64,000 nt of DNA, taken from Zoogloea dura (GTDB lineage Bacteria > Pseudomonadota > Gammaproteobacteria > Burkholderiales > Rhodocyclaceae). The notes under the pieces are model-generated. The model ran no database searches. It was given only the letters and a program-made list of their open reading frames with translations, and was not told the origin of the DNA. The DNA is taken from contig NZ_JABBGA010000009.1 in the NCBI RefSeq assembly GCF_012927165.1, forward strand, positions 124,001 through 188,000. Direction: 5' to 3'. The position numbers and the translations under genes are program-made. Shown one piece after another: positions 1-64,000 of the stretch (position 1 is its first letter; each line of letters begins with the position of its first letter).

Positions 1-62
1 CGAAAGTGGGGGCGCGGCCGCTTTCACGCTGCAGTGCACACCAAGCGCCCTCCCAGCCGGCA

Positions 63-614
63 TCAGGCCGGGTCCTTGCCCCGATACCAGGGCTTGTAAT
101 AGCGCATCACGGTTTCGGAGGTCGTCTCCAGGGCATGACAGCGGTCGAGCTGGAAAGGCTTCTCACCGGTGTCCTCGTTTTCCTTGCGGAAGGTTGCGAA
201 GGTCTGGATCGCCACCGTGGGCAAGGACAACAGCAACTCGGTGATATGGGAGCAGCCGCGCACATCGGCAAACATCTCGCCCACCGTACGCCGGAAACCG
301 CGCACCAGGTTGAGGCCGATCAGTTGCCGGTAGGCCGGACCGATGGTGTCGCAGCCGCCGGGATAGGGCACCCAGTCGGAGACCGCCTCCACGTCGATCA
401 CGTTGAATCCGGGATCGATGGTGACCCGCAGCAGCAGGTCATGGACCGGATCACCGGCACGACGCAGGCCGGACGCAATCGGGTAGTCCATCGCCTTGGT
501 GTCGGTCAGGCGGGCATCGAGGTCGTACAGGCCATCATCGCGCAGGAAGCCCTGAACTTCGATGCGGCGGGTATGGACGTGGCGACGCCGGGGAGCGGGT
601 GGGGATAAGGGCAT
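63..614 (-). CDS. DUF2889 family protein
   Basis: A 183-residue protein of the DUF2889 family, known from proteobacteria but without an assigned function. The family core is visible near the N-terminus: a basic HTRRIEVQGF stretch, then DGLYDLDARLTDTKAMDY, which matches the usual opening of the family. It has no signal peptide or membrane segment. The open frame reaches 54 codons further upstream, but that extension is unrelated to the family and runs through AT-rich promoter-like DNA, so I chose the ATG at 614. It is divergent from the FimV-like gene, with a 255-bp AT-rich gap between them that presumably holds both promoters. Family membership is fairly sure; the role is unknown. Confidence 0.8.
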   Translation of the reverse strand: MPLSPPAPRRRHVHTRRIEVQGFLRDDGLYDLDARLTDTKAMDYPIASGLRRAGDPVHDLLLRVTIDPGFNVIDVEAVSDWVPYPGGCDTIGPAYRQLIGLNLVRGFRRTVGEMFADVRGCSHITELLLSLPTVAIQTFATFRKENEDTGEKPFQLDRCHALETTSETVMRYYKPWYRGKDPA

Positions 615-869
615 GGCTGTGGGGCTCAGGCCGGAGAGGCCATCAAAAACGGGTAAAAGCAGGTAAAAACACATAAATCGCTGCTGACTTTGCGTGACAT
701 TCCACACTTCACAACAAACCAGCAGGACAAGTCGGCGCGATACGCTGCAAACTTCTTTAGAATACTGTAGCTTCAACCGTGACGCACCGTGACGCTACGG
801 CACCCAAGATGCCGTCCTTGCCCAGGCCCGAACTTGCCGTGACATTGTCCGTATCCGCAACGCTCCCAA

Positions 870-2735
870 TTGATGAAAAGCGCGCGTAAGCCCCTTCCCC
901 TCCTCCTCGCGGCGCTCCTCCTTCCCTACGGCCCCCTCGCAAGCGCCGTCGGAATGGGCGAACTCGTGACTCATTCATCCCTGGGAGAACCACTGCGGGC
1001 TGAGGTCAGGATTGTCCGCACCCCCGGGGAGACACTCGATGCGGGCTGCGTGAAGGTGGTGTCCGGAGCAAGCGAGGATATCCCCTGGATCGGTTCGGCG
1101 CGAGTACGGGTGTCGGGTGAGCACCTGCTGCTGAGCACCCGCGAACCCGTCAACCACCCCATCGCCATGATCGGCGTGCGTATCGGCTGCGGCTCCGAGC
1201 TGCGCCGGGATTTCACCCTGATGCTCGCCCCACCGGCGATCCGCAGCGTCACCCCGCCCACGCTTGCCCCCGTCGACGATACGGCCGAGGCTGCAGCGGT
1301 GCAGGCCGCCCCACGGGCCCGCACCCCGCGCCGGGAGCCCGCCGTCCGCGGCGAAGCCACCGGCACGCCGGCACCGGCCAGCACCCGGCCGGCCGCGGCG
1401 CGCAAGGCCGGCGTGTCCCCGGACAGCCCCGTCGAGCGTCGCCCGGCCACCCGGAACCCGGCCGCCACCGCCCCGCGGCTGGCGGCACCCACCCAGCCCC
1501 CGGTGCTCGGTGGCGACGGTGACAGGCTGCTGATCGGCGCCGGCGACGAAGCCAGGCTCGTCCCGCTCCGCATGTCCCCCCTGCTGGCCAACCCGCCACG
1601 CAGCGACAACACCAAGGCCGAGCGCCCGGCGTTGAGCATCGAGCAACGCACGGTTGCCGAGATCGACGACCGCATCGCCGCCCAGCTGGAGCTGGACGAG
1701 AAGATCAAGCGCCTGGAGGAATACCAGGCGATGCTGAAGGAGAAGGTCGCCCAACTGGATATGCCGGGAGCAGCCCCCTCAGCCCAGCCGGCCGCGCCGC
1801 CTCCCCCTCAGGCGGCCTCCCCCCAGGCGGTGCCCGCGCCGGTCAGTGCGGCGCCCGCGGAAGATCTGGGCTTCCTCGCCGGGCTCCCCGCCTGGGCAGC
1901 CCCCCTGGCCGGCCTGCTGGCGGTACTGGCCGGCGGCGCTGCCCTGATCCGCCTGCGCCGCGGACGCGAGGGCGGCGAGGATCTCTCCCTCCCCACCCAT
2001 ACCGAGACAACGGGCAGCAGCGAGGCCCCGCCTGCGGCATCGCCCGTAGCGGCAGCGGCGCCCCCGGCGCAGGCCCCAGCACAGGCACAGGCACAGGCCC
2101 ACACAAGCGTGGCCGGGAACGCCACTTCCGGGCAGGTGCCTGCACAGCAGGAGCATGGCGACGAATGGGTCGAGCCGACCTTTGCGCCGGCACACCCCAT
2201 CCCCTTCGACGAGACCGTCGACGAGCACGACTCAGCCCTCGAACTGGCCGAGATCATGATGTCCTTCGGCCGCACCCAGGGCGCCGCCGAAACCCTCGCC
2301 GACTATATCCGGAGCAATCCGCGGCAAGCCGTGAAGCCCTGGCTCAAGCTCCTCGAGGTCTATCACGTGGCCGGCATGCGAGCCGAGTTCGAGGCCCTCA
2401 CACGCCAGCTCAACAAGACCTTCAACGTCAAGATGATCGGCTGGAGCGACTTCAAGGTCGCTCTCAGCACGCCCGACACCATCGAGCAGATGCCCCACCT
2501 CGTCAGCCGCCTGCAGGAGCTGTGGGGTACGCAGGAAGCCCAGGTTTACATCCACGGGATCCTGCGGGACAACCGCAACGGAACCCGCCAGGGTTTCCCT
2601 CTGGCGGTGGTGGAAGAGTTGCTGCTGATGCTGGCCGTGCTGGATGACCAGCTGGGCACCTACAAGCCGCCCACAGAACTGAGCCTGCTGGAGATGGAGC
2701 CTCCGGCCAGTGCCGAGAAAGCGGCAGCGGCCTGA
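870..2735 (+). CDS. FimV-like membrane-anchored protein
   Basis: A 621-residue protein resembling FimV/HubP, the polar inner-membrane factors linked to type IV pili and cell-pole organisation. A signal peptide (about residues 1-26, ending ASA) is followed by the FimV N-terminal domain (GMGELVTHSSLGEPLRAEV), a long Pro/Ala-rich linker, a short coiled coil (about 262-298), one membrane helix (about 340-362), a second Pro/Ala/Gln linker and a conserved helical C-terminal domain (about 455-605, ELAEIMMSFGRTQGAAE). I see no LysM repeat between the N-terminal domain and the membrane helix, so it is shorter than canonical FimV. It stands alone, with no pilus genes beside it. The start has two adjacent ATGs and a weak ribosome binding site. 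Confidence 0.72.
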   Translation: MMKSARKPLPLLLAALLLPYGPLASAVGMGELVTHSSLGEPLRAEVRIVRTPGETLDAGCVKVVSGASEDIPWIGSARVRVSGEHLLLSTREPVNHPIAMIGVRIGCGSELRRDFTLMLAPPAIRSVTPPTLAPVDDTAEAAAVQAAPRARTPRREPAVRGEATGTPAPASTRPAAARKAGVSPDSPVERRPATRNPAATAPRLAAPTQPPVLGGDGDRLLIGAGDEARLVPLRMSPLLANPPRSDNTKAERPALSIEQRTVAEIDDRIAAQLELDEKIKRLEEYQAMLKEKVAQLDMPGAAPSAQPAAPPPPQAASPQAVPAPVSAAPAEDLGFLAGLPAWAAPLAGLLAVLAGGAALIRLRRGREGGEDLSLPTHTETTGSSEAPPAASPVAAAAPPAQAPAQAQAQAHTSVAGNATSGQVPAQQEHGDEWVEPTFAPAHPIPFDETVDEHDSALELAEIMMSFGRTQGAAETLADYIRSNPRQAVKPWLKLLEVYHVAGMRAEFEALTRQLNKTFNVKMIGWSDFKVALSTPDTIEQMPHLVSRLQELWGTQEAQVYIHGILRDNRNGTRQGFPLAVVEELLLMLAVLDDQLGTYKPPTELSLLEMEPPASAEKAAAA

Positions 2736-2748
2736 GGCCGCGCAGGCT

Positions 2749-3495
2749 TCAGACCGGGTTATCCACGTCCACGAACACCGCCTCGATGCCGAAGCGCTCC
2801 GCCAGGTGGGCGCCAAGGGCGTGCACCCCGTAGCGCTCGCTGGCGTGGTGGCCGATGCCCAGGTAGGCCACCCCCGACTCGCGGGCCAGATGGGTGGTCG
2901 GCTCCGAGGCCTCGCCGGATACAAAGCAATCCACGCCGCAGGCAATCGCCTGTTCGAAATACCCCTGGGCTCCGCCGGTACACCAGGCGATCTTTCCCAC
3001 CGTCCGCATCGGGTCACCCAGCACCAGCGGCTCACGACCGAGGCGCGCCGCGGCATGGCGAGCCAGTAACTCGAGGCTCTGGGGCTGGCCCAGGCTGCCT
3101 GTCCAGCCGATGTCCTGTTCGCCGAAGCGGCCCTCCGGCAGCCACCCCATCAGCCGCGCCAGCTGGGCGTTATTGCCCAGCTCCGGGTGTGCATCCAGCG
3201 GCAGATGGTAGGCGAAGAGGTTGATGTCGTGCTGTAACAGGGTCGCCAGACGCTTGCGCCGCATCCCGGTTACCCGGCCGTCCTCACCCCGCCAGAAATA
3301 GCCGTGATGAACCAGCACCGCATCCGCCTGCCGGGCCACCGCTTCGTCGAGCAGGGCCTGGCTGGCCGTCACGCCGCAGATCACCCGGCTAATTGACTCG
3401 CGTCCTTCCACCTGCAACCCGTTTGGGCAATAATCCCTGAATCGCCCGACTTCCAGCAGGTTGTCGAGATATTGCTGCAGTTCGGCTCTCTGCAT
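2749..3495 (-). CDS. Nif3-like dinuclear metal-centre protein
   Basis: A 248-residue protein of the Nif3/YbgI family, toroidal hexamers with a dinuclear metal site, sometimes annotated as GTP cyclohydrolase I type 2 although the physiological role is unsettled. Family marks include the N-terminal [10 protein letters not shown], the metal-binding VLVHHGYFW and the C-terminal [14 protein letters not shown]. The length is normal for the bacterial short form. It converges on the FimV-like gene, with only 13 bp between the stops, and is divergent from the downstream protease gene (68-bp gap), so the two probably share a promoter region. Family assignment is firm. Confidence 0.9.
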
Positions 3496-3563
3496 GGCCG
3501 TTCCTCCCTGAACCCGTTCATTTCAGCCCCCCTTCCAGCGGGGCTCCAGCCCGCGATTTTACG

Positions 3564-4727
<1,164 letters not shown>

Positions 4728-4741
4728 GCCATGCCCGGGGC

Positions 4742-5683
4742 TCAGCCGGCCCCGCTGCTGATCCACTCCTCCATGCTCTCCACGAGCAGGCCGGCCACGA
4801 AGGCGACCAATGGATCACGCCGGTCGCGGCGATGGGTCAGCAGGCTCACCGGCAGGCTCAAGCCCTCCACCTCGAGCGGCTCGAAGCGCAGGTCTGCATG
4901 CGCCGCGAACATCCGCACCAGCATGTCGGGCAGCACCGCCACCAGCGGGCTGCGCTTGAGCACGAAGGGGATCGACAGGGGCATCGCGCTGCGCGCCACC
5001 ACCTGCCGCTCCAGCCCATGGGCCTCGAAGATCCCATCCACCACGCCCGAAGACTCGCCGGTGTAGGTGGTGTGGATGTGCGGAAAGCGCGCCAGCTCTG
5101 CCAGCCCCGGCCGGGAGGGCATGCTTACCAGCTCCGGATTGAAGGCGCAGGAAAACCCCGATACGTACAGCGCGACCGCCTCGTGCACCTCCCTCACCAC
5201 CGGGAAATACCCCACCGCCAGGCTGATCTCCCCCGCATCCAGGGCTTCCAGCTGGTGTGAGCCCGGCAGGGACTGCACCGACAGGGCAAGGCCGGGTGCT
5301 CGGCTGCGCAGGCGCGCCACCAGGCCCGGCATCAGCAGCGCCTCGAGGGGGTCGTTGAGGGCGATGCGCACCTTGCCCCGCGCCCGCGCCGGGTCGAAGT
5401 CTTCCTCGCCACCGGCCACCCGGCGCACATCCTCGAGGATCCGCCGTACCGGCTCGGCAAGGGCCACGGCCTTCGGCGTGGCCCGCATGGCGCCGCCGTC
5501 CCGGTACAGGATGTCATCGCCAAAAAGGCTGCGCAGGCGGGCCAGCGCGTGGCTCATGGCTGGCTGGCCGATGCACAGACGGGCAGCCGCGCGGCTCACG
5601 CTGACCTCTCGCACCAGGGCGTCGAAGGCCACCAGCAGATTCAAGTCGATGCGGCGGAAGGCGGCGTGATCGATATCATTCAT
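4742..5683 (-). CDS. LysR-family transcriptional regulator
   Basis: A 313-residue LysR-type regulator. The N-terminal winged helix-turn-helix (about residues 8-67, RIDLNLLVAFDALVREVSVSRAAARL, written here as the family signature region) is followed by a substrate-binding-like co-inducer domain. I chose the ATG at 5683 because the family match begins there; the frame extends 23 codons upstream across the intergenic promoter. It is divergent from the MFS gene starting at 5768, an 84-bp gap typical of a LysR regulator controlling its neighbour. The likely target is that exporter; the inducer is unknown. Confidence 0.85.
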   Translation of the reverse strand: MNDIDHAAFRRIDLNLLVAFDALVREVSVSRAAARLCIGQPAMSHALARLRSLFGDDILYRDGGAMRATPKAVALAEPVRRILEDVRRVAGGEEDFDPARARGKVRIALNDPLEALLMPGLVARLRSRAPGLALSVQSLPGSHQLEALDAGEISLAVGYFPVVREVHEAVALYVSGFSCAFNPELVSMPSRPGLAELARFPHIHTTYTGESSGVVDGIFEAHGLERQVVARSAMPLSIPFVLKRSPLVAVLPDMLVRMFAAHADLRFEPLEVEGLSLPVSLLTHRRDRRDPLVAFVAGLLVESMEEWISSGAG

Positions 5684-5767
5684 TTCGATACCCTGGATTA
5701 CATCAATCGATTTGAAGCATTTTACCCCGCCCACTAGACTGAACCATCCCATCCATCAGGACGTCCT

Positions 5768-7246
5768 GTGAGCGTGCCCTCCACCTTGACCATCCCACTT
5801 TCCACGCAGCCGTCCCGGCATGTCCGGGGACTCCTCGCCATGATTTCCGCGGTCACCTGCGTGGAGTTTCTGGAAACCGGCATGGTCACCTTCGCCGCGG
5901 CCTCGATCATGGGCGGGCTCGGCCTGGGTGCCGAAGCCTTCGCCTTTGCCTTCACCCTGTATGGCGTGGCCGCCATCTTCATGCTCTACAAGCACCAGTG
6001 GATGGTCGAACGGCTGGGCTACCGCAACTTCATCCTCGGCTCCCTGGCGCTGTTCGCCCTGGGCGCCGTGCTCTGCGCCACAGCCGACGGGCTCGGCCAG
6101 TTCGCCACCGGGCGAGCCCTGCAGGGCGCCGGCGGCGCCACCTTCTTCACCGCCGGGCGGATGCAGATGAACCGCCTGCCGGAATCAGCCCGCTTCGGCG
6201 GCCTGCTGGTCTTCGTCGGCACCCTGCTCGGTGCGGTGGCCCTGTCCCCCCTCGCCGCCGCCGGCCTGATCCACCTGGCCGGCTGGCGCGCCCTGTTCTG
6301 GGCTGTGCTGCCCCTTTGCGCCCTGGTGGCCTTCGTCGCCGCTCCCCGATTGTCCCGCGAGACCACCCCGGCGGGCGCCCGCAGCGAAGAACACTGGGGC
6401 TGGCTGCTCGGCCTGGCAGTGGCCTTGTTTGCCCTGCAATACGCCCTGCAGGCCGCCCAGTTCGCGCTCTTCGACGCGCCCGGCCGGGTCTTTGCGGCCG
6501 GGGCTGCATCGGTCGCCGCGCTCACCGTCTTCGCCGTCCGCCAGTGGAAGCGGGAGCGCCCGCTGATCAACTATCGCGGCCTGTTCGAACCCCGCTACAT
6601 GGCCGGCCTGCTGTTCTACTTCTGCGGCTACTTCCTGATGGGCCTCAGCGGCTTCCTGCTGCCCATCCTGTTCCTGCACGGCCTGCAGCTCGACATGCTG
6701 CACGGCGCGGCCATCCTCAGCGCGTCCATGGCCTGCAGCCTGATCGGCGCCCTCAGCCATGCCGCCATGGCCCGCCAGCATTCGCGCCCGCGGGTCTTCA
6801 TGCTCACCGGCCTGGCCCTGGTGGCTCTGTCCTGCCTGGGCTTCGGACGCTGGGCAGGCGCCGGCGACTGGCACCTGCTGCTGGCCCCGAGCCTGCTGGT
6901 GGGCCTGTCGATTCCCTTCTTTGTCGGGCCGGTGGCGATGGGCACCTTCGTGCATATCGCCCCCGCGGTGTTCTCCCACGCCTACCAGGTGAAGAACATC
7001 ATCCGCCAGCTCGGCCTGTCCCTCGCGGTGACCGCCGGTACCCTGCTGCTGCAATGGCGCTACGCCCGGCACCTGGATCCGCAACACCCCGGCATGGACT
7101 GGGCCGCCCGCCTGCTCCACGGCCAGCCCGGCCTTCCGGCCCATGCCGAAGCGCTGGCCCTGGCCAGTGGCGACGTCTTCAATCTGTGCGCCGCAGGCGT
7201 GCTGATCCTGATGGGCGTGGTGGCCGTGCAGCGGGTATTCCGCTAG
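5768..7246 (+). CDS. MFS transporter, DHA2/EmrB-like
   Basis: A 492-residue major facilitator superfamily permease with some 12-14 hydrophobic helices along its length. The first helix contains FLETGMVTFAAASI, and the second loop has the conserved RALQGAGGATFFTAGR, as in EmrB-type drug/proton antiporters. It starts at a GTG, with AGGA six bases upstream. It is divergent from the LysR regulator at 5683, so substrate-responsive expression is likely. It may export drugs or aromatic acids; the sequence does not say which. fadH follows after 85 bp and may be transcribed from its own promoter. Confidence 0.82.
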   Translation: MSVPSTLTIPLSTQPSRHVRGLLAMISAVTCVEFLETGMVTFAAASIMGGLGLGAEAFAFAFTLYGVAAIFMLYKHQWMVERLGYRNFILGSLALFALGAVLCATADGLGQFATGRALQGAGGATFFTAGRMQMNRLPESARFGGLLVFVGTLLGAVALSPLAAAGLIHLAGWRALFWAVLPLCALVAFVAAPRLSRETTPAGARSEEHWGWLLGLAVALFALQYALQAAQFALFDAPGRVFAAGAASVAALTVFAVRQWKRERPLINYRGLFEPRYMAGLLFYFCGYFLMGLSGFLLPILFLHGLQLDMLHGAAILSASMACSLIGALSHAAMARQHSRPRVFMLTGLALVALSCLGFGRWAGAGDWHLLLAPSLLVGLSIPFFVGPVAMGTFVHIAPAVFSHAYQVKNIIRQLGLSLAVTAGTLLLQWRYARHLDPQHPGMDWAARLLHGQPGLPAHAEALALASGDVFNLCAAGVLILMGVVAVQRVFR

Positions 7247-7298
7247 GGCATCTTCCCCTAGGGCACATTGACAGCACGCCGGCCTGTCCCTGAAATGA

Positions 7299-9362
<2,064 letters not shown>

Positions 9363-9370
9363 CAAGACCA

Positions 9371-9395
9371 CGGGGCCGCGCAGGCGGCGGCCCCG
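9371..9395. terminator. GC-rich hairpin between convergent genes
   Basis: A 9-bp perfect stem (CGGGGCCGC at 9371-9379 with GCGGCCCCG at 9387-9395) and a 7-base loop lie between the stops of fadH and the convergent dehydrogenase gene. No T-run follows on either strand, so it is a plausible but non-canonical terminator. Confidence 0.4.
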
Positions 9396-9403
9396 ACCTG
9401 CAC

Positions 9404-10432
9404 TCAGCGGCCCATCCGGGCCCCCCAGCAGGCCGCCACGTCGATCATCCGGTTGGCAAAGCCCCACTCGTTGTCGAACCACACCAGCAGGTTGAGCAGG
9501 CGCGCGCCGCTCATGCGGGTCTGGCCGCCATCGATGATGGCCGAATGGGGGCTGTGGTTGAAGTCGATGGAGGCATGGGGATGCTCGGTGTAATCCATGC
9601 GGCCCGATTCGCTGCCGGCCACGGCAGCCCGCAGCAGGGCCTTCACCTCGGCGGCCGTGGTGTCGCAGCGCAGGGTCGCCACCAGGTCGATGGCCGATAC
9701 GTTGACCACCGGCACCCGGATCGCCTTGGACTCGATGCGACCTGCCAGTTCCGGCAGCATGCGCTGCACGCCACGGGCCAGGCCGGTGGATACCGGGATC
9801 ATCGACTGCATCGCCGAGCGGGTCCGGTGCAGATCGGTATGGTGATAGCCGTCGATCAGGGGCTGGTCGTTCATCACCGAATGCAGGGTGGTCAGCATGG
9901 CCTGCTCGATGCCGAAGCTGCGGTCCAGCAGGGCCAGCACCGGGGCGATCGCGTTGGTGGTGCAGGACGCCGCCGAGACGATGCGCTCATCCCCGCTGAG
10001 GAGGTCGTGGTTCATGCCGAACACCACGGTGCGGTCCACATCGCTGGCCGTGTGCCCGGGATGGGACAGCAGCAGGCGCCGGCAGCCCGCCGCCAGGAAA
10101 CGCTCCAGCTCATGCCGGTGACTGTAGCGCCCGGAGGCTTCCACCAGCACGTCCACGCCGATGGCCGCCCAATCGACCCCCTCGGGGGTCTCGGCGTGAA
10201 ACACCGGGATGACCGTGCCGTCGATCTTCAGGCAACCCTCGCCGGCCTCGACCTGGCCCGGGAAACAGCCATGGGTCGAGTCATAGCGGGTCAGGTAGGC
10301 CATGCTCTCCAGGTCCGCCGGCTCGTTGATGGCCACCACCTGGAAACGCCCCCGCACCGGCGAGGCGTGGAGGGCCCGCAGGAAACAGCGGCCGATCCGC
10401 CCATAGCCGTTGATCGCGATCCGCAAAGTCAT
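9404..10432 (-). CDS. epd: D-erythrose-4-phosphate dehydrogenase / GAPDH family
   Basis: A 342-residue NAD-dependent aldehyde dehydrogenase of the GAPDH family. The Rossmann start IAINGYGRIGRCFLRAL and the catalytic cysteine in SAASCTTNAIAP are plain. Several stretches match Epd rather than glycolytic GapA: LLSHPGHTASDVDRTVVFG, HSVMNDQPLIDGYH and DFNHSPHSAIIDGGQTRMSG. Epd makes 4-phosphoerythronate for pyridoxal phosphate synthesis, so that is my preferred call, with a GAPDH role as the alternative. The frame runs 37 codons further upstream, but the family match starts at the ATG at 10432. No pgk or fba gene lies beside it. Confidence 0.75.
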   Translation of the reverse strand: MTLRIAINGYGRIGRCFLRALHASPVRGRFQVVAINEPADLESMAYLTRYDSTHGCFPGQVEAGEGCLKIDGTVIPVFHAETPEGVDWAAIGVDVLVEASGRYSHRHELERFLAAGCRRLLLSHPGHTASDVDRTVVFGMNHDLLSGDERIVSAASCTTNAIAPVLALLDRSFGIEQAMLTTLHSVMNDQPLIDGYHHTDLHRTRSAMQSMIPVSTGLARGVQRMLPELAGRIESKAIRVPVVNVSAIDLVATLRCDTTAAEVKALLRAAVAGSESGRMDYTEHPHASIDFNHSPHSAIIDGGQTRMSGARLLNLLVWFDNEWGFANRMIDVAACWGARMGR

Positions 10433-10589
10433 GCTGCCGACATCCTTTCCATCCAAAGCTGGATCATCAAAGCCCGTCAGTCTAACGCCTTGACGCGCCA
10501 CCTGCCCAAGCGCTGCCAGCCCCGCTCCGCCGCCGCCGGTCAATCAACCCAATCCGGGTAAGAAAAATAATGAAAAATGATTAAAGAAG

Positions 10590-10691
10590 CGTACAGTTCC
10601 GCCGTTAGCGGAGTGTCTCCTCCACAGCCCTGAAAGACGGGCTCCTTGACCCGCCGGACAGCCCCCTCCTCTTGTCCGGCGGTGTTTTTTT
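10590..10691 (+). ncRNA. candidate small RNA with CUCC-rich loops
   Basis: No protein gene precedes the strong plus-strand terminator ending at 10691; the genes on both sides are on the minus strand. The 100 bases before it fold as three hairpins: TCCGC/GCGGA (10598-10602 with 10608-10612), AGCCC/GGGCT (10626-10630 with 10639-10643) and the terminator. Two unpaired segments carry anti-Shine-Dalgarno sequence: CTCCTCC at 10617-10623 and CCCCCTCCTC in the terminator loop. An AT-rich tract at 10558-10590 could be the promoter. The 5' end is a guess. Transcription and function are inference. Confidence 0.45.
10651..10691 (+). terminator. Rho-independent terminator, plus strand
   Basis: A perfect 10-bp stem (CCGCCGGACA at 10651-10660 with TGTCCGGCGG at 10673-10682) and a 12-base pyrimidine loop, followed by TG and seven T residues (10685-10691). 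The T-run is only on the plus strand, so it ends a rightward transcript. Confidence 0.85.
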
Positions 10692-10764
10692 ATCCTGCAG
10701 CCGAGCCCTCCGACCGCTCCCGGCCGTGAGCCCGACCGCCCGGCGCAGAGCAGGTCTGCTTCGA

Positions 10765-12486
10765 TCAGCCCGCGCTTTCCGGCGTCCCGAGCATGCCGCC
10801 CAAGGCCTGGGCAATCCCGGTGATGCCGTCGTTGGAGAGTCCGGCATCCTTCATGACCGCATCGACGATGGGCTTGGCCAACTGATACTGCAGGGCGGAG
10901 TTCATCACCTGCTCCGGAAACGTCGCACCGCCTGCGCCTGCAACAGCAGCCGTCCCCGGTCCGGATGCCGCGGCACCCGGCACACCGCTGACCTGGAAAA
11001 TGCGGATCGAATCGATCTTCTCCATCGGCCTTACCGCCTGCTCCAGGATGTTGGGCAACTGCTGCAGCAACAGGCTACGTACCTGGAGATCCACCTGCGC
11101 GGCGGACAAGGTGTTGAGCGCTTCATTGATGGCGCGCTTGCCAGCGGCTTCCGCCAGCGCGGCGGCCTGGCGCGCGGTGGCTTCAATGGTAATGGCGTCG
11201 GCCCGATCGAGGGCAGCTTCCTTCTCGGCTGCAGCGGACACCTTGATGGCGATGGCACTCTGTTCGGCCTCCTTGGAGGCCTCGATCAGTTGAATGCTCT
11301 TCTCGCGCTCCGCCACGGCCACTTGCCGGGCGGTGGTGACGAGCTCCTCGGCCTTGACCGCCTCAGCGAGAGCCAGATTCGCCGTCGCATCGGCATCGGA
11401 TTGCTCCCGCGATTTGGTGGCGATGGCGATCTGCGTGTCCTGGCGGGCGATCTCGACCTGCTTGCGCTGCTCGGCCCTCTGCACTTCAGTCATTCTCTCC
11501 AGCTCGATTTCGCGCGTCTGAACGGCCAGGTTCTTGTCGATTTCCCGGGTCTGGATGGCCAGATTCTTGTCGATCTCCGCCGCCCTGATCTCGCGCTCCG
11601 ACTCGATACGCTTCTGGCTGACCTGCAACTCCGCATTGATCTTGGCCGCCTCCGCTTCCCGGTTGCGCTCGGCCTGCTGGGTGGCGATCAGGGCAGCCTG
11701 CTCGGCACGGCTGTTCTCGATCTCCCGCCTTTGCGAGAGGGATGCGAATTCCTCGTCCTTCTCGATGGTCAGCTTCAGCCGCGTCGCCTCGAGATTCTTG
11801 GTACGGACCAGGACTTCGGTGTCCTGCTCCACATCATTGCGCTGCTTGCGCCGGGCCTCAGTCTGCTCGGTAAGGCGGGTCAGGCCCTCGGCGTCGAAGG
11901 CGTTGTTGGGGTTGAAGAACTGCTTGTCCGTCTGATCGAGGCTGGTCAGCGAAACCGACTCCAGCTCGAGGCCGTTCTTCTCAAGGTCTTCCGCCACCGC
12001 ATTCTGGACGGCCTGTACAAAATCCCGACGCTTGTCCTGCAGCTCCTGGATGGTCATCGTTGCCGCAGTGGCCCGCAGCGAATCGACAAACTTGTCTTCG
12101 ACCAGGGTCTTCAGCTCGTCCGGACTCATTGTCCGCGCGCCCAGGGTCTGCGCGGCGATGCTGATGGATTCCTCGGTCTGCTTGACCCTCACAAAGAAGG
12201 CCGCGGTGACGTCCACCCGCATGCGGTCCTTGGTGATCAGGCTTTCGCGCTCCCGGCGCAGCACTTCCAGCTTCAAGGTGTTCATGTTCACCAGCACGCG
12301 CTCGTGGAACACCGGCAGCACGATGGCGCCACCGTCCATGATGACCTTCTGTCCGCCCAGACCGGTTCGCACGAACGCGGTCTCCTTCGTCGAGCGCTTG
12401 TACAAGCGCGCAAAGACAATGCCGATCGCCAGCAGCGCGAGCAGCGCAACGCCTGCCAATCCAAGCATTTCGATTAAGTTGGTCAT
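10765..12486 (-). CDS. yqiK: Flotillin-family SPFH protein YqiK
   Basis: A 573-residue flotillin-like protein. An N-terminal membrane helix (about residues 5-28) leads into the SPFH/band 7 domain (about 35-200), then a long Ala/Glu-rich coiled coil (about 215-470) and a glycine-rich tail. Two tandem copies of the IDKNLAxQTREI segment occur in the coiled coil. Flotillins organise membrane microdomains. It is the last gene of a tight operon with yqiJ, a PspA homologue and an RHH-like protein, the arrangement expected of an NfeD-like/flotillin pair. The gap to yqiJ is 55 bp. Assignment is firm; the cellular role here is inferred. Confidence 0.9.
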   Translation of the reverse strand: MTNLIEMLGLAGVALLALLAIGIVFARLYKRSTKETAFVRTGLGGQKVIMDGGAIVLPVFHERVLVNMNTLKLEVLRRERESLITKDRMRVDVTAAFFVRVKQTEESISIAAQTLGARTMSPDELKTLVEDKFVDSLRATAATMTIQELQDKRRDFVQAVQNAVAEDLEKNGLELESVSLTSLDQTDKQFFNPNNAFDAEGLTRLTEQTEARRKQRNDVEQDTEVLVRTKNLEATRLKLTIEKDEEFASLSQRREIENSRAEQAALIATQQAERNREAEAAKINAELQVSQKRIESEREIRAAEIDKNLAIQTREIDKNLAVQTREIELERMTEVQRAEQRKQVEIARQDTQIAIATKSREQSDADATANLALAEAVKAEELVTTARQVAVAEREKSIQLIEASKEAEQSAIAIKVSAAAEKEAALDRADAITIEATARQAAALAEAAGKRAINEALNTLSAAQVDLQVRSLLLQQLPNILEQAVRPMEKIDSIRIFQVSGVPGAAASGPGTAAVAGAGGATFPEQVMNSALQYQLAKPIVDAVMKDAGLSNDGITGIAQALGGMLGTPESAG

Positions 12487-12541
12487 TTAGAGTCGTTCCT
12501 GAGAGAGTGGGTTGAAGACAGTGCCGGATGCATCACCTGGA

Positions 12542-13171
12542 TCAGGGCATCAGGGCGGGATGAGGATTGACGATGCAGCGGTAGAACGCCCCCGCCTTGC
12601 TGACGATGAGCACCTGCATGTTTTCTTCGAGCACTTCGTCGTCCAGGTCCGGCTCCACCATCAGGTAGTGGGACCGCCCGAGGCTGTCCCGGACACGTGC
12701 CTGGGCGGCCAGCCCGCGTCTGGCCGTGCCACCGACGATCACGCCGACCCGCCCGATCAGGGTCTGCTCGCTGACGCTGCTCGTCTCGTCCCGGGGGATG
12801 ATGTGCGCGATGAGCGAACCCAGTCCGCGTACGGTGGCCAGCCCCGATGGCACGGCCAGCATCCCCGCCAGCCAGGCGGGCAGATAGCCGCCGAACAGCC
12901 CCCGGGCCACCATCTGCAGGCCGTAGCCAAAGAGCGCGTAGCCGAGCAGGAACAGCAGCAGCAAGACCAGCGCGGGAACCTTGCCCAGATGCAGCCAGCC
13001 CAGCACACGATCCAGCCCACCATCGCCGTCGATGTCGGGGATGAGGTCGTCCAGCAGGTTGCTCGGGCTGAGAGAGATCAGCATGCCGACCCCCTCGAGG
13101 AGGCCGATCCCGATGATCAGTGCAAAGGCAATGCCAAACGGCAGGTTCTGATCTGCAGTAAAGAGGCTCAC
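12542..13171 (-). CDS. yqiJ: YqiJ family inner-membrane OB-fold protein
   Basis: A 209-residue membrane protein of the YqiJ/DUF1449 family, NfeD-related partners of flotillins. It has hydrophobic helices at about residues 12-32 (PFGIAFALIIGIGLLEGVGM), 65-90 and 95-115, and a C-terminal soluble OB-like domain (about 140-205, LIGRVGVIVGGTARRGLAAQ). It overlaps the upstream pspA-like gene by 4 bp (ATGA), which suggests translational coupling, and lies just before yqiK, its expected partner. Confidence 0.87.
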   Translation of the reverse strand: MSLFTADQNLPFGIAFALIIGIGLLEGVGMLISLSPSNLLDDLIPDIDGDGGLDRVLGWLHLGKVPALVLLLLFLLGYALFGYGLQMVARGLFGGYLPAWLAGMLAVPSGLATVRGLGSLIAHIIPRDETSSVSEQTLIGRVGVIVGGTARRGLAAQARVRDSLGRSHYLMVEPDLDDEVLEENMQVLIVSKAGAFYRCIVNPHPALMP

Positions 13172-13836
13172 ATCCGACCTGCCTTGAGCTGGGCGATACG
13201 CTCGGCGATCTTGTTGTCACGGACGAGGTCGTCAAGCTCCTTCAGCTGTGCTGCCTGGCGCAGGCCGCCTCCGCCGGCCGTACCGGTCAGCCCGGTGTGG
13301 CGTTCATGGATCCGGTCAAAAGCCTCGGTCACCGCCTCGATACGCTGCTCCACACCCACTCCGGCGGCCGGACCGCTTGTCTGCACGGAGGCGGCACGGC
13401 TCCGGCGAAACGCCGAAAGTGCCTCCGCCATCTCACGCTTTTTGGCCAGCAAAGCGGAGGCGAAGCCCTGCAACTCGCGCTCCTGGAGGGTGAGCTCGGA
13501 CAATCTGCTTTCAAGCACGGGCAGTTGCGCCTCGATGTCGAGCTGCCGGGCTACGGCCGCCCGCATGAGTTCGTCGCGCCCCTGGGCCATGGCCTGATCG
13601 ATCTGTTCGGCCAGCCGCGCATGCTGGCCATTCAGGCTGGCGTGCTGCTGCTGGGACAGGTGGCGGTTTGCAGCAACGGTTCCGAGTTCATGGCGCACAT
13701 CGTCGATCACGCGGTCTGCCTCGCGCATAGCTTGCTCCATCGCAGCCTCCGGGGCCTGGTCTTCCAGGCGATCGAGCAAGGCATGCATGCCACCGGTGAT
13801 GACGCGGGCCACACGGGTCTTCAGGGAATCAGCCAT
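13168..13836 (-). CDS. PspA/IM30 family protein
   Basis: A 222-residue, almost entirely helical protein of the PspA/IM30 family, peripheral membrane proteins that stabilise a damaged inner membrane. An N-terminal amphipathic helix (LKTRVARVITGGMHALLDRL) is followed by the family stretch PEAAMEQAMREADRVIDDVR and long coiled coils. No pspF, pspB or pspC gene is near, so this is the PspA copy linked to YqiJ/YqiK rather than the phage-shock operon copy. It overlaps both neighbours (8 bp upstream, 4 bp downstream). Confidence 0.85.
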   Translation of the reverse strand: MADSLKTRVARVITGGMHALLDRLEDQAPEAAMEQAMREADRVIDDVRHELGTVAANRHLSQQQHASLNGQHARLAEQIDQAMAQGRDELMRAAVARQLDIEAQLPVLESRLSELTLQERELQGFASALLAKKREMAEALSAFRRSRAASVQTSGPAAGVGVEQRIEAVTEAFDRIHERHTGLTGTAGGGGLRQAAQLKELDDLVRDNKIAERIAQLKAGRM

Positions 13837-14338
13837 TTGAGGAGCCTTTCTTGAGGGGAAGATTGGAGGCCAGTTCGATCGTATTGGCGACGTGGCGGCG
13901 TATGACCTCGGGATCGTATGCAGCAGCCGACGCGGTGATGGCCTGCCGCAGAAGCGCCTCGCAGAGGGTGAAACTGCGCCGCACGAGTGCGTCTTCGAGC
14001 AGCGCAGCCTGACCGGAATCCTTCGGCGCGTGGCTGACGATCAATGCCAGCGCAGCTGTCGTGTGGTCCAGGATCGCGCCAAGCACCTCCGAGTGCGCGC
14101 CGCCCTGGCCCTCCATCACTACCAGGGACTCCCGCAACTGGCCGGTGAGATCGCGTGCCCAGGCATGGGCTGCCGCGTAGTCGAACGCGCCATCGTGCTG
14201 CCGCTTCAGTTGCCCGAGCAGCACACGCAACTTGTCACTGTTGGTCGTGGCACCCTCGACACGCAGCTGGGCCAGCCAGAGATACAAGTCACCCGGAATA
14301 CGCGCCGAAAGTGGCTCCATGCTGGTTGCCTGACTCAT
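13829..14338 (-). CDS. Uncharacterised protein with RHH-like N-terminus
   Basis: A 169-residue protein I do not recognise as a named family. Residues about 9-40 (SARIPGDLYLWLAQLRVEG then TTNSDKLRVLL) look like a ribbon-helix-helix DNA-binding or protein-contact element. The rest is helical and Ala/Leu-rich with no membrane segment. The ATG at 14338 has AAGGG upstream and is preferred to the one at 14374. It overlaps the pspA-like gene by 8 bp, so the four genes down to yqiK form one operon that it heads. It could be the regulator or a cytoplasmic partner of the membrane module; this is inference from position. Confidence 0.6.
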   Translation of the reverse strand: MSQATSMEPLSARIPGDLYLWLAQLRVEGATTNSDKLRVLLGQLKRQHDGAFDYAAAHAWARDLTGQLRESLVVMEGQGGAHSEVLGAILDHTTAALALIVSHAPKDSGQAALLEDALVRRSFTLCEALLRQAITASAAAYDPEVIRRHVANTIELASNLPLKKGSSNG

Positions 14339-14462
14339 TCGCACCCTTTCATACCCGGATTGGATTGAATTCAATTGTATTCATTCGAATTCGAAAGTCA
14401 ATGCGAATATTTCCTTTCGGCATATACACCGAACATGAAGCCGACCGGACTTCAGCCTAATG

Positions 14463-14492
14463 AAAAAGCCCGGACACCGAAGTGCCCGGGCT
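14463..14492 (-). terminator. Terminator after dctP
   Basis: On the minus strand an 11-bp stem with one mismatch (14467-14477 with 14482-14492) closes a TTCG tetraloop and is followed by five T residues (AAAAA at 14463-14467 on the plus strand). It lies 28 bp after the stop of the TRAP binding protein gene. Confidence 0.85.
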
Positions 14493-14519
14493 GTCCGGTG
14501 ATGCCGGAAACGCTCCGGA

Positions 14520-15551
14520 TCAGTTGCCGCGGCCGGCCTTTTCGATCTCCGCGAACATCTCCCGGGCGGTCTGTTCGCCGTACTGTTTCGCGTACTTGTC
14601 GATCAGCGGCCGGGTCTTCTCCTTCATCTTCGCCACCTCTTCCGGCGGCAGGGTGTTGATGCTCATCTTGGTCTTCAGGAAGGCCATCGCCTCGGCACCG
14701 TACTTCTGGGACAGCTGACGCTGATGGTCACGTGCCTCGACAGCCGCCTCGTTGAGGATCTTCTTCTCGTCAGCCGACAGCTTGTCGTAGGTCTTCTTGC
14801 TCATCAGCAGCATCTGCGGGTTGTACATGTGATTGGTGATCGTCACGTACTTCTGCACCTCGTAGAACTTGCTCTGCTGCAGGTTGATCAGGGTCTGGTT
14901 GCCGCCATCGACGGTCTTCTGCTCCAGCGCGGTGTACACCTCGACGAAGGGCAGCGGCACCGGGTTGGCGCCCAGGGCGGTCTGGAAGTCGATCTGCAGC
15001 GGGGTCTCGGTGACGCGGATCTTCAGGCCGGCGATGTCCTCGACCTTCTGGATCGGCTTCTTGCCGGTGTGGTAGTTCAGGTAGCCCATCTCCCACCAGC
15101 CCAGCCCGACCAGGCCCTTGTCCTGCAGCTTGGCCGCGAGCTTGCTGCCCCACTCGCCGTCCAGCACCTTGTAGGCGATCTTCTCGCTGGAGAAGGCAAA
15201 GGGGAAATCCAGCACGCCGAAATCCTTCACCAGGCCGGTGAGCAGGTTGGCGTTCATGATGGCCATCTCGATCACGCCACCCTGCATCAAGGACACCACC
15301 GCGGTGTCCTTGCCGAGGGCGCCGCCGCCGTACATCTTGGCCTTCATCTTGCCGCCGCTCTTCTTCTCGAGCAGCTCGCAGAACTTCACGCCGCCGTCGT
15401 AATGGGCCGTGCCGGCATTGACGGCGATGGCGACCTTGAAATTGCGCTCCTGGATGTCGGCCGCCCATACGGACACGGGTGCTGCGGCCAGGAAAGCGGT
15501 GCTCAACAGGCTGCCGAAGGCGAAGCTGCGGTACAGGGATTGGACTTTCAT
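14520..15551 (-). CDS. dctP: TRAP transporter substrate-binding protein (DctP), orphan
   Basis: A 343-residue periplasmic binding protein of the DctP family. A signal peptide (about residues 1-28, ending VWA) is followed by the family fold, with GGKMKAKMYGGGALGKD, IAGLKIRVTETPLQ and the late YNPQMLLMSKKTYDKLSADE. DctP proteins capture organic acids for the DctQM permease. No permease genes accompany it; the nearest are at 24.5-26.4 kb, next to a second dctP. The start at 15551 has GGAGAC upstream; the open frame extends far upstream but without family similarity. A TGCGCG-N5-CGCGCA palindrome 133 bp upstream is shared with the quiC and dctQ promoters, so co-regulation is likely. Confidence 0.9.
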   Translation of the reverse strand: MKVQSLYRSFAFGSLLSTAFLAAAPVSVWAADIQERNFKVAIAVNAGTAHYDGGVKFCELLEKKSGGKMKAKMYGGGALGKDTAVVSLMQGGVIEMAIMNANLLTGLVKDFGVLDFPFAFSSEKIAYKVLDGEWGSKLAAKLQDKGLVGLGWWEMGYLNYHTGKKPIQKVEDIAGLKIRVTETPLQIDFQTALGANPVPLPFVEVYTALEQKTVDGGNQTLINLQQSKFYEVQKYVTITNHMYNPQMLLMSKKTYDKLSADEKKILNEAAVEARDHQRQLSQKYGAEAMAFLKTKMSINTLPPEEVAKMKEKTRPLIDKYAKQYGEQTAREMFAEIEKAGRGN

Positions 15552-15683
15552 GATGTCTCCGTTGTTGTCGTGATCGACCGGGCCGCGGCACTGCCAGACC
15601 CGGATTCGTGGGGCAGATGCTAGCAATGGCCTCACCCTGTATTCGCGGCCTGCCGAGCGCATCTGCGCGACATGCGTCCGAAA

Positions 15684-15700
15684 TGCGCGATCAACGCGCA
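15684..15700. promoter_or_regulatory. Putative IclR operator upstream of orphan dctP
   Basis: TGCGCG-ATCAA-CGCGCA, a 17-bp palindrome matching sites at 19216, 26581 and 26774. A degenerate half-copy (TGCGCGACATGCG) begins at 15664. It lies 133 bp before the dctP start. Binding by the IclR protein encoded at 19283 is inferred. Confidence 0.6.
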
Positions 15701-15733
15701 CAACAGATCGCGCGGCCCGGGACTTATACGTCG

Positions 15734-15772
15734 GGGAAAAAGAAAGCCCACCGAACCAGGGGTCCGATGGGC
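15734..15772 (-). terminator. Terminator after the quiC-MFS operon
   Basis: On the minus strand a 12-bp stem with a few G-T pairs and a CCT loop (15746-15772) is followed by TTTCTTTTTC (15736-15745). It lies about 108 bp past the stop of the MFS gene and separates that operon from the dctP promoter. Confidence 0.8.
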
Positions 15773-15852
15773 CAAATGACCGGCGGGGACGAAATGGGAG
15801 GGAAGAACCCGCCGGTATGGACACTGCCGCCGGGCGGCTGCGTCCGTGGGAA

Positions 15853-15890
15853 TCAGGGCCCAAAGATCGGGCCCAAAGATCAGGGCCCGA
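15853..15890. repeat. Short tandem repeat around GGGCCC
   Basis: Two copies of GGGCCCAAAGATC, then a third GGGCCC, spaced about 14-16 bp apart, directly downstream of and partly overlapping the MFS stop codon (15880-15882). Confidence 0.7.
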
Positions 15891-17145
15891 AGGCCTCCCT
15901 GAGGCGCTTGCGCCGCTTGAACAGGAAGACCAGGCAGACGGCCAGCACCACGCCCTCCACCCACAGGGTATGGCGCACCCCCAGCCAGGCGGCCAGCAGC
16001 CCGGCCAGCAGGCCGCCGATGGCGTCGGCGCCAAAGCGGGCCGCCATGAAGAAGGACACCACGCGTCCGCGCAGGGCATCCGGCGCACTGGACTGCAGCA
16101 GCATGTTGATGCCGGCATTGCTCACGGCCACCCCGAAGCCGATCATCGCCAGGCCCAGGCAGGCCAGCGCCACCAGCCCGCCCACCCCGGTCACCGCCAG
16201 TCCGGCGGCGCACAGGGCCACCGCGCCGATCACGCCGAAGCTCAGGCGCGGCAAGGACTTCACCCCTGCCAGCGTGGAGGTGCCGACAAAGGCCCCGCCG
16301 CCGGCCGCGCCCCACAGCAGGCCCAGGGTGCGGGCATCGCCGAGGAAGACATCCTTGGCCAGGATGGGCAGCAGGGTGGCGTAGCTCGAGGCGGTGAGGT
16401 TCACCACGGCCAGTGCGGCGATCAGCACCCGCACCGACCAGGTCGACCACACGTAGCGGGCTCCCTCCTTGAAGACCCGCCCCACCGAGCCCCCTGCCCG
16501 CTGCAGCGGACGCCCCTCGGCGCGCAGCACCGCCACGATCAGGGACAGGAAGCTCAGGGCGTTGAGGGCGAAACAGGTGGCCTCCGAGGTCAGCCCGAGC
16601 AGCAGGCCGGCGATCGGCGGCCCGATGAAGCGCCCCCCATTGACCAGCATGGAGTTCAGGGCCAGGGCGTTCGGGAGGTCGTCCTTGTCACGCACGTAGG
16701 CGCTGATCAGCGCGTGGCGCAGCGGTGCATCGAAGCTGTTGAGCACCCCCAGCAAGGCCGACATGGCGACGATCAGGGCCGGGCCGATCCAGCCCGCCGC
16801 GCTCAGCCCGGCCAGGGTCAGGGCCTGCAGCCCGAGCAGGCTCTGCACGCCGATCAGCCAGCGCCGCTTGTCCTGCCGGTCGATCCAGGCCCCGGCCAGC
16901 GGCCCCACCAGCAGCTGGGGCACCAGCGCCACGAAGGTGGTCACCCCCAGCAGGGCCGCCGACCCGGTGATGCGGTACACCAGCCAGACCAGCGCCACCT
17001 GCTGGATCCACGACCCGAGCAGGGAGATGGCCTGCCCCGAAAAATACAACCGGAAATCCCGCGCCCGCAGGGAGCGCGCGAATTCCGGGATACGTGACTC
17101 CAATGGCTCAGGTGACTTGGGTGACTTGGGTGAATCAGGCAACAC
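15880..17145 (-). CDS. MFS transporter of the EntS-like MFS_3 family
   Basis: A 421-residue, 12-helix major facilitator permease. The opening RSLRARDFRLYFSGQAISLL and GSWIQQVALVWLVYRITGSA are typical of the MFS_3 (PF05977, EntS-like) family. The cytoplasmic N-terminus carries SPKSPKSP, encoded by a 9-bp tandem repeat at about 17106-17131. The start is a GTG at 17143-17145. It follows quiC by 31 bp on the same strand, so the two are probably co-transcribed. That context suggests transport of a quinate/shikimate-pathway compound, possibly export of excess intermediate, but the family also contains drug and siderophore exporters. Confidence 0.82.
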   Translation of the reverse strand: MLPDSPKSPKSPEPLESRIPEFARSLRARDFRLYFSGQAISLLGSWIQQVALVWLVYRITGSAALLGVTTFVALVPQLLVGPLAGAWIDRQDKRRWLIGVQSLLGLQALTLAGLSAAGWIGPALIVAMSALLGVLNSFDAPLRHALISAYVRDKDDLPNALALNSMLVNGGRFIGPPIAGLLLGLTSEATCFALNALSFLSLIVAVLRAEGRPLQRAGGSVGRVFKEGARYVWSTWSVRVLIAALAVVNLTASSYATLLPILAKDVFLGDARTLGLLWGAAGGGAFVGTSTLAGVKSLPRLSFGVIGAVALCAAGLAVTGVGGLVALACLGLAMIGFGVAVSNAGINMLLQSSAPDALRGRVVSFFMAARFGADAIGGLLAGLLAAWLGVRHTLWVEGVVLAVCLVFLFKRRKRLREAFGP

Positions 17146-17176
17146 GGAAGCTCCGAAGTGTCTTCAAGCCTCCACT

Positions 17177-19078
17177 TTACTGCGCACTCTGGGCCGTCAT
17201 CCGCACCGCCGCATTGGCTGCGCCGAATCCTGCATAGCGGCCGACGCGCTGGACGATCTCGAAGAAGAAGCTGCCCACGAAAGACCGCACGTAGAAGTGA
17301 AAGAAGGCCCCATCGGCGTTCTCGTCGTAGAGCACGCCGAACTGGCGCATGCGCTCGACCAGCCCCGGCTCCAGATCCAGCCGGGCCGCCAGATCATCGT
17401 AGTAGTTGTCGGGCACCGGCAACAGCGCGATGCCGCCGGCCCGCACCCGGGTGGCGCAGGCGAAGATGTCGTCGCAGGCCAGGGCGATATGGTGGATGCC
17501 GCCGCCCTGCAGGGTCTCGGCGGTGCGCCCGGTGGCCGTTGTGCGGCTCTGCGACACATTCAGGGCGATGCGCAGGGACTGGTCGTCGTTCACCATGGCG
17601 CAGCTGCGCACCAGGCCGTGGGGGTCGGCCAGCTCCAGGCTGGGCTGGGGGGCGAGCCCCAGCACCACCCGGTTGAACAGCACCCCGGTGTCGAACTGCT
17701 CCAGGGGGTAGGCATGAGCCAGGTGGTCCACCTGGCGGATGCCCGCCCGGCTGTGCCCCTGCCGGCCCGCCTCGATGACGAAATCACTCTCCAGGAAGCC
17801 CCGCTCTTCCAGGGCCTGGGAGACGAAGTAGATCACGCTGTCGTCCACCGCCCGCAGGGCCGGGATGATGGTCTCGTTGGGCCCCACGCGCCCCGCGTAA
17901 CGGGGCAGCTGGAAGGCCACCCCCCGGTTCACCGCCCGCTGGCCGTCATCGGTGGCAAGGCCCAGCGCACAGATCGACGGCCCGCGGCGCTGGAAGAAAT
18001 CCGCGGCAAAGGAGCCCGGCTCCTGGTTGAGGATGAGGCGCACCTCCCCCTGCTGATACAGCGTCACATCCTTGCTGCGGTGAGCCCCCAGGCGGTCGAA
18101 GCCCAGTCCCTCCAGGGCCCGGGCCAGCACGTGGCCGGAGGCCGCGTCCACCGCGAACTCGATGAAGGACACCCCCTTCAGGGTCGGCGGAGCCGGCGGG
18201 TTGAACAGCTCGATGCGCTCCGCCAGCTGCGCCGCCGCCGGATCCGCCACCGCCCGCGCCGCAATGCGCTGGCGCACCTGCTCTTCGAGGAAGAGCAGGG
18301 ATTCATGGGCATCCAGCGTGGTACGCCGGTTGGGTGCCGCGCGGAAGACGTCGTTGAACACCTCCAGCGACAGGGGCCCCGGGTAGCCTGCCATCAGCAC
18401 GTGTTCGACAAAGCGGGCCAGGTCGAAGGTGCCCTGCCCCGGGAAGCAGCGGAAATGGCGGCTCCACTGCAACACGTCCATGGCCAGCATCGGCGCGTCG
18501 GCCAGCTGCAGGAAGAACAGCTTGTCCGCCGGGATCGTCTCGATGCCCGCCGGATCGTCCCCCCGCGACAGGATGTGGAAGCTGTCCAGGCACAGGCCCA
18601 GGTGCGGGTGGTCGGCCTTCTTCACGATCTCCCAGGAGTGCAGGTAGCGATTGACGTGGTGGCCCCAGGCCAGCGCCTCGTAGGCCACCCGCAGCCCGCG
18701 CTCGGCGGCCTTCTCGGCCATGGCGTGGAGCTGGGATGCGAGCAGTTCGTCGTCGCAGATCATGTCCGGCTGCACGTTGGAGCACACCAGCAGCATGGGC
18801 GCGCCGAGCTCCACCATCAGGTCGAACTTGCGCTGGGCCCGGTCCAGGTTGCGCCGGAAGCGGGCCTCATCCACCCCGTCCATGTCGCGGAAGGGCTGGT
18901 ACAGGTCGATGCCCAGGCCCAGGTCGGCGCAGCGCTGGCGGATCTCCCGCGGTGACAGGCGGCTGGCGATGAGGTCGTTCTCGAAGATCTCGACGGCGTC
19001 GAAGCGGGCGCGGGCGATGGATTCGAGCTTTTCTTCGAGGGTGCCACTGATGCATACGGTGGCGATGGATCGGCGCAT
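17177..19078 (-). CDS. quiC: 3-dehydroshikimate dehydratase, QuiC1-type two-domain
   Basis: A 633-residue two-domain protein. The N-terminal TIM-barrel isomerase-like domain (about residues 1-270) opens RRSIATVCISGTLEEKLESI; the C-terminal VOC/4-hydroxyphenylpyruvate dioxygenase-like domain (about 300-620) keeps all three usual metal-ligand positions in VDHLAH, GIHHIAL and FFFEIVQR. Length and order match QuiC1 of Pseudomonas, which dehydrates 3-dehydroshikimate to protocatechuate. This links the shikimate genes at 20.3-21.6 kb to the ring-cleavage genes at 36-41 kb. The start at 19078 has GGAGA upstream. It is divergent from an IclR regulator and preceded by a palindromic site. Confidence 0.9.
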   Translation of the reverse strand: MRRSIATVCISGTLEEKLESIARARFDAVEIFENDLIASRLSPREIRQRCADLGLGIDLYQPFRDMDGVDEARFRRNLDRAQRKFDLMVELGAPMLLVCSNVQPDMICDDELLASQLHAMAEKAAERGLRVAYEALAWGHHVNRYLHSWEIVKKADHPHLGLCLDSFHILSRGDDPAGIETIPADKLFFLQLADAPMLAMDVLQWSRHFRCFPGQGTFDLARFVEHVLMAGYPGPLSLEVFNDVFRAAPNRRTTLDAHESLLFLEEQVRQRIAARAVADPAAAQLAERIELFNPPAPPTLKGVSFIEFAVDAASGHVLARALEGLGFDRLGAHRSKDVTLYQQGEVRLILNQEPGSFAADFFQRRGPSICALGLATDDGQRAVNRGVAFQLPRYAGRVGPNETIIPALRAVDDSVIYFVSQALEERGFLESDFVIEAGRQGHSRAGIRQVDHLAHAYPLEQFDTGVLFNRVVLGLAPQPSLELADPHGLVRSCAMVNDDQSLRIALNVSQSRTTATGRTAETLQGGGIHHIALACDDIFACATRVRAGGIALLPVPDNYYDDLAARLDLEPGLVERMRQFGVLYDENADGAFFHFYVRSFVGSFFFEIVQRVGRYAGFGAANAAVRMTAQSAQ

Positions 19079-19215
19079 TTCGGGTCTCCGCCTGGTGGGT
19101 CTTGTGGGATCTCGTGGTGTCACGGCAGCCGCTCCGCAGGGCAATCGGCCGCTCTCTCCGGCAGGAGAATCTTAGGGAGCACCCACCGCCACGAACATTG
19201 CCCCAGGGGTTCGAT

Positions 19216-19232
19216 TGCGCGACAATCGCGCA
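19216..19232. promoter_or_regulatory. Putative IclR operator between quiC and its regulator
   Basis: TGCGCG-ACAAT-CGCGCA, a 17-bp site lying 138 bp before quiC and 51 bp before the iclR-type gene. More GCGCG half-sites follow to about 19253 (GCGCGCACC and TCGCGCGAA). Central placement in the divergent promoter fits autoregulation plus quiC control. Confidence 0.65.
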
Positions 19233-19282
19233 GCGCGCACCAATAATCGCGCGAATTCCAATAACGATAACGGAGACATCCC

Positions 19283-20053
19283 ATGACCGAAGAGCAGCAG
19301 CTCGACCGGCGGGACTGGATTGCCGGGCTGGAGAAAGGCCTCAAGGTGATCGAGGCCTTCAACGATGCCCACCCCCGCCTGACCCCCTCCACCGCGGCCC
19401 GCCGCACCGGCATCACCCGCACCGCAGCACGCCGCTACCTGCTCACCCTGGAGCACCTGGGCTATGTGCAGACCGACGGCACCCACTTCTGGCTGACCCC
19501 GCGCATCCTGCGCCTGGGCTGGTCGTATTTCGATTCGGCCAAGGTGCCGCGCGCCGTGCAGCCCTTCCTGCAGCGCATCAGCATGGAGCTGGGCGGCTCG
19601 GCCTTCTTCGCGGTACTGGACGAGGACGAGGTGGTCTTCGTGGCCCGCAACGGCAACGGCCGGGTGCAGAGCCTCGGCTTTGTGCTGGGCGCGCGCATCG
19701 CCGCCAACCTCGCATCGGCGGGCATCGTGCTGCTGGCCTGTCGCCCGCCCGAGGAAGTGGGCCGCTGGCTGGAAGGGCGCAAGTTCGTCCCTTACACCCC
19801 GCACAGCATGACCAATGTGGACGACGTCCGCGCCGTGATCCAGGCCGCCCGCGGCAACGGCTACTGCATCCTCGAACAGCAGCTGGAACAGGGCCGCCGG
19901 GGCATCGCCGTACCCGTGCGCACCCGCGCCGGCGAAGTGGTGGGGGCCATCAGCGTGAGCCTCTCCATCGGCAACGAAACCACCCAGCAGGCCCTGTCGC
20001 GCACCCTGCCGGTGCTGCGGGAGGCGGAACATGCACTGCTGGCGCTGCTGTAG
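19283..20053 (+). CDS. IclR-family regulator of quinate/shikimate catabolism
   Basis: A 256-residue IclR-family regulator, the family that includes PcaU, PcaR, PobR and QuiR of aromatic catabolism. The N-terminal winged helix (about residues 12-75, GLEKGLKVIEAFNDAHPRLT) is followed by the effector domain (about 80-250), with NLASAGIVLLAC and the late GRRGIAVPVRTRAGEVVGAI. It is divergent from quiC; TGCGCG-N5-CGCGCA sites lie in this gap and before the other catabolic units. The inducer is probably protocatechuate, quinate or shikimate, by family precedent only. Confidence 0.87.
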   Translation: MTEEQQLDRRDWIAGLEKGLKVIEAFNDAHPRLTPSTAARRTGITRTAARRYLLTLEHLGYVQTDGTHFWLTPRILRLGWSYFDSAKVPRAVQPFLQRISMELGGSAFFAVLDEDEVVFVARNGNGRVQSLGFVLGARIAANLASAGIVLLACRPPEEVGRWLEGRKFVPYTPHSMTNVDDVRAVIQAARGNGYCILEQQLEQGRRGIAVPVRTRAGEVVGAISVSLSIGNETTQQALSRTLPVLREAEHALLALL

Positions 20054-20072
20054 GGGTGGCCGGAGCCACCCC
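20053..20072 (+). terminator. Hairpin at the end of the IclR gene
   Basis: A perfect 8-bp stem (GGGGTGGC with GCCACCCC) and a CGGA loop begin at the last base of the stop codon. No T-run follows, so termination is uncertain. Confidence 0.4.
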
Positions 20073-20075
20073 TGC

Positions 20076-20306
20076 AACAGTCCTGTCAGTCGTTCTCGCA
20101 GCCCCTGAAATCCTTCTCGCAGCCTTGTGAATCGTCCTCACAGCGCCTGTAATCCTTCTCTCAGGCCTGTGGATCGATATAACAGCGCTGTGAATCCTTC
20201 CCACAGCCCTGTGAATCGTCCTCACAGCGCCTGAAATCCTTCTCTCAGGCTTGTGAATCGATCCAACAGCCCTGCGAATCCTTCTCACAGGCCTGCGAAC
20301 CCTTCC
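20076..20306. repeat. 21-bp tandem repeat array (about 11 units)
   Basis: About eleven diverged units of 20-22 bp, with consensus near CACAGCCCTGTGAATCCTTCT. Each unit centres on a small palindrome (CACAG..CTGTG). The pattern also repeats at about 84 bp, four units at a time: the stretch from about 20126 is echoed from about 20210. The array fills the gap between the convergent IclR and aroQ genes and stops one base before the aroQ stop codon. There are no unique spacers, so it is not a CRISPR. Confidence 0.9.
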
Positions 20307-20307
20307 C

Positions 20308-20742
20308 CTACAACGCCGCCACCGCCGCCCGCAGGGCGAGCAGGTAGCTGTCGGCGCCGAAGCCGCAGATCTGCCCGCGCACGATATCGGCGAACACCGA
20401 CACGTGGCGGAAGGGCTCACGGGCATGGATGTTGGACATGTGCAGCTCCACGACCGGACAGGTGAGGATGGCCAGCGCGTCGCGGATGCCGTAGCTGTAA
20501 TGGGTCCAGGCCCCGGCATTGATGAGCACCGCATCCACCCCGTCGGTGAAGGCCTGGTGGATGCGCAGGCACATGTCACCTTCGTGGTTGGTCTGGTAGC
20601 TGTCCACGACGACGCCGAGTTCGTGGCCCAGGGCCTGCAGGCGGGCGTCGATGTCGGCCAGGGTCACCGTGCCGTACTGCACCGGGTCGCGCTTGCCGAA
20701 CATGTTGTGGTTGATGCCGTGGAGCATCAGGATCTTCTTCAT
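20308..20742 (-). CDS. aroQ: Type II 3-dehydroquinate dehydratase
   Basis: A 144-residue type II dehydroquinase, a dodecameric enzyme converting 3-dehydroquinate to 3-dehydroshikimate. Conserved blocks are NAGAWTHYSYGIRDAL and VELHMSNIHAREPFRHVSV. The active-site lid reads HGINHNMFGKRDPVQYG where most AroQ proteins have NGPNLNLLGxREPxxYG; the key Asn, Arg and Tyr remain. This divergence and the catabolic neighbours suggest a QuiB-like degradative role rather than aromatic amino-acid synthesis. It follows aroE by 12 bp and is the last gene of the dctQ operon. Confidence 0.9.
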   Translation of the reverse strand: MKKILMLHGINHNMFGKRDPVQYGTVTLADIDARLQALGHELGVVVDSYQTNHEGDMCLRIHQAFTDGVDAVLINAGAWTHYSYGIRDALAILTCPVVELHMSNIHAREPFRHVSVFADIVRGQICGFGADSYLLALRAAVAAL

Positions 20743-20754
20743 GACCGGGTCCTT

Positions 20755-21588
20755 TCAGTACTGGATCTGCGAGACGGCGCGCAGTTCGTCCGGGGTGGCA
20801 GTGCCGAAGCCGAAGAACTCCAGGTAGGCCGGGATCATCTCGAAGAGCATGTCGGTGCCCACCTGGATCGGGCAGCCCTTGGCCTGGGCCGCAGCCAGCA
20901 GCGGGGTGATGGCCTGCTTCATGACGACCTCGCCGACGAAGGTGTGCGGGTCGACCCGCGCCATGTCGAAGGGCAGCGGGTCGCTGTCCTTCATGCCGAG
21001 GGGCGTGGCATTGACGATCAGGTCGAAGCCGGCCGGATCATTGGAGCCGACGCGGACCTTCAGGGCGGGGTAATGGCTGCGCAGGCGCTCGGCCAGCGCC
21101 GCAGCGGATTCGGGCCAGGCGTCGTACAAGGCCATCTCGGCCACCCCGGCGGCAGCCAGCGAAGCCGCAATGGCGCAACCGACACCGCCGCTGCCCGACA
21201 CCAGCACGCGCCGGCCCTGCAGGGCCTGGCCCTTGCGCAGCACGCCGCGCACGAAGCCGGCACCGTCGAACTGGTCGCCCAGCAGGCTGCCGTCCGGGCG
21301 CAGCAGGATGGCGTTGCAGGCACCCGCGATGCGGGCTGTGGGGGTCACCTCGTCCACCAGGGACAGGGTGGTGACCTTGTGGGGCATGGTGACGAGGGCG
21401 CCCCGGAAGTTGGTCATCCGGCGCAGGGACTCGACGGCGGCCGGGTAGTCCTCGGGCTTGACGCCCATGGGCATCACGACGGCGTCGATGCCCCGGGATT
21501 CGAACCACGGGTTGTAGATCATCGGCGCCTTGAAGCTCTCGGTGGGATAGCCCAGATGCGCGATGACGGTCGTCTTTCCGCTGATCAT
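20755..21588 (-). CDS. aroE: Shikimate/quinate dehydrogenase, AroE-like
   Basis: A 277-residue protein of the shikimate dehydrogenase family. Visible motifs are TMPHK with the catalytic Lys, the DGAGF substrate Asp and the cofactor loop VSGSGGVGCAIAASLAAAG. The substrate-entry motif reads ESFKAPMIYN instead of the usual SKSPxxHN, so substrate preference may differ from biosynthetic AroE. In this operon it would oxidise shikimate (or quinate) to its 3-dehydro form, feeding AroQ and QuiC. The cofactor cannot be decided. It follows the universal stress gene by 38 bp. Confidence 0.85.
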   Translation of the reverse strand: MISGKTTVIAHLGYPTESFKAPMIYNPWFESRGIDAVVMPMGVKPEDYPAAVESLRRMTNFRGALVTMPHKVTTLSLVDEVTPTARIAGACNAILLRPDGSLLGDQFDGAGFVRGVLRKGQALQGRRVLVSGSGGVGCAIAASLAAAGVAEMALYDAWPESAAALAERLRSHYPALKVRVGSNDPAGFDLIVNATPLGMKDSDPLPFDMARVDPHTFVGEVVMKQAITPLLAAAQAKGCPIQVGTDMLFEMIPAYLEFFGFGTATPDELRAVSQIQY

Positions 21589-21626
21589 GGTCTGTGTTTC
21601 CTTTATTGCGGTGGGGTGTCGGCGCC

Positions 21627-22049
21627 TCAGCGGCTGATCAACACCGGCACCTTGCTGTAATGAAGAACCTTGGTGGTTTCACTGCCCATCAGCAGGCTGC
21701 GCAAGCCGAGCCGGCCGTGGGAGGCCATGCAGATCAGGTCGCAGCCGGTGCTGTCGGCAGCCCGGACGATCTCCTCGGCCACCGAGTCACCGCTGACGAA
21801 GAAGCAGTCGCAGGGCACGCCGGCCTTCTTCGCTTCGTCGGCGACAAAGGCCAGGAACATTTCGGCATTGGCGTTGAGCTGGGCGTCGCCCACCATGGTG
21901 TCGCCCAAGCCCCGGGGGGTCATGGCGTGCAGGACGACGCACAGGCCGGTGACGCGGGCGCCGGTCGCCCGGGCCAACTGGATGCCGTGCAGCACGGCCT
22001 TGTGGGACAGCTCCGAGCCATCGGTCGGCAACAGGATGTGGGTGTACAT
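21627..22049 (-). CDS. Universal stress protein (UspA family)
   Basis: A 140-residue UspA-fold protein. It begins YTHILLPTDGSELSHKAV and ends with the ATP-binding-type motif ASHGRLGLRSLLMGSETTKV. The ATG at 22049 has AAGGACA upstream. It lies in the middle of a transport and shikimate operon with a second, different Usp gene just before it (143-bp gap). A role there is unknown: it may regulate the transporter or signal energy state. Confidence 0.88.
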   Translation of the reverse strand: MYTHILLPTDGSELSHKAVLHGIQLARATGARVTGLCVVLHAMTPRGLGDTMVGDAQLNANAEMFLAFVADEAKKAGVPCDCFFVSGDSVAEEIVRAADSTGCDLICMASHGRLGLRSLLMGSETTKVLHYSKVPVLISR

Positions 22050-22192
22050 GGCATGTCCTTTCGTGGGGCGCAGGCCCGGTTTCAAGGAAATCGGCGCGCA
22101 GGGGCCCTCCCTCCGGTGGAAACCGGAGGTTCGGCGTCATCAATCAGGATCGGGTTGGGGGGTGGCCGGGCTTCAGCGCACCCCGGCCGGCA

Positions 22193-22621
22193 TCACTTCA
22201 CCAAGGTGACCGGCACGTCGGCGAGGCGCACCACCTCGGCGGCGATCGAGCCCAGGAAGAGCTTGGCCAGCGCACCGCGCCCGTGGGTGGTCATGAAGAT
22301 CTCGTCACAGCCCTTTTCGCGGGCAAAGCCGCTGATCACCACCGCCGCGTCCTCGCCCACCAGCACATGGCGGCTGGCCTCGATGCCGGCGGCGGCCAGC
22401 CCCGCATGCACCGCGGCCAGGGCCTTGAGGCCCTCCTCCCGGTGGAAGTCCTGGAGCTTGTCGTGACCGACGAACTGGCCCACGTCCTGGCCAACCGGGT
22501 GCTGCACGTTGATCAGGTGGATCTCCGCCGGTCCGGCCAGACGGGCAAGCCAGGCGGGAAGCGCCTTGAGCACCGCAGCGGACGCTTCGGAGCCATCAAC
22601 GGGAATCAGGATCTTGCTCAT
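22193..22621 (-). CDS. Universal stress protein (UspA family), second copy
   Basis: A 142-residue UspA-fold protein, begins SKILIPVDGSEASAAVLKAL and has the motif TTHGRGALAKLFLGSIAAEV near the C-terminus. It is only distantly similar to its neighbour at 21627, so the pair is not a recent duplication. The start at 22621 has AAGGAGG upstream and follows the terC-like stop by 13 bp, so the genes are coupled. TRAP permeases with dedicated Usp partners (TeaD) are known, which is the best hint to its role. Confidence 0.88.
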   Translation of the reverse strand: MSKILIPVDGSEASAAVLKALPAWLARLAGPAEIHLINVQHPVGQDVGQFVGHDKLQDFHREEGLKALAAVHAGLAAAGIEASRHVLVGEDAAVVISGFAREKGCDEIFMTTHGRGALAKLFLGSIAAEVVRLADVPVTLVK

Positions 22622-22634
22622 GAATGCGCCTCCT

Positions 22635-23375
22635 TCAACGGGGTGTGCCGGATTCGGGGGAAGCCTCCCCCAGGGACAGTTCGAGGGCCGCCTTGCGCGC
22701 CTTGCGGGCGGCCAGCAGCTTGCCGACCGAGACCACGAAGACCGCGCCGGCAAGCGGCAGGGCCCGGTGCAGCCAGGCCGCGTTGGCATCGATCCACGGC
22801 CCCAGGAAGAGGTCGCTGACCACCATCTCGCCGGCCACGAAGCCCAGCAGCGCGGCACCGCCGGTGACCACCACCGGGAAGCGCTCCATCACCTTCATCA
22901 GGAAGGTGCTCGAGAACACCACCAGCGGAATGCTCAGCCCCAGGCCGAAGATGAGCAGCAGCAGGCTGCCCTTGGATGCCCCGGCGATGGCCACCACGTT
23001 GTCCATGCTCATCACCAGGTCGGCGATCATGATGGTCTTGATGGCGGCGATGAAACCGCCCTTGACCATCTGGCCCTCGCCTTCGCCTTCGTCCTCCGGC
23101 AGCAGCAGCTGCACGGCGATCCACAGCAGGAGCCCGGCCCCGGCCACCTTCAGCAGCGGCAGGCGGAGCAGCTCGGCGGCCACGATGGTGAGGGTCACCC
23201 GCATCACCACCGCCGCGCTGCTGCCCCACATCACCGCCCGCCGGCGATCGGCCTCCGGCAACGAGCGGGCCGCCAGGGCGATCACCACCGCGTTGTCGCC
23301 CGACAGCACGATGTCGATGCCGATGATCTGGATCAGGGCGATCCAGAAGGCATGGTCGAAAACGAACTCTTGCAT
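22635..23375 (-). CDS. TerC family integral membrane protein
   Basis: A 246-residue TerC/YkoY family membrane protein with about seven helices. The two family motifs are present: GIDIVLSGDNAVVIALAARS near the N-terminus and IADLVMSMDNVVAIAG in the middle, the acidic positions thought to bind metal. Members are linked to tellurite resistance or Mn/Ca export. It sits between a TRAP binding protein and two Usp genes in one operon; no tellurite genes are near. Its presence in a shikimate operon is unexplained. Confidence 0.87.
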   Translation of the reverse strand: MQEFVFDHAFWIALIQIIGIDIVLSGDNAVVIALAARSLPEADRRRAVMWGSSAAVVMRVTLTIVAAELLRLPLLKVAGAGLLLWIAVQLLLPEDEGEGEGQMVKGGFIAAIKTIMIADLVMSMDNVVAIAGASKGSLLLLIFGLGLSIPLVVFSSTFLMKVMERFPVVVTGGAALLGFVAGEMVVSDLFLGPWIDANAAWLHRALPLAGAVFVVSVGKLLAARKARKAALELSLGEASPESGTPR

Positions 23376-23418
23376 TGCGTCCTTCCTTCCTGAGGGGCGC
23401 GGTACGCCCCGTGCTGAT

Positions 23419-24429
23419 TTACTTGCGAACCTTGGCGATCTCGGCGTAGAGGGTCTTGACCGTCTCTGCACCGACCGATGCGCTGTACTTTTCCACCACC
23501 GGCTTGACCTTGTCACGCATGCGCTGCAGCTCGGCCGGCGCGATCTCGGTCACCTGCATGCCGGCCTTCTTCAGGTCCTCCAGCGCCTCATTGGCCTGCT
23601 GGCGGGACACCTGGCGCTGGTAGGCAGTGGCCTCGGTGGCGGCGTCAGTGATGATTTTCCGCTCATCGGCGCTCAGGGTATCCCAGAGCTTCTTGCTGAA
23701 GATGAGGGACTGCGGGTTGTAGATGTGACGGGTCTGGGCCAGGTGCTTCTGCACCTCGTTCAGCTTGGCCGTGCGGATGGTGGTGTTGGGGTTCTCCTGA
23801 CCATCCACCGCCTTCTGCTCGAGGGCGCTATACACCTCCGGCCAGGCCAGCGGCGTGGGGTTGGCGCCCAGGGCGGTGAAGATGTCCACGTAGATCGGCG
23901 ACTGGATCACCCGCAGCTTGAGGCCGGCGATGTCTTCCACCCGGGTGATCGGGTGCTTGCTGTTGGTGATGTTGCGGAAGCCGAGGTCCCAGTAGCCCAG
24001 GCCGACCAGGCCCCTGGGCGCCAGCTTGGCGTGCAGACCCTGGCCGAAGGCGCCGTCGGTCACGGCATCAGCCTCCTGCGGATTGGCGAACAGGAAGGGG
24101 AAATCGAATACCGCAAACTCCTTGCTGAGGCTCTGCAGGATGCCCGAGTTGAGCACGCTGATCTCGATGGTGCCGCCCTGCACTGCCGAAATGGTCTGCA
24201 CATCGCCGCCGAGCTGGCCGCCCGGGAAGAGCTTGACCTTGATCTTGCCGCCGGACCTGGCTGCGACGAGTTCGGCGAACTTCTGGGCGCCCATTTCCTG
24301 GGGGTGGCCCTTGTTGTTCTGGAAGGCGAACTTGAGGGTCCGCTCCTTGATGTCCGCAGCCTGGGCGGCGGTCATCGGGAGCAGTGCGGCCAGGGCCAGC
24401 ACGAAGGCGCGACGGGTAAAACGGATCAT
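23419..24429 (-). CDS. dctP: TRAP transporter substrate-binding protein (DctP)
   Basis: A 336-residue DctP-family binding protein. A signal peptide (about residues 1-24, ending AQA) leads into GGKIKVKLFPGGQLGGD, IAGLKLRVIQSPIY and YNPQSLIFSKKLWDTLSADE. It pairs with the DctM and DctQ genes immediately upstream (81-bp gap to dctM). Given the aroE, aroQ and quiC neighbours, quinate, shikimate or dehydroshikimate is the likely ligand. It is clearly homologous to the orphan DctP at 14520 but diverged. Confidence 0.9.
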   Translation of the reverse strand: MIRFTRRAFVLALAALLPMTAAQAADIKERTLKFAFQNNKGHPQEMGAQKFAELVAARSGGKIKVKLFPGGQLGGDVQTISAVQGGTIEISVLNSGILQSLSKEFAVFDFPFLFANPQEADAVTDGAFGQGLHAKLAPRGLVGLGYWDLGFRNITNSKHPITRVEDIAGLKLRVIQSPIYVDIFTALGANPTPLAWPEVYSALEQKAVDGQENPNTTIRTAKLNEVQKHLAQTRHIYNPQSLIFSKKLWDTLSADERKIITDAATEATAYQRQVSRQQANEALEDLKKAGMQVTEIAPAELQRMRDKVKPVVEKYSASVGAETVKTLYAEIAKVRK

Positions 24430-24510
24430 GGGGTGTCTCCTGTCTATTTGTATGGACTTGCCTGTTGCGGTCAGCCCGGCGACCGCGCCCGTTATGTCAG
24501 GGAGCCGAAC

Positions 24511-25788
24511 TCAGTTGAACCAGCTGGCCGGCACCATCACCAGCGGCGGGAAGAGGATCATCAGCAGCAGGGCCAGCAGTTCGGCCAGCATGAAGGGCCA
24601 GACGCCTTTCATCAGATCGTCCATGCTCACCTTGCCGACCCCGGCCACCACGTTGAGCACGGTGCCCACCGGCGGGGTGATCAGGCCGATGGCGTTGTTG
24701 ATGATGAAGAGCACGCCGAAGTAGATCGGGTCGATGCCGGCCTTCAGGACGATGGGCATGAGTACCGGGGTCAGGATCAGGATGGTCGGCGTCATGTCCA
24801 TGGCCGTACCAACGATCACCACCACCATCATCATTGCGAACATCAGCAGGATCTTGTTGCCCATGAAGGGCTCGAGCAGCTCGACGATCTGGCCCGGCAG
24901 GTCGGCCACCGTGATCAGCCAGGCGGAGACGAGCGCCGCGGCGACAAGGAACATCACGATCGCCGTAGTCTTGGCCGCGGCCACCAGCACCCCGTAGATC
25001 TGGCTGACTTTCAGCTCGCGGTAGATCACCACGGCCACGAACAGCGAATACACGGCGCACACAACGGCCGCCTCGGTCGGCGTGAAGATGCCGAACTTGA
25101 GCCCGAAGATGATGATCAGCGGCAGCATCAGGGCCCAGAAACCATCGGCCAGGGTCTTCAGCACTTCGCCGGCGCTCTTGCGCGGAGGAGGAGCCAGATT
25201 CTCGTCACGGGCCACCCACCACCAGGCCGCCACCAGGGACAGGCCGATGAGCAGGCCGGGAAAGATGCCAGCCAGGAACAGCTTGGAGATCGACAGGTTG
25301 GCCGCCACACCGAAGACGATGAAACCGATGGAAGGCGGGATGATCGGGCCGATGATGCCGCCCGCCGCGATCAAGCCACAGGACTTGGCCCGATCGTGCC
25401 CGGCGCCGACCATCATCGGCACCAGCAGAGCCGACAACGCCGCCGCGTCCGCCACGGCCGACCCCGACAGGGCCGCCAGCAGGCAGGACGCCAGGATGGC
25501 CACATAACCGAGGCCGCCCCGGACATGACCGACCAGTGCCATGGCCACATTGACGATGCGCTTCGACAGGCCGCCGGTATTCATGATCTCGCCGGCCAGC
25601 ATGAAGAAGGGCACGGCCATCAGCGGAAAGCTGTCGGCGCCATTGGTCAGGTTCTGGGCGATGATCTGGGCATCCATCATGTCCAGGTGGTACATCAGGG
25701 CCAGGCCGCAGACGAGCAGGGCAAAGGCAATGGGCATCCCCAGCGCCATCGCGCCAAGCAGGGAGCCGAGAAATACGGTAATCGTCAT
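24511..25788 (-). CDS. dctM: TRAP transporter large permease (DctM)
   Basis: A 425-residue integral membrane protein of the DctM family, with about 12 helices, the sodium-coupled translocating subunit. Family features include the PFFMLAGEIMNTGGLSKRIV stretch, SGSAVADAAALSALLVPMM and GIITPT-like GIFTPTEAAVVCAVYSLF. It lies between dctQ (18-bp gap) and dctP, the usual tripartite order Q-M-P. Its start is an ATG at 25788. Confidence 0.92.
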   Translation of the reverse strand: MTITVFLGSLLGAMALGMPIAFALLVCGLALMYHLDMMDAQIIAQNLTNGADSFPLMAVPFFMLAGEIMNTGGLSKRIVNVAMALVGHVRGGLGYVAILASCLLAALSGSAVADAAALSALLVPMMVGAGHDRAKSCGLIAAGGIIGPIIPPSIGFIVFGVAANLSISKLFLAGIFPGLLIGLSLVAAWWWVARDENLAPPPRKSAGEVLKTLADGFWALMLPLIIIFGLKFGIFTPTEAAVVCAVYSLFVAVVIYRELKVSQIYGVLVAAAKTTAIVMFLVAAALVSAWLITVADLPGQIVELLEPFMGNKILLMFAMMMVVVIVGTAMDMTPTILILTPVLMPIVLKAGIDPIYFGVLFIINNAIGLITPPVGTVLNVVAGVGKVSMDDLMKGVWPFMLAELLALLLMILFPPLVMVPASWFN

Positions 25789-25806
25789 GATCAGTCTCCC
25801 GGGGTC

Positions 25807-26379
25807 TTACTTGGCGGTGCTGGCGATGGAGGACGGTGCGGACACCTGGCCGTGGTGGTGGGCCACTTCGGCCAGTTCCTCCGACTCGGTCACCATCACC
25901 AGCTCGTGGTCCTGCAACTTGCCGGCCAGCACCCGGTACAGGTCATTGAGCACGATGCCGGCCGCAGTCACGCTGAACACCAGGCCGATGCCGTAGAACC
26001 AGGCCATCGACAGGCCGGATGCCGGGGCCTGCACGTCCAGGTTGATCTGGGTCTGGGCCAGGCTGCCGGAGAAGAGGAACCACAACACACCGAGGATCAG
26101 CAGCTGGCTGGCCACCAGGCAGACTTTCTTGCCGAACGGGGACAGACGGGACACCAGGGAATCGACCCCCAGGTGGCCGTGTTCCTTCATGCCCACCAGA
26201 GCCCCCAGGAAGGTCAGCCACACAAAGAGCCAGCGGGACAACTCCTCGGAAACCGGAATGCCGCTGTTGAAGGCGTAACGCAACACCACGTTGCCGAAGA
26301 CCAGCACCACCATCACGGCCAGGCACAGGGCGATCAGCATTTTCAGCAGATGGAAATATCCATCGACGATCTTTTTCAT
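25807..26379 (-). CDS. dctQ: TRAP transporter small permease (DctQ)
   Basis: A 190-residue, four-helix small TRAP subunit. The family stretch NSGIPVSEELSRWLFVWLTF is present in the second half of helix 1-2. The C-terminus has an unusual extension rich in Glu and His (SEELAEVAHHHGQVS). The start at 26379 has AAGGAGG upstream; the longer frame has no family similarity. It heads the eight-gene operon running to aroQ. An operator-like palindrome lies 202 bp upstream at 26581. Confidence 0.88.
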   Translation of the reverse strand: MKKIVDGYFHLLKMLIALCLAVMVVLVFGNVVLRYAFNSGIPVSEELSRWLFVWLTFLGALVGMKEHGHLGVDSLVSRLSPFGKKVCLVASQLLILGVLWFLFSGSLAQTQINLDVQAPASGLSMAWFYGIGLVFSVTAAGIVLNDLYRVLAGKLQDHELVMVTESEELAEVAHHHGQVSAPSSIASTAK

Positions 26380-26580
26380 TGACTCCTCCTTAGGGAACAG
26401 GCTGTCGCCCATCGCGTCCCGGCGGAACGGCGGGCACCGGGGCCGGCTCTTGATGACCGGCTGCCGGGCTTCGCTCCAGGGCTCGCATTCCCAAGAATTT
26501 CCAAGACACCCTGGGCGATTCAGCATGGGACGCAGCTTATCGACGCGGGGCGGGCGGAAGAATCAGGTGAAAAGCGGTGT

Positions 26581-26597
26581 TGCGCGAACAACGCGCA
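26581..26597. promoter_or_regulatory. Putative IclR operator upstream of dctQ operon
   Basis: TGCGCG-AACAA-CGCGCA, 17 bp, matching the quiC and orphan dctP sites. It lies in the 566-bp gap between dctQ and the porin gene. Confidence 0.65.
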
Positions 26598-26601
26598 CAG
26601 G

Positions 26602-26618
26602 TGCGCGATAGCCGCTCA
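26602..26618. promoter_or_regulatory. Second, imperfect operator copy upstream of dctQ
   Basis: TGCGCG-ATAGC-CGCTCA, one mismatch in the right arm, starting 21 bp after the first base of the neighbouring site, that is two helical turns on the same face. Confidence 0.5.
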
Positions 26619-26773
26619 GCTTCAATGCTGCGGCGCAATAGATCGAAATTCAGGGAAATCGCTGCGTTCGTACCGCCAAAAGGTTTCCATGAGGCCTGGA
26701 AAACCGACTCCCGGCCCCCTGCTCTCCACATGCCTCCGCCTGAAATCGAAGCTGAGCGGCAATCGCGCAAGCA

Positions 26774-26790
26774 CGCGCGATCAGCGCGCA
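26774..26790. promoter_or_regulatory. Putative IclR operator upstream of porin gene
   Basis: CGCGCG-ATCAG-CGCGCA, one mismatch to the consensus, with an extra CGCGCA half-site at 26764-26769. It lies 155 bp before the porin start. The rest of the 26380-26945 gap shows no gene. Confidence 0.55.
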
Positions 26791-26945
26791 AACTCTGCTC
26801 TTGACCGGGTTATCGCCCGGATCGTCCTCTGTAAAGTCCGCCCCGTGCTGACCCGAGCTGGTCGGTATGACCGGAGACACATCGCGCAGCAGCGGCCCCG
26901 AAACGGCCCGGCTGGCGGATGACACAACAACAGAGGAGTAGGCAA

Positions 26946-28124
26946 ATGAACGCAAAGACCATCAGCACCGTCCTGGCCAGCCTGGCCGCCCTGAGCGCCG
27001 CCAGCGCCCATGCCGAGCTGCCCCCGATCGAAGTCGGCGGTGCCACCTTCAACCTGTACGGCAACATCGACCAGTACCTCAACTTCATGCGCAGCAGCTC
27101 GGGCAAGAGCCTCAATGCACTGGAAGAAGGCGGCTACCTGCGCACCCGGGTCGGCGTGCGCGGCGAAAAGCCGGTGGAAGACGGCATGTCGGTCAAGTTC
27201 CAGCTGGAGCAGGGCCTCAACATCACCAACGGCTCCCAGGCCGACACCACCCGCCTGTTCGACCGCCAGGCCTGGGTGGGCCTGAAGACCCAGTACGGCG
27301 AATTCCGCGCCGGCCGCCAGAACACCGCGGTGTTCTATCGCGGCAGCTACATCGACTTCACTGCCCGCACCATGGGCTCGGTGGTCAACATCTTCGGCGT
27401 CCCCTCGCGCTACGACAGCGACCTGGCGTGGATCTCCAACCGCATGAGCGGCCTGTTGCTGGAAGCCCACTACTCCTTCCAGGGCGCCAAGGAGAACGAG
27501 ACCGCCAACCAGGGCGTCTACCAGCTCGCCGCCGACTACGAAAACGGCCCCTTCCGGGTCGGCTACGCCGGCATCGGCGGCAAGGCCCCCAATGGCGCCA
27601 CGGTGGACCGCACCGTGATGTACAACAACTTCTACGCCAACTACGACTACGGCAAGGGCAAGATCTACGCGGCTTACATCCGCAGCAACAACAACGCCAC
27701 CGCCTGCTCCAGCAGCACCGCGCCCTGCCCCTCCGCCAGCCTGCTCAACAACGGCGGCTCGCCCCTTGGCAACACCGGCTCCCTGGTCACCGGCACCAAC
27801 ACCGGCGCCAACACCTACTACAACGTGTACCAACTGTCGGCCGACTACAAGCTGACCCCGAAGCTGCGCGTCGGCGCCCTCTACGGCCGCATCGACGACA
27901 CCTCCAACACCGGCAAGAACGCCGCCGGCTGGGCCATCGGCGGTTACTACGACATCTTCAAGGACACCATGGTGTACGCCCTGGTGGATGTCATCGACAA
28001 CGACAAGAACGCCGGCTTCCGCCCGGCGGGCTCCGCCGGCCTGCCCAAGAACTACAGCGCCGCCGCCGACGTGAATGGCGAGAGCATCCGCGGCGTGCAG
28101 CTGGGCTTCGTGTACAGGTTCTGA
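26946..28124 (+). CDS. Outer-membrane porin, Gram-negative porin family
   Basis: A 392-residue beta-barrel porin of the betaproteobacterial trimeric type. A signal peptide (about residues 1-23, ending AHA) is followed by alternating strands, with VKFQLEQGLNITNGSQ, FDRQAWVGLKTQYGEFRAGRQ and the C-terminal GVQLGFVYRF, ending in the Phe needed for outer-membrane assembly. Loops are rich in Asn, Ser and Gly. The ATG at 26946 has GAGGAG upstream. The shared operator-like site upstream suggests it is the entry pore for the quinate/shikimate pathway; selectivity is not evident from sequence. Confidence 0.9.
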   Translation: MNAKTISTVLASLAALSAASAHAELPPIEVGGATFNLYGNIDQYLNFMRSSSGKSLNALEEGGYLRTRVGVRGEKPVEDGMSVKFQLEQGLNITNGSQADTTRLFDRQAWVGLKTQYGEFRAGRQNTAVFYRGSYIDFTARTMGSVVNIFGVPSRYDSDLAWISNRMSGLLLEAHYSFQGAKENETANQGVYQLAADYENGPFRVGYAGIGGKAPNGATVDRTVMYNNFYANYDYGKGKIYAAYIRSNNNATACSSSTAPCPSASLLNNGGSPLGNTGSLVTGTNTGANTYYNVYQLSADYKLTPKLRVGALYGRIDDTSNTGKNAAGWAIGGYYDIFKDTMVYALVDVIDNDKNAGFRPAGSAGLPKNYSAAADVNGESIRGVQLGFVYRF

Positions 28125-28192
28125 TCGGCATCACCCCGCAGCCCCGGGCGGCGGGTTCTCTTGCAGCAACGAGTTGTTCTCCTCGCGTTATG

Positions 28193-28221
28193 CGGGCATC
28201 CGGTGGATGCCCGTTTTTTTT
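28193..28221 (+). terminator. Rho-independent terminator after porin
   Basis: A perfect 9-bp stem (CGGGCATCC with GGATGCCCG), GGT loop, then eight T residues (28214-28221), 69 bp after the porin stop. Confidence 0.92.
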
Positions 28222-28296
28222 CGCGCGTGGCGGGTGGGCGGGTCTGGAAGAACTGCGTGCTACTTTGACCCGGCGTATTTGTGCGTGGAGCCTTGG

Positions 28297-28904
28297 CTGG
28301 TCGGCTTTCTTTTTTCCACGTTGAATTGGCCGGGAATTCGCCCCGGCGGGCGACCTCCTTTCTTGCTTCGCCAAGAAAGGAGGCAAAGAAGGCGACCCGC
28401 CTCCCCGGTCATTCGCTTACGCGAATGACTGCCCTGCGCTGCTCACGGCAGGCGGCCGGCGCGGAACTCGCCCTTCGGGCTCAAACAGCCGCGCCGGACT
28501 TCCCCGCCTGCCGTTCCGCTGCTCGGCGGGTCGGAACGGGCTTTTCGCAAACACCGCGCGTTTGCTGAAGCACGGGTTGGCTTTCAGGGGAAAAGCAAAC
28601 CCCAACGTCCCGCATCCACCGGCCTTTCCGCAGAGGCTCGGTGCCCGGTAAGAGCCCGTTCTGACCCGCCGAGCAGCGCAGCAGCGGGCGGGGCCTTCCG
28701 GCGCGGCTGTCTGAGGAGGCGCAGCCGACGAGTTCCGCGCCGGCCGCCCGATGCGAGCAGCGCAGGGGAGTCGTTCGCAACGCGAACGACCGGGGAAGCC
28801 GGGTCGCCTTTCTTTCCCCCTTTCTTTGGCGACGCAAAGAAAGGGGGCGCCCGCCGGGGCGAAATCCCGGCCAATCCAACTCAAAACAACGGAAAGCCGA
28901 CCAG
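28297..28904. repeat. Long imperfect inverted repeat (about 250-bp arms)
   Basis: The left arm (about 28297-28545) and the reverse complement of the right arm (about 28648-28904) share long blocks: CTGGTCGGCTTTC at the tips, TTGGCCGGGA, CGCCCCGGCGGGCG, GGCGACCC, CCCTGCGCTGCTC, GGCGGCCGGCGCGGAACTCG, CAGCCGCGCCGG and GCTCGGCGGGTC. Each arm also contains its own smaller hairpin (CCTCCTTTCTT..AAGAAAGGAGG at about 28349-28383 in the left arm). The central 100 bp is unpaired. Open frames inside are low-complexity and unlike genes. It fills most of the 1-kb gap between the porin and the VOC gene. It looks like a dispersed intergenic element, but only one copy is in the window. Confidence 0.85.
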
Positions 28905-28948
28905 AAAAGGCTCAACAGGCCAATTAATCCCCCCCTGCCCCCACCCCT

Positions 28949-29137
28949 GCCAGGCCCACGCACGGGGCTGCCAGCCCCATGAAAGTAGCTCCAAGCCACA
29001 TATCCGGACCTGCCAGCCATTAATCCAGGCCGGCCAGGCATTTATCCAGGCCTGCGAGCCATATCCATGCCCCGCGCAAGTCAATGCACGGGGCCGAAAG
29101 CCGGATTCACGGGGTGGCGAGCCCCGTCGACGGGGCT
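28949..29137. repeat. 21-bp tandem repeat array (nine units)
   Basis: Nine consecutive units of exactly 21 bp, for example GCCAGCCATTAATCCAGGCC(G) at 28991+21 and GCCAGGCATTTATCCAGGCC(T) in the next unit. The consensus starts GCCAGCC and ends CAGG or CGGGGC. It ends 12 bp before the stop of the minus-strand VOC gene. The period equals that of the array beside aroQ (20076-20306), but the unit sequence is unrelated. Confidence 0.88.
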
Positions 29138-29149
29138 TCGACCTGTTTC

Positions 29150-30010
29150 TCAGACCTCGTGATGCACCAGCTCGAACTGGGTGCCGCCCACCAGGGTGCA
29201 GGTCAGCGCGCCCATTTCCCGGTTGCCCAGCAGGGACGCATCGACAAAGCGGATGCCCCGCGCCTCCAGCTCGGCCACGGCCCTTTCGACGTCCGGCACG
29301 CCAAGGCCGACGCGCACGAAGCCCTCCTGCCAATGCACGAAGTCAGACCCGGCCGGCGGCTCCACGAACTGCATGAAGACACCTCCGCAGGCGCTCTTCA
29401 TGATCGCCCCGCGCGGCAGCACGCCGAAATGCACGCCCTCGGCCAGCCGCGTGAAGCCCAGCATCTGCCCGTAGAAGTCGCACCATTTATCCGTCTCGCC
29501 CTGCAGGATGTACTGCACGACACCGAAGAAATGCACGCCGGCCACCGGCGGCACGTTGAAGTCTGCATCCTGCAGGGGCAGGAAATCAACCCAGTAGAAG
29601 GGCACGCCGGCGCGCCGGTCGAGCAGGAACAGCACGGCGCCGCCGGGGCCGTGGATGCCGGGGATGTTCAGCTCCATCGGGCCGGCCCGCGAGGTCAGCG
29701 GGTGGGCACCGCATTCCAGGGCATGGCGGTAGGCCTCGCCGGCGTCGCCCACCCGCAAGGCCAGGGCCTTGAGCACCACGTCGGCGCGGGCCCCCGGCTC
29801 GCGGGCCAGGGCCCTGGCGTCCGAGTTGATGATCACGTTCACATCGCCCTGGCGGTAGAGCAGGACGTTGCGCGAGCGGTGGCGGGCCACCGGACGGAAG
29901 CCCATGGCCTCCAGCACCGCCCCGAAGGCCTCGGGCTGGCGGGTGGCGTATTCGACGAACTCGATGCCTTCGATCACCGGCTGGCCGGTGGTGGGCTTGT
30001 CATTTTCCAT
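29150..30010 (-). CDS. VOC-superfamily, HPPD-like protein
   Basis: A 286-residue protein with two VOC half-domains, resembling 4-hydroxyphenylpyruvate dioxygenase and the C-terminal half of QuiC. The first half has GIEFVEYATRQPEAFGAVLE; the second has GVHFFGVVQYILQGETDKW and ends TQFELVHHE. Of the three metal ligands expected in the second half, the first His and last Glu have candidates, but the middle one (GIxHIAL in relatives) reads GFVRVGLGV, with Arg in place of His. It may thus be non-catalytic or bind metal differently. It lies downstream of a ligBA pair on the same strand, separated by a terminator-like hairpin. The substrate is unknown. Confidence 0.7.
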   Translation of the reverse strand: MENDKPTTGQPVIEGIEFVEYATRQPEAFGAVLEAMGFRPVARHRSRNVLLYRQGDVNVIINSDARALAREPGARADVVLKALALRVGDAGEAYRHALECGAHPLTSRAGPMELNIPGIHGPGGAVLFLLDRRAGVPFYWVDFLPLQDADFNVPPVAGVHFFGVVQYILQGETDKWCDFYGQMLGFTRLAEGVHFGVLPRGAIMKSACGGVFMQFVEPPAGSDFVHWQEGFVRVGLGVPDVERAVAELEARGIRFVDASLLGNREMGALTCTLVGGTQFELVHHEV

Positions 30011-30112
30011 GCTGTCTCCTCCCTGTCGGGCCGGCATCGCAAAAGGCCGGCCGATTCAATAATGGCATGGTTGTACCCCCGTTCCGAGGAGCGGAGCGGC
30101 GTGTCCATGCGC

Positions 30113-30154
30113 AAAAGGCACCGCCAGACCCAGGAAGGGTCCAGCGGTGCCTTT
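30113..30154. terminator. Strong bidirectional hairpin after ligB (first set)
   Basis: AAAGGCACCGC at 30114-30124 pairs with GCGGTGCCTTT at 30144-30154 (11 bp), with inner GACCC/GGGTC. The flanking A and T runs would let it terminate on either strand. It lies 45 bp after the ligB stop, before the VOC gene. Confidence 0.8.
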
Positions 30155-30198
30155 CACCGTCGGCGAGCCCACCCCGCACATGGCGGGGTAGCCCGGTT

Positions 30199-31050
30199 TC
30201 AGTCCTTGCTCTCGAACAGCATCAGGCCGGCGGCCGTGTTCGAGATCGGGATGTGGTAGTTGGCGTGCAGCTTGCGCACCTGGTCCACGCCCCCCAGGGC
30301 GGCGCGGGCGGCCACCCACATCAGCAGCTCGATGCCCTGGGTGCCGGTCAGCTCGATCAGCTCCTCCACCGAGTAGCGGGTGGCCCAGGCCGGATCGTTC
30401 ACCAGGCTGTCCATGAACTCCAGGTCGAAGGACTTGTTGATGAAGCCGGCCCGCTCCCCGTCCAGCTGGTGCGACAGGCCGCCGGTGCCGATCACCACCA
30501 CGCGGGCGTCGGCATCCCAGGACGCCACCGCCTCGCCGATCGCCTGGCCGAGCTTGAAGCAGCGCCCGGCCGAGGGCAGCGGGTGCTGCACGGTGTTGAT
30601 GCACACCGGCACCGTGCGCACCGGCCAGGCCTCGCCGGCATTCGGCCAGAGCAGCTTCATGGGCAGGGTGAAGGCATGATCCACCAGCATTTCCTGGCAG
30701 GTGGTCAGGTCGAACTCCTTGGCCACCAGCTCTTCGATCAGGTGCCAGGACAGGTCCTGGTCGCCGGGGAAGGCCGGCAGGGTCGGGATGCCCCAGCCCT
30801 CGTCGGCGTTGCTGTACTGCGGCGCGGCGCCGACCGCGAAGGTGGGCATCTTGTCGAGGAAGAAGTTGAGGCCGTGATCGTTGTAGATCACCACCGCCAC
30901 GTCGGGCTTGACCTCGGCCAGCCACTGCTGGACCGGCGCGAAGCCGTCGAAGAAGGGCTTCCAGTAAGCTTCCTGCTGCAGCCCGCCGGCAATGGCCCGG
31001 CCGATCGCCGGAACATGGGAGGTCACGATACCGCCTACGATCCTTGCCAT
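30199..31050 (-). CDS. LigB-type extradiol dioxygenase beta subunit, second set
   Basis: A 283-residue catalytic subunit of the LigB (type II extradiol) family. Metal ligands are His12 (TSHVPAIG), His59 (YNDHG) and Glu241 (GIELLMW); the base His194 lies in GTGGLSHQLDGERAGF. It is diverged from the canonical LigB at 36903 and shares QHPLP and GGLSHQxxGERAGF with gallate dioxygenase (DesB) as I recall that sequence. It cleaves a protocatechuate-like catechol; gallate or another carboxylated catechol is possible. The ligA partner is 3 bp upstream. A LysR gene is divergent. Confidence 0.82.
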   Translation of the reverse strand: MARIVGGIVTSHVPAIGRAIAGGLQQEAYWKPFFDGFAPVQQWLAEVKPDVAVVIYNDHGLNFFLDKMPTFAVGAAPQYSNADEGWGIPTLPAFPGDQDLSWHLIEELVAKEFDLTTCQEMLVDHAFTLPMKLLWPNAGEAWPVRTVPVCINTVQHPLPSAGRCFKLGQAIGEAVASWDADARVVVIGTGGLSHQLDGERAGFINKSFDLEFMDSLVNDPAWATRYSVEELIELTGTQGIELLMWVAARAALGGVDQVRKLHANYHIPISNTAAGLMLFESKD

Positions 31051-31053
31051 GGC

Positions 31054-31410
31054 TTATTTCCCCGCCTCGATCAAACGGGCCTGGAAGGCCTCCTTGCTCA
31101 TGCCCGTCTGCTGGGCTCCGATGTCCTGCATGTCCAGGCCGAAGATGCCGGCGAACTTGGCCAGGTAATAGGCATTGCCGCCCGCCGCGATCAGGTCGAG
31201 CACATTGCGCTTCTCCACCGCCGCCCGCTGCTGCGGATCGAGGCCATACTTGCGGCAATAGGCGGCCTCGTCGCGCACGAACTCGGCCCGGTTGTCGGCC
31301 AGATTGAACGAGTAGCACATCTTGTTGAGGGCGTAACCCTTGCGGGCCGCCTCCCCGTCGAACAGGGGCGTTCCCGGAATGACCCGGCGCACCTTCGCTG
31401 TAGCCATCAA
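31054..31410 (-). CDS. LigA-type dioxygenase alpha subunit, second set
   Basis: A 118-residue alpha subunit of the LigA family, the helical cap that closes the LigB active site. The core reads ARKGYALNKMCYSFNLADNR and GGNAYYLAKFAGIFGLDM. It is 25 residues shorter than the other LigA (37760), lacking its hydrophilic C-terminal tail. The stop is 3 bp from the LigB start, so the two are co-translated. Confidence 0.83.
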   Translation of the reverse strand: MMATAKVRRVIPGTPLFDGEAARKGYALNKMCYSFNLADNRAEFVRDEAAYCRKYGLDPQQRAAVEKRNVLDLIAAGGNAYYLAKFAGIFGLDMQDIGAQQTGMSKEAFQARLIEAGK

Positions 31411-31432
31411 TGTCTCCTTGGTATGGGTAGGG

Positions 31433-31492
31433 ATTCGGATATCGATCCGGATATGAATACGGGCATGTATTCGGGTACGTATCCGGGCGTGA
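31433..31492. repeat. 12-bp tandem repeat, five units
   Basis: Five diverged 12-bp units in a row: ATTCGGATATCG, ATCCGGATATGA, ATACGGGCATGT, ATTCGGGTACGT, ATCCGGGCGTGA. They occupy most of the promoter gap between the second ligA and the divergent LysR gene. Confidence 0.85.
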
Positions 31493-31554
31493 CGACGGAA
31501 TGAATGGTGCCCCTTCCCATAACATGGATAAATCCGTCATCCTTGAATCCTCCC

Positions 31555-32472
31555 ATGAGCCAATTCGATCATTTGAGCCTTGACGGCCGCCTCCTCCAGC
31601 TCCTCGTCGCCGTCATCGACGAAGGCTCCATCACCCGCGCCGCGGAACGCCTGGGCGTCACCCAGTCGGCGGTCAGCCACCTCCTGGACAAGCTGCGCGG
31701 CATCGTCGGCGACCCGCTCTTCGTCAAGTCCGGGCGCGGCATCGTGGCCACCGCCCGCGCCGAGGAGCTGGCCGTGCACGCCCGCGTGCTGCTCGACGAG
31801 TTGCGCCGCTTCGCCACCGCGGCCGAGTTCGACCCGGCGCGGCTGGTCAGCACCCTCACCATCGCCGCCAACGACCTCCAACGCGACCTGCTGTTGCCCC
31901 GCCTGCTCGACCGTCTGCGCGACGCCGCGCCGGGCGTGACCCTGCGGGTCATCCCCTCCGACGTGCCCAGCGCCGAGATGCTGCGCGACGAACACTGCCA
32001 GCTGGCCATCTCGCCCCGCCCGCCGGAGGCCGGCGACATCCTGCAGAAGCGGTTGTTCGACGACACCTACCGGGTCTTCCACGACCCGGCCCGGCGCGCG
32101 GCCCCCGCCGGCCTCGACGACTACCTGGCGGCCGAGCATGTCACGGTGCTCTACGAGCCGCGCCGCAGCCTGGACATCGACACCGTGCTGGCCGCCCGCG
32201 GCATCCAGCGCCGCTTCGTCGCCACGGTGCCCGGCTTTGCCGGCATTCCCTCCTTCCTGCGCGGCAGCGCGCGCCTGGCCACCGCGCCGGGGCTGCTCGG
32301 CAGCGGCCTGCTGCGCGAGTTCGCCAGCAGCCCCCTGCCGGTGCCCTGCCCGCCCATGCCCATGTACCTGATCTGGCACCTGCGCCACCGTCACGACCCG
32401 GCCCATTGCTGGCTGCGGGCCGAGCTGGAGGCCCTGGTGCCGGCCGCCCTCGCCGGCAGCGCGGCGGGCTGA
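31555..32472 (+). CDS. LysR-family transcriptional regulator
   Basis: A 305-residue LysR-type regulator. The winged helix covers about residues 5-65 (LLQLLVAVIDEGSITRAAER), followed by the co-inducer domain. I chose the ATG at 31555 where family similarity begins, over the one at 31504. It is divergent from the second ligAB pair, with a 12-bp repeat array in the shared promoter, so it probably controls that pair. It converges on the MFS gene with an 8-bp gap. Inducer unknown. Confidence 0.86.
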   Translation: MSQFDHLSLDGRLLQLLVAVIDEGSITRAAERLGVTQSAVSHLLDKLRGIVGDPLFVKSGRGIVATARAEELAVHARVLLDELRRFATAAEFDPARLVSTLTIAANDLQRDLLLPRLLDRLRDAAPGVTLRVIPSDVPSAEMLRDEHCQLAISPRPPEAGDILQKRLFDDTYRVFHDPARRAAPAGLDDYLAAEHVTVLYEPRRSLDIDTVLAARGIQRRFVATVPGFAGIPSFLRGSARLATAPGLLGSGLLREFASSPLPVPCPPMPMYLIWHLRHRHDPAHCWLRAELEALVPAALAGSAAG

Positions 32473-32480
32473 CACACCGT

Positions 32481-33800
32481 TCAATCGCTCTCCGGCACGG
32501 CCATCAGCTGCCGCGGCGCCATCAGGTAGAGCCAGCCCAGGGCCACGAAATAGCAGCACGGGATCAGGCTGAACAGCAGCTCGTAATTGTTGTTGCTCAC
32601 GGTCAGCACATGGCCGACCAGCTGGGTCATGAACATGCCACCGACCGAGCCCAGCATGCCGCCGAAACCAAACACCGAGCCCACCATGTGGCGCGGCGTG
32701 TAGTCCATCACCAGGCTCCAGATGTTGGCCGTCCACGCCTGGTGGGCGCCGATGGCCAGGGAGATCGCCGCCACCGCCAGCCACAGGCTGCCCGCCCCGC
32801 CGGCAAACACGATGGCGGTGATGCAGGCCGCGCAGATCAGCATGGATAGCAGGCGCGCCCGCACCGGCGCCATGCCGCGGCCTATCATCAGCGACGACAG
32901 GGCTCCGCCGCCGACGCTGCCGACATCGGCGGTCAGGTAGATGACAATCAGCGGAATCCCCATCTGGGTCACGCTGATACCCAGCCCGTACTGCTGGTTG
33001 AGGAAGGGCGGCAGCCAGTAAAGGTAGAACCAGAACACCGGCGCGGTCATGGCGAAGGCCAGGGCAAAGGCCCAGGTGCCCCTCAGGCGCAGGATCCGTG
33101 CGTAGGGCACGCGGCGCGGCGGCGGCTCCGGGTCGGCCTGGATCCAGGCCCGCTCCGCCGGGCCGAGCCGCGGATGGGTCTCCGGGTTGTGGTAGCTCCC
33201 CAGCCACAACAGCAACCACACCCCGCCCAGCGCCCCGATCACGAAGAAGGCCGCCTGCCAGCCCCATACGCTGAGGATCAGCGGCAGCAGCAGCGGCGTG
33301 AGCATGGCCCCCACATTGGTCCCGGCGTTGAAGATGCCGGTGGCCAGCGCCCGCTCCCCGGCCGGAAACCACAGCCGGGTGGTCTTCACGCAGGCCGGGT
33401 AGTTGGCCGCCTCGGTCAGCCCCAGGAAGAAGCGACACACCATGAAACCGGCAGCCGACGCGGCCAGCCCATGGGCCGCCGCTGCCAGGCTCCACAGCAG
33501 CACCGCCAGGGCAAAGGCCCGTCGCACCCCCACCAGGTCGATGAAGCGGCCCTGCACCGCAAAGCCGATGGCGTAGCCGAGCTGGAACCAGAAGTTGATG
33601 TTGGCGTAGTCCTGGGCCGTCCACGCCATGGCCTTGGCCAGCACCGGCTGCATCACCCCCAGGGCCGCCCGGTCGATGTAGTTGAGAGTCGTGGCAAAGA
33701 ACACCAGGGCCAGCATGCCCCAGCGCACCCGGCCCACCGCCAGGGCGCCGCGCAGGCGGGCCGCCAGGCCGGCCGGAGATGCAGACGCGCTCGGACTCAT
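32481..33800 (-). CDS. MFS transporter, anion:cation symporter type
   Basis: A 439-residue, 12-helix MFS permease resembling the ACS family (ExuT, phthalate and glucarate carriers). Marks are ATTLNYIDRAALGVMQPVLA in helix 1 and GLTEAANYPACVKTTRLWF in the loop after helix 4. The ATG at 33800 has GGAGGAG upstream. It is the last of the genes following ligC on the minus strand (22 bp after the efflux-carrier stop). It likely imports an aromatic or sugar acid related to the pathway; the substrate is unproven. Confidence 0.84.
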   Translation of the reverse strand: MSPSASASPAGLAARLRGALAVGRVRWGMLALVFFATTLNYIDRAALGVMQPVLAKAMAWTAQDYANINFWFQLGYAIGFAVQGRFIDLVGVRRAFALAVLLWSLAAAAHGLAASAAGFMVCRFFLGLTEAANYPACVKTTRLWFPAGERALATGIFNAGTNVGAMLTPLLLPLILSVWGWQAAFFVIGALGGVWLLLWLGSYHNPETHPRLGPAERAWIQADPEPPPRRVPYARILRLRGTWAFALAFAMTAPVFWFYLYWLPPFLNQQYGLGISVTQMGIPLIVIYLTADVGSVGGGALSSLMIGRGMAPVRARLLSMLICAACITAIVFAGGAGSLWLAVAAISLAIGAHQAWTANIWSLVMDYTPRHMVGSVFGFGGMLGSVGGMFMTQLVGHVLTVSNNNYELLFSLIPCCYFVALGWLYLMAPRQLMAVPESD

Positions 33801-33822
33801 GCCTTGCTCCTCCACGCCGGCG

Positions 33823-34779
33823 TCAGGGCACGGCCGCGATCAGGCCACCGCTGTGCAGCAGCCAGATAACCCCCGCCACGGTGACAAAGGACGAGAGGGT
33901 GGCCACCATCAGGGTCGCCGCACAGAAGCCTTCCTCACCATGCTTCTGGCCGAAGATGGGGTAGATGCTGAGCATCGGCGCGCTGGCCAGCAGCACGGCC
34001 CCGGCCGCCAGCACCGGGTCGACCGGCCCGAACAGCCACAGGCCGCCGAGCACCGCCAGCGGGTGCAGGACCAGCTTGCCGAAGCTGACCGCCCCCATGT
34101 CCACCAGCGCATTGCGCAGGGGCAGGCCCACCAGGGTGCCGCCGATGAAGATCAGGGCCACCGGTGCCGAAGCCCCGGCCAGCAGGTCCACCACCCGATC
34201 CACCGGCGCCGGCAGGCCGATCGAGAACAGCGAAAACACGAAGGCGGCAAAGATCGCGATCACCAGGGCGTTCTTGCGCAGGCCGAACACCGCGCGCCCG
34301 AAGACCCGCAGGAAGGGCTCGTGGCGGGCCCCGCCGCTCTCCGCCAGAGCCAGGCAGATCGGCAGGATCAGCATGTTCTCGACGATCATGCTCAGGGCCA
34401 GGGCCATCGAGGCCGTCGGCCCGATCACCTGCGCCGCCACCGGGTAACCCACGTAGGCACTGTTGGCGCAACACATGCCCATGCCCAGCAGGCTGGCCTG
34501 CTCCATGCCCTTGCCGCGCACCAGGCGCGCCCAGCACAGGCCGATGCCGAGCACGACCAGGGAACCGAACAGGTAGGCGCCCAGGTAGGGGAAGTTCATC
34601 ACCTCGGCAAAGGTGCGCCGGGAGATCGACTTGAAGACCAGCACCGGCAAGGCGATGCGCACCACGAAGGCCCCCAGCGCCGCCAGGCCGGCCCGGGGGA
34701 AGAACTGCACCCTCACGGCGACGTAGCCCACGGCGATCAGGATGAAGATGGGCGCGGTGATGGACAGGATTTCGAGCAT
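33823..34779 (-). CDS. AEC-family (auxin efflux carrier-like) permease
   Basis: A 318-residue permease of the auxin efflux carrier family with about ten helices. It begins APIFILIAVGYVAVRVQFFP and has the central NSAYVGYPVAAQVIGPTASM and a late ASAPMLSIYPIFGQKHG, all typical. Bacterial members move organic acids such as malonate and malate. It sits between the aldo/keto reductase gene (25-bp gap) and the MFS gene on the same strand, so it may move a product of ring cleavage. Confidence 0.85.
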   Translation of the reverse strand: MLEILSITAPIFILIAVGYVAVRVQFFPRAGLAALGAFVVRIALPVLVFKSISRRTFAEVMNFPYLGAYLFGSLVVLGIGLCWARLVRGKGMEQASLLGMGMCCANSAYVGYPVAAQVIGPTASMALALSMIVENMLILPICLALAESGGARHEPFLRVFGRAVFGLRKNALVIAIFAAFVFSLFSIGLPAPVDRVVDLLAGASAPVALIFIGGTLVGLPLRNALVDMGAVSFGKLVLHPLAVLGGLWLFGPVDPVLAAGAVLLASAPMLSIYPIFGQKHGEEGFCAATLMVATLSSFVTVAGVIWLLHSGGLIAAVP

Positions 34780-34804
34780 GGGCGGGGCCTGGGTCCGGGC
34801 GGGA

Positions 34805-35791
34805 TCAGGCCGGAAATTCCTCGGTATCGATCTCGGTCTGGGTCGGTGCGTTGTAGCGGGTGCCCACCACCGTCTGCTGGTTGATCAGCGCATCCAGGCG
34901 GGCCACCTGCGCGGCGCTGAGGCTGACCTGCAACGCCCCGAGGTCCTCCTCCAGGTGCGCCACCGAGGTTGTGCCGGGGATCGGCACGATGTCCTCGCCC
35001 TTGGCCAGCAGCCAGGCCAGGGCCAGCTGGGCCGGCGTGCACCCAAACTCGTCGGCGACGCCGCGATAGGCCTCGAACAAGCGCAGGTTGGCGGCGTAGT
35101 TGTCCAGCTGGAAGCGCGGCATGGCGCGGCGGATGTCCTTGGCGTCGAAGGCGTTCACGTCCATCGGCGCGCACAGGAAGCCGCGCGCCACCGGGCTGAA
35201 GGCGACGAAGGCCACCCCCAGCTCGCGGCACGCATCAAGCACCGCGATCTCGGGATTGCGGGTCCACAGGGAATACTCGGTCTGCAGCGCCGTGATGGGG
35301 TGCACGGCATGGGCCCGGCGCAGGGTGGCGGCGGACACCTCCGACAGGCCCAGGGTACGCACCTTGCCGGCCTCCACCAGGCCCGCCATGGCGCCGACAC
35401 TGTCCTCGATGGGCACCGAAAAATCCCGGCGGTGGAGGTAGAGCAGATCGATCACCTCGGTCTGCAGATGCTTCAGGCTGGCCTCGACGCTGGCCCGGAT
35501 GGTCTCCGGCCGGCCGTCGATGACACGCTTGCCGTCCACCCCGTGCATGCCGCACTTGGTCGCCAGCACAAAGCGCGAGCGGTGCGGCGCCAGCACCTTG
35601 CCAAGCAGCCGCTCGTTGGCGCCAAAACCATACAGCGCCGCCGTATCGAAGAAATCGACGCCCAGCTCCAGCGCCCGCAGCAACAGCCCGGCCGCCTCCT
35701 CCGGCGCTGGCGGCACCCCGTAGGCGTGGCTGAGGTTCATGCAGCCGAGACCGATGGGCGACACCTGGAAGGGACCGAGCTTGCGTTTCAT
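34805..35791 (-). CDS. Aldo/keto reductase
   Basis: A 328-residue NADPH-dependent aldo/keto reductase. The catalytic tetrad is visible as Asp and Tyr in DFFDTAALYGFGANE, Lys in LATKCG and His in LLYLHRRD; the cofactor site PIPGTTSVAHLEED is near the C-terminus. It resembles the YakC/AKR13-like group. It follows ligC on the same strand after a 139-bp gap that holds a palindromic element, so co-transcription may be attenuated. Its role in aromatic breakdown is not established; it could reduce a semialdehyde or quinone. Confidence 0.85.
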   Translation of the reverse strand: MKRKLGPFQVSPIGLGCMNLSHAYGVPPAPEEAAGLLLRALELGVDFFDTAALYGFGANERLLGKVLAPHRSRFVLATKCGMHGVDGKRVIDGRPETIRASVEASLKHLQTEVIDLLYLHRRDFSVPIEDSVGAMAGLVEAGKVRTLGLSEVSAATLRRAHAVHPITALQTEYSLWTRNPEIAVLDACRELGVAFVAFSPVARGFLCAPMDVNAFDAKDIRRAMPRFQLDNYAANLRLFEAYRGVADEFGCTPAQLALAWLLAKGEDIVPIPGTTSVAHLEEDLGALQVSLSAAQVARLDALINQQTVVGTRYNAPTQTEIDTEEFPA

Positions 35792-35822
35792 GGGCGAATT
35801 CCTTGGGTTGGATTGTTGAGCT

Positions 35823-35945
35823 GCGGCAGGCGCAGAAAGCGTAGCGAGCGCCCCGAGGCCGTGACGAGGAACGGAGACGTACATGCGTACGTCGAGTACC
35901 GGAATCGCGGGATCGGGGTGCGCAGTAGCCTTATGCGCCTGCCGC
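35823..35945. repeat. Palindromic element overlapping the 3' end of ligC
   Basis: A roughly 123-bp imperfect palindrome. The outer arms are GCGGCAGGCGCA (35823-35834) and TGCGCCTGCCGC (35934-35945), perfectly complementary. The centre is GACGTAC-ATGC-GTACGTC (35876-35893). Both are placed around the same axis, and inner blocks such as CCCCGA also match. The right arm includes the ligC stop and its last four codons. Confidence 0.75.
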
Positions 35946-36902
35946 CAGTTGCTGTTCGAGCTGGTGCAATACCTTGTAGCACGGCAGCACACTGGCAACG
36001 CTGGCGTTGGGCTGGCGGCCTTCGCGGATGGCGGCGAAGAACTCGCGGTCCTGCAGTTCGATGCCGTTCATCGACACATCCACCTTCGACACGTCGATCT
36101 GCTCTTCCTTGCCATTGAACAGGTCGTCGTAGCGGGCGATGTAGGTGGCGGTGTCGCCGATGTAGCGGAAGAAGGTGCCCAGCGGGCCGTCGTTGTTGAA
36201 GGACAGGCTGAGGGTGCAGATGGACCCGTTGGCCGCCTTCAGCTGGATCGACATGTCCATGGCGATGCCCAGGGTCGGGTGCGGCGGGCCCTGGATGGCG
36301 TTGGCCTGCACGATGGGGCTGCCGGTCTGGTAAGCGAACAGGTCCACCGTGTGGGCGGCGTGGTGCCACAGCAGGTGGTCGGTCCAGCTGCGCGGCTGGC
36401 CCAGGGCGTTCATGTTGCTGCGGCGGAAGAAGTAGGTCTGCACATCCATCTGCTGGATGTTGAACTCGCCGCCGGCGATCTTGTTGTGCACGTACTGGTG
36501 GCTGGGGTTGAAGCGGCGGGTGTGGCCGCACATGGCGACCAGGCCGGTCTCCTGCTGCAGGCGCACCACCTCCTCGCCCTCGGCGAGGATGTCGCACATC
36601 GGGATCTCCACCTGCACGTGCTTGCCGGCCTTCAGGCAGGCGATGGCCTGGGCGGCGTGGATGGGGGTGGGGGTGCACAGGATCACCGCATCCACTTCGG
36701 GCAGGGCCAGGGCTTCGTCCAGCTCGGCGGTGACGTGGGGAATGCCGTACTTCGCGGCCACTTCACGGGTGGCATCGAGGTCCTGGCTGATCAGGGACAC
36801 GACCTCGACACCGTCGATGTTCTTGATGCCGTCCAGATGCTTGATGCCGAAGGCGCCGGCGCCGGCCAGGGCGACCTTGATGGTCTTGGTGTTGGCGTTC
36901 AT
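35931..36902 (-). CDS. ligC: 4-carboxy-2-hydroxymuconate-6-semialdehyde dehydrogenase
   Basis: A 323-residue Gfo/Idh/MocA oxidoreductase, LigC/PmdC, which oxidises the ring-cleavage product of protocatechuate (as its hemiacetal) to 2-pyrone-4,6-dicarboxylate. The Rossmann start is VALAGAGAFGIKHLDGI, the substrate-domain motif HVQVEIPMCDILAEGEE and the GHTRRFNPSHQY loop follows. Length matches the family. The start codon abuts the ligB stop. Its 3' end lies in a palindromic element. The gene order ligJ-K-I-A-B-C equals pmdEFDABC of Comamonas. Confidence 0.93.
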   Translation of the reverse strand: MNANTKTIKVALAGAGAFGIKHLDGIKNIDGVEVVSLISQDLDATREVAAKYGIPHVTAELDEALALPEVDAVILCTPTPIHAAQAIACLKAGKHVQVEIPMCDILAEGEEVVRLQQETGLVAMCGHTRRFNPSHQYVHNKIAGGEFNIQQMDVQTYFFRRSNMNALGQPRSWTDHLLWHHAAHTVDLFAYQTGSPIVQANAIQGPPHPTLGIAMDMSIQLKAANGSICTLSLSFNNDGPLGTFFRYIGDTATYIARYDDLFNGKEEQIDVSKVDVSMNGIELQDREFFAAIREGRQPNASVASVLPCYKVLHQLEQQLAAGA

Positions 36903-38191
<1,289 letters not shown>

Positions 38192-38244
38192 GTTGTGTCT
38201 CCTGCCTTCCCCGCGGGCCCTGCGTGGGGCCCCCGGTGGGACGG

Positions 38245-39162
38245 TCATTGTGATTCTTCGGGCCAGTAAAGTCGCTTGGGGTTGTCCACAAGCAGCTTCT
38301 GCTGCAGCTCGGCGGTGGGCGCCACGTGGGGGATGAAATCCACCAGCAGGCCGTCGTCGGGCATGTGGTCCTTGAGGTTGGGGTGCGGCCAGTCGGTGCC
38401 CCACAGCACGCGGTCGGGGAACGCCTCGACAACGCGGCGGGCGAAGGGCACCACGTCCCGGTAGGCGCTCCGTTCCCCATCGAGGGCCCGGGGGCCGGTG
38501 ACGGACAGGCGCTCGGGGCAGCTCACCTTGCTCCACACGTTGCCGTGCTCGCGCATGAACTTGAGGAAGAGCTCGAACTCCGGCCCATCGACGGGCTTGC
38601 TCACGTCCGGGCGGCCCATGTGGTCCACCACCACGGTGGTCGGCAGCGCGGTGAAGAAGTCCCACAGCTCCGGCAGGTCCACCGCCTCGAAGTAGATCAC
38701 CACGTGCCAGCCCAGGGGGGCGATGCGGGCGGCGATCTCCATCAGCTCATCCTTGGGGGTGAAGTCCACCAGGCGCTTGACGAAGTTGAAGCGCACCCCG
38801 CGCACGCCGGCGGCATGGAGGTCGTGCAGTTCCTGGTTGGTGATGCTGCGCTTCACCGTGGCCACGCCGCGGGCCTTGCCGCCGGAGCTCTGCAGCGCAT
38901 CCACCAGGGCCCGGTTGTCAGCGCCGTGGCAGGTGGCCTGCACGATCACGTTGCGCTCGAAACCCAGGTGGTCGCGCAGGGCGAAGAGCTGGTGCTTGGA
39001 GGCATCGCACGGGGTGTATTTGCGCTCCGGGGCGAAGGGAAACTCTGCCCCCGGGCCGAACACGTGGCAGTGGGCATCGACAGCGCCGGCGGGCAGCTGG
39101 AAGCGGGGCTTGGACGGGCCGGAGAACCAGTCGAGCCAGCCGGGGGTCTTGGTGAATTCCAT
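38245..39162 (-). CDS. ligI: 2-pyrone-4,6-dicarboxylate hydrolase
   Basis: A 305-residue amidohydrolase, LigI/PmdD, which opens the pyrone ring to 4-oxalomesaconate. It carries VDAHCHVFGPGAEFPFAPER near the N-terminus, VVVDHMGRPDV in the middle and the final Asp region VLWGTDWPHPNLKDHMPDDG. These are the signature metal-independent active-site regions of the family. It sits between ligK (12-bp gap) and ligA (53-bp gap). Confidence 0.94.
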   Translation of the reverse strand: MEFTKTPGWLDWFSGPSKPRFQLPAGAVDAHCHVFGPGAEFPFAPERKYTPCDASKHQLFALRDHLGFERNVIVQATCHGADNRALVDALQSSGGKARGVATVKRSITNQELHDLHAAGVRGVRFNFVKRLVDFTPKDELMEIAARIAPLGWHVVIYFEAVDLPELWDFFTALPTTVVVDHMGRPDVSKPVDGPEFELFLKFMREHGNVWSKVSCPERLSVTGPRALDGERSAYRDVVPFARRVVEAFPDRVLWGTDWPHPNLKDHMPDDGLLVDFIPHVAPTAELQQKLLVDNPKRLYWPEESQ

Positions 39163-39174
39163 GTCTGTCCCGCC

Positions 39175-39870
39175 TTAGTCGATGTACTTCAGGCCCGCTT
39201 TCGCGAGGGGCTCGCGCAGCGAGTACATGTCCAGGCCCAGCTCGCCGGCGGCGAAGCGGGCGCGCTTGGCGGTCTCGTTGTTCTCGCGGGCCTCGGCGGC
39301 ATCGGCCACCTGCTGGGCGATGGCGGCGGGCACCACCACCACGCCGTCGTCGTCTGCGATCACCACATCACCCGGGTTGACCACCGCACCGGCACACACC
39401 ACCGGCACATTCACCGAGCCCAGGGTGGCGCGGGTGCAGCCCTTGGCATGGATGGCCCGGCTGAACACCGGAAAGCCCATGGCGGTGAGGTCCTTGACGT
39501 CGCGCACGCCGCCGTCGATGACCAGGCCCCGGGCACCGCGGGACTGGTAGGAGGTGGCCAGCAGGTCGCCGAAGAAGCCGTCGGTGCTGTCGGCGGTGCA
39601 CGCCGCCACCACCACGTCGCCCGGCTGGATCTGCTCGGCGGCCACGTGCAGCATCCAGTTGTCGCCCGGCTGCATCAGCACGGTGACGGCGGGGCCACAC
39701 AGGTGGGCGCCGGTGTGGATCGGGCGGATGTTCGGCTTCATCAGGCCGACGCGGCCCATCGCTTCGTGGATGGTGGCCACGCCGAAGCGCGACAGCTTTG
39801 CAACGGCAGCCGGGTCGGCGCGCTCGATGTGGCGCTTGACGACGCCGAGGGTGTTCATGGGGAGGGTCAT
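39175..39870 (-). CDS. ligK: 4-carboxy-4-hydroxy-2-oxoadipate aldolase
   Basis: A 231-residue class II aldolase of the HMG/CHA type (LigK/PmdF), splitting 4-carboxy-4-hydroxy-2-oxoadipate into pyruvate and oxaloacetate, and often decarboxylating oxaloacetate too. Family marks are VATIHEAMGRVGLM, LATSYQSRGARGLVIDGGVR, with the active-site Arg and Asp, and GDVVIADDDGVVVVP. The ATG at 39870 has AGGAGAC seven bases upstream, preferred to the internal ATG at 39858. The last step of the pathway; lies between ligJ and ligI. Confidence 0.94.
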   Translation of the reverse strand: MTLPMNTLGVVKRHIERADPAAVAKLSRFGVATIHEAMGRVGLMKPNIRPIHTGAHLCGPAVTVLMQPGDNWMLHVAAEQIQPGDVVVAACTADSTDGFFGDLLATSYQSRGARGLVIDGGVRDVKDLTAMGFPVFSRAIHAKGCTRATLGSVNVPVVCAGAVVNPGDVVIADDDGVVVVPAAIAQQVADAAEARENNETAKRARFAAGELGLDMYSLREPLAKAGLKYID

Positions 39871-39911
39871 CTGGAGTCTCCTGGTTTTCTGTGTGAATCG
39901 ATGCGGGGCAA

Positions 39912-40940
39912 TCAGAGGCCCTTGGCCTTCAGCGCACTGTCGAGGCGCGGATAGACGCGGCGGGCATTGCCTTCGTACACCTTGAAGCGCTCCTCGGCGG
40001 AGAGGTTCAGGGTGCCTTCGATGTAGCGCTTGGTGTCGTCGTAGTAGTGGCCCGTCTCCGGGTCGATGCCGCGCACGGCGCCGATCATTTCCGAGGCGAA
40101 CAGGATGTTGTCCACCGGGATCACCTTGGTCAGCAGGTCGATGCCGGGCTGGTGATAGACGCAGGTGTCGAAGAAGATGTTGCCCAGCAGATGCTCCGTG
40201 AGCAGCGGTTTCTTCAGCTCCTGGGCCAGCCCGCGGAAGCGGCCCCAGTGGTAGGGCACCGCACCGCCACCGTGGGGGATCACGAACCTGAGGGTCGGGA
40301 AGTCCTTGAACAGGTCGGAGGTGAGGCACTGCATGAAGGCGGTGGTGTCCGCATTCAGGTAGTGGGCGCCGGTGGTGTGGAAGGCGCAGTTGCAGCTGGT
40401 GGACACGTGCACCATGGCCGGGATGTCGTACTCCACCATCTTCTCGTAGAGGGGGTACCAGTGGCGGTCGGACAGCGGTGGGCTGGTCCAGTGGCCGCCG
40501 GACGGGTCCGGGTTGAGGTTGATGCCGACGTTGCCGTATTCCTCGACGCACTTGACCAGCTCGGGGATGCAGCTGGCCGGATCGACGCCCGGGCTCTGCG
40601 GCAACATGGCGGCGCCGATGAAGTTGTCGGGGAAGAGCTGGCTGACCCGGTAGCACAGCTCATTGCAGATGGCCGCCCAGGTGGCGCTGACATTGAAGTC
40701 GCCGATGTGGTGGGCCATGAAGCTGGCCCGTGGCGAGAAGATGGTGAGGTCGGAGCCCCGCTCCTTCATCAGGCGCAGCTGGTTGCTCTCGATGGTCTCG
40801 CGCAGCTCGTCGTCGCTGATCTTCAGCTCCGAGACCTTCGGCATCGCCGACGGGTCCTTGATGCCGGCGATCTGGCGGTTGCGCCACGCCTCCAGCGCCT
40901 TCGGTGCCGTCGTGTAGTGGCCGTGGATGTCGATGATCAT
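39912..40940 (-). CDS. ligJ: 4-oxalomesaconate hydratase
   Basis: A 342-residue amidohydrolase-fold hydratase (LigJ/PmdE) that adds water to 4-oxalomesaconate. Zinc-site residues appear in MIIDIHGHYTTAPKALEAW, and in VIPHGGGAVPYHWGRFRGL and the later FASEMIGAVRGIDP. The ATG at 40940 has AGGAGAG upstream. First gene of the operon ligJ-K-I-A-B-C; 285 bp separate it from the divergent pobA, with a LysR-type palindrome in between. Confidence 0.93.
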   Translation of the reverse strand: MIIDIHGHYTTAPKALEAWRNRQIAGIKDPSAMPKVSELKISDDELRETIESNQLRLMKERGSDLTIFSPRASFMAHHIGDFNVSATWAAICNELCYRVSQLFPDNFIGAAMLPQSPGVDPASCIPELVKCVEEYGNVGINLNPDPSGGHWTSPPLSDRHWYPLYEKMVEYDIPAMVHVSTSCNCAFHTTGAHYLNADTTAFMQCLTSDLFKDFPTLRFVIPHGGGAVPYHWGRFRGLAQELKKPLLTEHLLGNIFFDTCVYHQPGIDLLTKVIPVDNILFASEMIGAVRGIDPETGHYYDDTKRYIEGTLNLSAEERFKVYEGNARRVYPRLDSALKAKGL

Positions 40941-41029
40941 GGTCTGGCTCTCCTGGGGCGGGGTGGGTATGCGTTGAGGTATGGGTGCCATTGTCGGTGC
41001 GCCCCGGTTCATTCAATAGCAAGCTGGCG

Positions 41030-41056
41030 CACTAGCAGATATCGCAACTTGCGATA
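41030..41056. promoter_or_regulatory. LysR-type operator between ligJ and pobA
   Basis: A 27-bp sequence made of CACTAGCAGA followed by TATCGCAACTTGCGATA (41040-41056), a perfect 17-bp palindrome with the T-N11-A core of LysR boxes. It is identical at 20 of 27 positions to a site before galD (46736-46762). It lies 90 bp before ligJ and 170 bp before pobA. Confidence 0.7.
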
Positions 41057-41150
41057 ACGGACACCGCCAGGCCCTCTTCCGGCAAGACGTTCAAAAAGTC
41101 CAAGTCCGCCTGCCTTTTCGTCCATTCACGCTGCTCCGCCCTGTCCTTAG

Positions 41151-42422
<1,272 letters not shown>

Positions 42423-42448
42423 TCCAGCAGCCGAGCCATACAGGAATG

Positions 42449-42461
42449 CGCTAGCAGCTAT
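42449..42461. promoter_or_regulatory. Half-copy of the ligJ/galD operator, before pobR
   Basis: CGCTAGCAGCTAT matches the left half CACTA(G/A)CAG(A/C)TAT of the two LysR-type sites, differing only at position 2. The palindromic right half is missing. It lies 91 bp before the AraC-type gene. Confidence 0.4.
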
Positions 42462-42551
42462 GTGACCTGGGCGCTTCCGGCGCCGCGCGGCGAGAGGCAC
42501 ACTGCCTTGCCGCGCGGCTCTCCGCCGTGGCCGGCCAGCCGGAGTGCCGCA

Positions 42552-43436
42552 ATGTCCATGTCGATGTCCATTCCCAACTTCAGCCTCTACGGCGACCCGG
42601 CGCAGAGCGCGCCGGAGCTGTTCCACATCGAGGACATCTCGTCGCGCAGCCGCGGCCTCGACTGGGAGATCCAGCCGCACATCCACAAAGGGATCTACCA
42701 GATCGTGTGGATCGCCGACGGCCACGCCCGCATCACCCTCGACACCGGCCGGCGCGAGGCCGACGGCCCCGTCGCGGTGGCCATTCCGCCCGGCACCGTG
42801 CATGGCTTCAGCTTCTCCCCGGAGACCCGCGGCTGGGTCCTGACCCTGGGCGGCCACGGCCTGCTCGACGGCGACCTGGCCCGCACCGGGGATGCCCTGC
42901 GGACGCTCTTCAGCGCCCCGGTGGTGCTGCCCCTGGCCCGGGACGACAGCACGGCAACCCGCCTCGGGACGCTCTTCGAGGAGCTCACCGCCAGCTTCCT
43001 GACCCCCGGCCTCGGCGGCTCCCCCGTCCTGCACTGGCTCAGCCAGGCGATCCTGTGGCACCTGTCCCAGGCCCTGGTCCGCGACGAGGCCGCCAACCCG
43101 CGGGCATCCGGCCACCAGGCGCTGTTCACCCGCTTCGCCCTGCTGGTCGAGGCCCACCATACCGAGCACTGGCCGGTGGCCCGCTACGCTGCCCAGCTGG
43201 GCATGAGCAGCCCGCGCCTGAACCGCCTGACCCGGGAACAGTGCGGGCTCACCGCCCTCGACATGATCCACGAGCGGGTCACCCGCGAGGCCTGCCGCCA
43301 GCTCCTGTACACCACCGAGCCGGTCACCGCGGTAGCCGCCGGCCTGGGCTTCGACGACCCGGCCTACTTCTGCCGCTTCATCAAGCGCCGCACCGGGCTC
43401 AGCCCGTCCCTGTACCGGCACAGCCAGGGGGAGTGA
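42552..43436 (+). CDS. AraC-family regulator, PobR-like
   Basis: A 294-residue AraC/XylS regulator. The N-terminal cupin-like effector domain (about residues 15-100) has QPHIHKGIYQIVWIADGHA; the C-terminal double helix-turn-helix (about 195-290) has YAAQLGMSSPRLNRL and FDDPAYFCRFIKRRTGLSP. The ATG at 42552 has GGAG upstream. It follows pobA by 129 bp on the same strand, where AraC-type PobR/PobC activators of pobA are common, so 4-hydroxybenzoate is the probable inducer. Confidence 0.86.
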   Translation: MSMSMSIPNFSLYGDPAQSAPELFHIEDISSRSRGLDWEIQPHIHKGIYQIVWIADGHARITLDTGRREADGPVAVAIPPGTVHGFSFSPETRGWVLTLGGHGLLDGDLARTGDALRTLFSAPVVLPLARDDSTATRLGTLFEELTASFLTPGLGGSPVLHWLSQAILWHLSQALVRDEAANPRASGHQALFTRFALLVEAHHTEHWPVARYAAQLGMSSPRLNRLTREQCGLTALDMIHERVTREACRQLLYTTEPVTAVAAGLGFDDPAYFCRFIKRRTGLSPSLYRHSQGE

Positions 43437-43500
43437 GGCCCTGCCCAGCGGCCGCCGATTGGGCGACAATGCGGCCGCTGCCCTTACCGAGACACCCCAC

Positions 43501-44058
43501 ATGAGCGCAAGCCCGACTGCCGCCTCCCCCATCAGCCGCATCGCCAAACGCAAGGCCAAGCCCGGCTGCGAATCCGCCTACGAGGCCGTGGTGCGCGGCA
43601 TGTTCGCCGAGACCGGCAAGTTCCCCGGCTTTCTCGGCGCCGACCTGATCCCGCCCCAGGGGCCCGATGAGGTCTACCAGGTCGTCATGCGCTTCGCCTC
43701 CCAGGCCGACCTCGACCGCTGGGACGCCTCCGAAGCCCGCCAGCAATGGCACGAGCGCCTCAGCACGGTGGCCGACGGCGACCCCGACTACCGCTTGTTG
43801 ACCGGCCTGGAAGCCTGGTTTGCGCTGCCTGCGGCACCCGGCAACCAGCCTCCGGTGCGCTGGAAGATGGCCGCGCTGACCTGGCTGGGGATCTTCCCGA
43901 CGGTGTCACTGCTGCTCTTCTTTGTCGCGCCGCTGCTGGGCGCCCTGCCCTTCCTGGTCCGCACCGCGATCATCACCGGGCTTGCCGTGCTGATGATGAC
44001 CTGGCTGGTCATGCCCCGCCTGGTCGGCCGGTTCAAGGGCTGGCTCACACGTACTTGA
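43501..44058 (+). CDS. ABM-domain protein with two membrane helices
   Basis: A 185-residue protein. Residues about 10-105 form an antibiotic-biosynthesis-monooxygenase (ABM) ferredoxin-like domain (KPGCESAYEAVVRGMFAETG). Two membrane helices follow (about 120-140 and 147-168), ending in a basic tail. This ABM plus TM layout is widespread and uncharacterised. It follows the AraC gene by 64 bp and ends at a strong hairpin. A quinone or haem oxygenase role is possible but not shown. Confidence 0.8.
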   Translation: MSASPTAASPISRIAKRKAKPGCESAYEAVVRGMFAETGKFPGFLGADLIPPQGPDEVYQVVMRFASQADLDRWDASEARQQWHERLSTVADGDPDYRLLTGLEAWFALPAAPGNQPPVRWKMAALTWLGIFPTVSLLLFFVAPLLGALPFLVRTAIITGLAVLMMTWLVMPRLVGRFKGWLTRT

Positions 44059-44070
44059 TGATGATTCAAT

Positions 44071-44104
44071 GACAAAGAGCCCGGATCTCTCCGGGCTCTT
44101 TGTC
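44071..44104. terminator. Bidirectional terminator between convergent genes
   Basis: A perfect 15-bp stem (GACAAAGAGCCCGGA with TCCGGGCTCTTTGTC) with a TCTC loop lies between the ABM-domain gene and the convergent MFS gene. T-rich positions lie within the stem on each strand. Confidence 0.82.
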
Positions 44105-44133
44105 AGGCAGCTCCGATCAAGCCTGTCACCGCC

Positions 44134-45507
44134 TCAGTGGGCCGCCACCTCCGTGGCCTTGCCGCGTCCATTGCCTCCATTGCCAGCCTTCTCCGGGTGC
44201 ACCGCCTGCTTGACCAGCAGGGCCGCCACGGCGATGAAGGCCGGGATGGCGACCACCGTGAAGATCTGGTCGAAGCGCATCTGCATGGCCGACAGCTGGG
44301 CCACCAGGAAAGAACCGGCGATCCCGCCGAAGCGGCCGATGCCGAGCATCCAGGCCACCCCGGTGGCCCGTCCGCGGGTCGGGTAGAAGGCCGCCGCCAG
44401 GGCCGGCATCGACGACTGGGCGGTGTTCATGATCGCCCCTGCGCCGAACACCACGGCCACCAGCAGGCCCACGTTGCCGACCACCTGGCCGATGGCGAAG
44501 ATCGCCAGCGCGGTGAGGGCGTAACCGATGGCGATCACCCGGTTGGCGTTGAAGCGGTCCATCAGCCAGCCGAACAGGATGGCGCCGACGCCGCCCAGCG
44601 GGAACAGGGCCGAGATCAGGGTCGCATCGCGGGGCGCCAGGCCGGCATCCTTGAACAGCACCGGCATCCAGTTGATCAGCGCATAGAAGATCACCAGGCC
44701 CATGAAATAGGCCACCCACAGGGACACCGAGCCGACCACGTAGGCCCGCGACAGCACCACCCCCACGCCGCTGCCGGCCGACCCGGCGGCCGACTGCTCG
44801 CTCAGCACGAAGCGCCCGGCATTGGCCGCCGAGGCACCGATACGCGCCAGCACCGCCCGGATGCGCTCCACCGGGAAGCCCTTGGCCACCATGTAGCGCA
44901 CCGACTCCGGCAGCAGGAAGAGCAGCGCCACGGTGAGCACCAGCGGGGCGATGCCGCCCAGCAGCAGCACGCTGCGCCAGCCCCACTGGGGGATCATCCA
45001 GGCCGCCAGGAAGCCGCCCAGGGAGGCCCCCAGCGGAAAGCCGCAGAACATGGCGTTGGTGAGGGTGGCGCGCCGCGCACCGGGGCAGTACTCGCTCATC
45101 AGCGTCACCGCGTTGGGCATCGCCGCGCCCAGGCCGATGCCGGTGATGAAGCGCAGCACGGTCAGCTCGGTCAGGCTTGAGGCGAAGGACGAGGCCAGGC
45201 AGGCCACACCGAACAGCAGCACCGAGGCGACCAGCAGGCGCTTGCGGCCGAAGCGGTCGGCCAGCGGACCGGCCGACAGGGCGCCGGCGGCCAGGCCGAA
45301 CAGCGCCGCGCTGAGCACCGGCGCCAGGGCCGGCTTGGACACACCCCACTCCTTGATCAGCGAGGGCGCGATGTAGCCGATGGCGGCGGTGTCGAAACCG
45401 TCCAGCAGCACGATGAAGAAACACAGCCCGAAGACCAGCCACTGGAAGCCGGAAAACGGGTGCTGGTCGAGGAACTGCTGGACGTCCACGTCCTGGTTGC
45501 GGGTCAT
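44134..45507 (-). CDS. Aromatic acid:H+ symporter, PcaK/PmdK type MFS
   Basis: A 457-residue, 12-helix MFS carrier of the AAHS family, which import 4-hydroxybenzoate, protocatechuate and related acids. The family signature DGFDTAAIGYIAPSL in helix 1 and GPLADRFGRKRLL between helices 2 and 3 are present. The ATG at 45507 has AAGGAGA upstream. It lies 99 bp after galD on the same strand and is probably co-transcribed, equal to pmdUK of Comamonas. Confidence 0.9.
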   Translation of the reverse strand: MTRNQDVDVQQFLDQHPFSGFQWLVFGLCFFIVLLDGFDTAAIGYIAPSLIKEWGVSKPALAPVLSAALFGLAAGALSAGPLADRFGRKRLLVASVLLFGVACLASSFASSLTELTVLRFITGIGLGAAMPNAVTLMSEYCPGARRATLTNAMFCGFPLGASLGGFLAAWMIPQWGWRSVLLLGGIAPLVLTVALLFLLPESVRYMVAKGFPVERIRAVLARIGASAANAGRFVLSEQSAAGSAGSGVGVVLSRAYVVGSVSLWVAYFMGLVIFYALINWMPVLFKDAGLAPRDATLISALFPLGGVGAILFGWLMDRFNANRVIAIGYALTALAIFAIGQVVGNVGLLVAVVFGAGAIMNTAQSSMPALAAAFYPTRGRATGVAWMLGIGRFGGIAGSFLVAQLSAMQMRFDQIFTVVAIPAFIAVAALLVKQAVHPEKAGNGGNGRGKATEVAAH

Positions 45508-45606
45508 TGTTTGTCTCCTTGCCACGCCCGCAGGGGCGCAGCCATTCGCGGATTATTTATGGGTTTTATTGTTGCGCCTTGCGGCGTTCAGGCTTTTTTT
45601 GCCTGC

Positions 45607-46689
45607 TCAACCCTTCCACACCGCCGACGGCACCATGACCTCGCCCCGCATGATCAGGCGGGCCGTGCGCAGCAAGGCTGCGCGGGTGACGTTTTGCGGG
45701 TTGGCGGAGTCGAGTTCCAGCTCCACCGAAAACTCCCCGGTGGGGTGTTCGACGGAAACGGATCTGACGGCACCGCCCGGAACGCGGGCGATGCCTTCCG
45801 TCACCGAGCCATCCAGCACGCAGGCGGTGGCCACGGTGACCGCTGCCAGCACGCCGATGGCGTCGTGGCAGACATGGGGAATGAAGCTGCGGGTGGTGAG
45901 GCTGCCGCCATCGCGGGGCGGTGCCACCAGGGTCATCTTGGGATAGTTGCGCTGGGTCACGTCGCCCAGGCCCATGGCGTGGCCGCAGGCGATGCGCAGG
46001 CGCTCCAGGCGATCCTTCAGTTCGGTGTCGGCGTTCATCTCGGCCACGCTCTCGTAGCCCGTGCGGCCCACATCGGCGGCCCGCAGGATGACCAGCGGCA
46101 TGCCGTTGTCGATGCAGCTCACCTCCAGCCCGTCGATCAGGTCACGGACCTTGCCGGTGGGCAGCAGGCCGGAACACACCGACCCGGCGGTATCCAGGAA
46201 GTTGATGGTGATCGGCGATGAACTCCCGGGCACGCCGTCGATGCGCGCCTCCCCCTCGTACTCCACCCGGCCGCCGGGGGTGGCCACGGTGATGTCGCAC
46301 TGCATGTCGGTATTGAGGGTCAGCACGCGGAAGGTGCTGGTCTCGCCACGGGCCTCGAGCAGGCCGGACTCCAGGGCAAAGGGCACCACCGCGGCCAGCA
46401 TGTTGCCGCAGTTGGGGGTGGTGTCCACGGTGTCCTTATCAGGCTGCAGCTGGGCGAACAGGAACTCCAGGTCCACCCCCGGCAGGGTGCTGGTCGACAC
46501 GATGCCGACCTTGCTGGTGAGGGGGTGGGCGCCGCCCAGGCCGTCGATCTGGCGCCGGTCGGGCGAGCCCATCACGGCGAGCAGCACCTGGTCACGGGTG
46601 GCCATGTCGGCAGGCAGGTCCGAAGCCTTGAAGAAGGGCCCCCGGGAGGTGCCGCCGCGCATGAAGCAGGTTTTGATTGGCGTTTGCAT
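45607..46689 (-). CDS. galD: 4-oxalomesaconate tautomerase, PrpF family
   Basis: A 360-residue PrpF-fold isomerase, GalD/LigU/PmdU, which interconverts keto, enol and allylic isomers of 4-oxalomesaconate so that LigJ can act. It begins TPIKTCFMRGGTSRGPFF; the catalytic-region motif DTTPNCGNMLAAVVPFALES and the CSGLLPTGK block follow. The ATG at 46689 is preferred over the upstream one. A LysR-type site lies 47-73 bp before it and a LysR gene is divergent. It completes the 4,5-cleavage pathway. Confidence 0.9.
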   Translation of the reverse strand: MQTPIKTCFMRGGTSRGPFFKASDLPADMATRDQVLLAVMGSPDRRQIDGLGGAHPLTSKVGIVSTSTLPGVDLEFLFAQLQPDKDTVDTTPNCGNMLAAVVPFALESGLLEARGETSTFRVLTLNTDMQCDITVATPGGRVEYEGEARIDGVPGSSSPITINFLDTAGSVCSGLLPTGKVRDLIDGLEVSCIDNGMPLVILRAADVGRTGYESVAEMNADTELKDRLERLRIACGHAMGLGDVTQRNYPKMTLVAPPRDGGSLTTRSFIPHVCHDAIGVLAAVTVATACVLDGSVTEGIARVPGGAVRSVSVEHPTGEFSVELELDSANPQNVTRAALLRTARLIMRGEVMVPSAVWKG

Positions 46690-46735
46690 GGGCACATTCT
46701 TGCCCTGCACCCGTGCCGGCAATAGAAGCCCGGGC

Positions 46736-46762
46736 CACTAACAGCTATATCAGTTTGTGATA
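46736..46762. promoter_or_regulatory. LysR-type operator between galD and its regulator
   Basis: CACTAACAGC followed by TATATCAGTTTGTGATA; the right part contains the inverted repeat TATCA-N5-TGATA. It is 20/27 identical to the site before ligJ/pobA and lies 36 bp before the LysR start, the usual place for autoregulation. Confidence 0.7.
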
Positions 46763-46798
46763 CCTTAACCCAATCCATCCCGAACGCATCTGGCCACC

Positions 46799-47686
46799 AT
46801 GGACCTGAAACAGCTGGAGTATTTTGTGCGCGTGGCCGAACTGGGCAGCTTCACCCGCGCCTCCATCGTGCTCGACATCGCCCAGCCCGCCCTGAGCCGG
46901 CAGATCCGCCTGCTGGAGGTCGAGCTGCATCAGAACATCCTGCTGCGCAACGGCCGGGGGGTCACCCTGACCGAAGCCGGCAAGGTGCTGCTCGAGCACA
47001 GCCGCGGCATCCTGCACCAGGTGGAGCGGGCCCGCGAGGAAGTCGGCCGGGTGCGCGGCGCCCTCACCGGCCGGGTCGCCGTCGGTCTGCCGCCCAGCCT
47101 CGCCAAGCGCATCACCGTGCCCCTCACGCGGGCCTTCCGGGAGCGCTTGCCGGACGCATCCCTGTGCATCCGCGAGGGCCTGTCGATGACCATGCAGGAA
47201 TCCATCGTCTCCGGCCGGCTCGACATCGCCCTGGTCTACAACGCCACCCCGACGCCGGAAATCGACATCCAGCCCCTGCTCGACGAAGAACTCTTCCTGA
47301 TCCGCCGGGCCGAGGGCCAACTGCCCCGACCGGTCCCCCTCGACGAGGTGGCCGCCAGCCCGCTGATCGCCCCCAGCCGACCCAACGCCATCCGCATGCT
47401 GGTGGAGAGCACCCTCGCCAACGCCGGGCTGCGCCCGCGCATCGTCCTGGAGATCGACGGCGTCACCGCCATCCTCGACCTGGTGGCCGACGGCGCCGGC
47501 TGCGCAGTGCTGTCGCGCAATGCCATCTCCACCTCGGACAAGGGCGCCCAGCTCGTCGCCCACCCCATCACCCCCCCGCTGATGAGCCGCCTGTCCATCG
47601 CCGTCAGCGCCCAGCGTCCGGCCACTGCCACCCAGGCGGCCATGCAGGACATCATCCGGGAACTATTGGCGGGCTCGAAACACTGA
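46799..47686 (+). CDS. LysR-family regulator of protocatechuate genes
   Basis: A 295-residue LysR-type regulator of the Nac/CynR-like branch. The winged helix is about residues 1-60 ([20 protein letters not shown]), with the co-inducer domain after it. It is divergent from galD and next to an operator-like sequence that recurs before ligJ/pobA, so it is the best candidate for the activator of the split pmd-like regulon, comparable in role to LigR of Sphingobium. The inducer is probably protocatechuate or a ring-cleavage product. Confidence 0.87.
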
Positions 47687-47753
47687 CAAGGCAGGATGCC
47701 AGCCCGGCACCTCTCTGGCACCATGCAGGCACTACAACGAAAAAACCCGAGCC

Positions 47754-48761
47754 ATGACCACCTCCCTCCCCGAGCCTTCCCTCCCGCTTTCCTTCCTTGA
47801 CCTGGTCGCCGTCCGCGAGGGCGGCACGGTGGCCGACGCCCTGGCCATCTCCCTGCGCACCGCCCGCCACGCCGAGGCCCTGGGCTTCAGCCGCTACTGG
47901 CTGGCCGAACACCACAACATGGCCGGCATCGCCAGCTCGGCCACCGCCGTGCTGGTGGGTCACATCGCCGGCGGCACCTCCACCATCCGGGTCGGCTCCG
48001 GCGGCGTGATGCTGCCCAACCATGCCCCCCTGGTGGTGGCCGAAGCCTTCGGCACCCTGGCCGAGCTCTTTCCCGGCCGCATCGACCTGGGCCTGGGCCG
48101 CGCCCCCGGCACCGACGGGCTGACCATGCGGGCCCTGCGCCGCGACCGTGTAGAGCGGGAAGAAGACTTCCCCCGCGACGTGGCCGAGCTGCAACAGCTG
48201 CTCGCCCCGGCCGAACCCGGCCAGCGCCTGATCGCCATGCCCGGCGCCGGCACCCGGGTGCCGATCTGGCTGCTCGGCTCCAGCCTGTTCTCGGCCCGCC
48301 TGGCCGCCGAGCGGGGCCTGCCCTATGCCTTCGCCTCGCACTTTGCGCCGCGCCTGCTGCTGCAGGCGGTGGACCTGTACCGGACCCACTTCCGCCCGTC
48401 GGAGCAGCTGGCCGAACCCTATGTGATCATTGGTGTGCCGCTGATCGCCGCGCCCACCGACGAAGAAGCCGAATACCTGGCCAGCAGCACCTTCCAGCGC
48501 GTGCTCGGCATCCTGCGCGGCGACCGCCGCCGCCTGCAGCCGCCCAAGGAGAACTTCATGGCCGGGCTGTCGGCAGAAGAACGCGCGGGCATTGCCGAAT
48601 TTTTGGGCGCCGCGGTGATCGGCGGCCCGGACACCGTGCGCGATGGCCTGGCCCGCCTGGTGGCCGCCACCGGCGCCGACGAGGTGATGCTGGTCAGCGA
48701 CGTCTTCGACGCCGACCTGCGCCTGCGCTGCCTGGACATCGCCGCCGCGGTACGGCCCTAA
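47754..48761 (+). CDS. Luciferase-like flavin-dependent oxidoreductase
   Basis: A 335-residue LLM-class (bacterial luciferase-like) TIM-barrel protein using FMNH2 or F420-like cofactors. Family features are [40 protein letters not shown] and [14 protein letters not shown]. It resembles the MsnO8/YhbW subgroup. It lies 67 bp after the LysR gene on the same strand. The substrate is unknown; a link to aromatic metabolism is only positional. Confidence 0.88.
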
Positions 48762-48806
48762 ACCCCCTGCGCTCCTGAGCCCTGCTCCCCGGCCCCGGGC
48801 CGGCGC

Positions 48807-51800
48807 TCAGCCCGGCGGGGGCCGCTCCCCACCCGCCGCCCGGCAGCGCGCCAGGGTCTCGCACAGCTCGACGAAGTTGAAGGGCTTGGAGATGAAGCCG
48901 TCCATGCCGGCAGCCAGGCATTTGTCCCTGTCCCTGGGCATCGCGTGGGCCGTCATGGCGATGATGGGGAGCCCGCTCCAGCGCGGGTCGCGGCGGATCT
49001 GCCCGGTAGCCTCGTAGCCATCCATGCCGGGCATCTGGATATCCATCAACACGGCCTCCACGCCTTTCGCCCACTCCCGGTCCAGGGTCTTGAGCGCCTC
49101 CTCGCCACTGCCGGCGATGATCACCTCCACACCAGCCACCTGGTTCAGCATGTCGGAAGCCACCAGCTGGTTGAAGGCATTGTCCTCCACCAGAAGCACC
49201 CGCATCCCCTTGATGCGCTCCATCGCCACGCTGCCCGGCTCGGGCTCCGGGGCGCCAGCCGCGGGCCGCTCGCCCCCCGGCTGCAGGCCGGCCAACACAC
49301 TGGCCAGCTCCGGGCCGTTCAAAGGCTTGGCCAGGAGAGCATCCACCTGGTCCACGTGCTCCTGGTCACTGGCCGCATCGATGCCATAGGCCGTCACCAG
49401 CACGATGCGCGGCTGGACCCGGGGCGCCAGGGTCTGGCGGATCCGCAGGGCCGTCTCCAGGCCATCCATCTCCGGCATCCGCCAGTCCATCAGGACCGCG
49501 TCGTAGGGTTGCTCGCCGCGCGCCGCCCGGTCCAGGCAGCTCAGCGCCTCGGCCCCCGAGGCCAGCGCATCGCCCTTCACCCCCAGGCCCGCCAGCACAT
49601 GCAGGGCAATCTCCCGGGCCCGCGCGCTGTCGTCCACCACCAGCACCCGCAAGCCGCGGATGTCCGGCTGCGTCCGCCCCGGCGCATCGGCCGACGCGTC
49701 CGCCAACTCGAACAGCGCCGTGAAACGGAACTCGCTGCCCAGACCCGGCGCGCTCAGCGCGCTGATTTCGCCGCCCATCATGCTCACCAGCTGCTTGCTG
49801 ATCGCCAAGCCCAGGCCGGTGCCGCCGAAGCGCCGCGCATGGGAGGCGTCCGCCTGGCTGAAGGCCTTGAACAGGGAGGCGATCTGCTCCCGGTTCATGC
49901 CGATGCCCGGGTCCACCACCGAAAAGGCCAGCATCACCTGCCGGCCCTCCCGCGACACCTGCTGCACATCCACCACGATCTCCCCCCGCTCCGAGAACTT
50001 GATGGCATTGCCGCACAGGTTCATCAGCACCTGGCCCAGCCGCAGGGCATCGCCCGACAGCGCCAGCGGCACATCCGGCGCCAGGCGAACGAGCAGTTCC
50101 AGTCCCTTCTCGGCGGCCCGCGCGCCAAGCATCGTGGCCACGTTGTAGACCACCTCCACGGGGTTGAAGACCCGCTGCTCGAGATCGAGCTTGCCGGCTT
50201 CGATCTTCGAAAAGTCCAGGATGTCGTTGATCAGGCTCAGCAGCGACTCCGCCGCCGTGGCAACCTTCCGGAGGTAGTTTCGCTCCTTCCTCTCCAGCGG
50301 CCCGCGCAGCGCCAGCTGGGTCATGCCGATGATGGCGTTCATGGGAGTGCGGATCTCGTGGCTCATGTTGGCCAGGAACTCGCTCTTGGCCCGCGTCGCC
50401 GCCTCGGCCGCGTCCCGCGCACCAGACAAGGCCTCGTTGCTCCGGGCCAGGGCCTGGTTGGCCTGGGCCAGCTCCCCGGTGCGCTGCTTCACTTCGTTCT
50501 CGAGGCTGTCCTGGTAGCGCTGCATGGCCGCCTCGGTGCGCACCCCCTCGAGCTCCTGGGCCGCCCGTGAGGCTACGATCTGCAGCACCGAGCGGGCCCG
50601 CTCGGGGTGGTGCAGCAGGCTCTGCCCGGTGGCCACGATGAAGCCGATGGACTCCCCCGCCGCATCCCACAGGGCCGCCGCCACGTAGCTCTCCACCTGC
50701 CATTCGTCCAGCAGCCGGGATGGCGACAATTGCCGGCGCGCATCCGCCGGCACGATGCGGATATCCGGATGCTCCGCCAGGGCCTCGCCGGCCAGGCCTG
50801 CGACCTCGTCCGGATCGAGCTGCAATGCCGCGCCCCAGCCCATGGCCCCCATCACCTCGAAGGTCTGCCCCTGCACCCGGCGCAGCAGCACCGCGTGGTC
50901 GAGCTTGAGCACGCGGCACAGGAAGGCGCTGAGGTCCGACGCGAAGGCGCGGTGGGCCAGCTGCCCTACCGTGGCCCGCTGCGCCACGAAGTACAGGGCC
51001 GATTCGATGGCCTTGCGGGCACTCACGTCGGTGAAGGTCAAGCGCAGGATGCGCTGCCCGGCATTGGGCAGCTTGACCACGCGCAGCTCGCAGTCGATCT
51101 CCTCGCCATCGCTCTGCCGCAGTACGCCCCGCTCCACCGCCACCACCTCACCGGCCAGGGCACGCCGCTCGACGTCCGCCATGGACTCGTCCAGCGAGGT
51201 GTCGCCGGCCGGCGGCTTCCGATAGAAATCCCGCAGGGCGTTGCCCAGCAGGACCTCGCGGCTGCATCCGAAGAGCCTGAGGGCGTTGGCATTGGCGTCG
51301 ATGATCCGCTTGGTATCCAGGTCATAGGTGAGGATCGCCTCGGGCGCCGCCTCGATCATCACCCGCGAGCGGGCCTCGCTCGCGCTGGCGGCCTGCTCCG
51401 CAAGGCGGCGGCGACGCCCCTGCAGCAGCAGGGCCACGATCAGCACGCCCATCAGCCCGAAAGCCACCAGCGCCACAATGACCTGCGGGCGATACTCCAG
51501 CCAGAGCGAGGGTGGCCGGTCGAGCAGCACCGCATCTTCCGGCAATCGTGTCGAATCAACCTCCCACTTCACCAGCTGCGGCCAGTTGAAGACGGGCACA
51601 AAGGGCGGATCGAAGACCAGCAGCGGCTCCTTCAGCACCAGCTCGCCCTTCAGGTAGCGGACCGCGATGCTCCCCAGGTAGCGTCCGAACTCGTCGGTCT
51701 TGATCACCGCACCGCCGATCACGCCAAAGCGCAGGAAGGGCTCCGACGTGACGAAGAGGGGGGCCGACGTCGCCCCCGCCAGGGTCTTCGCCACCTCCAC

Positions 51801-52535
51801 AGGCACAAAAGTCCGGCCCTCCACATCACCGAAATACGGCGTCAACAGCACCACGGTGTGCTCATCGGCCCGCGCCACCCGCGCCAGCATCTGGTCGTAG
51901 GTGAGCGTATCGGTGTATTCGATCTGCACCCGGTCGGCAAACTGCGCCAGCTCGGCACGGGCCAGAGAGGCATAGGGTGCATCGGTGCGCCCACCCCCCA
52001 CCACCACCAGGAAGGTGCGCGTATCGGGAAACAGCGACAGCGCGTACTTCGCGTTGGGAATGTTCTGCGGCCGCCACGGCACATGGATCAGGGGCGCCGT
52101 GCCCGCCAGGTTCCCGGCATCCAGCATCGGCACATTGGTGATGATCGCCGCGTCCGGAAAGAGCTTCCGCCCCTCCCGCTGCGCGTACTCAAGCGCCAGC
52201 GGCCCTTGGGCAAAGACGATCGCGATCTTCTTGCCGGCGATGCGCAACTGCAGCAGACGGGTGAACGCCTCCCGATGCTCGGCCCCCGGGTTGCGGTTGA
52301 AGTCCAGGTACTCGACATTGATGTCGGCCACACTCAGACCTGCCTCCCGGACCGCCGTCAACACCCCCTTGCTGGTCCCATCCACCACGGGGTAGCCGAC
52401 CTGGTCGGCGTGCAACACCAGCAACCACTTCCTGTCCGGCACATCGGCAGCCCGCGCCTGACTGAACAACAGCCCCAGCACGAGGAGAAATACTAGCTGG
52501 ACAGCACGACAGCAATGTTCGCCGGGCCGGGTCAT
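48807..52535 (-). CDS. Hybrid sensor histidine kinase with ABC-type sensor domain
   Basis: A 1242-residue hybrid kinase. In order: signal/membrane helix (about 10-30), a periplasmic ABC-substrate-binding-like domain (about 35-320; [16 protein letters not shown] opens it), membrane helix (about 355-378), PAS (about 395-510), GAF-like (about 530-680), coiled coil, HisKA with the phospho-His in [15 protein letters not shown], HATPase ([14 protein letters not shown]) and two receiver domains with Asp in [12 protein letters not shown] and [12 protein letters not shown]. There is no DNA-binding output and no response regulator gene beside it. The ATG at 52535 is preferred to a GTG nine codons upstream. 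The ligand is unknown. Confidence 0.88.
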
Positions 52536-52896
52536 CGGATCTCTCTTATCTGCAGATGACACACTAAATCACGTTATAAACCTCAGCGGCAAGCGTGATT
52601 TACATAGCGGCATGCGAGGGGGGCCTGGCCGGCCCCTGCATCAACGTTCCACCACAAAGCGCCTCAAGGGCGTCGGCTCACCTGTCTTTGAAGAAACGAG
52701 GTCTGAAGGGCTGATCCCGAGCGCCCCCCGCAATACGCCATGCCGAATGTGGTTGGCCCTGCTGGCTCGAACTCAAGCCCAGGGAGCGGTATCGAACAGA
52801 CGGATATTCAGAACCGAGTAGGTTTGAGGCATTAGCTGCACCTATCCACGACAGGCGACATTCAGCAAAGCAGGCCGCCACCGCAAGGAGAGTTCA
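52536..52896. other. Intergenic region before the J-domain gene
   Basis: No convincing gene. It is less GC-rich than the rest and holds an inverted repeat, TAAATCACG (52565-52573) with CGTGATTTA (52594-52602), near the kinase start. A ribosome binding site AAGGAGAG lies just before the J-domain gene. Confidence 0.6.
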
Positions 52897-53265
52897 ATGT
52901 ACCGCCAGAATCACTATGCAACCTTGCACGTTGATCGTTGCGCCTCATCTGCTGAAATCAAGTCGGCTTTCCGCATCCTGGCCCAGCGCTATCATCCCGA
53001 TGTGACCAAGGACGAGGACGGAGAACGGAAATTCAAGGACGTCGCCGAAGCCTATCGCACACTCAGACGCCCCGATTCAAAGATCGCCTACGACCATCAC
53101 ATCAATAACAGCTGCGTGAACAAGGCCACCTTCAGCCATCCCGCCATCAGCGACTTGAATTGGGGATTGGCCGTATTCCAGTATTTTTCATGGTTCTGGC
53201 TGAATCAGGGCCGCATGGCAAATGACACGACCAATACCGAATCGGAAGCTCAGGTGAACAAATAA
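52897..53265 (+). CDS. Short J-domain (DnaJ-like) protein
   Basis: A 122-residue protein with an N-terminal J domain (about residues 4-67), including the HPD tripeptide in AQRYHPDVTK that stimulates Hsp70 ATPase. Helix IV region reads AEAYRTLRRPDSKIAYD. The remaining 55 residues hold an aromatic stretch (LAVFQYFSWFWLNQG) that could be membrane-associated, and no zinc or substrate domain. A dedicated co-chaperone is likely, with an unknown client. It has a good AAGGAGAG site and converges on katE. Confidence 0.85.
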   Translation: MYRQNHYATLHVDRCASSAEIKSAFRILAQRYHPDVTKDEDGERKFKDVAEAYRTLRRPDSKIAYDHHINNSCVNKATFSHPAISDLNWGLAVFQYFSWFWLNQGRMANDTTNTESEAQVNK

Positions 53266-53273
53266 TGGAACCA

Positions 53274-53327
53274 GGCCGTGGCTGCAGACATGTCGAAAAG
53301 CGCAATTCATGGCTGCAGCCACCGGCC
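53274..53327. terminator. Hairpin between the J-domain gene and katE
   Basis: GTGGCTGCAG at 53278-53287 pairs with CTGCAGCCAC at 53313-53322, extended by GGCC on both flanks, around a 25-base loop. It lies in the short gap between convergent genes; no T-run. Confidence 0.45.
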
Positions 53328-53335
53328 GCTTCGGT

Positions 53336-55456
53336 TCAGATCTGCGGTGGATCGGTCTCTCGTTCCGGATGACGATGCCGGCCTGCTGCCGCGATGAAGG
53401 CTGCGGCTCCATCATCAAGCGTATCAAGGCTGGCCAGCACGACGCCCGGATCGGGCCTGCCCGACGCCAGCGTGTTTGCAATGCCGGCCTTGTCGAGCAA
53501 GATGCTTGAGGCACCGACGGCCAGGATGGTCTTGCCGTGGCGGTACTGGTTGGTCACGAACTCCAGCGTCTGCCCGTATCCAGCCAGCAGCGCCACACCG
53601 TCGCCCCCGTCGGGCAGGATGAGCGCGTCGAACAGTACCGACGGCGAGTTCTCCAGCGTGGCGCTCGCCTCCAGCGACTCACCATCGGCTGTGCTGACCG
53701 TACCGAGGCGGGGCGCAACGATGCACGCGCTCGCACCGGCAGAGGTCAACGCCGCCTGAAGCGCCACGATGGAAGCGCCGTGCACCCCGTCGGCGACCAG
53801 GATCGCCACCTTGCGGCTGAGGATGCCCCCGTCTCCGGGCAGCGCCGACAGCGACAGGGCCGGCGACCGGGTCACCTCGGGAGATACCGATGTCGCGAGG
53901 GCCTTCGGCATGGCCTCGGGCACCTCCATGCCCAGCCCGGCGGCAATCTGCGCAGCCATGTCGGCGGACACGTTCACCAGCGAGGCCAGCATGCGTTCGC
54001 GGATGGCCGGCACGGTGAGCTTGCTCAGCTCGAAGCGGAAGGCGCCGATGATGTGCGCCTTTTCGACCTCACTCTGACTCTCGTAGAACAGGGTGGCCTG
54101 GGTGTAGTGGTCGGCAAACTTCTCCGGCTTGCCGCGCAGCTTGTCGCCTTCGAGCGCTTGCGGAAAAGACGTGAAACCCGCCGCACCGGCCTCGAACGGG
54201 CAGCCGCCGCCGAGCGAGTTCGGCTCGTAAGCCACCCTGCCGCGGGGGACAGCCTGGCGGTGCACGCCGTCGCGCTGGTTGTTGTGGACCGGCGCCAGCG
54301 GTGCGTTGATCGGCAGCTCGTGGAAGTTTGCCCCACCCAGCCGGGTGATCTGGGTGTCGACGTAGGAGTGGATGCGGCCCGCCAATAGCGGATCGTTGCT
54401 GAAGTCGATGCCCGGTACCACATGCGCGGTGCAGAAGGCAACCTGCTCGGTTTCGGCAAAGAAGTTGTCGGGGTTGCGGTTGAGCACCATGCGCCCGACC
54501 GGCGTCACCGGCACCAGCTCCTCGGGGATCAGCTTGGTGGCGTCGAGCACATCGAAGCTGAAGCCTTCGGCCTGAGCCTCGGTGAAGACCTGCAGGCCAA
54601 GCTCCCATTCCGGATAGTCGCCGGCTTCGATGGCCTCCCACAGGTCGCGGCGATGAAAGTCGGAATCGGCGCCGGCGATCTTGACCGCCTCATCCCAGAC
54701 CAGCGAATGAGTACCGAGTTTGGGCTTCCAGTGGAACTTCACGAAGTGCGACTCGCCCGCCGCATTGACCAGCCGGAAGGTGTGCACACCGAAGCCCTGC
54801 ATCATCCGCAGGCTGCGCGGAATCCCGCGGTCGGACATCACCCACATCAGCGTGTGGGTGGTCTCCGGCATCAACGACGCAAAGTCCCAGAAGGTGTCGT
54901 GGGCGGAGGCGGCTTGCGGCATGCCGTTATGCGGTTCCGGCTTCACGGCGTGGATCAGGTCGGGAAACTTCATCGCGTCCTGGATGAAGAACACCGGGAT
55001 GTTGTTGCCCACCAGGTCCCAGTTGCCCTCGTCGGTGTAGAACTTGACGGCAAAACCGCGCACGTCACGCGCCGTATCCACCGAACCGCGTTCGCCGGCG
55101 ACGGTGGAGAAGCGGACGAAGACCGGAGTAACCTTGCCCGCCTCCTGGAAGGGTGCCGCGCGGGTGAGGTCGGTCAGCGGCTGGTAGGCCTCGAAGTAGC
55201 CGTGGGCAGCCGATCCGCGCGCATGAACGATCCGTTCCGGAATGCGCTCGTGGTCGAAGTGGGTGATCTTCTCGCGCAGGATGAAATCTTCAATCAGGGT
55301 CGGTCCGCGCAGGCCGGCCTTCAGCGAATTCTGGTTGTCGCCGATGGCAACGCCCTGATTGGTCGTCAGCACCTGGCCGGCCGCATCGGAACCGAAGTCA
55401 GTTGACGGGTCAGGCTGCGTGGTGTCGGCCATCGGATTGGGGGCAGTCTCTTTCAT
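53336..55456 (-). CDS. katE: Large-subunit catalase HPII
   Basis: A 706-residue monofunctional haem catalase of the large (clade 2) type. The catalytic His region is [14 protein letters not shown], the distal Asn is in [17 protein letters not shown] and the proximal haem Tyr region is [14 protein letters not shown]. The C-terminal flavodoxin/DJ-1-like domain (about 550-690, [18 protein letters not shown]) marks HPII. The ATG at 55456 has AGGAGG upstream. It is the centre of a stress-gene cluster and would remove H2O2 in stationary or desiccating cells. Confidence 0.95.
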
Positions 55457-55542
55457 GGGGGCCTCCTGGGTGATTGTTCGTCGCAGCAAGCAGATGAAGC
55501 CCGCTGCCGGTGGGGATGGAAATCACGGCATGCCGGTCTGGC

Positions 55543-56283
55543 TCAGGTCGTGGCGACGTAGGGCCGCCAGGGGCCCGCATCCTGGCCCAGTCGATCGGCA
55601 ACGATGTTCAGCACTTCCTGGTTCCAGCCCATGCCCATGTGGCTGCCCTCCACCTCGATGTCATGGACGAGGCTGGAGCGCTTGTCGTGACGGCAGGTTT
55701 CCCAGGCGACCACACCATCGGTGCGGCTGTAGATGGAGGTCGTGCGGACGGGAGGGGGTATGCGAAGGCGCTCTATCCAGCCCGGATCGACGCTGGCCAC
55801 GCCACCGCCGAGGACGCCGGACAACCAGCCCGCGCCGATGTCGCCAGCGCTGCCATTGAACGGCGTGGCGATCGTGATCACCTGACGCACCCGGGGGGCA
55901 AGCAACTTGCCAAGCTCGCGCGCATACAGGCCGCCCAGGCTCCAGCCGATGAGCGTCGCCGGCTTAGAGTGTTTTGCGAGCTGATCGGAGATCTGATCCG
56001 CAAGGCCTTCGAGCCAGGCCTCGAGTTCGCCCCGAGGCCCGGTGTTGAACCCCTGCCCCCAGTCGAAGGCCTCATAGCCAAGCTCCTGGCAACGGGCTCG
56101 CAGGATGGACACCGACGTGCCATCGGCACCGAGGCCGGGGAAGATCACCACTGGATGCCCATCACCGGGCGCCGCCCCGGATGGCATCGAAAACTGTTGC
56201 ACGGCAAACTCCATGGCCGCGCGAAATGGTTCCAGCAGGGTCAGCGAGGGGTTCAGGACGGTGATTGCGCTATTTTTTTTCAT
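55543..56283 (-). CDS. Alpha/beta hydrolase, lipase/esterase-like
   Basis: A 246-residue alpha/beta hydrolase. The nucleophile elbow is GWSLGG (Ser), preceded by HPVVIFPGLGADGTSVS, which gives the oxyanion region; a late His lies in VEGSHMGMGWNQEV. No signal peptide, so it is cytoplasmic. It resembles PGAP1/lipase-like proteins of unknown substrate. The ATG at 56283 has AGGAAC upstream. It follows on the same strand as katE but 86 bp apart. Confidence 0.82.
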   Translation of the reverse strand: MKKNSAITVLNPSLTLLEPFRAAMEFAVQQFSMPSGAAPGDGHPVVIFPGLGADGTSVSILRARCQELGYEAFDWGQGFNTGPRGELEAWLEGLADQISDQLAKHSKPATLIGWSLGGLYARELGKLLAPRVRQVITIATPFNGSAGDIGAGWLSGVLGGGVASVDPGWIERLRIPPPVRTTSIYSRTDGVVAWETCRHDKRSSLVHDIEVEGSHMGMGWNQEVLNIVADRLGQDAGPWRPYVATT

Positions 56284-56420
56284 GATGTTCCTGTGGAGGA
56301 TGCGACGGAGATACCGCCGCACGCCGCCCCCGGATCAGAGCGGACATTACGCGGTGCGACATCCGGAAACGGGTGACGCCCCCGGTTGCAACCCTGCAGC
56401 CCGTCAAGGCGCCGGAACGA

Positions 56421-56633
56421 TCAACGACGCCGTTTGGGCTTGGCCTTGGGCGATGCCGGCGTCGTTGCGCCGATCAGGGTCTTCAGATTGTCGCTGGCGG
56501 CCTTGGTCACCGCCGCATTGACCTGGCGCTTGGCCTGGGCGGCCGCCTGGCCGCGCACCATGCCGGCGATCCGGTTTGCCTCGCTCAGCCAGATGCTCAG
56601 GAAGGGGTTCTTCTTCAACCAGGGATTTGACAT
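56421..56633 (-). CDS. Small basic hypothetical protein
   Basis: A 70-residue protein beginning SNPWLKKNPFLSIWLSEANR and ending in a Lys/Arg/Pro tail (PKAKPKRRR). Residues 10-50 look like an amphipathic Ala-rich helix. Similar small proteins occur in other betaproteobacteria next to stress or storage genes, but I know no function. The ATG at 56633 has GAGGG about nine bases upstream; the one at 56642 would have it too close. It follows the hemerythrin gene by 12 bp and is probably in its operon. Confidence 0.7.
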   Translation of the reverse strand: MSNPWLKKNPFLSIWLSEANRIAGMVRGQAAAQAKRQVNAAVTKAASDNLKTLIGATTPASPKAKPKRRR

Positions 56634-56645
56634 GTCGGGCATCCC

Positions 56646-57134
56646 TCAGCTGCGGGCAGCGAGAAGTTCGGCCTTGCGTGCGGCCATCTGCACACCAAGT
56701 TCGAGCAGGTCCAGCGAGGTGGCCTTGGCCTTCGGGAACATCTCGGTCTGCTCTTCCTTGACGTGGTGTTTGACGTATTCGGACAGTACCTTGACCTTGG
56801 CATCGAAAACCTCACCGTCAGGCTCGACCCCTTCGATCTGCGCGATCAGCCCCTTGACACCGGCATGCTCGACGGTGGCCTCCGGGACCAGAAGCTTGTC
56901 CTTGAGTGCCTTCTTGACCGCCGGATAGAAGATCTCTTCCTCGATCTGTGCATGGACGCTCAGCTCGGAGCAGATTTCCGCGACAAGGGCCTTCCTTTTC
57001 TTGCTGGAATCCGATTTTTCATAATCGGCAAACAAGCCGCTGACCGTTTCATGGTCTGCCTTGAGCAAGGCGATTGCGTCCTTTGCGGCAGCCGGGGTCT
57101 TGGATGTGGCGGTGTTCTTGGTATGGGTTGTCAT
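56646..57134 (-). CDS. Hemerythrin HHE-domain protein
   Basis: A 162-residue four-helix protein with a hemerythrin-like HHE cation-binding domain (about residues 20-150). Metal-binding positions appear in LLKADHETVSGLF, ELSVHAQIEEEIFYPAV, ATVEHAGVKGLIAQI and YVKHHVKEEQTEMFP. Such proteins bind O2 or store iron and often accompany stress genes. A basic Thr/Lys N-terminal tail precedes it. Start at 57134 with AAGGAA upstream. Confidence 0.88.
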   Translation of the reverse strand: MTTHTKNTATSKTPAAAKDAIALLKADHETVSGLFADYEKSDSSKKRKALVAEICSELSVHAQIEEEIFYPAVKKALKDKLLVPEATVEHAGVKGLIAQIEGVEPDGEVFDAKVKVLSEYVKHHVKEEQTEMFPKAKATSLDLLELGVQMAARKAELLAARS

Positions 57135-57176
57135 GGCAGTTCCTTGGTTATTGGGCGGGTTGTGGGTGGAGTGCAA

Positions 57177-57251
57177 TCAATGCACGAACAACGCAATGAG
57201 GATGATGATCGGGATGGGGATGCCCAGAAACAGCAGCATGAGCGAACGCAT
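57177..57251 (-). CDS. 24-residue hydrophobic peptide
   Basis: A tiny frame: ATG at 57249-57251, stop TGA at 57177-57179, preceded by AGGAGG at an ideal distance. The peptide starts MRSLMLLFLGIPIPIIILIA and ends with four more residues; nearly all of it is one membrane helix with a PIPIIILIALF core. Very similar short peptides are common in proteobacteria in my recollection. It lies between the PhnA-like and hemerythrin genes on the same strand. Confidence 0.65.
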   Translation of the reverse strand: MRSLMLLFLGIPIPIIILIALFVH

Positions 57252-57287
57252 GGTGGCCTCCTGAAATGGGATGTCTGAAATGGAGAA

Positions 57288-58265
57288 TCAGGCGTCACGT
57301 TGCCGGCCGCCGTAAGTCGCGGCCAGGCTGGCGACAAAGGCCCCGCTCAACAACGACACAAAAACCCACAAGGCGGCATAGGCCGATGCCTTGCGCGCCT
57401 TGTCGGCGGCGTCTTTCGCGGCAAGCTCGGCATCGTGCAGCCTGGCCTGAGCGCGCGTGTAGATGTCGGTCACACGCTTTTCAGCGTCCTGCTGGGACAT
57501 GCCGGTACGCTGGGCAACGAGCTGACCGACGTAGCGGATGTCCTCTTGCGGCAGGGGTTCGGAAGGGCTGACATTCATGAAAATGCGCGCCACCTGGGCA
57601 GTCTCATTGGCCACGGCCTGCTCGGAGACTGCGGGGGGCATCGCCCCCCCGTTGGAACGGGCGGCCGCAGCACGCCCATCCCGGCGAAACAAGGCGTCGA
57701 TGAAGTAAGCCATGGGCCCATTCCCCCCAGGAGTCGTCCTCCCCGAGGCCGCAACGCCCCCCGCCGCCAGGGTGGCCGTGCTGGCTACACCACCGACCAC
57801 CGAAGCCCCGGCCTGGATACCACCGCTCAGGATGGACCCGATGGCCGAAGTCAGCAGCGCCGCGGTGGCCAGTGAGGCCACCGCCCAAGCCAGAAAGCCA
57901 TGAGCGGTATCGCGGAAGTAAACCTCGTCCGTGTGCGTATCCACCCATCTTGTCCGCAGCCGCCCGGCCAAGTAGCCGCCCATCCCGGACGAAAGCAACT
58001 GCGTGAGCGTCAGCCACACGATGGTGGATACGCCAAAGCCCGTTGCACTGATGCCTTCGCGGGACCAGGGCGATACTGAAGACAGGCCCAGCCCCACACC
58101 AAGAATCAGCAGGATCAGGGACAAGGACGCACCCGCGACAGCTCCGGCCGCAATGGCCCCCCACGAGACGGCGCCGGGTACGGGACGTGAGGAGTCAGGG
58201 TGGCCGTCAGACAAGCCGTACCCGCGCTTCAGGGAATCAAGAGGTGCAGTGGTCGCAATCGTCAT
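57288..58265 (-). CDS. Membrane protein, PhnA-like
   Basis: A 325-residue membrane protein of a family often labelled PhnA-like in databases, without relation to phosphonate breakdown. Helices: about 32-58 (SWGAIAAGAVAGASLSLILL), 75-100, 130-160, and a last one at about 295-315. Glycine-rich segments and a charged coiled stretch (about 250-290) lie before the last helix. The frame continues upstream, but the ATG at 58265 fits. Function unknown; lies in the stress cluster. Confidence 0.75.
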   Translation of the reverse strand: MTIATTAPLDSLKRGYGLSDGHPDSSRPVPGAVSWGAIAAGAVAGASLSLILLILGVGLGLSSVSPWSREGISATGFGVSTIVWLTLTQLLSSGMGGYLAGRLRTRWVDTHTDEVYFRDTAHGFLAWAVASLATAALLTSAIGSILSGGIQAGASVVGGVASTATLAAGGVAASGRTTPGGNGPMAYFIDALFRRDGRAAAARSNGGAMPPAVSEQAVANETAQVARIFMNVSPSEPLPQEDIRYVGQLVAQRTGMSQQDAEKRVTDIYTRAQARLHDAELAAKDAADKARKASAYAALWVFVSLLSGAFVASLAATYGGRQRDA

Positions 58266-58348
58266 GGCAGTCCTTAGGGTGGGTAGATGTTGTACGGTAG
58301 TGCTCCCGCGCAGCCGGGTCTGTGGGTTGACACACACAAGCGCGGCCG

Positions 58349-58861
58349 TCACTCGGACGCCTCGCCCGCCTCCTGCTTGATCAGGCTGATCTCGCCATCG
58401 CCCTCGAGGTACATCCGCTTGACCAGCGCGATGTCATCGACGCCCTCCTGGCGGATCTTCGCGGCCAGTTCTTCATCGGTGATGAACTCACGGCGCATGT
58501 TCCGCCGAAGCATCCTGCCGTCACGGACCAGGCATACCCGCGGTGCCGACGTGAAGCGCCGGACAGCCGGAACATGGAAACTCAGGAAATCAAGCAGGTA
58601 ACTCCAGAACACCAGGGTCGCAATCAGCACCATGCCGTCTGTCGTCGAGGTGGCAGTTCCGATCATCCCGTTCTGTGCCGCATCACCGAGGATCACCACA
58701 AACAGGAAATCGCTGACCCCGAGCGCGCCAATGTCGCGCCTCAGCACAAACCGGAAAACCACGAAGAGGAACCAGTACATCAGCGTTCCCCGCAGCATCA
58801 ATTGCAGCGGGGAGACGGTGAAGGCAAGCACGCCATTCAAGTCGAAGTCGAAATAGTTCAT
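58349..58861 (-). CDS. DUF421 (YetF-like) membrane protein
   Basis: A 170-residue YetF/DUF421 protein. Three helices in the N-terminal half (about residues 18-40, 52-70 and 75-95) carry the motifs GTLMYWFLFVVFRF and FLFVVILGDAAQNGM. A C-terminal cytoplasmic domain (about 100-160) ends with IRQEGVDDIALVKRMYLEGD, typical of the family. YetF proteins occur in stress and spore contexts; the mechanism is unknown. Confidence 0.87.
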   Translation of the reverse strand: MNYFDFDLNGVLAFTVSPLQLMLRGTLMYWFLFVVFRFVLRRDIGALGVSDFLFVVILGDAAQNGMIGTATSTTDGMVLIATLVFWSYLLDFLSFHVPAVRRFTSAPRVCLVRDGRMLRRNMRREFITDEELAAKIRQEGVDDIALVKRMYLEGDGEISLIKQEAGEASE

Positions 58862-58959
58862 TGTCGAATCCGGCCATGGGCATTGCGCCAGGCATTACTT
58901 GACAGGAAATACGCAACAACAACTCGTTCGGCGGAAGGCAATTCAACTGCCGGTCATGC

Positions 58960-59316
58960 TCAGGACTTCTTTACAGGCGCTGCATGGGCGGCCTGTGGCT
59001 TCTTTCCGGCAGCGGCGTCCAGCCAGCTTGCGGTCGGAATTTGAAACAGCGAGAAAAAGGAATGGGTGAATGAATCATGCATTTTCTCCATGTCCGTCAC
59101 CATTGTTTCCCAGGAGTCCTCACCGGCGGCCTTCAACTCTTCGAGTTTCTTGGTGGCCACTTTTGACTGCTGGCGCAGCTTGGTCACCTTTTCCTTGTAA
59201 GCCTCACGCGCATCGTCCTTCGCTGCCTGTGATTGTTCGGCCAATTCAGCCATTTTCAGATTCAGCTTTTCAAGCTGGTTTTCCATCTTCGTGATGTATT
59301 CGGCTTTATGTGCCAT
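58960..59316 (-). CDS. Coiled-coil protein of unknown function
   Basis: A 118-residue helical protein. Residues 5-75 form a charged coiled coil (TKMENQLEKLNLKMAELAEQ). An Ala/Pro/Lys-rich tail follows. No signal peptide or membrane helix. Related short coiled-coil proteins in proteobacteria are linked to stress clusters, but I know no function. Start at 59316 with AGGAATC upstream. A 13-bp tandem repeat lies just upstream (59343-59368). Confidence 0.7.
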   Translation of the reverse strand: MAHKAEYITKMENQLEKLNLKMAELAEQSQAAKDDAREAYKEKVTKLRQQSKVATKKLEELKAAGEDSWETMVTDMEKMHDSFTHSFFSLFQIPTASWLDAAAGKKPQAAHAAPVKKS

Positions 59317-59624
59317 GGTAATGATTCCTCGCTGGGGGATATGGTTTTGCCAAAGGGTTTTGCCAAAGCTGGCATGTGCAAAGTGCTTCCGGTACATGTT
59401 TGGTTCATGTGCACCGAGAATAGTCAGGGGGTAAAGGCGGGTCTGTACGTTGGCTTACATAGTTTCGCAGTGGCCCGGCCGTGGGCATTGGCGGCGCAAC
59501 ATCGTGGCGATGTGCGGCGACGCACAGACGTGTCAGTCCCGCATTTCTAGCATCTGGAATGGGCGGTCGACACCAGACGCCTGATCGATGTCAGCAATGG
59601 AGTTCATCATTCAATGGCCTGCCC
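59317..59624. other. Divergent intergenic region with 13-bp tandem repeat
   Basis: No gene seen. Two exact copies of GGTTTTGCCAAAG (59343-59355 and 59356-59368) lie 27 bp before the coiled-coil gene. The rest probably holds the two divergent promoters. Confidence 0.6.
59343..59368. repeat. Exact 13-bp direct repeat
   Basis: GGTTTTGCCAAAG twice without spacer, upstream of the coiled-coil gene; a possible regulator site. Confidence 0.8.
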
Positions 59625-60368
59625 ATGCCTCCCCTAGCCACCGCGGGATCCCTTTCGTCCTTGCTCGCCTCCCTGCACCTTGCGGCAAGGCGCGTGCTCT
59701 CTCTGGCGATACTGGAAGGCAAGCAGGCGAGTCTGCGCCTGGTGTCGATGCTGGGGCTTGCCCTGCTCGCCGCCGGCCTGGCGATCACCGGCTGGCTCGG
59801 TCTGCTGGCGTGCATCGTCGTCACGCTCGTCCAGAACAACATCGCCAGCTGGGGCTCAGCACTGGGAATTGCGGCGCTGCTCAGTTTCGCCGGCGCCGGC
59901 GGACTTGCGCTGATGCTCATGCGGCAAGGCTCGCGGCCGCTCTTTGCAGCGACGCAGCGTCAGCTTGAGCCCGATCGCGACCTGGAAAGCGCGGTGAATG
60001 ATGATCGGCCTCCCCTCGCCCCGCACGAACAGGAAGTCAGGGAAGGCAGGATGGCCGCCCAGGCCGAATACCAGGTGCTGCGCAAGCGCTTGCGGCGTCG
60101 CCTGGGCTCACCCTTGATCATCGGCGCCGGCATGCTCGCCGGGATCGCTGCCGGGTATCTCGTGCGTGGCCGGCACCGGCACAAGGCCCCCCTTGGCGCC
60201 GGACGCCCGAGCGCCTGGATGCAGGTCCTCGGCTCACTGCAAGTGCTCACGCCGCTGTGGATTGCCCTCCATTCCGCAAGCCGACCCCCAGCGTCTGCCG
60301 CACCGGACTCTGCACCACACGCAGATGGCGGCGCAAAGGCGATGGAGGGAGAGCATCGTGGACCTTAG
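59625..60368 (+). CDS. Holin-like (phage holin superfamily III) membrane protein
   Basis: A 247-residue membrane protein. Two N-terminal helices (about residues 40-66 and 73-97) with LEGKQASLRLVSMLG before them match the Phage_holin_3_6/YqjE group of chromosomal proteins. A charged linker (about 105-160) precedes a third helix (about 163-182, PLIIGAGMLAGIAAGYLVRG). Not phage: no phage genes are near. The next gene overlaps it by 11 bp, so the two are coupled, an arrangement like YqjD/YqjE stress proteins. Confidence 0.72.
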   Translation: MPPLATAGSLSSLLASLHLAARRVLSLAILEGKQASLRLVSMLGLALLAAGLAITGWLGLLACIVVTLVQNNIASWGSALGIAALLSFAGAGGLALMLMRQGSRPLFAATQRQLEPDRDLESAVNDDRPPLAPHEQEVREGRMAAQAEYQVLRKRLRRRLGSPLIIGAGMLAGIAAGYLVRGRHRHKAPLGAGRPSAWMQVLGSLQVLTPLWIALHSASRPPASAAPDSAPHADGGAKAMEGEHRGP

Positions 60369-61239
60369 GCAGCTCAGGGGCCTGATCGACAGATCGGTCA
60401 ACGCGTGGCTTGACGATTTCGCGCCGAGCATGGGCGCGGCCCTGGCGTACTACACGCTGTTCTCGATCGCCCCGCTGCTCATCATCGTCATTGCCATGGC
60501 CGGTCTCGTCTTCGGGCAGGATGCCGCCCGCGGCGAGATCGTTGCGCAGATACAAGGCCTGATCGGACGCGACGGCGCAATCGCCGTGCAGGGGTTGCTG
60601 AAAAGCACCAGCGAGCCGGCCCAGGGGATCGTTGCCATCCTGATCAGCACGATCATGCTGATGATAGGTGCGACGACCGTGTTCGCCGAATTGCAGAGCG
60701 ACCTCGACCGCATCTGGCGCGTCCCCGTCCCGGCCGAAAGGATCGGCATCCTCCCCATGCTGCGCAAGCGCCTGCTTTCTTTCGGCCTGGTGCTCGGCCT
60801 CGGCTTCCTGCTGCTGGTCTCGCTGGTGATCGGTGCGGCGATCGCCGCCGCCGGCAGATGGTGGGACGGCTTCTTTGCCCGCTGGGAAGCCATTCTCCAT
60901 GCGATTGATTTCTGCATCTCCTTCGCCATCTCGACCGTCCTTTTCGCGATGATCTACAAGCTCATGCCGCGCGCCAGGATCGCCTGGCAGGACGTCTGGA
61001 TCGGCGCGACGGTGACGGCATTCCTGTTCGAGATCGGCAAGCTCCTGATCGGCCTGTACCTGGGGAAGACCAGCGTCGCCTCGGGTTTCGGCGCTGCCGG
61101 CTCGCTGGTCGTGCTGCTGGTGTGGGTCTATTTCGCCGCGCAGATCTTCCTGCTTGGCGCCGAATTCACCTGGGCCTACGCACAGGAACGCGGCTCGAGG
61201 GCGGAGCAAGCCGGTCAGCGGTCGAAGCCGGGACACTGA
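60358..61239 (+). CDS. YihY/BrkB family membrane protein
   Basis: A 293-residue integral membrane protein of the YihY/BrkB family with about six helices. Motifs are MGAALAYYTLFSIAPLLIIV, FAELQSDLDRIWRV and the late YLGKTSVASGFGAAGSLVVL. I take the GTG at 60358, with GGAGGGAGA just upstream, as the start; no ATG fits. Despite early annotations as RNase BN or a virulence factor, the function is unknown. Confidence 0.87.
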   Translation: MDLRQLRGLIDRSVNAWLDDFAPSMGAALAYYTLFSIAPLLIIVIAMAGLVFGQDAARGEIVAQIQGLIGRDGAIAVQGLLKSTSEPAQGIVAILISTIMLMIGATTVFAELQSDLDRIWRVPVPAERIGILPMLRKRLLSFGLVLGLGFLLLVSLVIGAAIAAAGRWWDGFFARWEAILHAIDFCISFAISTVLFAMIYKLMPRARIAWQDVWIGATVTAFLFEIGKLLIGLYLGKTSVASGFGAAGSLVVLLVWVYFAAQIFLLGAEFTWAYAQERGSRAEQAGQRSKPGH

Positions 61240-61325
61240 ATGCTGTGTGCGCCAGGCAACAGACCCGATCGATCCTTGCCGCAATCATGGGCGAGCCCCA
61301 TAAACCACCCCCGAAGGATTTCACC

Positions 61326-61778
61326 ATGATTGAAAACAGCGCCAGCGTGCATTGGGAAGGCTCAGGCAAGAACGGTCAGGGGCAGATAAGCACCCAGACC
61401 GGCGCCCTGGAGCACTATCCGTATGGCTTCGCCAGCCGTTTCGAGAACGACCGCCGGGGGACGAACCCCGAAGAGATACTGGCCGCCGCCCACGCCGCCT
61501 GTTTCTCGATGGCCTTCTCCTTTGCCTGCGAAAAGGCAGGCTTCGCGACCACCACCCTCGACACGCAAGCCAGCGTGCGCCTGGTCCAACAGGGTGAAGC
61601 CTTTGTGATCGACCGCATCACCCTCACCCTGAGGGCCAGCGTTCCTGGCATCGACGAAGTCCGCTTCCAGGAGATCGCGGCGTCGGCCAAACGCAACTGC
61701 CCCCTCTCCAGGGCACTGGCCGGCGTTGCCGAGATCAGCCTGCACGCCACCCTGGCTCCCGCTGCCGCAACCGCATGA
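61326..61778 (+). CDS. osmC: OsmC-type hydroperoxide reductase
   Basis: A 150-residue OsmC-family thiol peroxidase that reduces organic hydroperoxides. The two catalytic cysteines appear in AAHAACFSMAFSFAC and in AKRNCPLSRAL; the Arg/Glu region GTNPEEILAA is typical. The ATG at 61326 has AAGGA upstream. Together with katE it gives peroxide defence. A 57-codon frame overlaps its stop codon. Confidence 0.92.
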   Translation: MIENSASVHWEGSGKNGQGQISTQTGALEHYPYGFASRFENDRRGTNPEEILAAAHAACFSMAFSFACEKAGFATTTLDTQASVRLVQQGEAFVIDRITLTLRASVPGIDEVRFQEIAASAKRNCPLSRALAGVAEISLHATLAPAAATA

Positions 61779-61948
61779 CCGCCCCCTGCAGGACTCACTC
61801 CCAACCCTCAACATCAAAGGGCTTGAACTCCCACAAGGGCCCGGGCGGCCGAACCTATCTTCAGCTTCGCAACGAGGCCTGTGAGCGTGGGATCAAAGGG
61901 CGCTCCTCGATGAACAAGGCGCAGCTTGAAGCGGCCCTTGCACGCTGA
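61775..61948 (+). CDS. 57-residue SAP/Rho-N-like small protein
   Basis: An open frame whose ATG overlaps the osmC stop (ATGA at 61775-61778), as in translationally coupled genes. The N-terminal 24 residues are low complexity. The rest, RTYLQLRNEACERGIKGRSS followed by MNKAQLEAALAR, has the pattern of SAP/HeH/Rho-N-like helix-hairpin modules (leucine, GIKGRS, M-K, L-AL). Such modules bind nucleic acid. Similar stand-alone small proteins exist in actinobacteria and proteobacteria in my recollection. Whether the true start is this ATG or lies further in is uncertain. Confidence 0.6.
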   Translation: MTAPCRTHSQPSTSKGLNSHKGPGGRTYLQLRNEACERGIKGRSSMNKAQLEAALAR

Positions 61949-62016
61949 ATGCACGGGGCCCGCTCCCAGCCGGCCCCGTGCCTCCTATACAGGCAAAGCC
62001 ACACGGGACTCGACTC

Positions 62017-62748
62017 TCAACGGGATGGCAATAGCCGCGTGTACTCCGCCTTGACCACCGCATAGCATTCACACGCCCGTTCTTCGAGCTTGGGGCGGTC
62101 CGTCACGGTGATGCGGCCGCGACTGCGTGCAATTGATCCGCTTGTCTCCAGCAGGCCGACAATCTGGGTCACGCTTTCGCGGCGGACCCCGAGCAGCTTT
62201 CCGATCATTTCCTGCGTTATCACCACTTCGTTGCTGTCCAATCTGTCGATGCTCATCAACAGCCATCGACATACTTTCTGCTCCAGCGAATGGTGCTGGT
62301 TACATACGGCCGTCTGCGCGGTCTGGGACATCAGCGCCTGGGTGAAAAGCAGGGCAAGGTGCTGCAACCGGCCCCCTAAGGAGAATTCCCGTTTCATCAC
62401 ACTGCGGCCAAGTCGATAGGCTTTGCCTGCGCTTTGCACCTCGGTGCTCGCCGGCATGCTCTCCCCGCCCATGAAGATCGAAATGCCGACCAGTCCTTCG
62501 TTGCCAACCAGTGCCGTTTCACTCGATGAGCCGTCCTCCAGGGTATAGATCAGCGAGACAATCCCGGAGACGGGAAAATGCAGAAAATTGACATGGTCAC
62601 CGGACTCGGAAACCGTCCATCGCAAAGGCATCTCCACCAATTTGAGATCGGGCAGCAGGCGAGCGTAATCGGCCGCAGGAAGGCTCCCGAGGATACGGTT
62701 CTGCCTTGGCTCCGGTGGCAAGGCCTTTTTTTGGGCATCTTTCGGCAT
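62017..62748 (-). CDS. Crp/Fnr-family transcriptional regulator
   Basis: A 243-residue Crp/Fnr regulator. The cyclic-nucleotide-binding-like beta barrel covers about residues 20-135 (FPVSGIVSLIYTLEDGSSSE); the helix-turn-helix is at about 180-215 (ITQEMIGKLLGVRRESVTQI). It lacks the N-terminal cysteines of FNR and the cAMP-binding REL/RS set of CRP, so the signal is unknown. The N-terminus of the open frame was shortened to the ATG at 62748. It lies at the end of the stress cluster and could control it. Confidence 0.86.
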   Translation of the reverse strand: MPKDAQKKALPPEPRQNRILGSLPAADYARLLPDLKLVEMPLRWTVSESGDHVNFLHFPVSGIVSLIYTLEDGSSSETALVGNEGLVGISIFMGGESMPASTEVQSAGKAYRLGRSVMKREFSLGGRLQHLALLFTQALMSQTAQTAVCNQHHSLEQKVCRWLLMSIDRLDSNEVVITQEMIGKLLGVRRESVTQIVGLLETSGSIARSRGRITVTDRPKLEERACECYAVVKAEYTRLLPSR

Positions 62749-62905
62749 GTGGATTTTGTAGGGGAGTTCGATGAGAAGGACGACAAGATGCTGCGCGCGC
62801 GCCTGCAGGTGACGCACGCGGAATGGAGGGTAGCAATGAAGTCCGGTGCGCTCTGTGCGCTGGCACCCATAAGCCCCCCCTGATCCAGCCGGGCCCCGTG
62901 CCCCC

Positions 62906-64000
62906 TCAACCGGCTGCAGCCGCCACCCTGGCCCGCGCCACATGCAGCTTCCGGTAGCTGTCGATCAGGCGCTGGTGGCGGTCCAGCCCTTCCAGCTTCA
63001 TGCTCGTCGGCGTCAGGCCGAAGAAGCGCACGCTGCCGTCCACCGACCCCAGCACCGCGTCCATCCGCGGGTTGCCGAACATGCGGCGGAAGTTGCCCAC
63101 GTAATCGTCCAGCTCCAGCTCATCGTCCAGCAGCACCTCCAGCACCACGTTCACGGCCTGGTAGAACAGGCCGCGCTCGACGGTGTTCTCGTTGTACTGC
63201 AGGAAGGCCTCCACCTGCTCCTTCGCCGCCTCGAACTCCTTCAAGGCCAGGTTGATCAGCAGCTTCAGCTCCAGGATGGTCAGCTGACCCCAGGCGGTGT
63301 TCTCGTCGAACTCGATGCCGATCAGGGTGATGATGTCGGTGTAGTCGTCCAGCTCACTGTCTTCCAGGCGCTCCAGCAGGGCCTCCAGCGCGGCATCGTC
63401 GAGGCGATGCAGGTTGAGGATGTCGGCGCGGAAGGCCAGCGCCTTGTTGGTGTTGTCCCAGATCAGGTCCTCCACCGGATACACCTCCGAATAGCCCGGC
63501 ACCAGGATGCGGCAGGCCGTGGCGCCGAGCTGGTCGTACACCGCCATGTACACCTCTTTGCCCATGCCTTCGAGAATGCCGAACAGGGTGGCGGCTTCCT
63601 GGGTGTTCGAATCTTCACCGTGGCCGGAAAAGTCCCACTCGACGAATTCGTAATCCGCCTTGGCGCTGAAGAAGCGCCACGACACCACGCCGCTGGAGTC
63701 GATGAAATGCTCGACAAAGTTGTTCGGCTCGGTGACCGCGTTGCTCTCGAAGGTCGGCCGGGGCAGATCGTTGAGGCCTTCAAAGCTGCGCCCCTGCAGC
63801 AGCTCGGTGAGGCTGCGCTCCAGCGCCACCTCCAGGCTCGGGTGGGCGCCAAAGGACGCGAACACGCCGCCGGTGCGCGGGTTCATCAGGGTCACGCACA
63901 TCACCGGAAACTCGCCGCCCAGCGAGGCATCCTTCACCAGCACCGGAAAGCCCTGCTTCTCCAGCTCCTCGATGCCGGCCAGGATGCCCGGGTACTTGGC
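62906..64000 (-). CDS. ycaO: YcaO-family protein (5' part beyond window)
   Basis: The C-terminal 364 residues of a YcaO protein; the frame is open to the window edge, so the start is missing. It matches E. coli YcaO, the accessory factor for RimO methylthiolation of ribosomal protein S12, in PVMCVTLMNPRTGGVFASFG, SLTELLQGRSFEGLNDLPRP and the C-terminal tetratricopeptide-like helices (DDAALEALLERLEDSELDDY). The domain order (YcaO core, then TPR) is normal for that subgroup. No cyclodehydration partner is visible. Confidence 0.9.
   Translation of the reverse strand, partial: AKYPGILAGIEELEKQGFPVLVKDASLGGEFPVMCVTLMNPRTGGVFASFGAHPSLEVALERSLTELLQGRSFEGLNDLPRPTFESNAVTEPNNFVEHFIDSSGVVSWRFFSAKADYEFVEWDFSGHGEDSNTQEAATLFGILEGMGKEVYMAVYDQLGATACRILVPGYSEVYPVEDLIWDNTNKALAFRADILNLHRLDDAALEALLERLEDSELDDYTDIITLIGIEFDENTAWGQLTILELKLLINLALKEFEAAKEQVEAFLQYNENTVERGLFYQAVNVVLEVLLDDELELDDYVGNFRRMFGNPRMDAVLGSVDGSVRFFGLTPTSMKLEGLDRHQRLIDSYRKLHVARARVAAAAG

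Follow-up and report, generated by a model that had tools for sequence, protein, structure and literature searches.

In the IclR family of transcription factors, tandem sites located 18-22 nt apart were described for 94 ortholog groups and explained by tetramers bound on one face of the DNA (PMC8222616). An external direct half-site was reported for PcaU, PobR and HmgR, being required for DNA binding in the case of PcaU, and residues R56, T57, R60 and R61 of PobR were reported as critical (PMC8222616). In Acinetobacter baylyi, PcaU controls two divergent promoters, its own and that of the pca operon, which also contains the qui genes (PMC4213383). IclR-family regulogs containing quinate/shikimate and 4-hydroxyphenylpyruvate genes have been predicted by Suvorova and Gelfand 2021 (PMC8222616).

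We analyzed a 64,000-nt stretch of the Zoogloea dura genome (hereafter, the window), which encodes an IclR-family protein at position 19283. A preliminary description of this DNA had noticed a shared palindrome upstream of several putative quinate/shikimate genes and had assigned it to this protein. According to our analysis, six palindromes in the window very probably constitute four compound operators of a PcaU/PobR-like regulator, which is predicted to repress its own gene and to activate the uptake and conversion of quinate/shikimate.

The closest known counterpart is the pcaU-pcaI operator of A. baylyi, which likewise belongs to an IclR-family protein and combines a palindrome with an external direct half-site (PMC8222616). 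The predicted control of the regulator's own and divergent promoters, as well as the qui genes under this control, also resembles the PcaU system (PMC4213383). However, the half-site is GCGCG in Zoogloea and GTTCG in PcaU, the Zoogloea regulon has several scattered operators and includes TRAP genes and a porin, and its neighbouring ring-cleavage genes, which belong to the protocatechuate 4,5-type, possess no site. The 21-bp phase of the Zoogloea operators is presumably the same as in the PcaU operator.

The operators of PobR and PcaR (GTNCG-N5-CGNAC) share with those of Zoogloea the 17-bp palindrome and the 5-base spacer, and the pattern R-T-A-x-R-R is found in the recognition helix of the 19283 protein, as in PobR (PMC8222616). 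The two systems differ in that the Zoogloea half-site has C where the PobR/PcaR group has T, and in that the 19283 protein scores below the cut-off of the PcaR/PcaU/PobR model. The regulogs of Suvorova and Gelfand are similar in gene content and in the tandem sites 18-22 nt apart, whereas the four subgroup consensuses in the main text of that paper do not cover TGC-11-GCA (PMC8222616). Both the operator architecture and the control of quinate/shikimate genes by IclR proteins are already in print, while the regulon content and the half-site C in place of the family-consensus T are new with respect to the main text of that work (PMC8222616). A literature search found nothing joining Zoogloea with quinate, and among the matches listed for QuiR and QuiC there was no regulator of this kind.

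Palindromic sites in the window and in the genome

The preliminary description listed exact copies of TGCGCG-N5-CGCGCA at 15684, 19216 and 26581 and copies with one mismatch at 26602 and 26774, all of which were recovered by scanning the window. A sixth palindrome, at 26753, had been overlooked; it has one mismatch and the spacer GCAAT. The rule that each spacer begins with A therefore holds on the plus strand for the original five sites and fails for the full set. The window contains a further one-mismatch match at 7945, far from the quinate/shikimate genes.

A palindrome frequent at random across the genome would have counted against the shared regulon, and the proposed genome scan found the exact pattern to be rare. 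It occurs at five places in the 5.83-Mb draft genome (83 contigs), three of them in the window, against one place for the reversed-pattern control; the two exact copies outside the window have spacers without the leading A. At one mismatch or fewer, at least 65 places were found genome-wide (26 for the control). At two mismatches or fewer, the window contains 15 matches where 19.69 were expected, and at least 15 were also obtained in 91 of 100 shuffled sequences. Since this loose count shows no excess, the case rests on the stringent forms of the motif and on related genomes.

A recognition matrix was built on 14 sites from other genomes, of which one has the same sequence as the site at 19216. 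Its six highest-scoring hits in the window were the six palindromes (14.1-25.9 bits), followed by a match of 7.8 bits. Among 40 first-order Markov sequences of 64 kb, the mean number of hits at 14 bits or more was 0.25, with at most two in a sequence. A separate matrix was derived from the window sites themselves, so that its scores there are circular. No comparable sites besides the six were found in the window by the matrix scan; in particular, the observation that no copy precedes ligJ, pobA or galD was borne out for the lig region.

Anatomy of the compound operators

The six palindromes are parts of four compound operators (Table 1), each consisting of a 17-bp palindrome and a further half-site located 21 bp (in one case, 20 bp) closer to the controlled gene. 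Thus, the single 17-bp palindromes of the preliminary description are present, but they belong to larger elements phased at 21 bp. The centres of the two palindromes upstream of dctQ, as well as those upstream of the porin gene, are 21 bp apart, that is, within the 18-22 nt characteristic of IclR tandem sites.

Table 1. Predicted operators and genes of the quinate/shikimate regulon in the window
Feature	Position	Strand	Description
dctP operator	15664..15700	-	palindrome 15684-15700; extra half-site 15664-15670, 20 bp phase, dctP side; also in SB3 (L023)
iclR (probably also quiC) operator	19216..19253	+	palindrome 19216-19232; extra half-site 19247-19253, 21 bp phase, iclR side
dctQ operon operator	26581..26618	-	two palindromes (26581, 26602), 21 bp apart
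porin operator	26753..26790	+	two palindromes (26753, 26774), 21 bp apart
orphan dctP	14520..15551	-	TRAP solute-binding protein; TIGR00787, 238.8 bits, over cut-off
MFS transporter gene	15880..17145	-	downstream of quiC; TIGR00900, 149.2 bits, under cut-off
quiC	17177..19078	-	3-dehydroshikimate dehydratase, HPPD-like C-terminal part; NF042435, 776 bits, cut-off 1200 missed; start by eye
iclR	19283..20053	+	IclR-family regulator, 256 aa, proposed reader of the operators
aroQ	20308..20742	-	type II 3-dehydroquinate dehydratase; TIGR01088, 170.2 bits, over cut-off
aroE-like	20755..21588	-	shikimate/quinate dehydrogenase; highest NCBIfam score 156.9 bits, cut-off missed
operon dctP	23419..24429	-	TRAP solute-binding protein; TIGR00787, 276.6 bits, over cut-off
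dctM	24511..25788	-	TRAP large permease; TIGR00786, 485.3 bits, over cut-off
dctQ	25807..26379	-	TRAP small permease, first gene of the operon; PF04290, 94.8 bits; start by eye
porin gene	26946..28124	+	outer-membrane porin; PF13609, 133.2 bits; start by eye

The 38-bp double palindrome is found with three mismatches or fewer at two places in the genome, both in the window, and at none for the control. The palindrome combined with the third box gave five forward and five reverse genomic matches at two mismatches or fewer (two and one for the control); every match with one mismatch lies in the window, and the five other genomic places have two mismatches. The consensus with up to three mismatches occurs at 25 genomic places besides the six window sites, and when 23 of these and the two other exact places were tested for the fourth box, the best match was 5 of 7 bases. 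In the profile of half-sites over offsets, +21 is prominent (z 4.8); this profile omitted the near-duplicate loci L019, L022, L023, L071 and L072 and used three second palindromes (26581, 26774 and 12405 in L021) as primaries.

The iclR operator overlaps the sole promoter-like match of its gap (19219-19247), and its end is separated from the ATG codon by 29 nt, which suggests autorepression. The other operators end further upstream of the start codons (112 nt for dctP, 201 nt for dctQ and 155 nt for the porin gene), which points to activation, and quiC is located 137 nt from the iclR operator. The promoter search recognized no promoters at the catabolic units, no terminator-like elements were called at the operators, and the Rfam search of the window gave no match. 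A terminator-like hairpin with 13 pairs and a T-rich tail (15745-15773, minus strand) separates the MFS gene from the dctP operator, consistent with dctP being a transcription unit of its own.

Gene content of the predicted regulon

The gene set fits the uptake of quinate/shikimate and their conversion to protocatechuate, with the QuiC and AroE matches being below the curated cut-offs. The eight-gene operon proposed in the preliminary description is plausible and comprises dctQ, dctM, dctP, yjbE/terC, a second usp-like frame (by eye), usp, aroE and aroQ. The YjbE-type metal transporter gene and this second usp-like frame (start at about 22621) lie within positions 22193-23375, between the TRAP genes and aroE. 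Genes of protocatechuate 4,5-cleavage (lig) are also present in the window.

The IclR-family regulator

The iclR product was assigned to the IclR family by the HTH_IclR (54.7 bits; cut-off 22) and IclR_C (84.6 bits; cut-off 24) domains. The TIGR02431 model (PcaR/PcaU/PobR) covers nearly the whole protein at 256.7 bits, below its cut-off of 284.75. The half-site in the window is GCGCG, whereas the TIGR02431 group has palindromes of GTNCG with an N5 spacer; the spacing is the same. Because of the deviating half-site and the missed cut-off, we did not classify the protein as a member of the PcaR/PcaU/PobR group. Its recognition helix is R-T-A-A-R-R, which conforms to R-T-A-x-R-R and, as we read this pattern, would align with R56, T57, R60 and R61 of PobR. 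The solved relatives of the regulator include 8eju (Pca-regulon regulator) and 5hpf (PobR effector domain). In the Z. dura genome, the IclR HTH model has 11 matches, and the next IclR paralogs are 20-25% identical to the 19283 protein.

Conservation of the operators in related genomes

The proteins encoded in the window are 87-99% identical to those of two contigs of Zoogloea sp. SB3. All nine genomes compared have the operator immediately before their iclR ortholog; these are the window, SB3 (nearly a duplicate of the window), SZAS-76, SZAS-77, Z. oleivorans, LCSB751 and three genomes of a sister genus (G105, G141 and G052), whose regulators are 64-69% identical. Each of the nine operators has the PcaU-type architecture, with a palindrome and an external direct half-site at the 21-bp phase. 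The mean match of 7 bases is 6.56 in box 1, 6.89 in box 2 and 6.33 in box 4, the last being matched at 6-7 bases in every operator. Box 3 averages 2.56 of 7 against a background of 1.95; the third box of the iclR operators has decayed.

The operator is retained under different gene contexts. In G052, no other match to the 27 tested window proteins was found in the 19.9-kb stretch around iclR. In G105, the operator is kept although genes of other families diverge from iclR, with similarity to an acylating aldehyde dehydrogenase and to a thiamine-diphosphate enzyme; the aroE, aroQ and TRAP genes are located 4-9 kb from iclR. Against the proposed regulon, the operon content differs in G094 and in SB3-like or other relatives. 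Among 14 catabolic operators, which were chosen from hits of the window-derived matrix, a choice that in itself selects for boxes 1 and 2, box 4 is matched at five or more of 7 bases in 12; the exceptions are the window dctP operator, with its 20-bp phase, and the second operator of G105, which lacks box 4.

Within the genus (six genomes), the consensus with at most one mismatch is present in all three genomes with the regulator and in none of the three without it, the latter defined by no regulator match at E <= 1e-40. In the family, a single consensus match at this level occurs in five of six genomes with an ortholog and in 49 of 193 others (Fisher p 0.006), where the ortholog limit of E <= 1e-100 was set after seeing the genus results and some of the 193 possess weaker relatives; such single-motif co-occurrence is a weak test and no proof. 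Two or more consensus matches within 11 kb are found in three of 199 family genomes (G190, G094 and G105), all of which carry the regulator. The double palindrome is matched in 38 of the 199 genomes, with places near the regulator gene in G000, G190 and G105; in G094 this search gave no match, though the regulator is present. A search of a class-wide sample found no orthologs at E <= 1e-70 in its 368 other genomes, the only match being in the own genome.

Proposed mechanism and alternative explanations

From the observed sites, their phasing, their conservation beside the regulator gene and their genomic rarity, we infer the following mode of binding, tetramer formation, direction of control and inducer. 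The 17-bp palindrome would be bound by one dimer, and the half-site(s) at the 21-bp distance, which face the same side of the helix, would be contacted either by another dimer or by the remaining half of a tetramer. The regulator would repress its own gene via the iclR operator and, in the presence of inducer, activate dctP, the dctQ operon and the porin gene, while quiC would probably be controlled divergently from the iclR operator. Quinate/shikimate would be imported via the porin and the TRAP transporters and converted to protocatechuate by the AroE-like enzyme, AroQ and QuiC. Candidate inducers are quinate, shikimate, dehydroshikimate and protocatechuate, and all units may answer to one signal.

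Many IclR proteins are repressors, and the overlap of the iclR operator with the only promoter-like match in its gap would also suit a plain repressor of all units that acts at the same operators, is released by an inducer and activates nothing. We regard this as possible but considerably less probable than activation, since the remaining operators, at 112-201 nt from the start codons, are far for steric blocking unless the leaders are long. As to which protein reads the sites, the 11 matches to the IclR HTH model leave room for a different regulator, such as another IclR or a LysR protein, with the position beside iclR being incidental. This appears improbable, as the site accompanies the orthologous iclR in nine of nine genomes, even in G052 where quinate genes are absent nearby, and is missing from the three genus members that lack a 19283-type regulator; moreover, the genome has no close paralogs. 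The assignment to the 19283 protein made in the preliminary description is therefore supported by conservation beside iclR, co-occurrence in the genus, the PcaR/PcaU/PobR-like form of the operators and the distance of the paralogs, all of which are comparative evidence.

The lack of window excess at two mismatches or fewer is what would be expected if the palindromes were chance occurrences in GC-rich sequence. Chance was rejected on the rarity and clustering of the exact pattern, the double palindrome, the ranking by the matrix from other genomes, and the phasing and conservation in nine genomes. RNA hairpins or terminators were rejected on the negative Rfam search of the window and the absence of terminator-like calls at the operators. 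Together, these origins are extremely improbable.

A second IclR clade and related gene strings

A second clade of IclR proteins (34-39% identical) is encoded in L082 (G094, 552-6414) and in L080 (G139) and L083 (G115), at about 4400-10700. These regulators adjoin related TRAP and usp genes and, in L080 and L083, also quiC and aroE-like genes. Upstream of the regulators we read by eye GTGCGC-N3-GCGCAC, not the TGCGCG type, in three of three cases. The second-clade regulator of G094 is adjoined by a gene with 77% identity to the window's orphan dctP, which suggests operator exchange. It can be tentatively proposed that a narrow clade of quinate/shikimate regulators, seen in our searches only in Zoogloea and one sister genus, keeps the helix pattern of PobR and reads GCGCG instead of GTNCG, and that the same genes would have passed between the two regulators by operator exchange.

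Two gene strings of G105 (L086, 1163-11340; L073, 10894-19845) combine an acylating aldehyde dehydrogenase, an acetolactate-synthase-like thiamine-diphosphate enzyme, and aroE-like and TRAP genes, with an operator upstream; the L086 string also encodes HMG-CoA-lyase-like and citryl-CoA-lyase-like proteins. As pure speculation, these strings could provide a ring-opening route for quinate-like acids that bypasses protocatechuate.

With defined operators, the gene cluster of Z. dura becomes a predicted regulon, in which a single regulator would govern entry through the outer membrane, two TRAP binding proteins and the route to protocatechuate. It may serve as a natural case for studying why the half-sites of IclR proteins follow a phase of two helical turns, and how a half-site can diverge although the known contact residues are kept.
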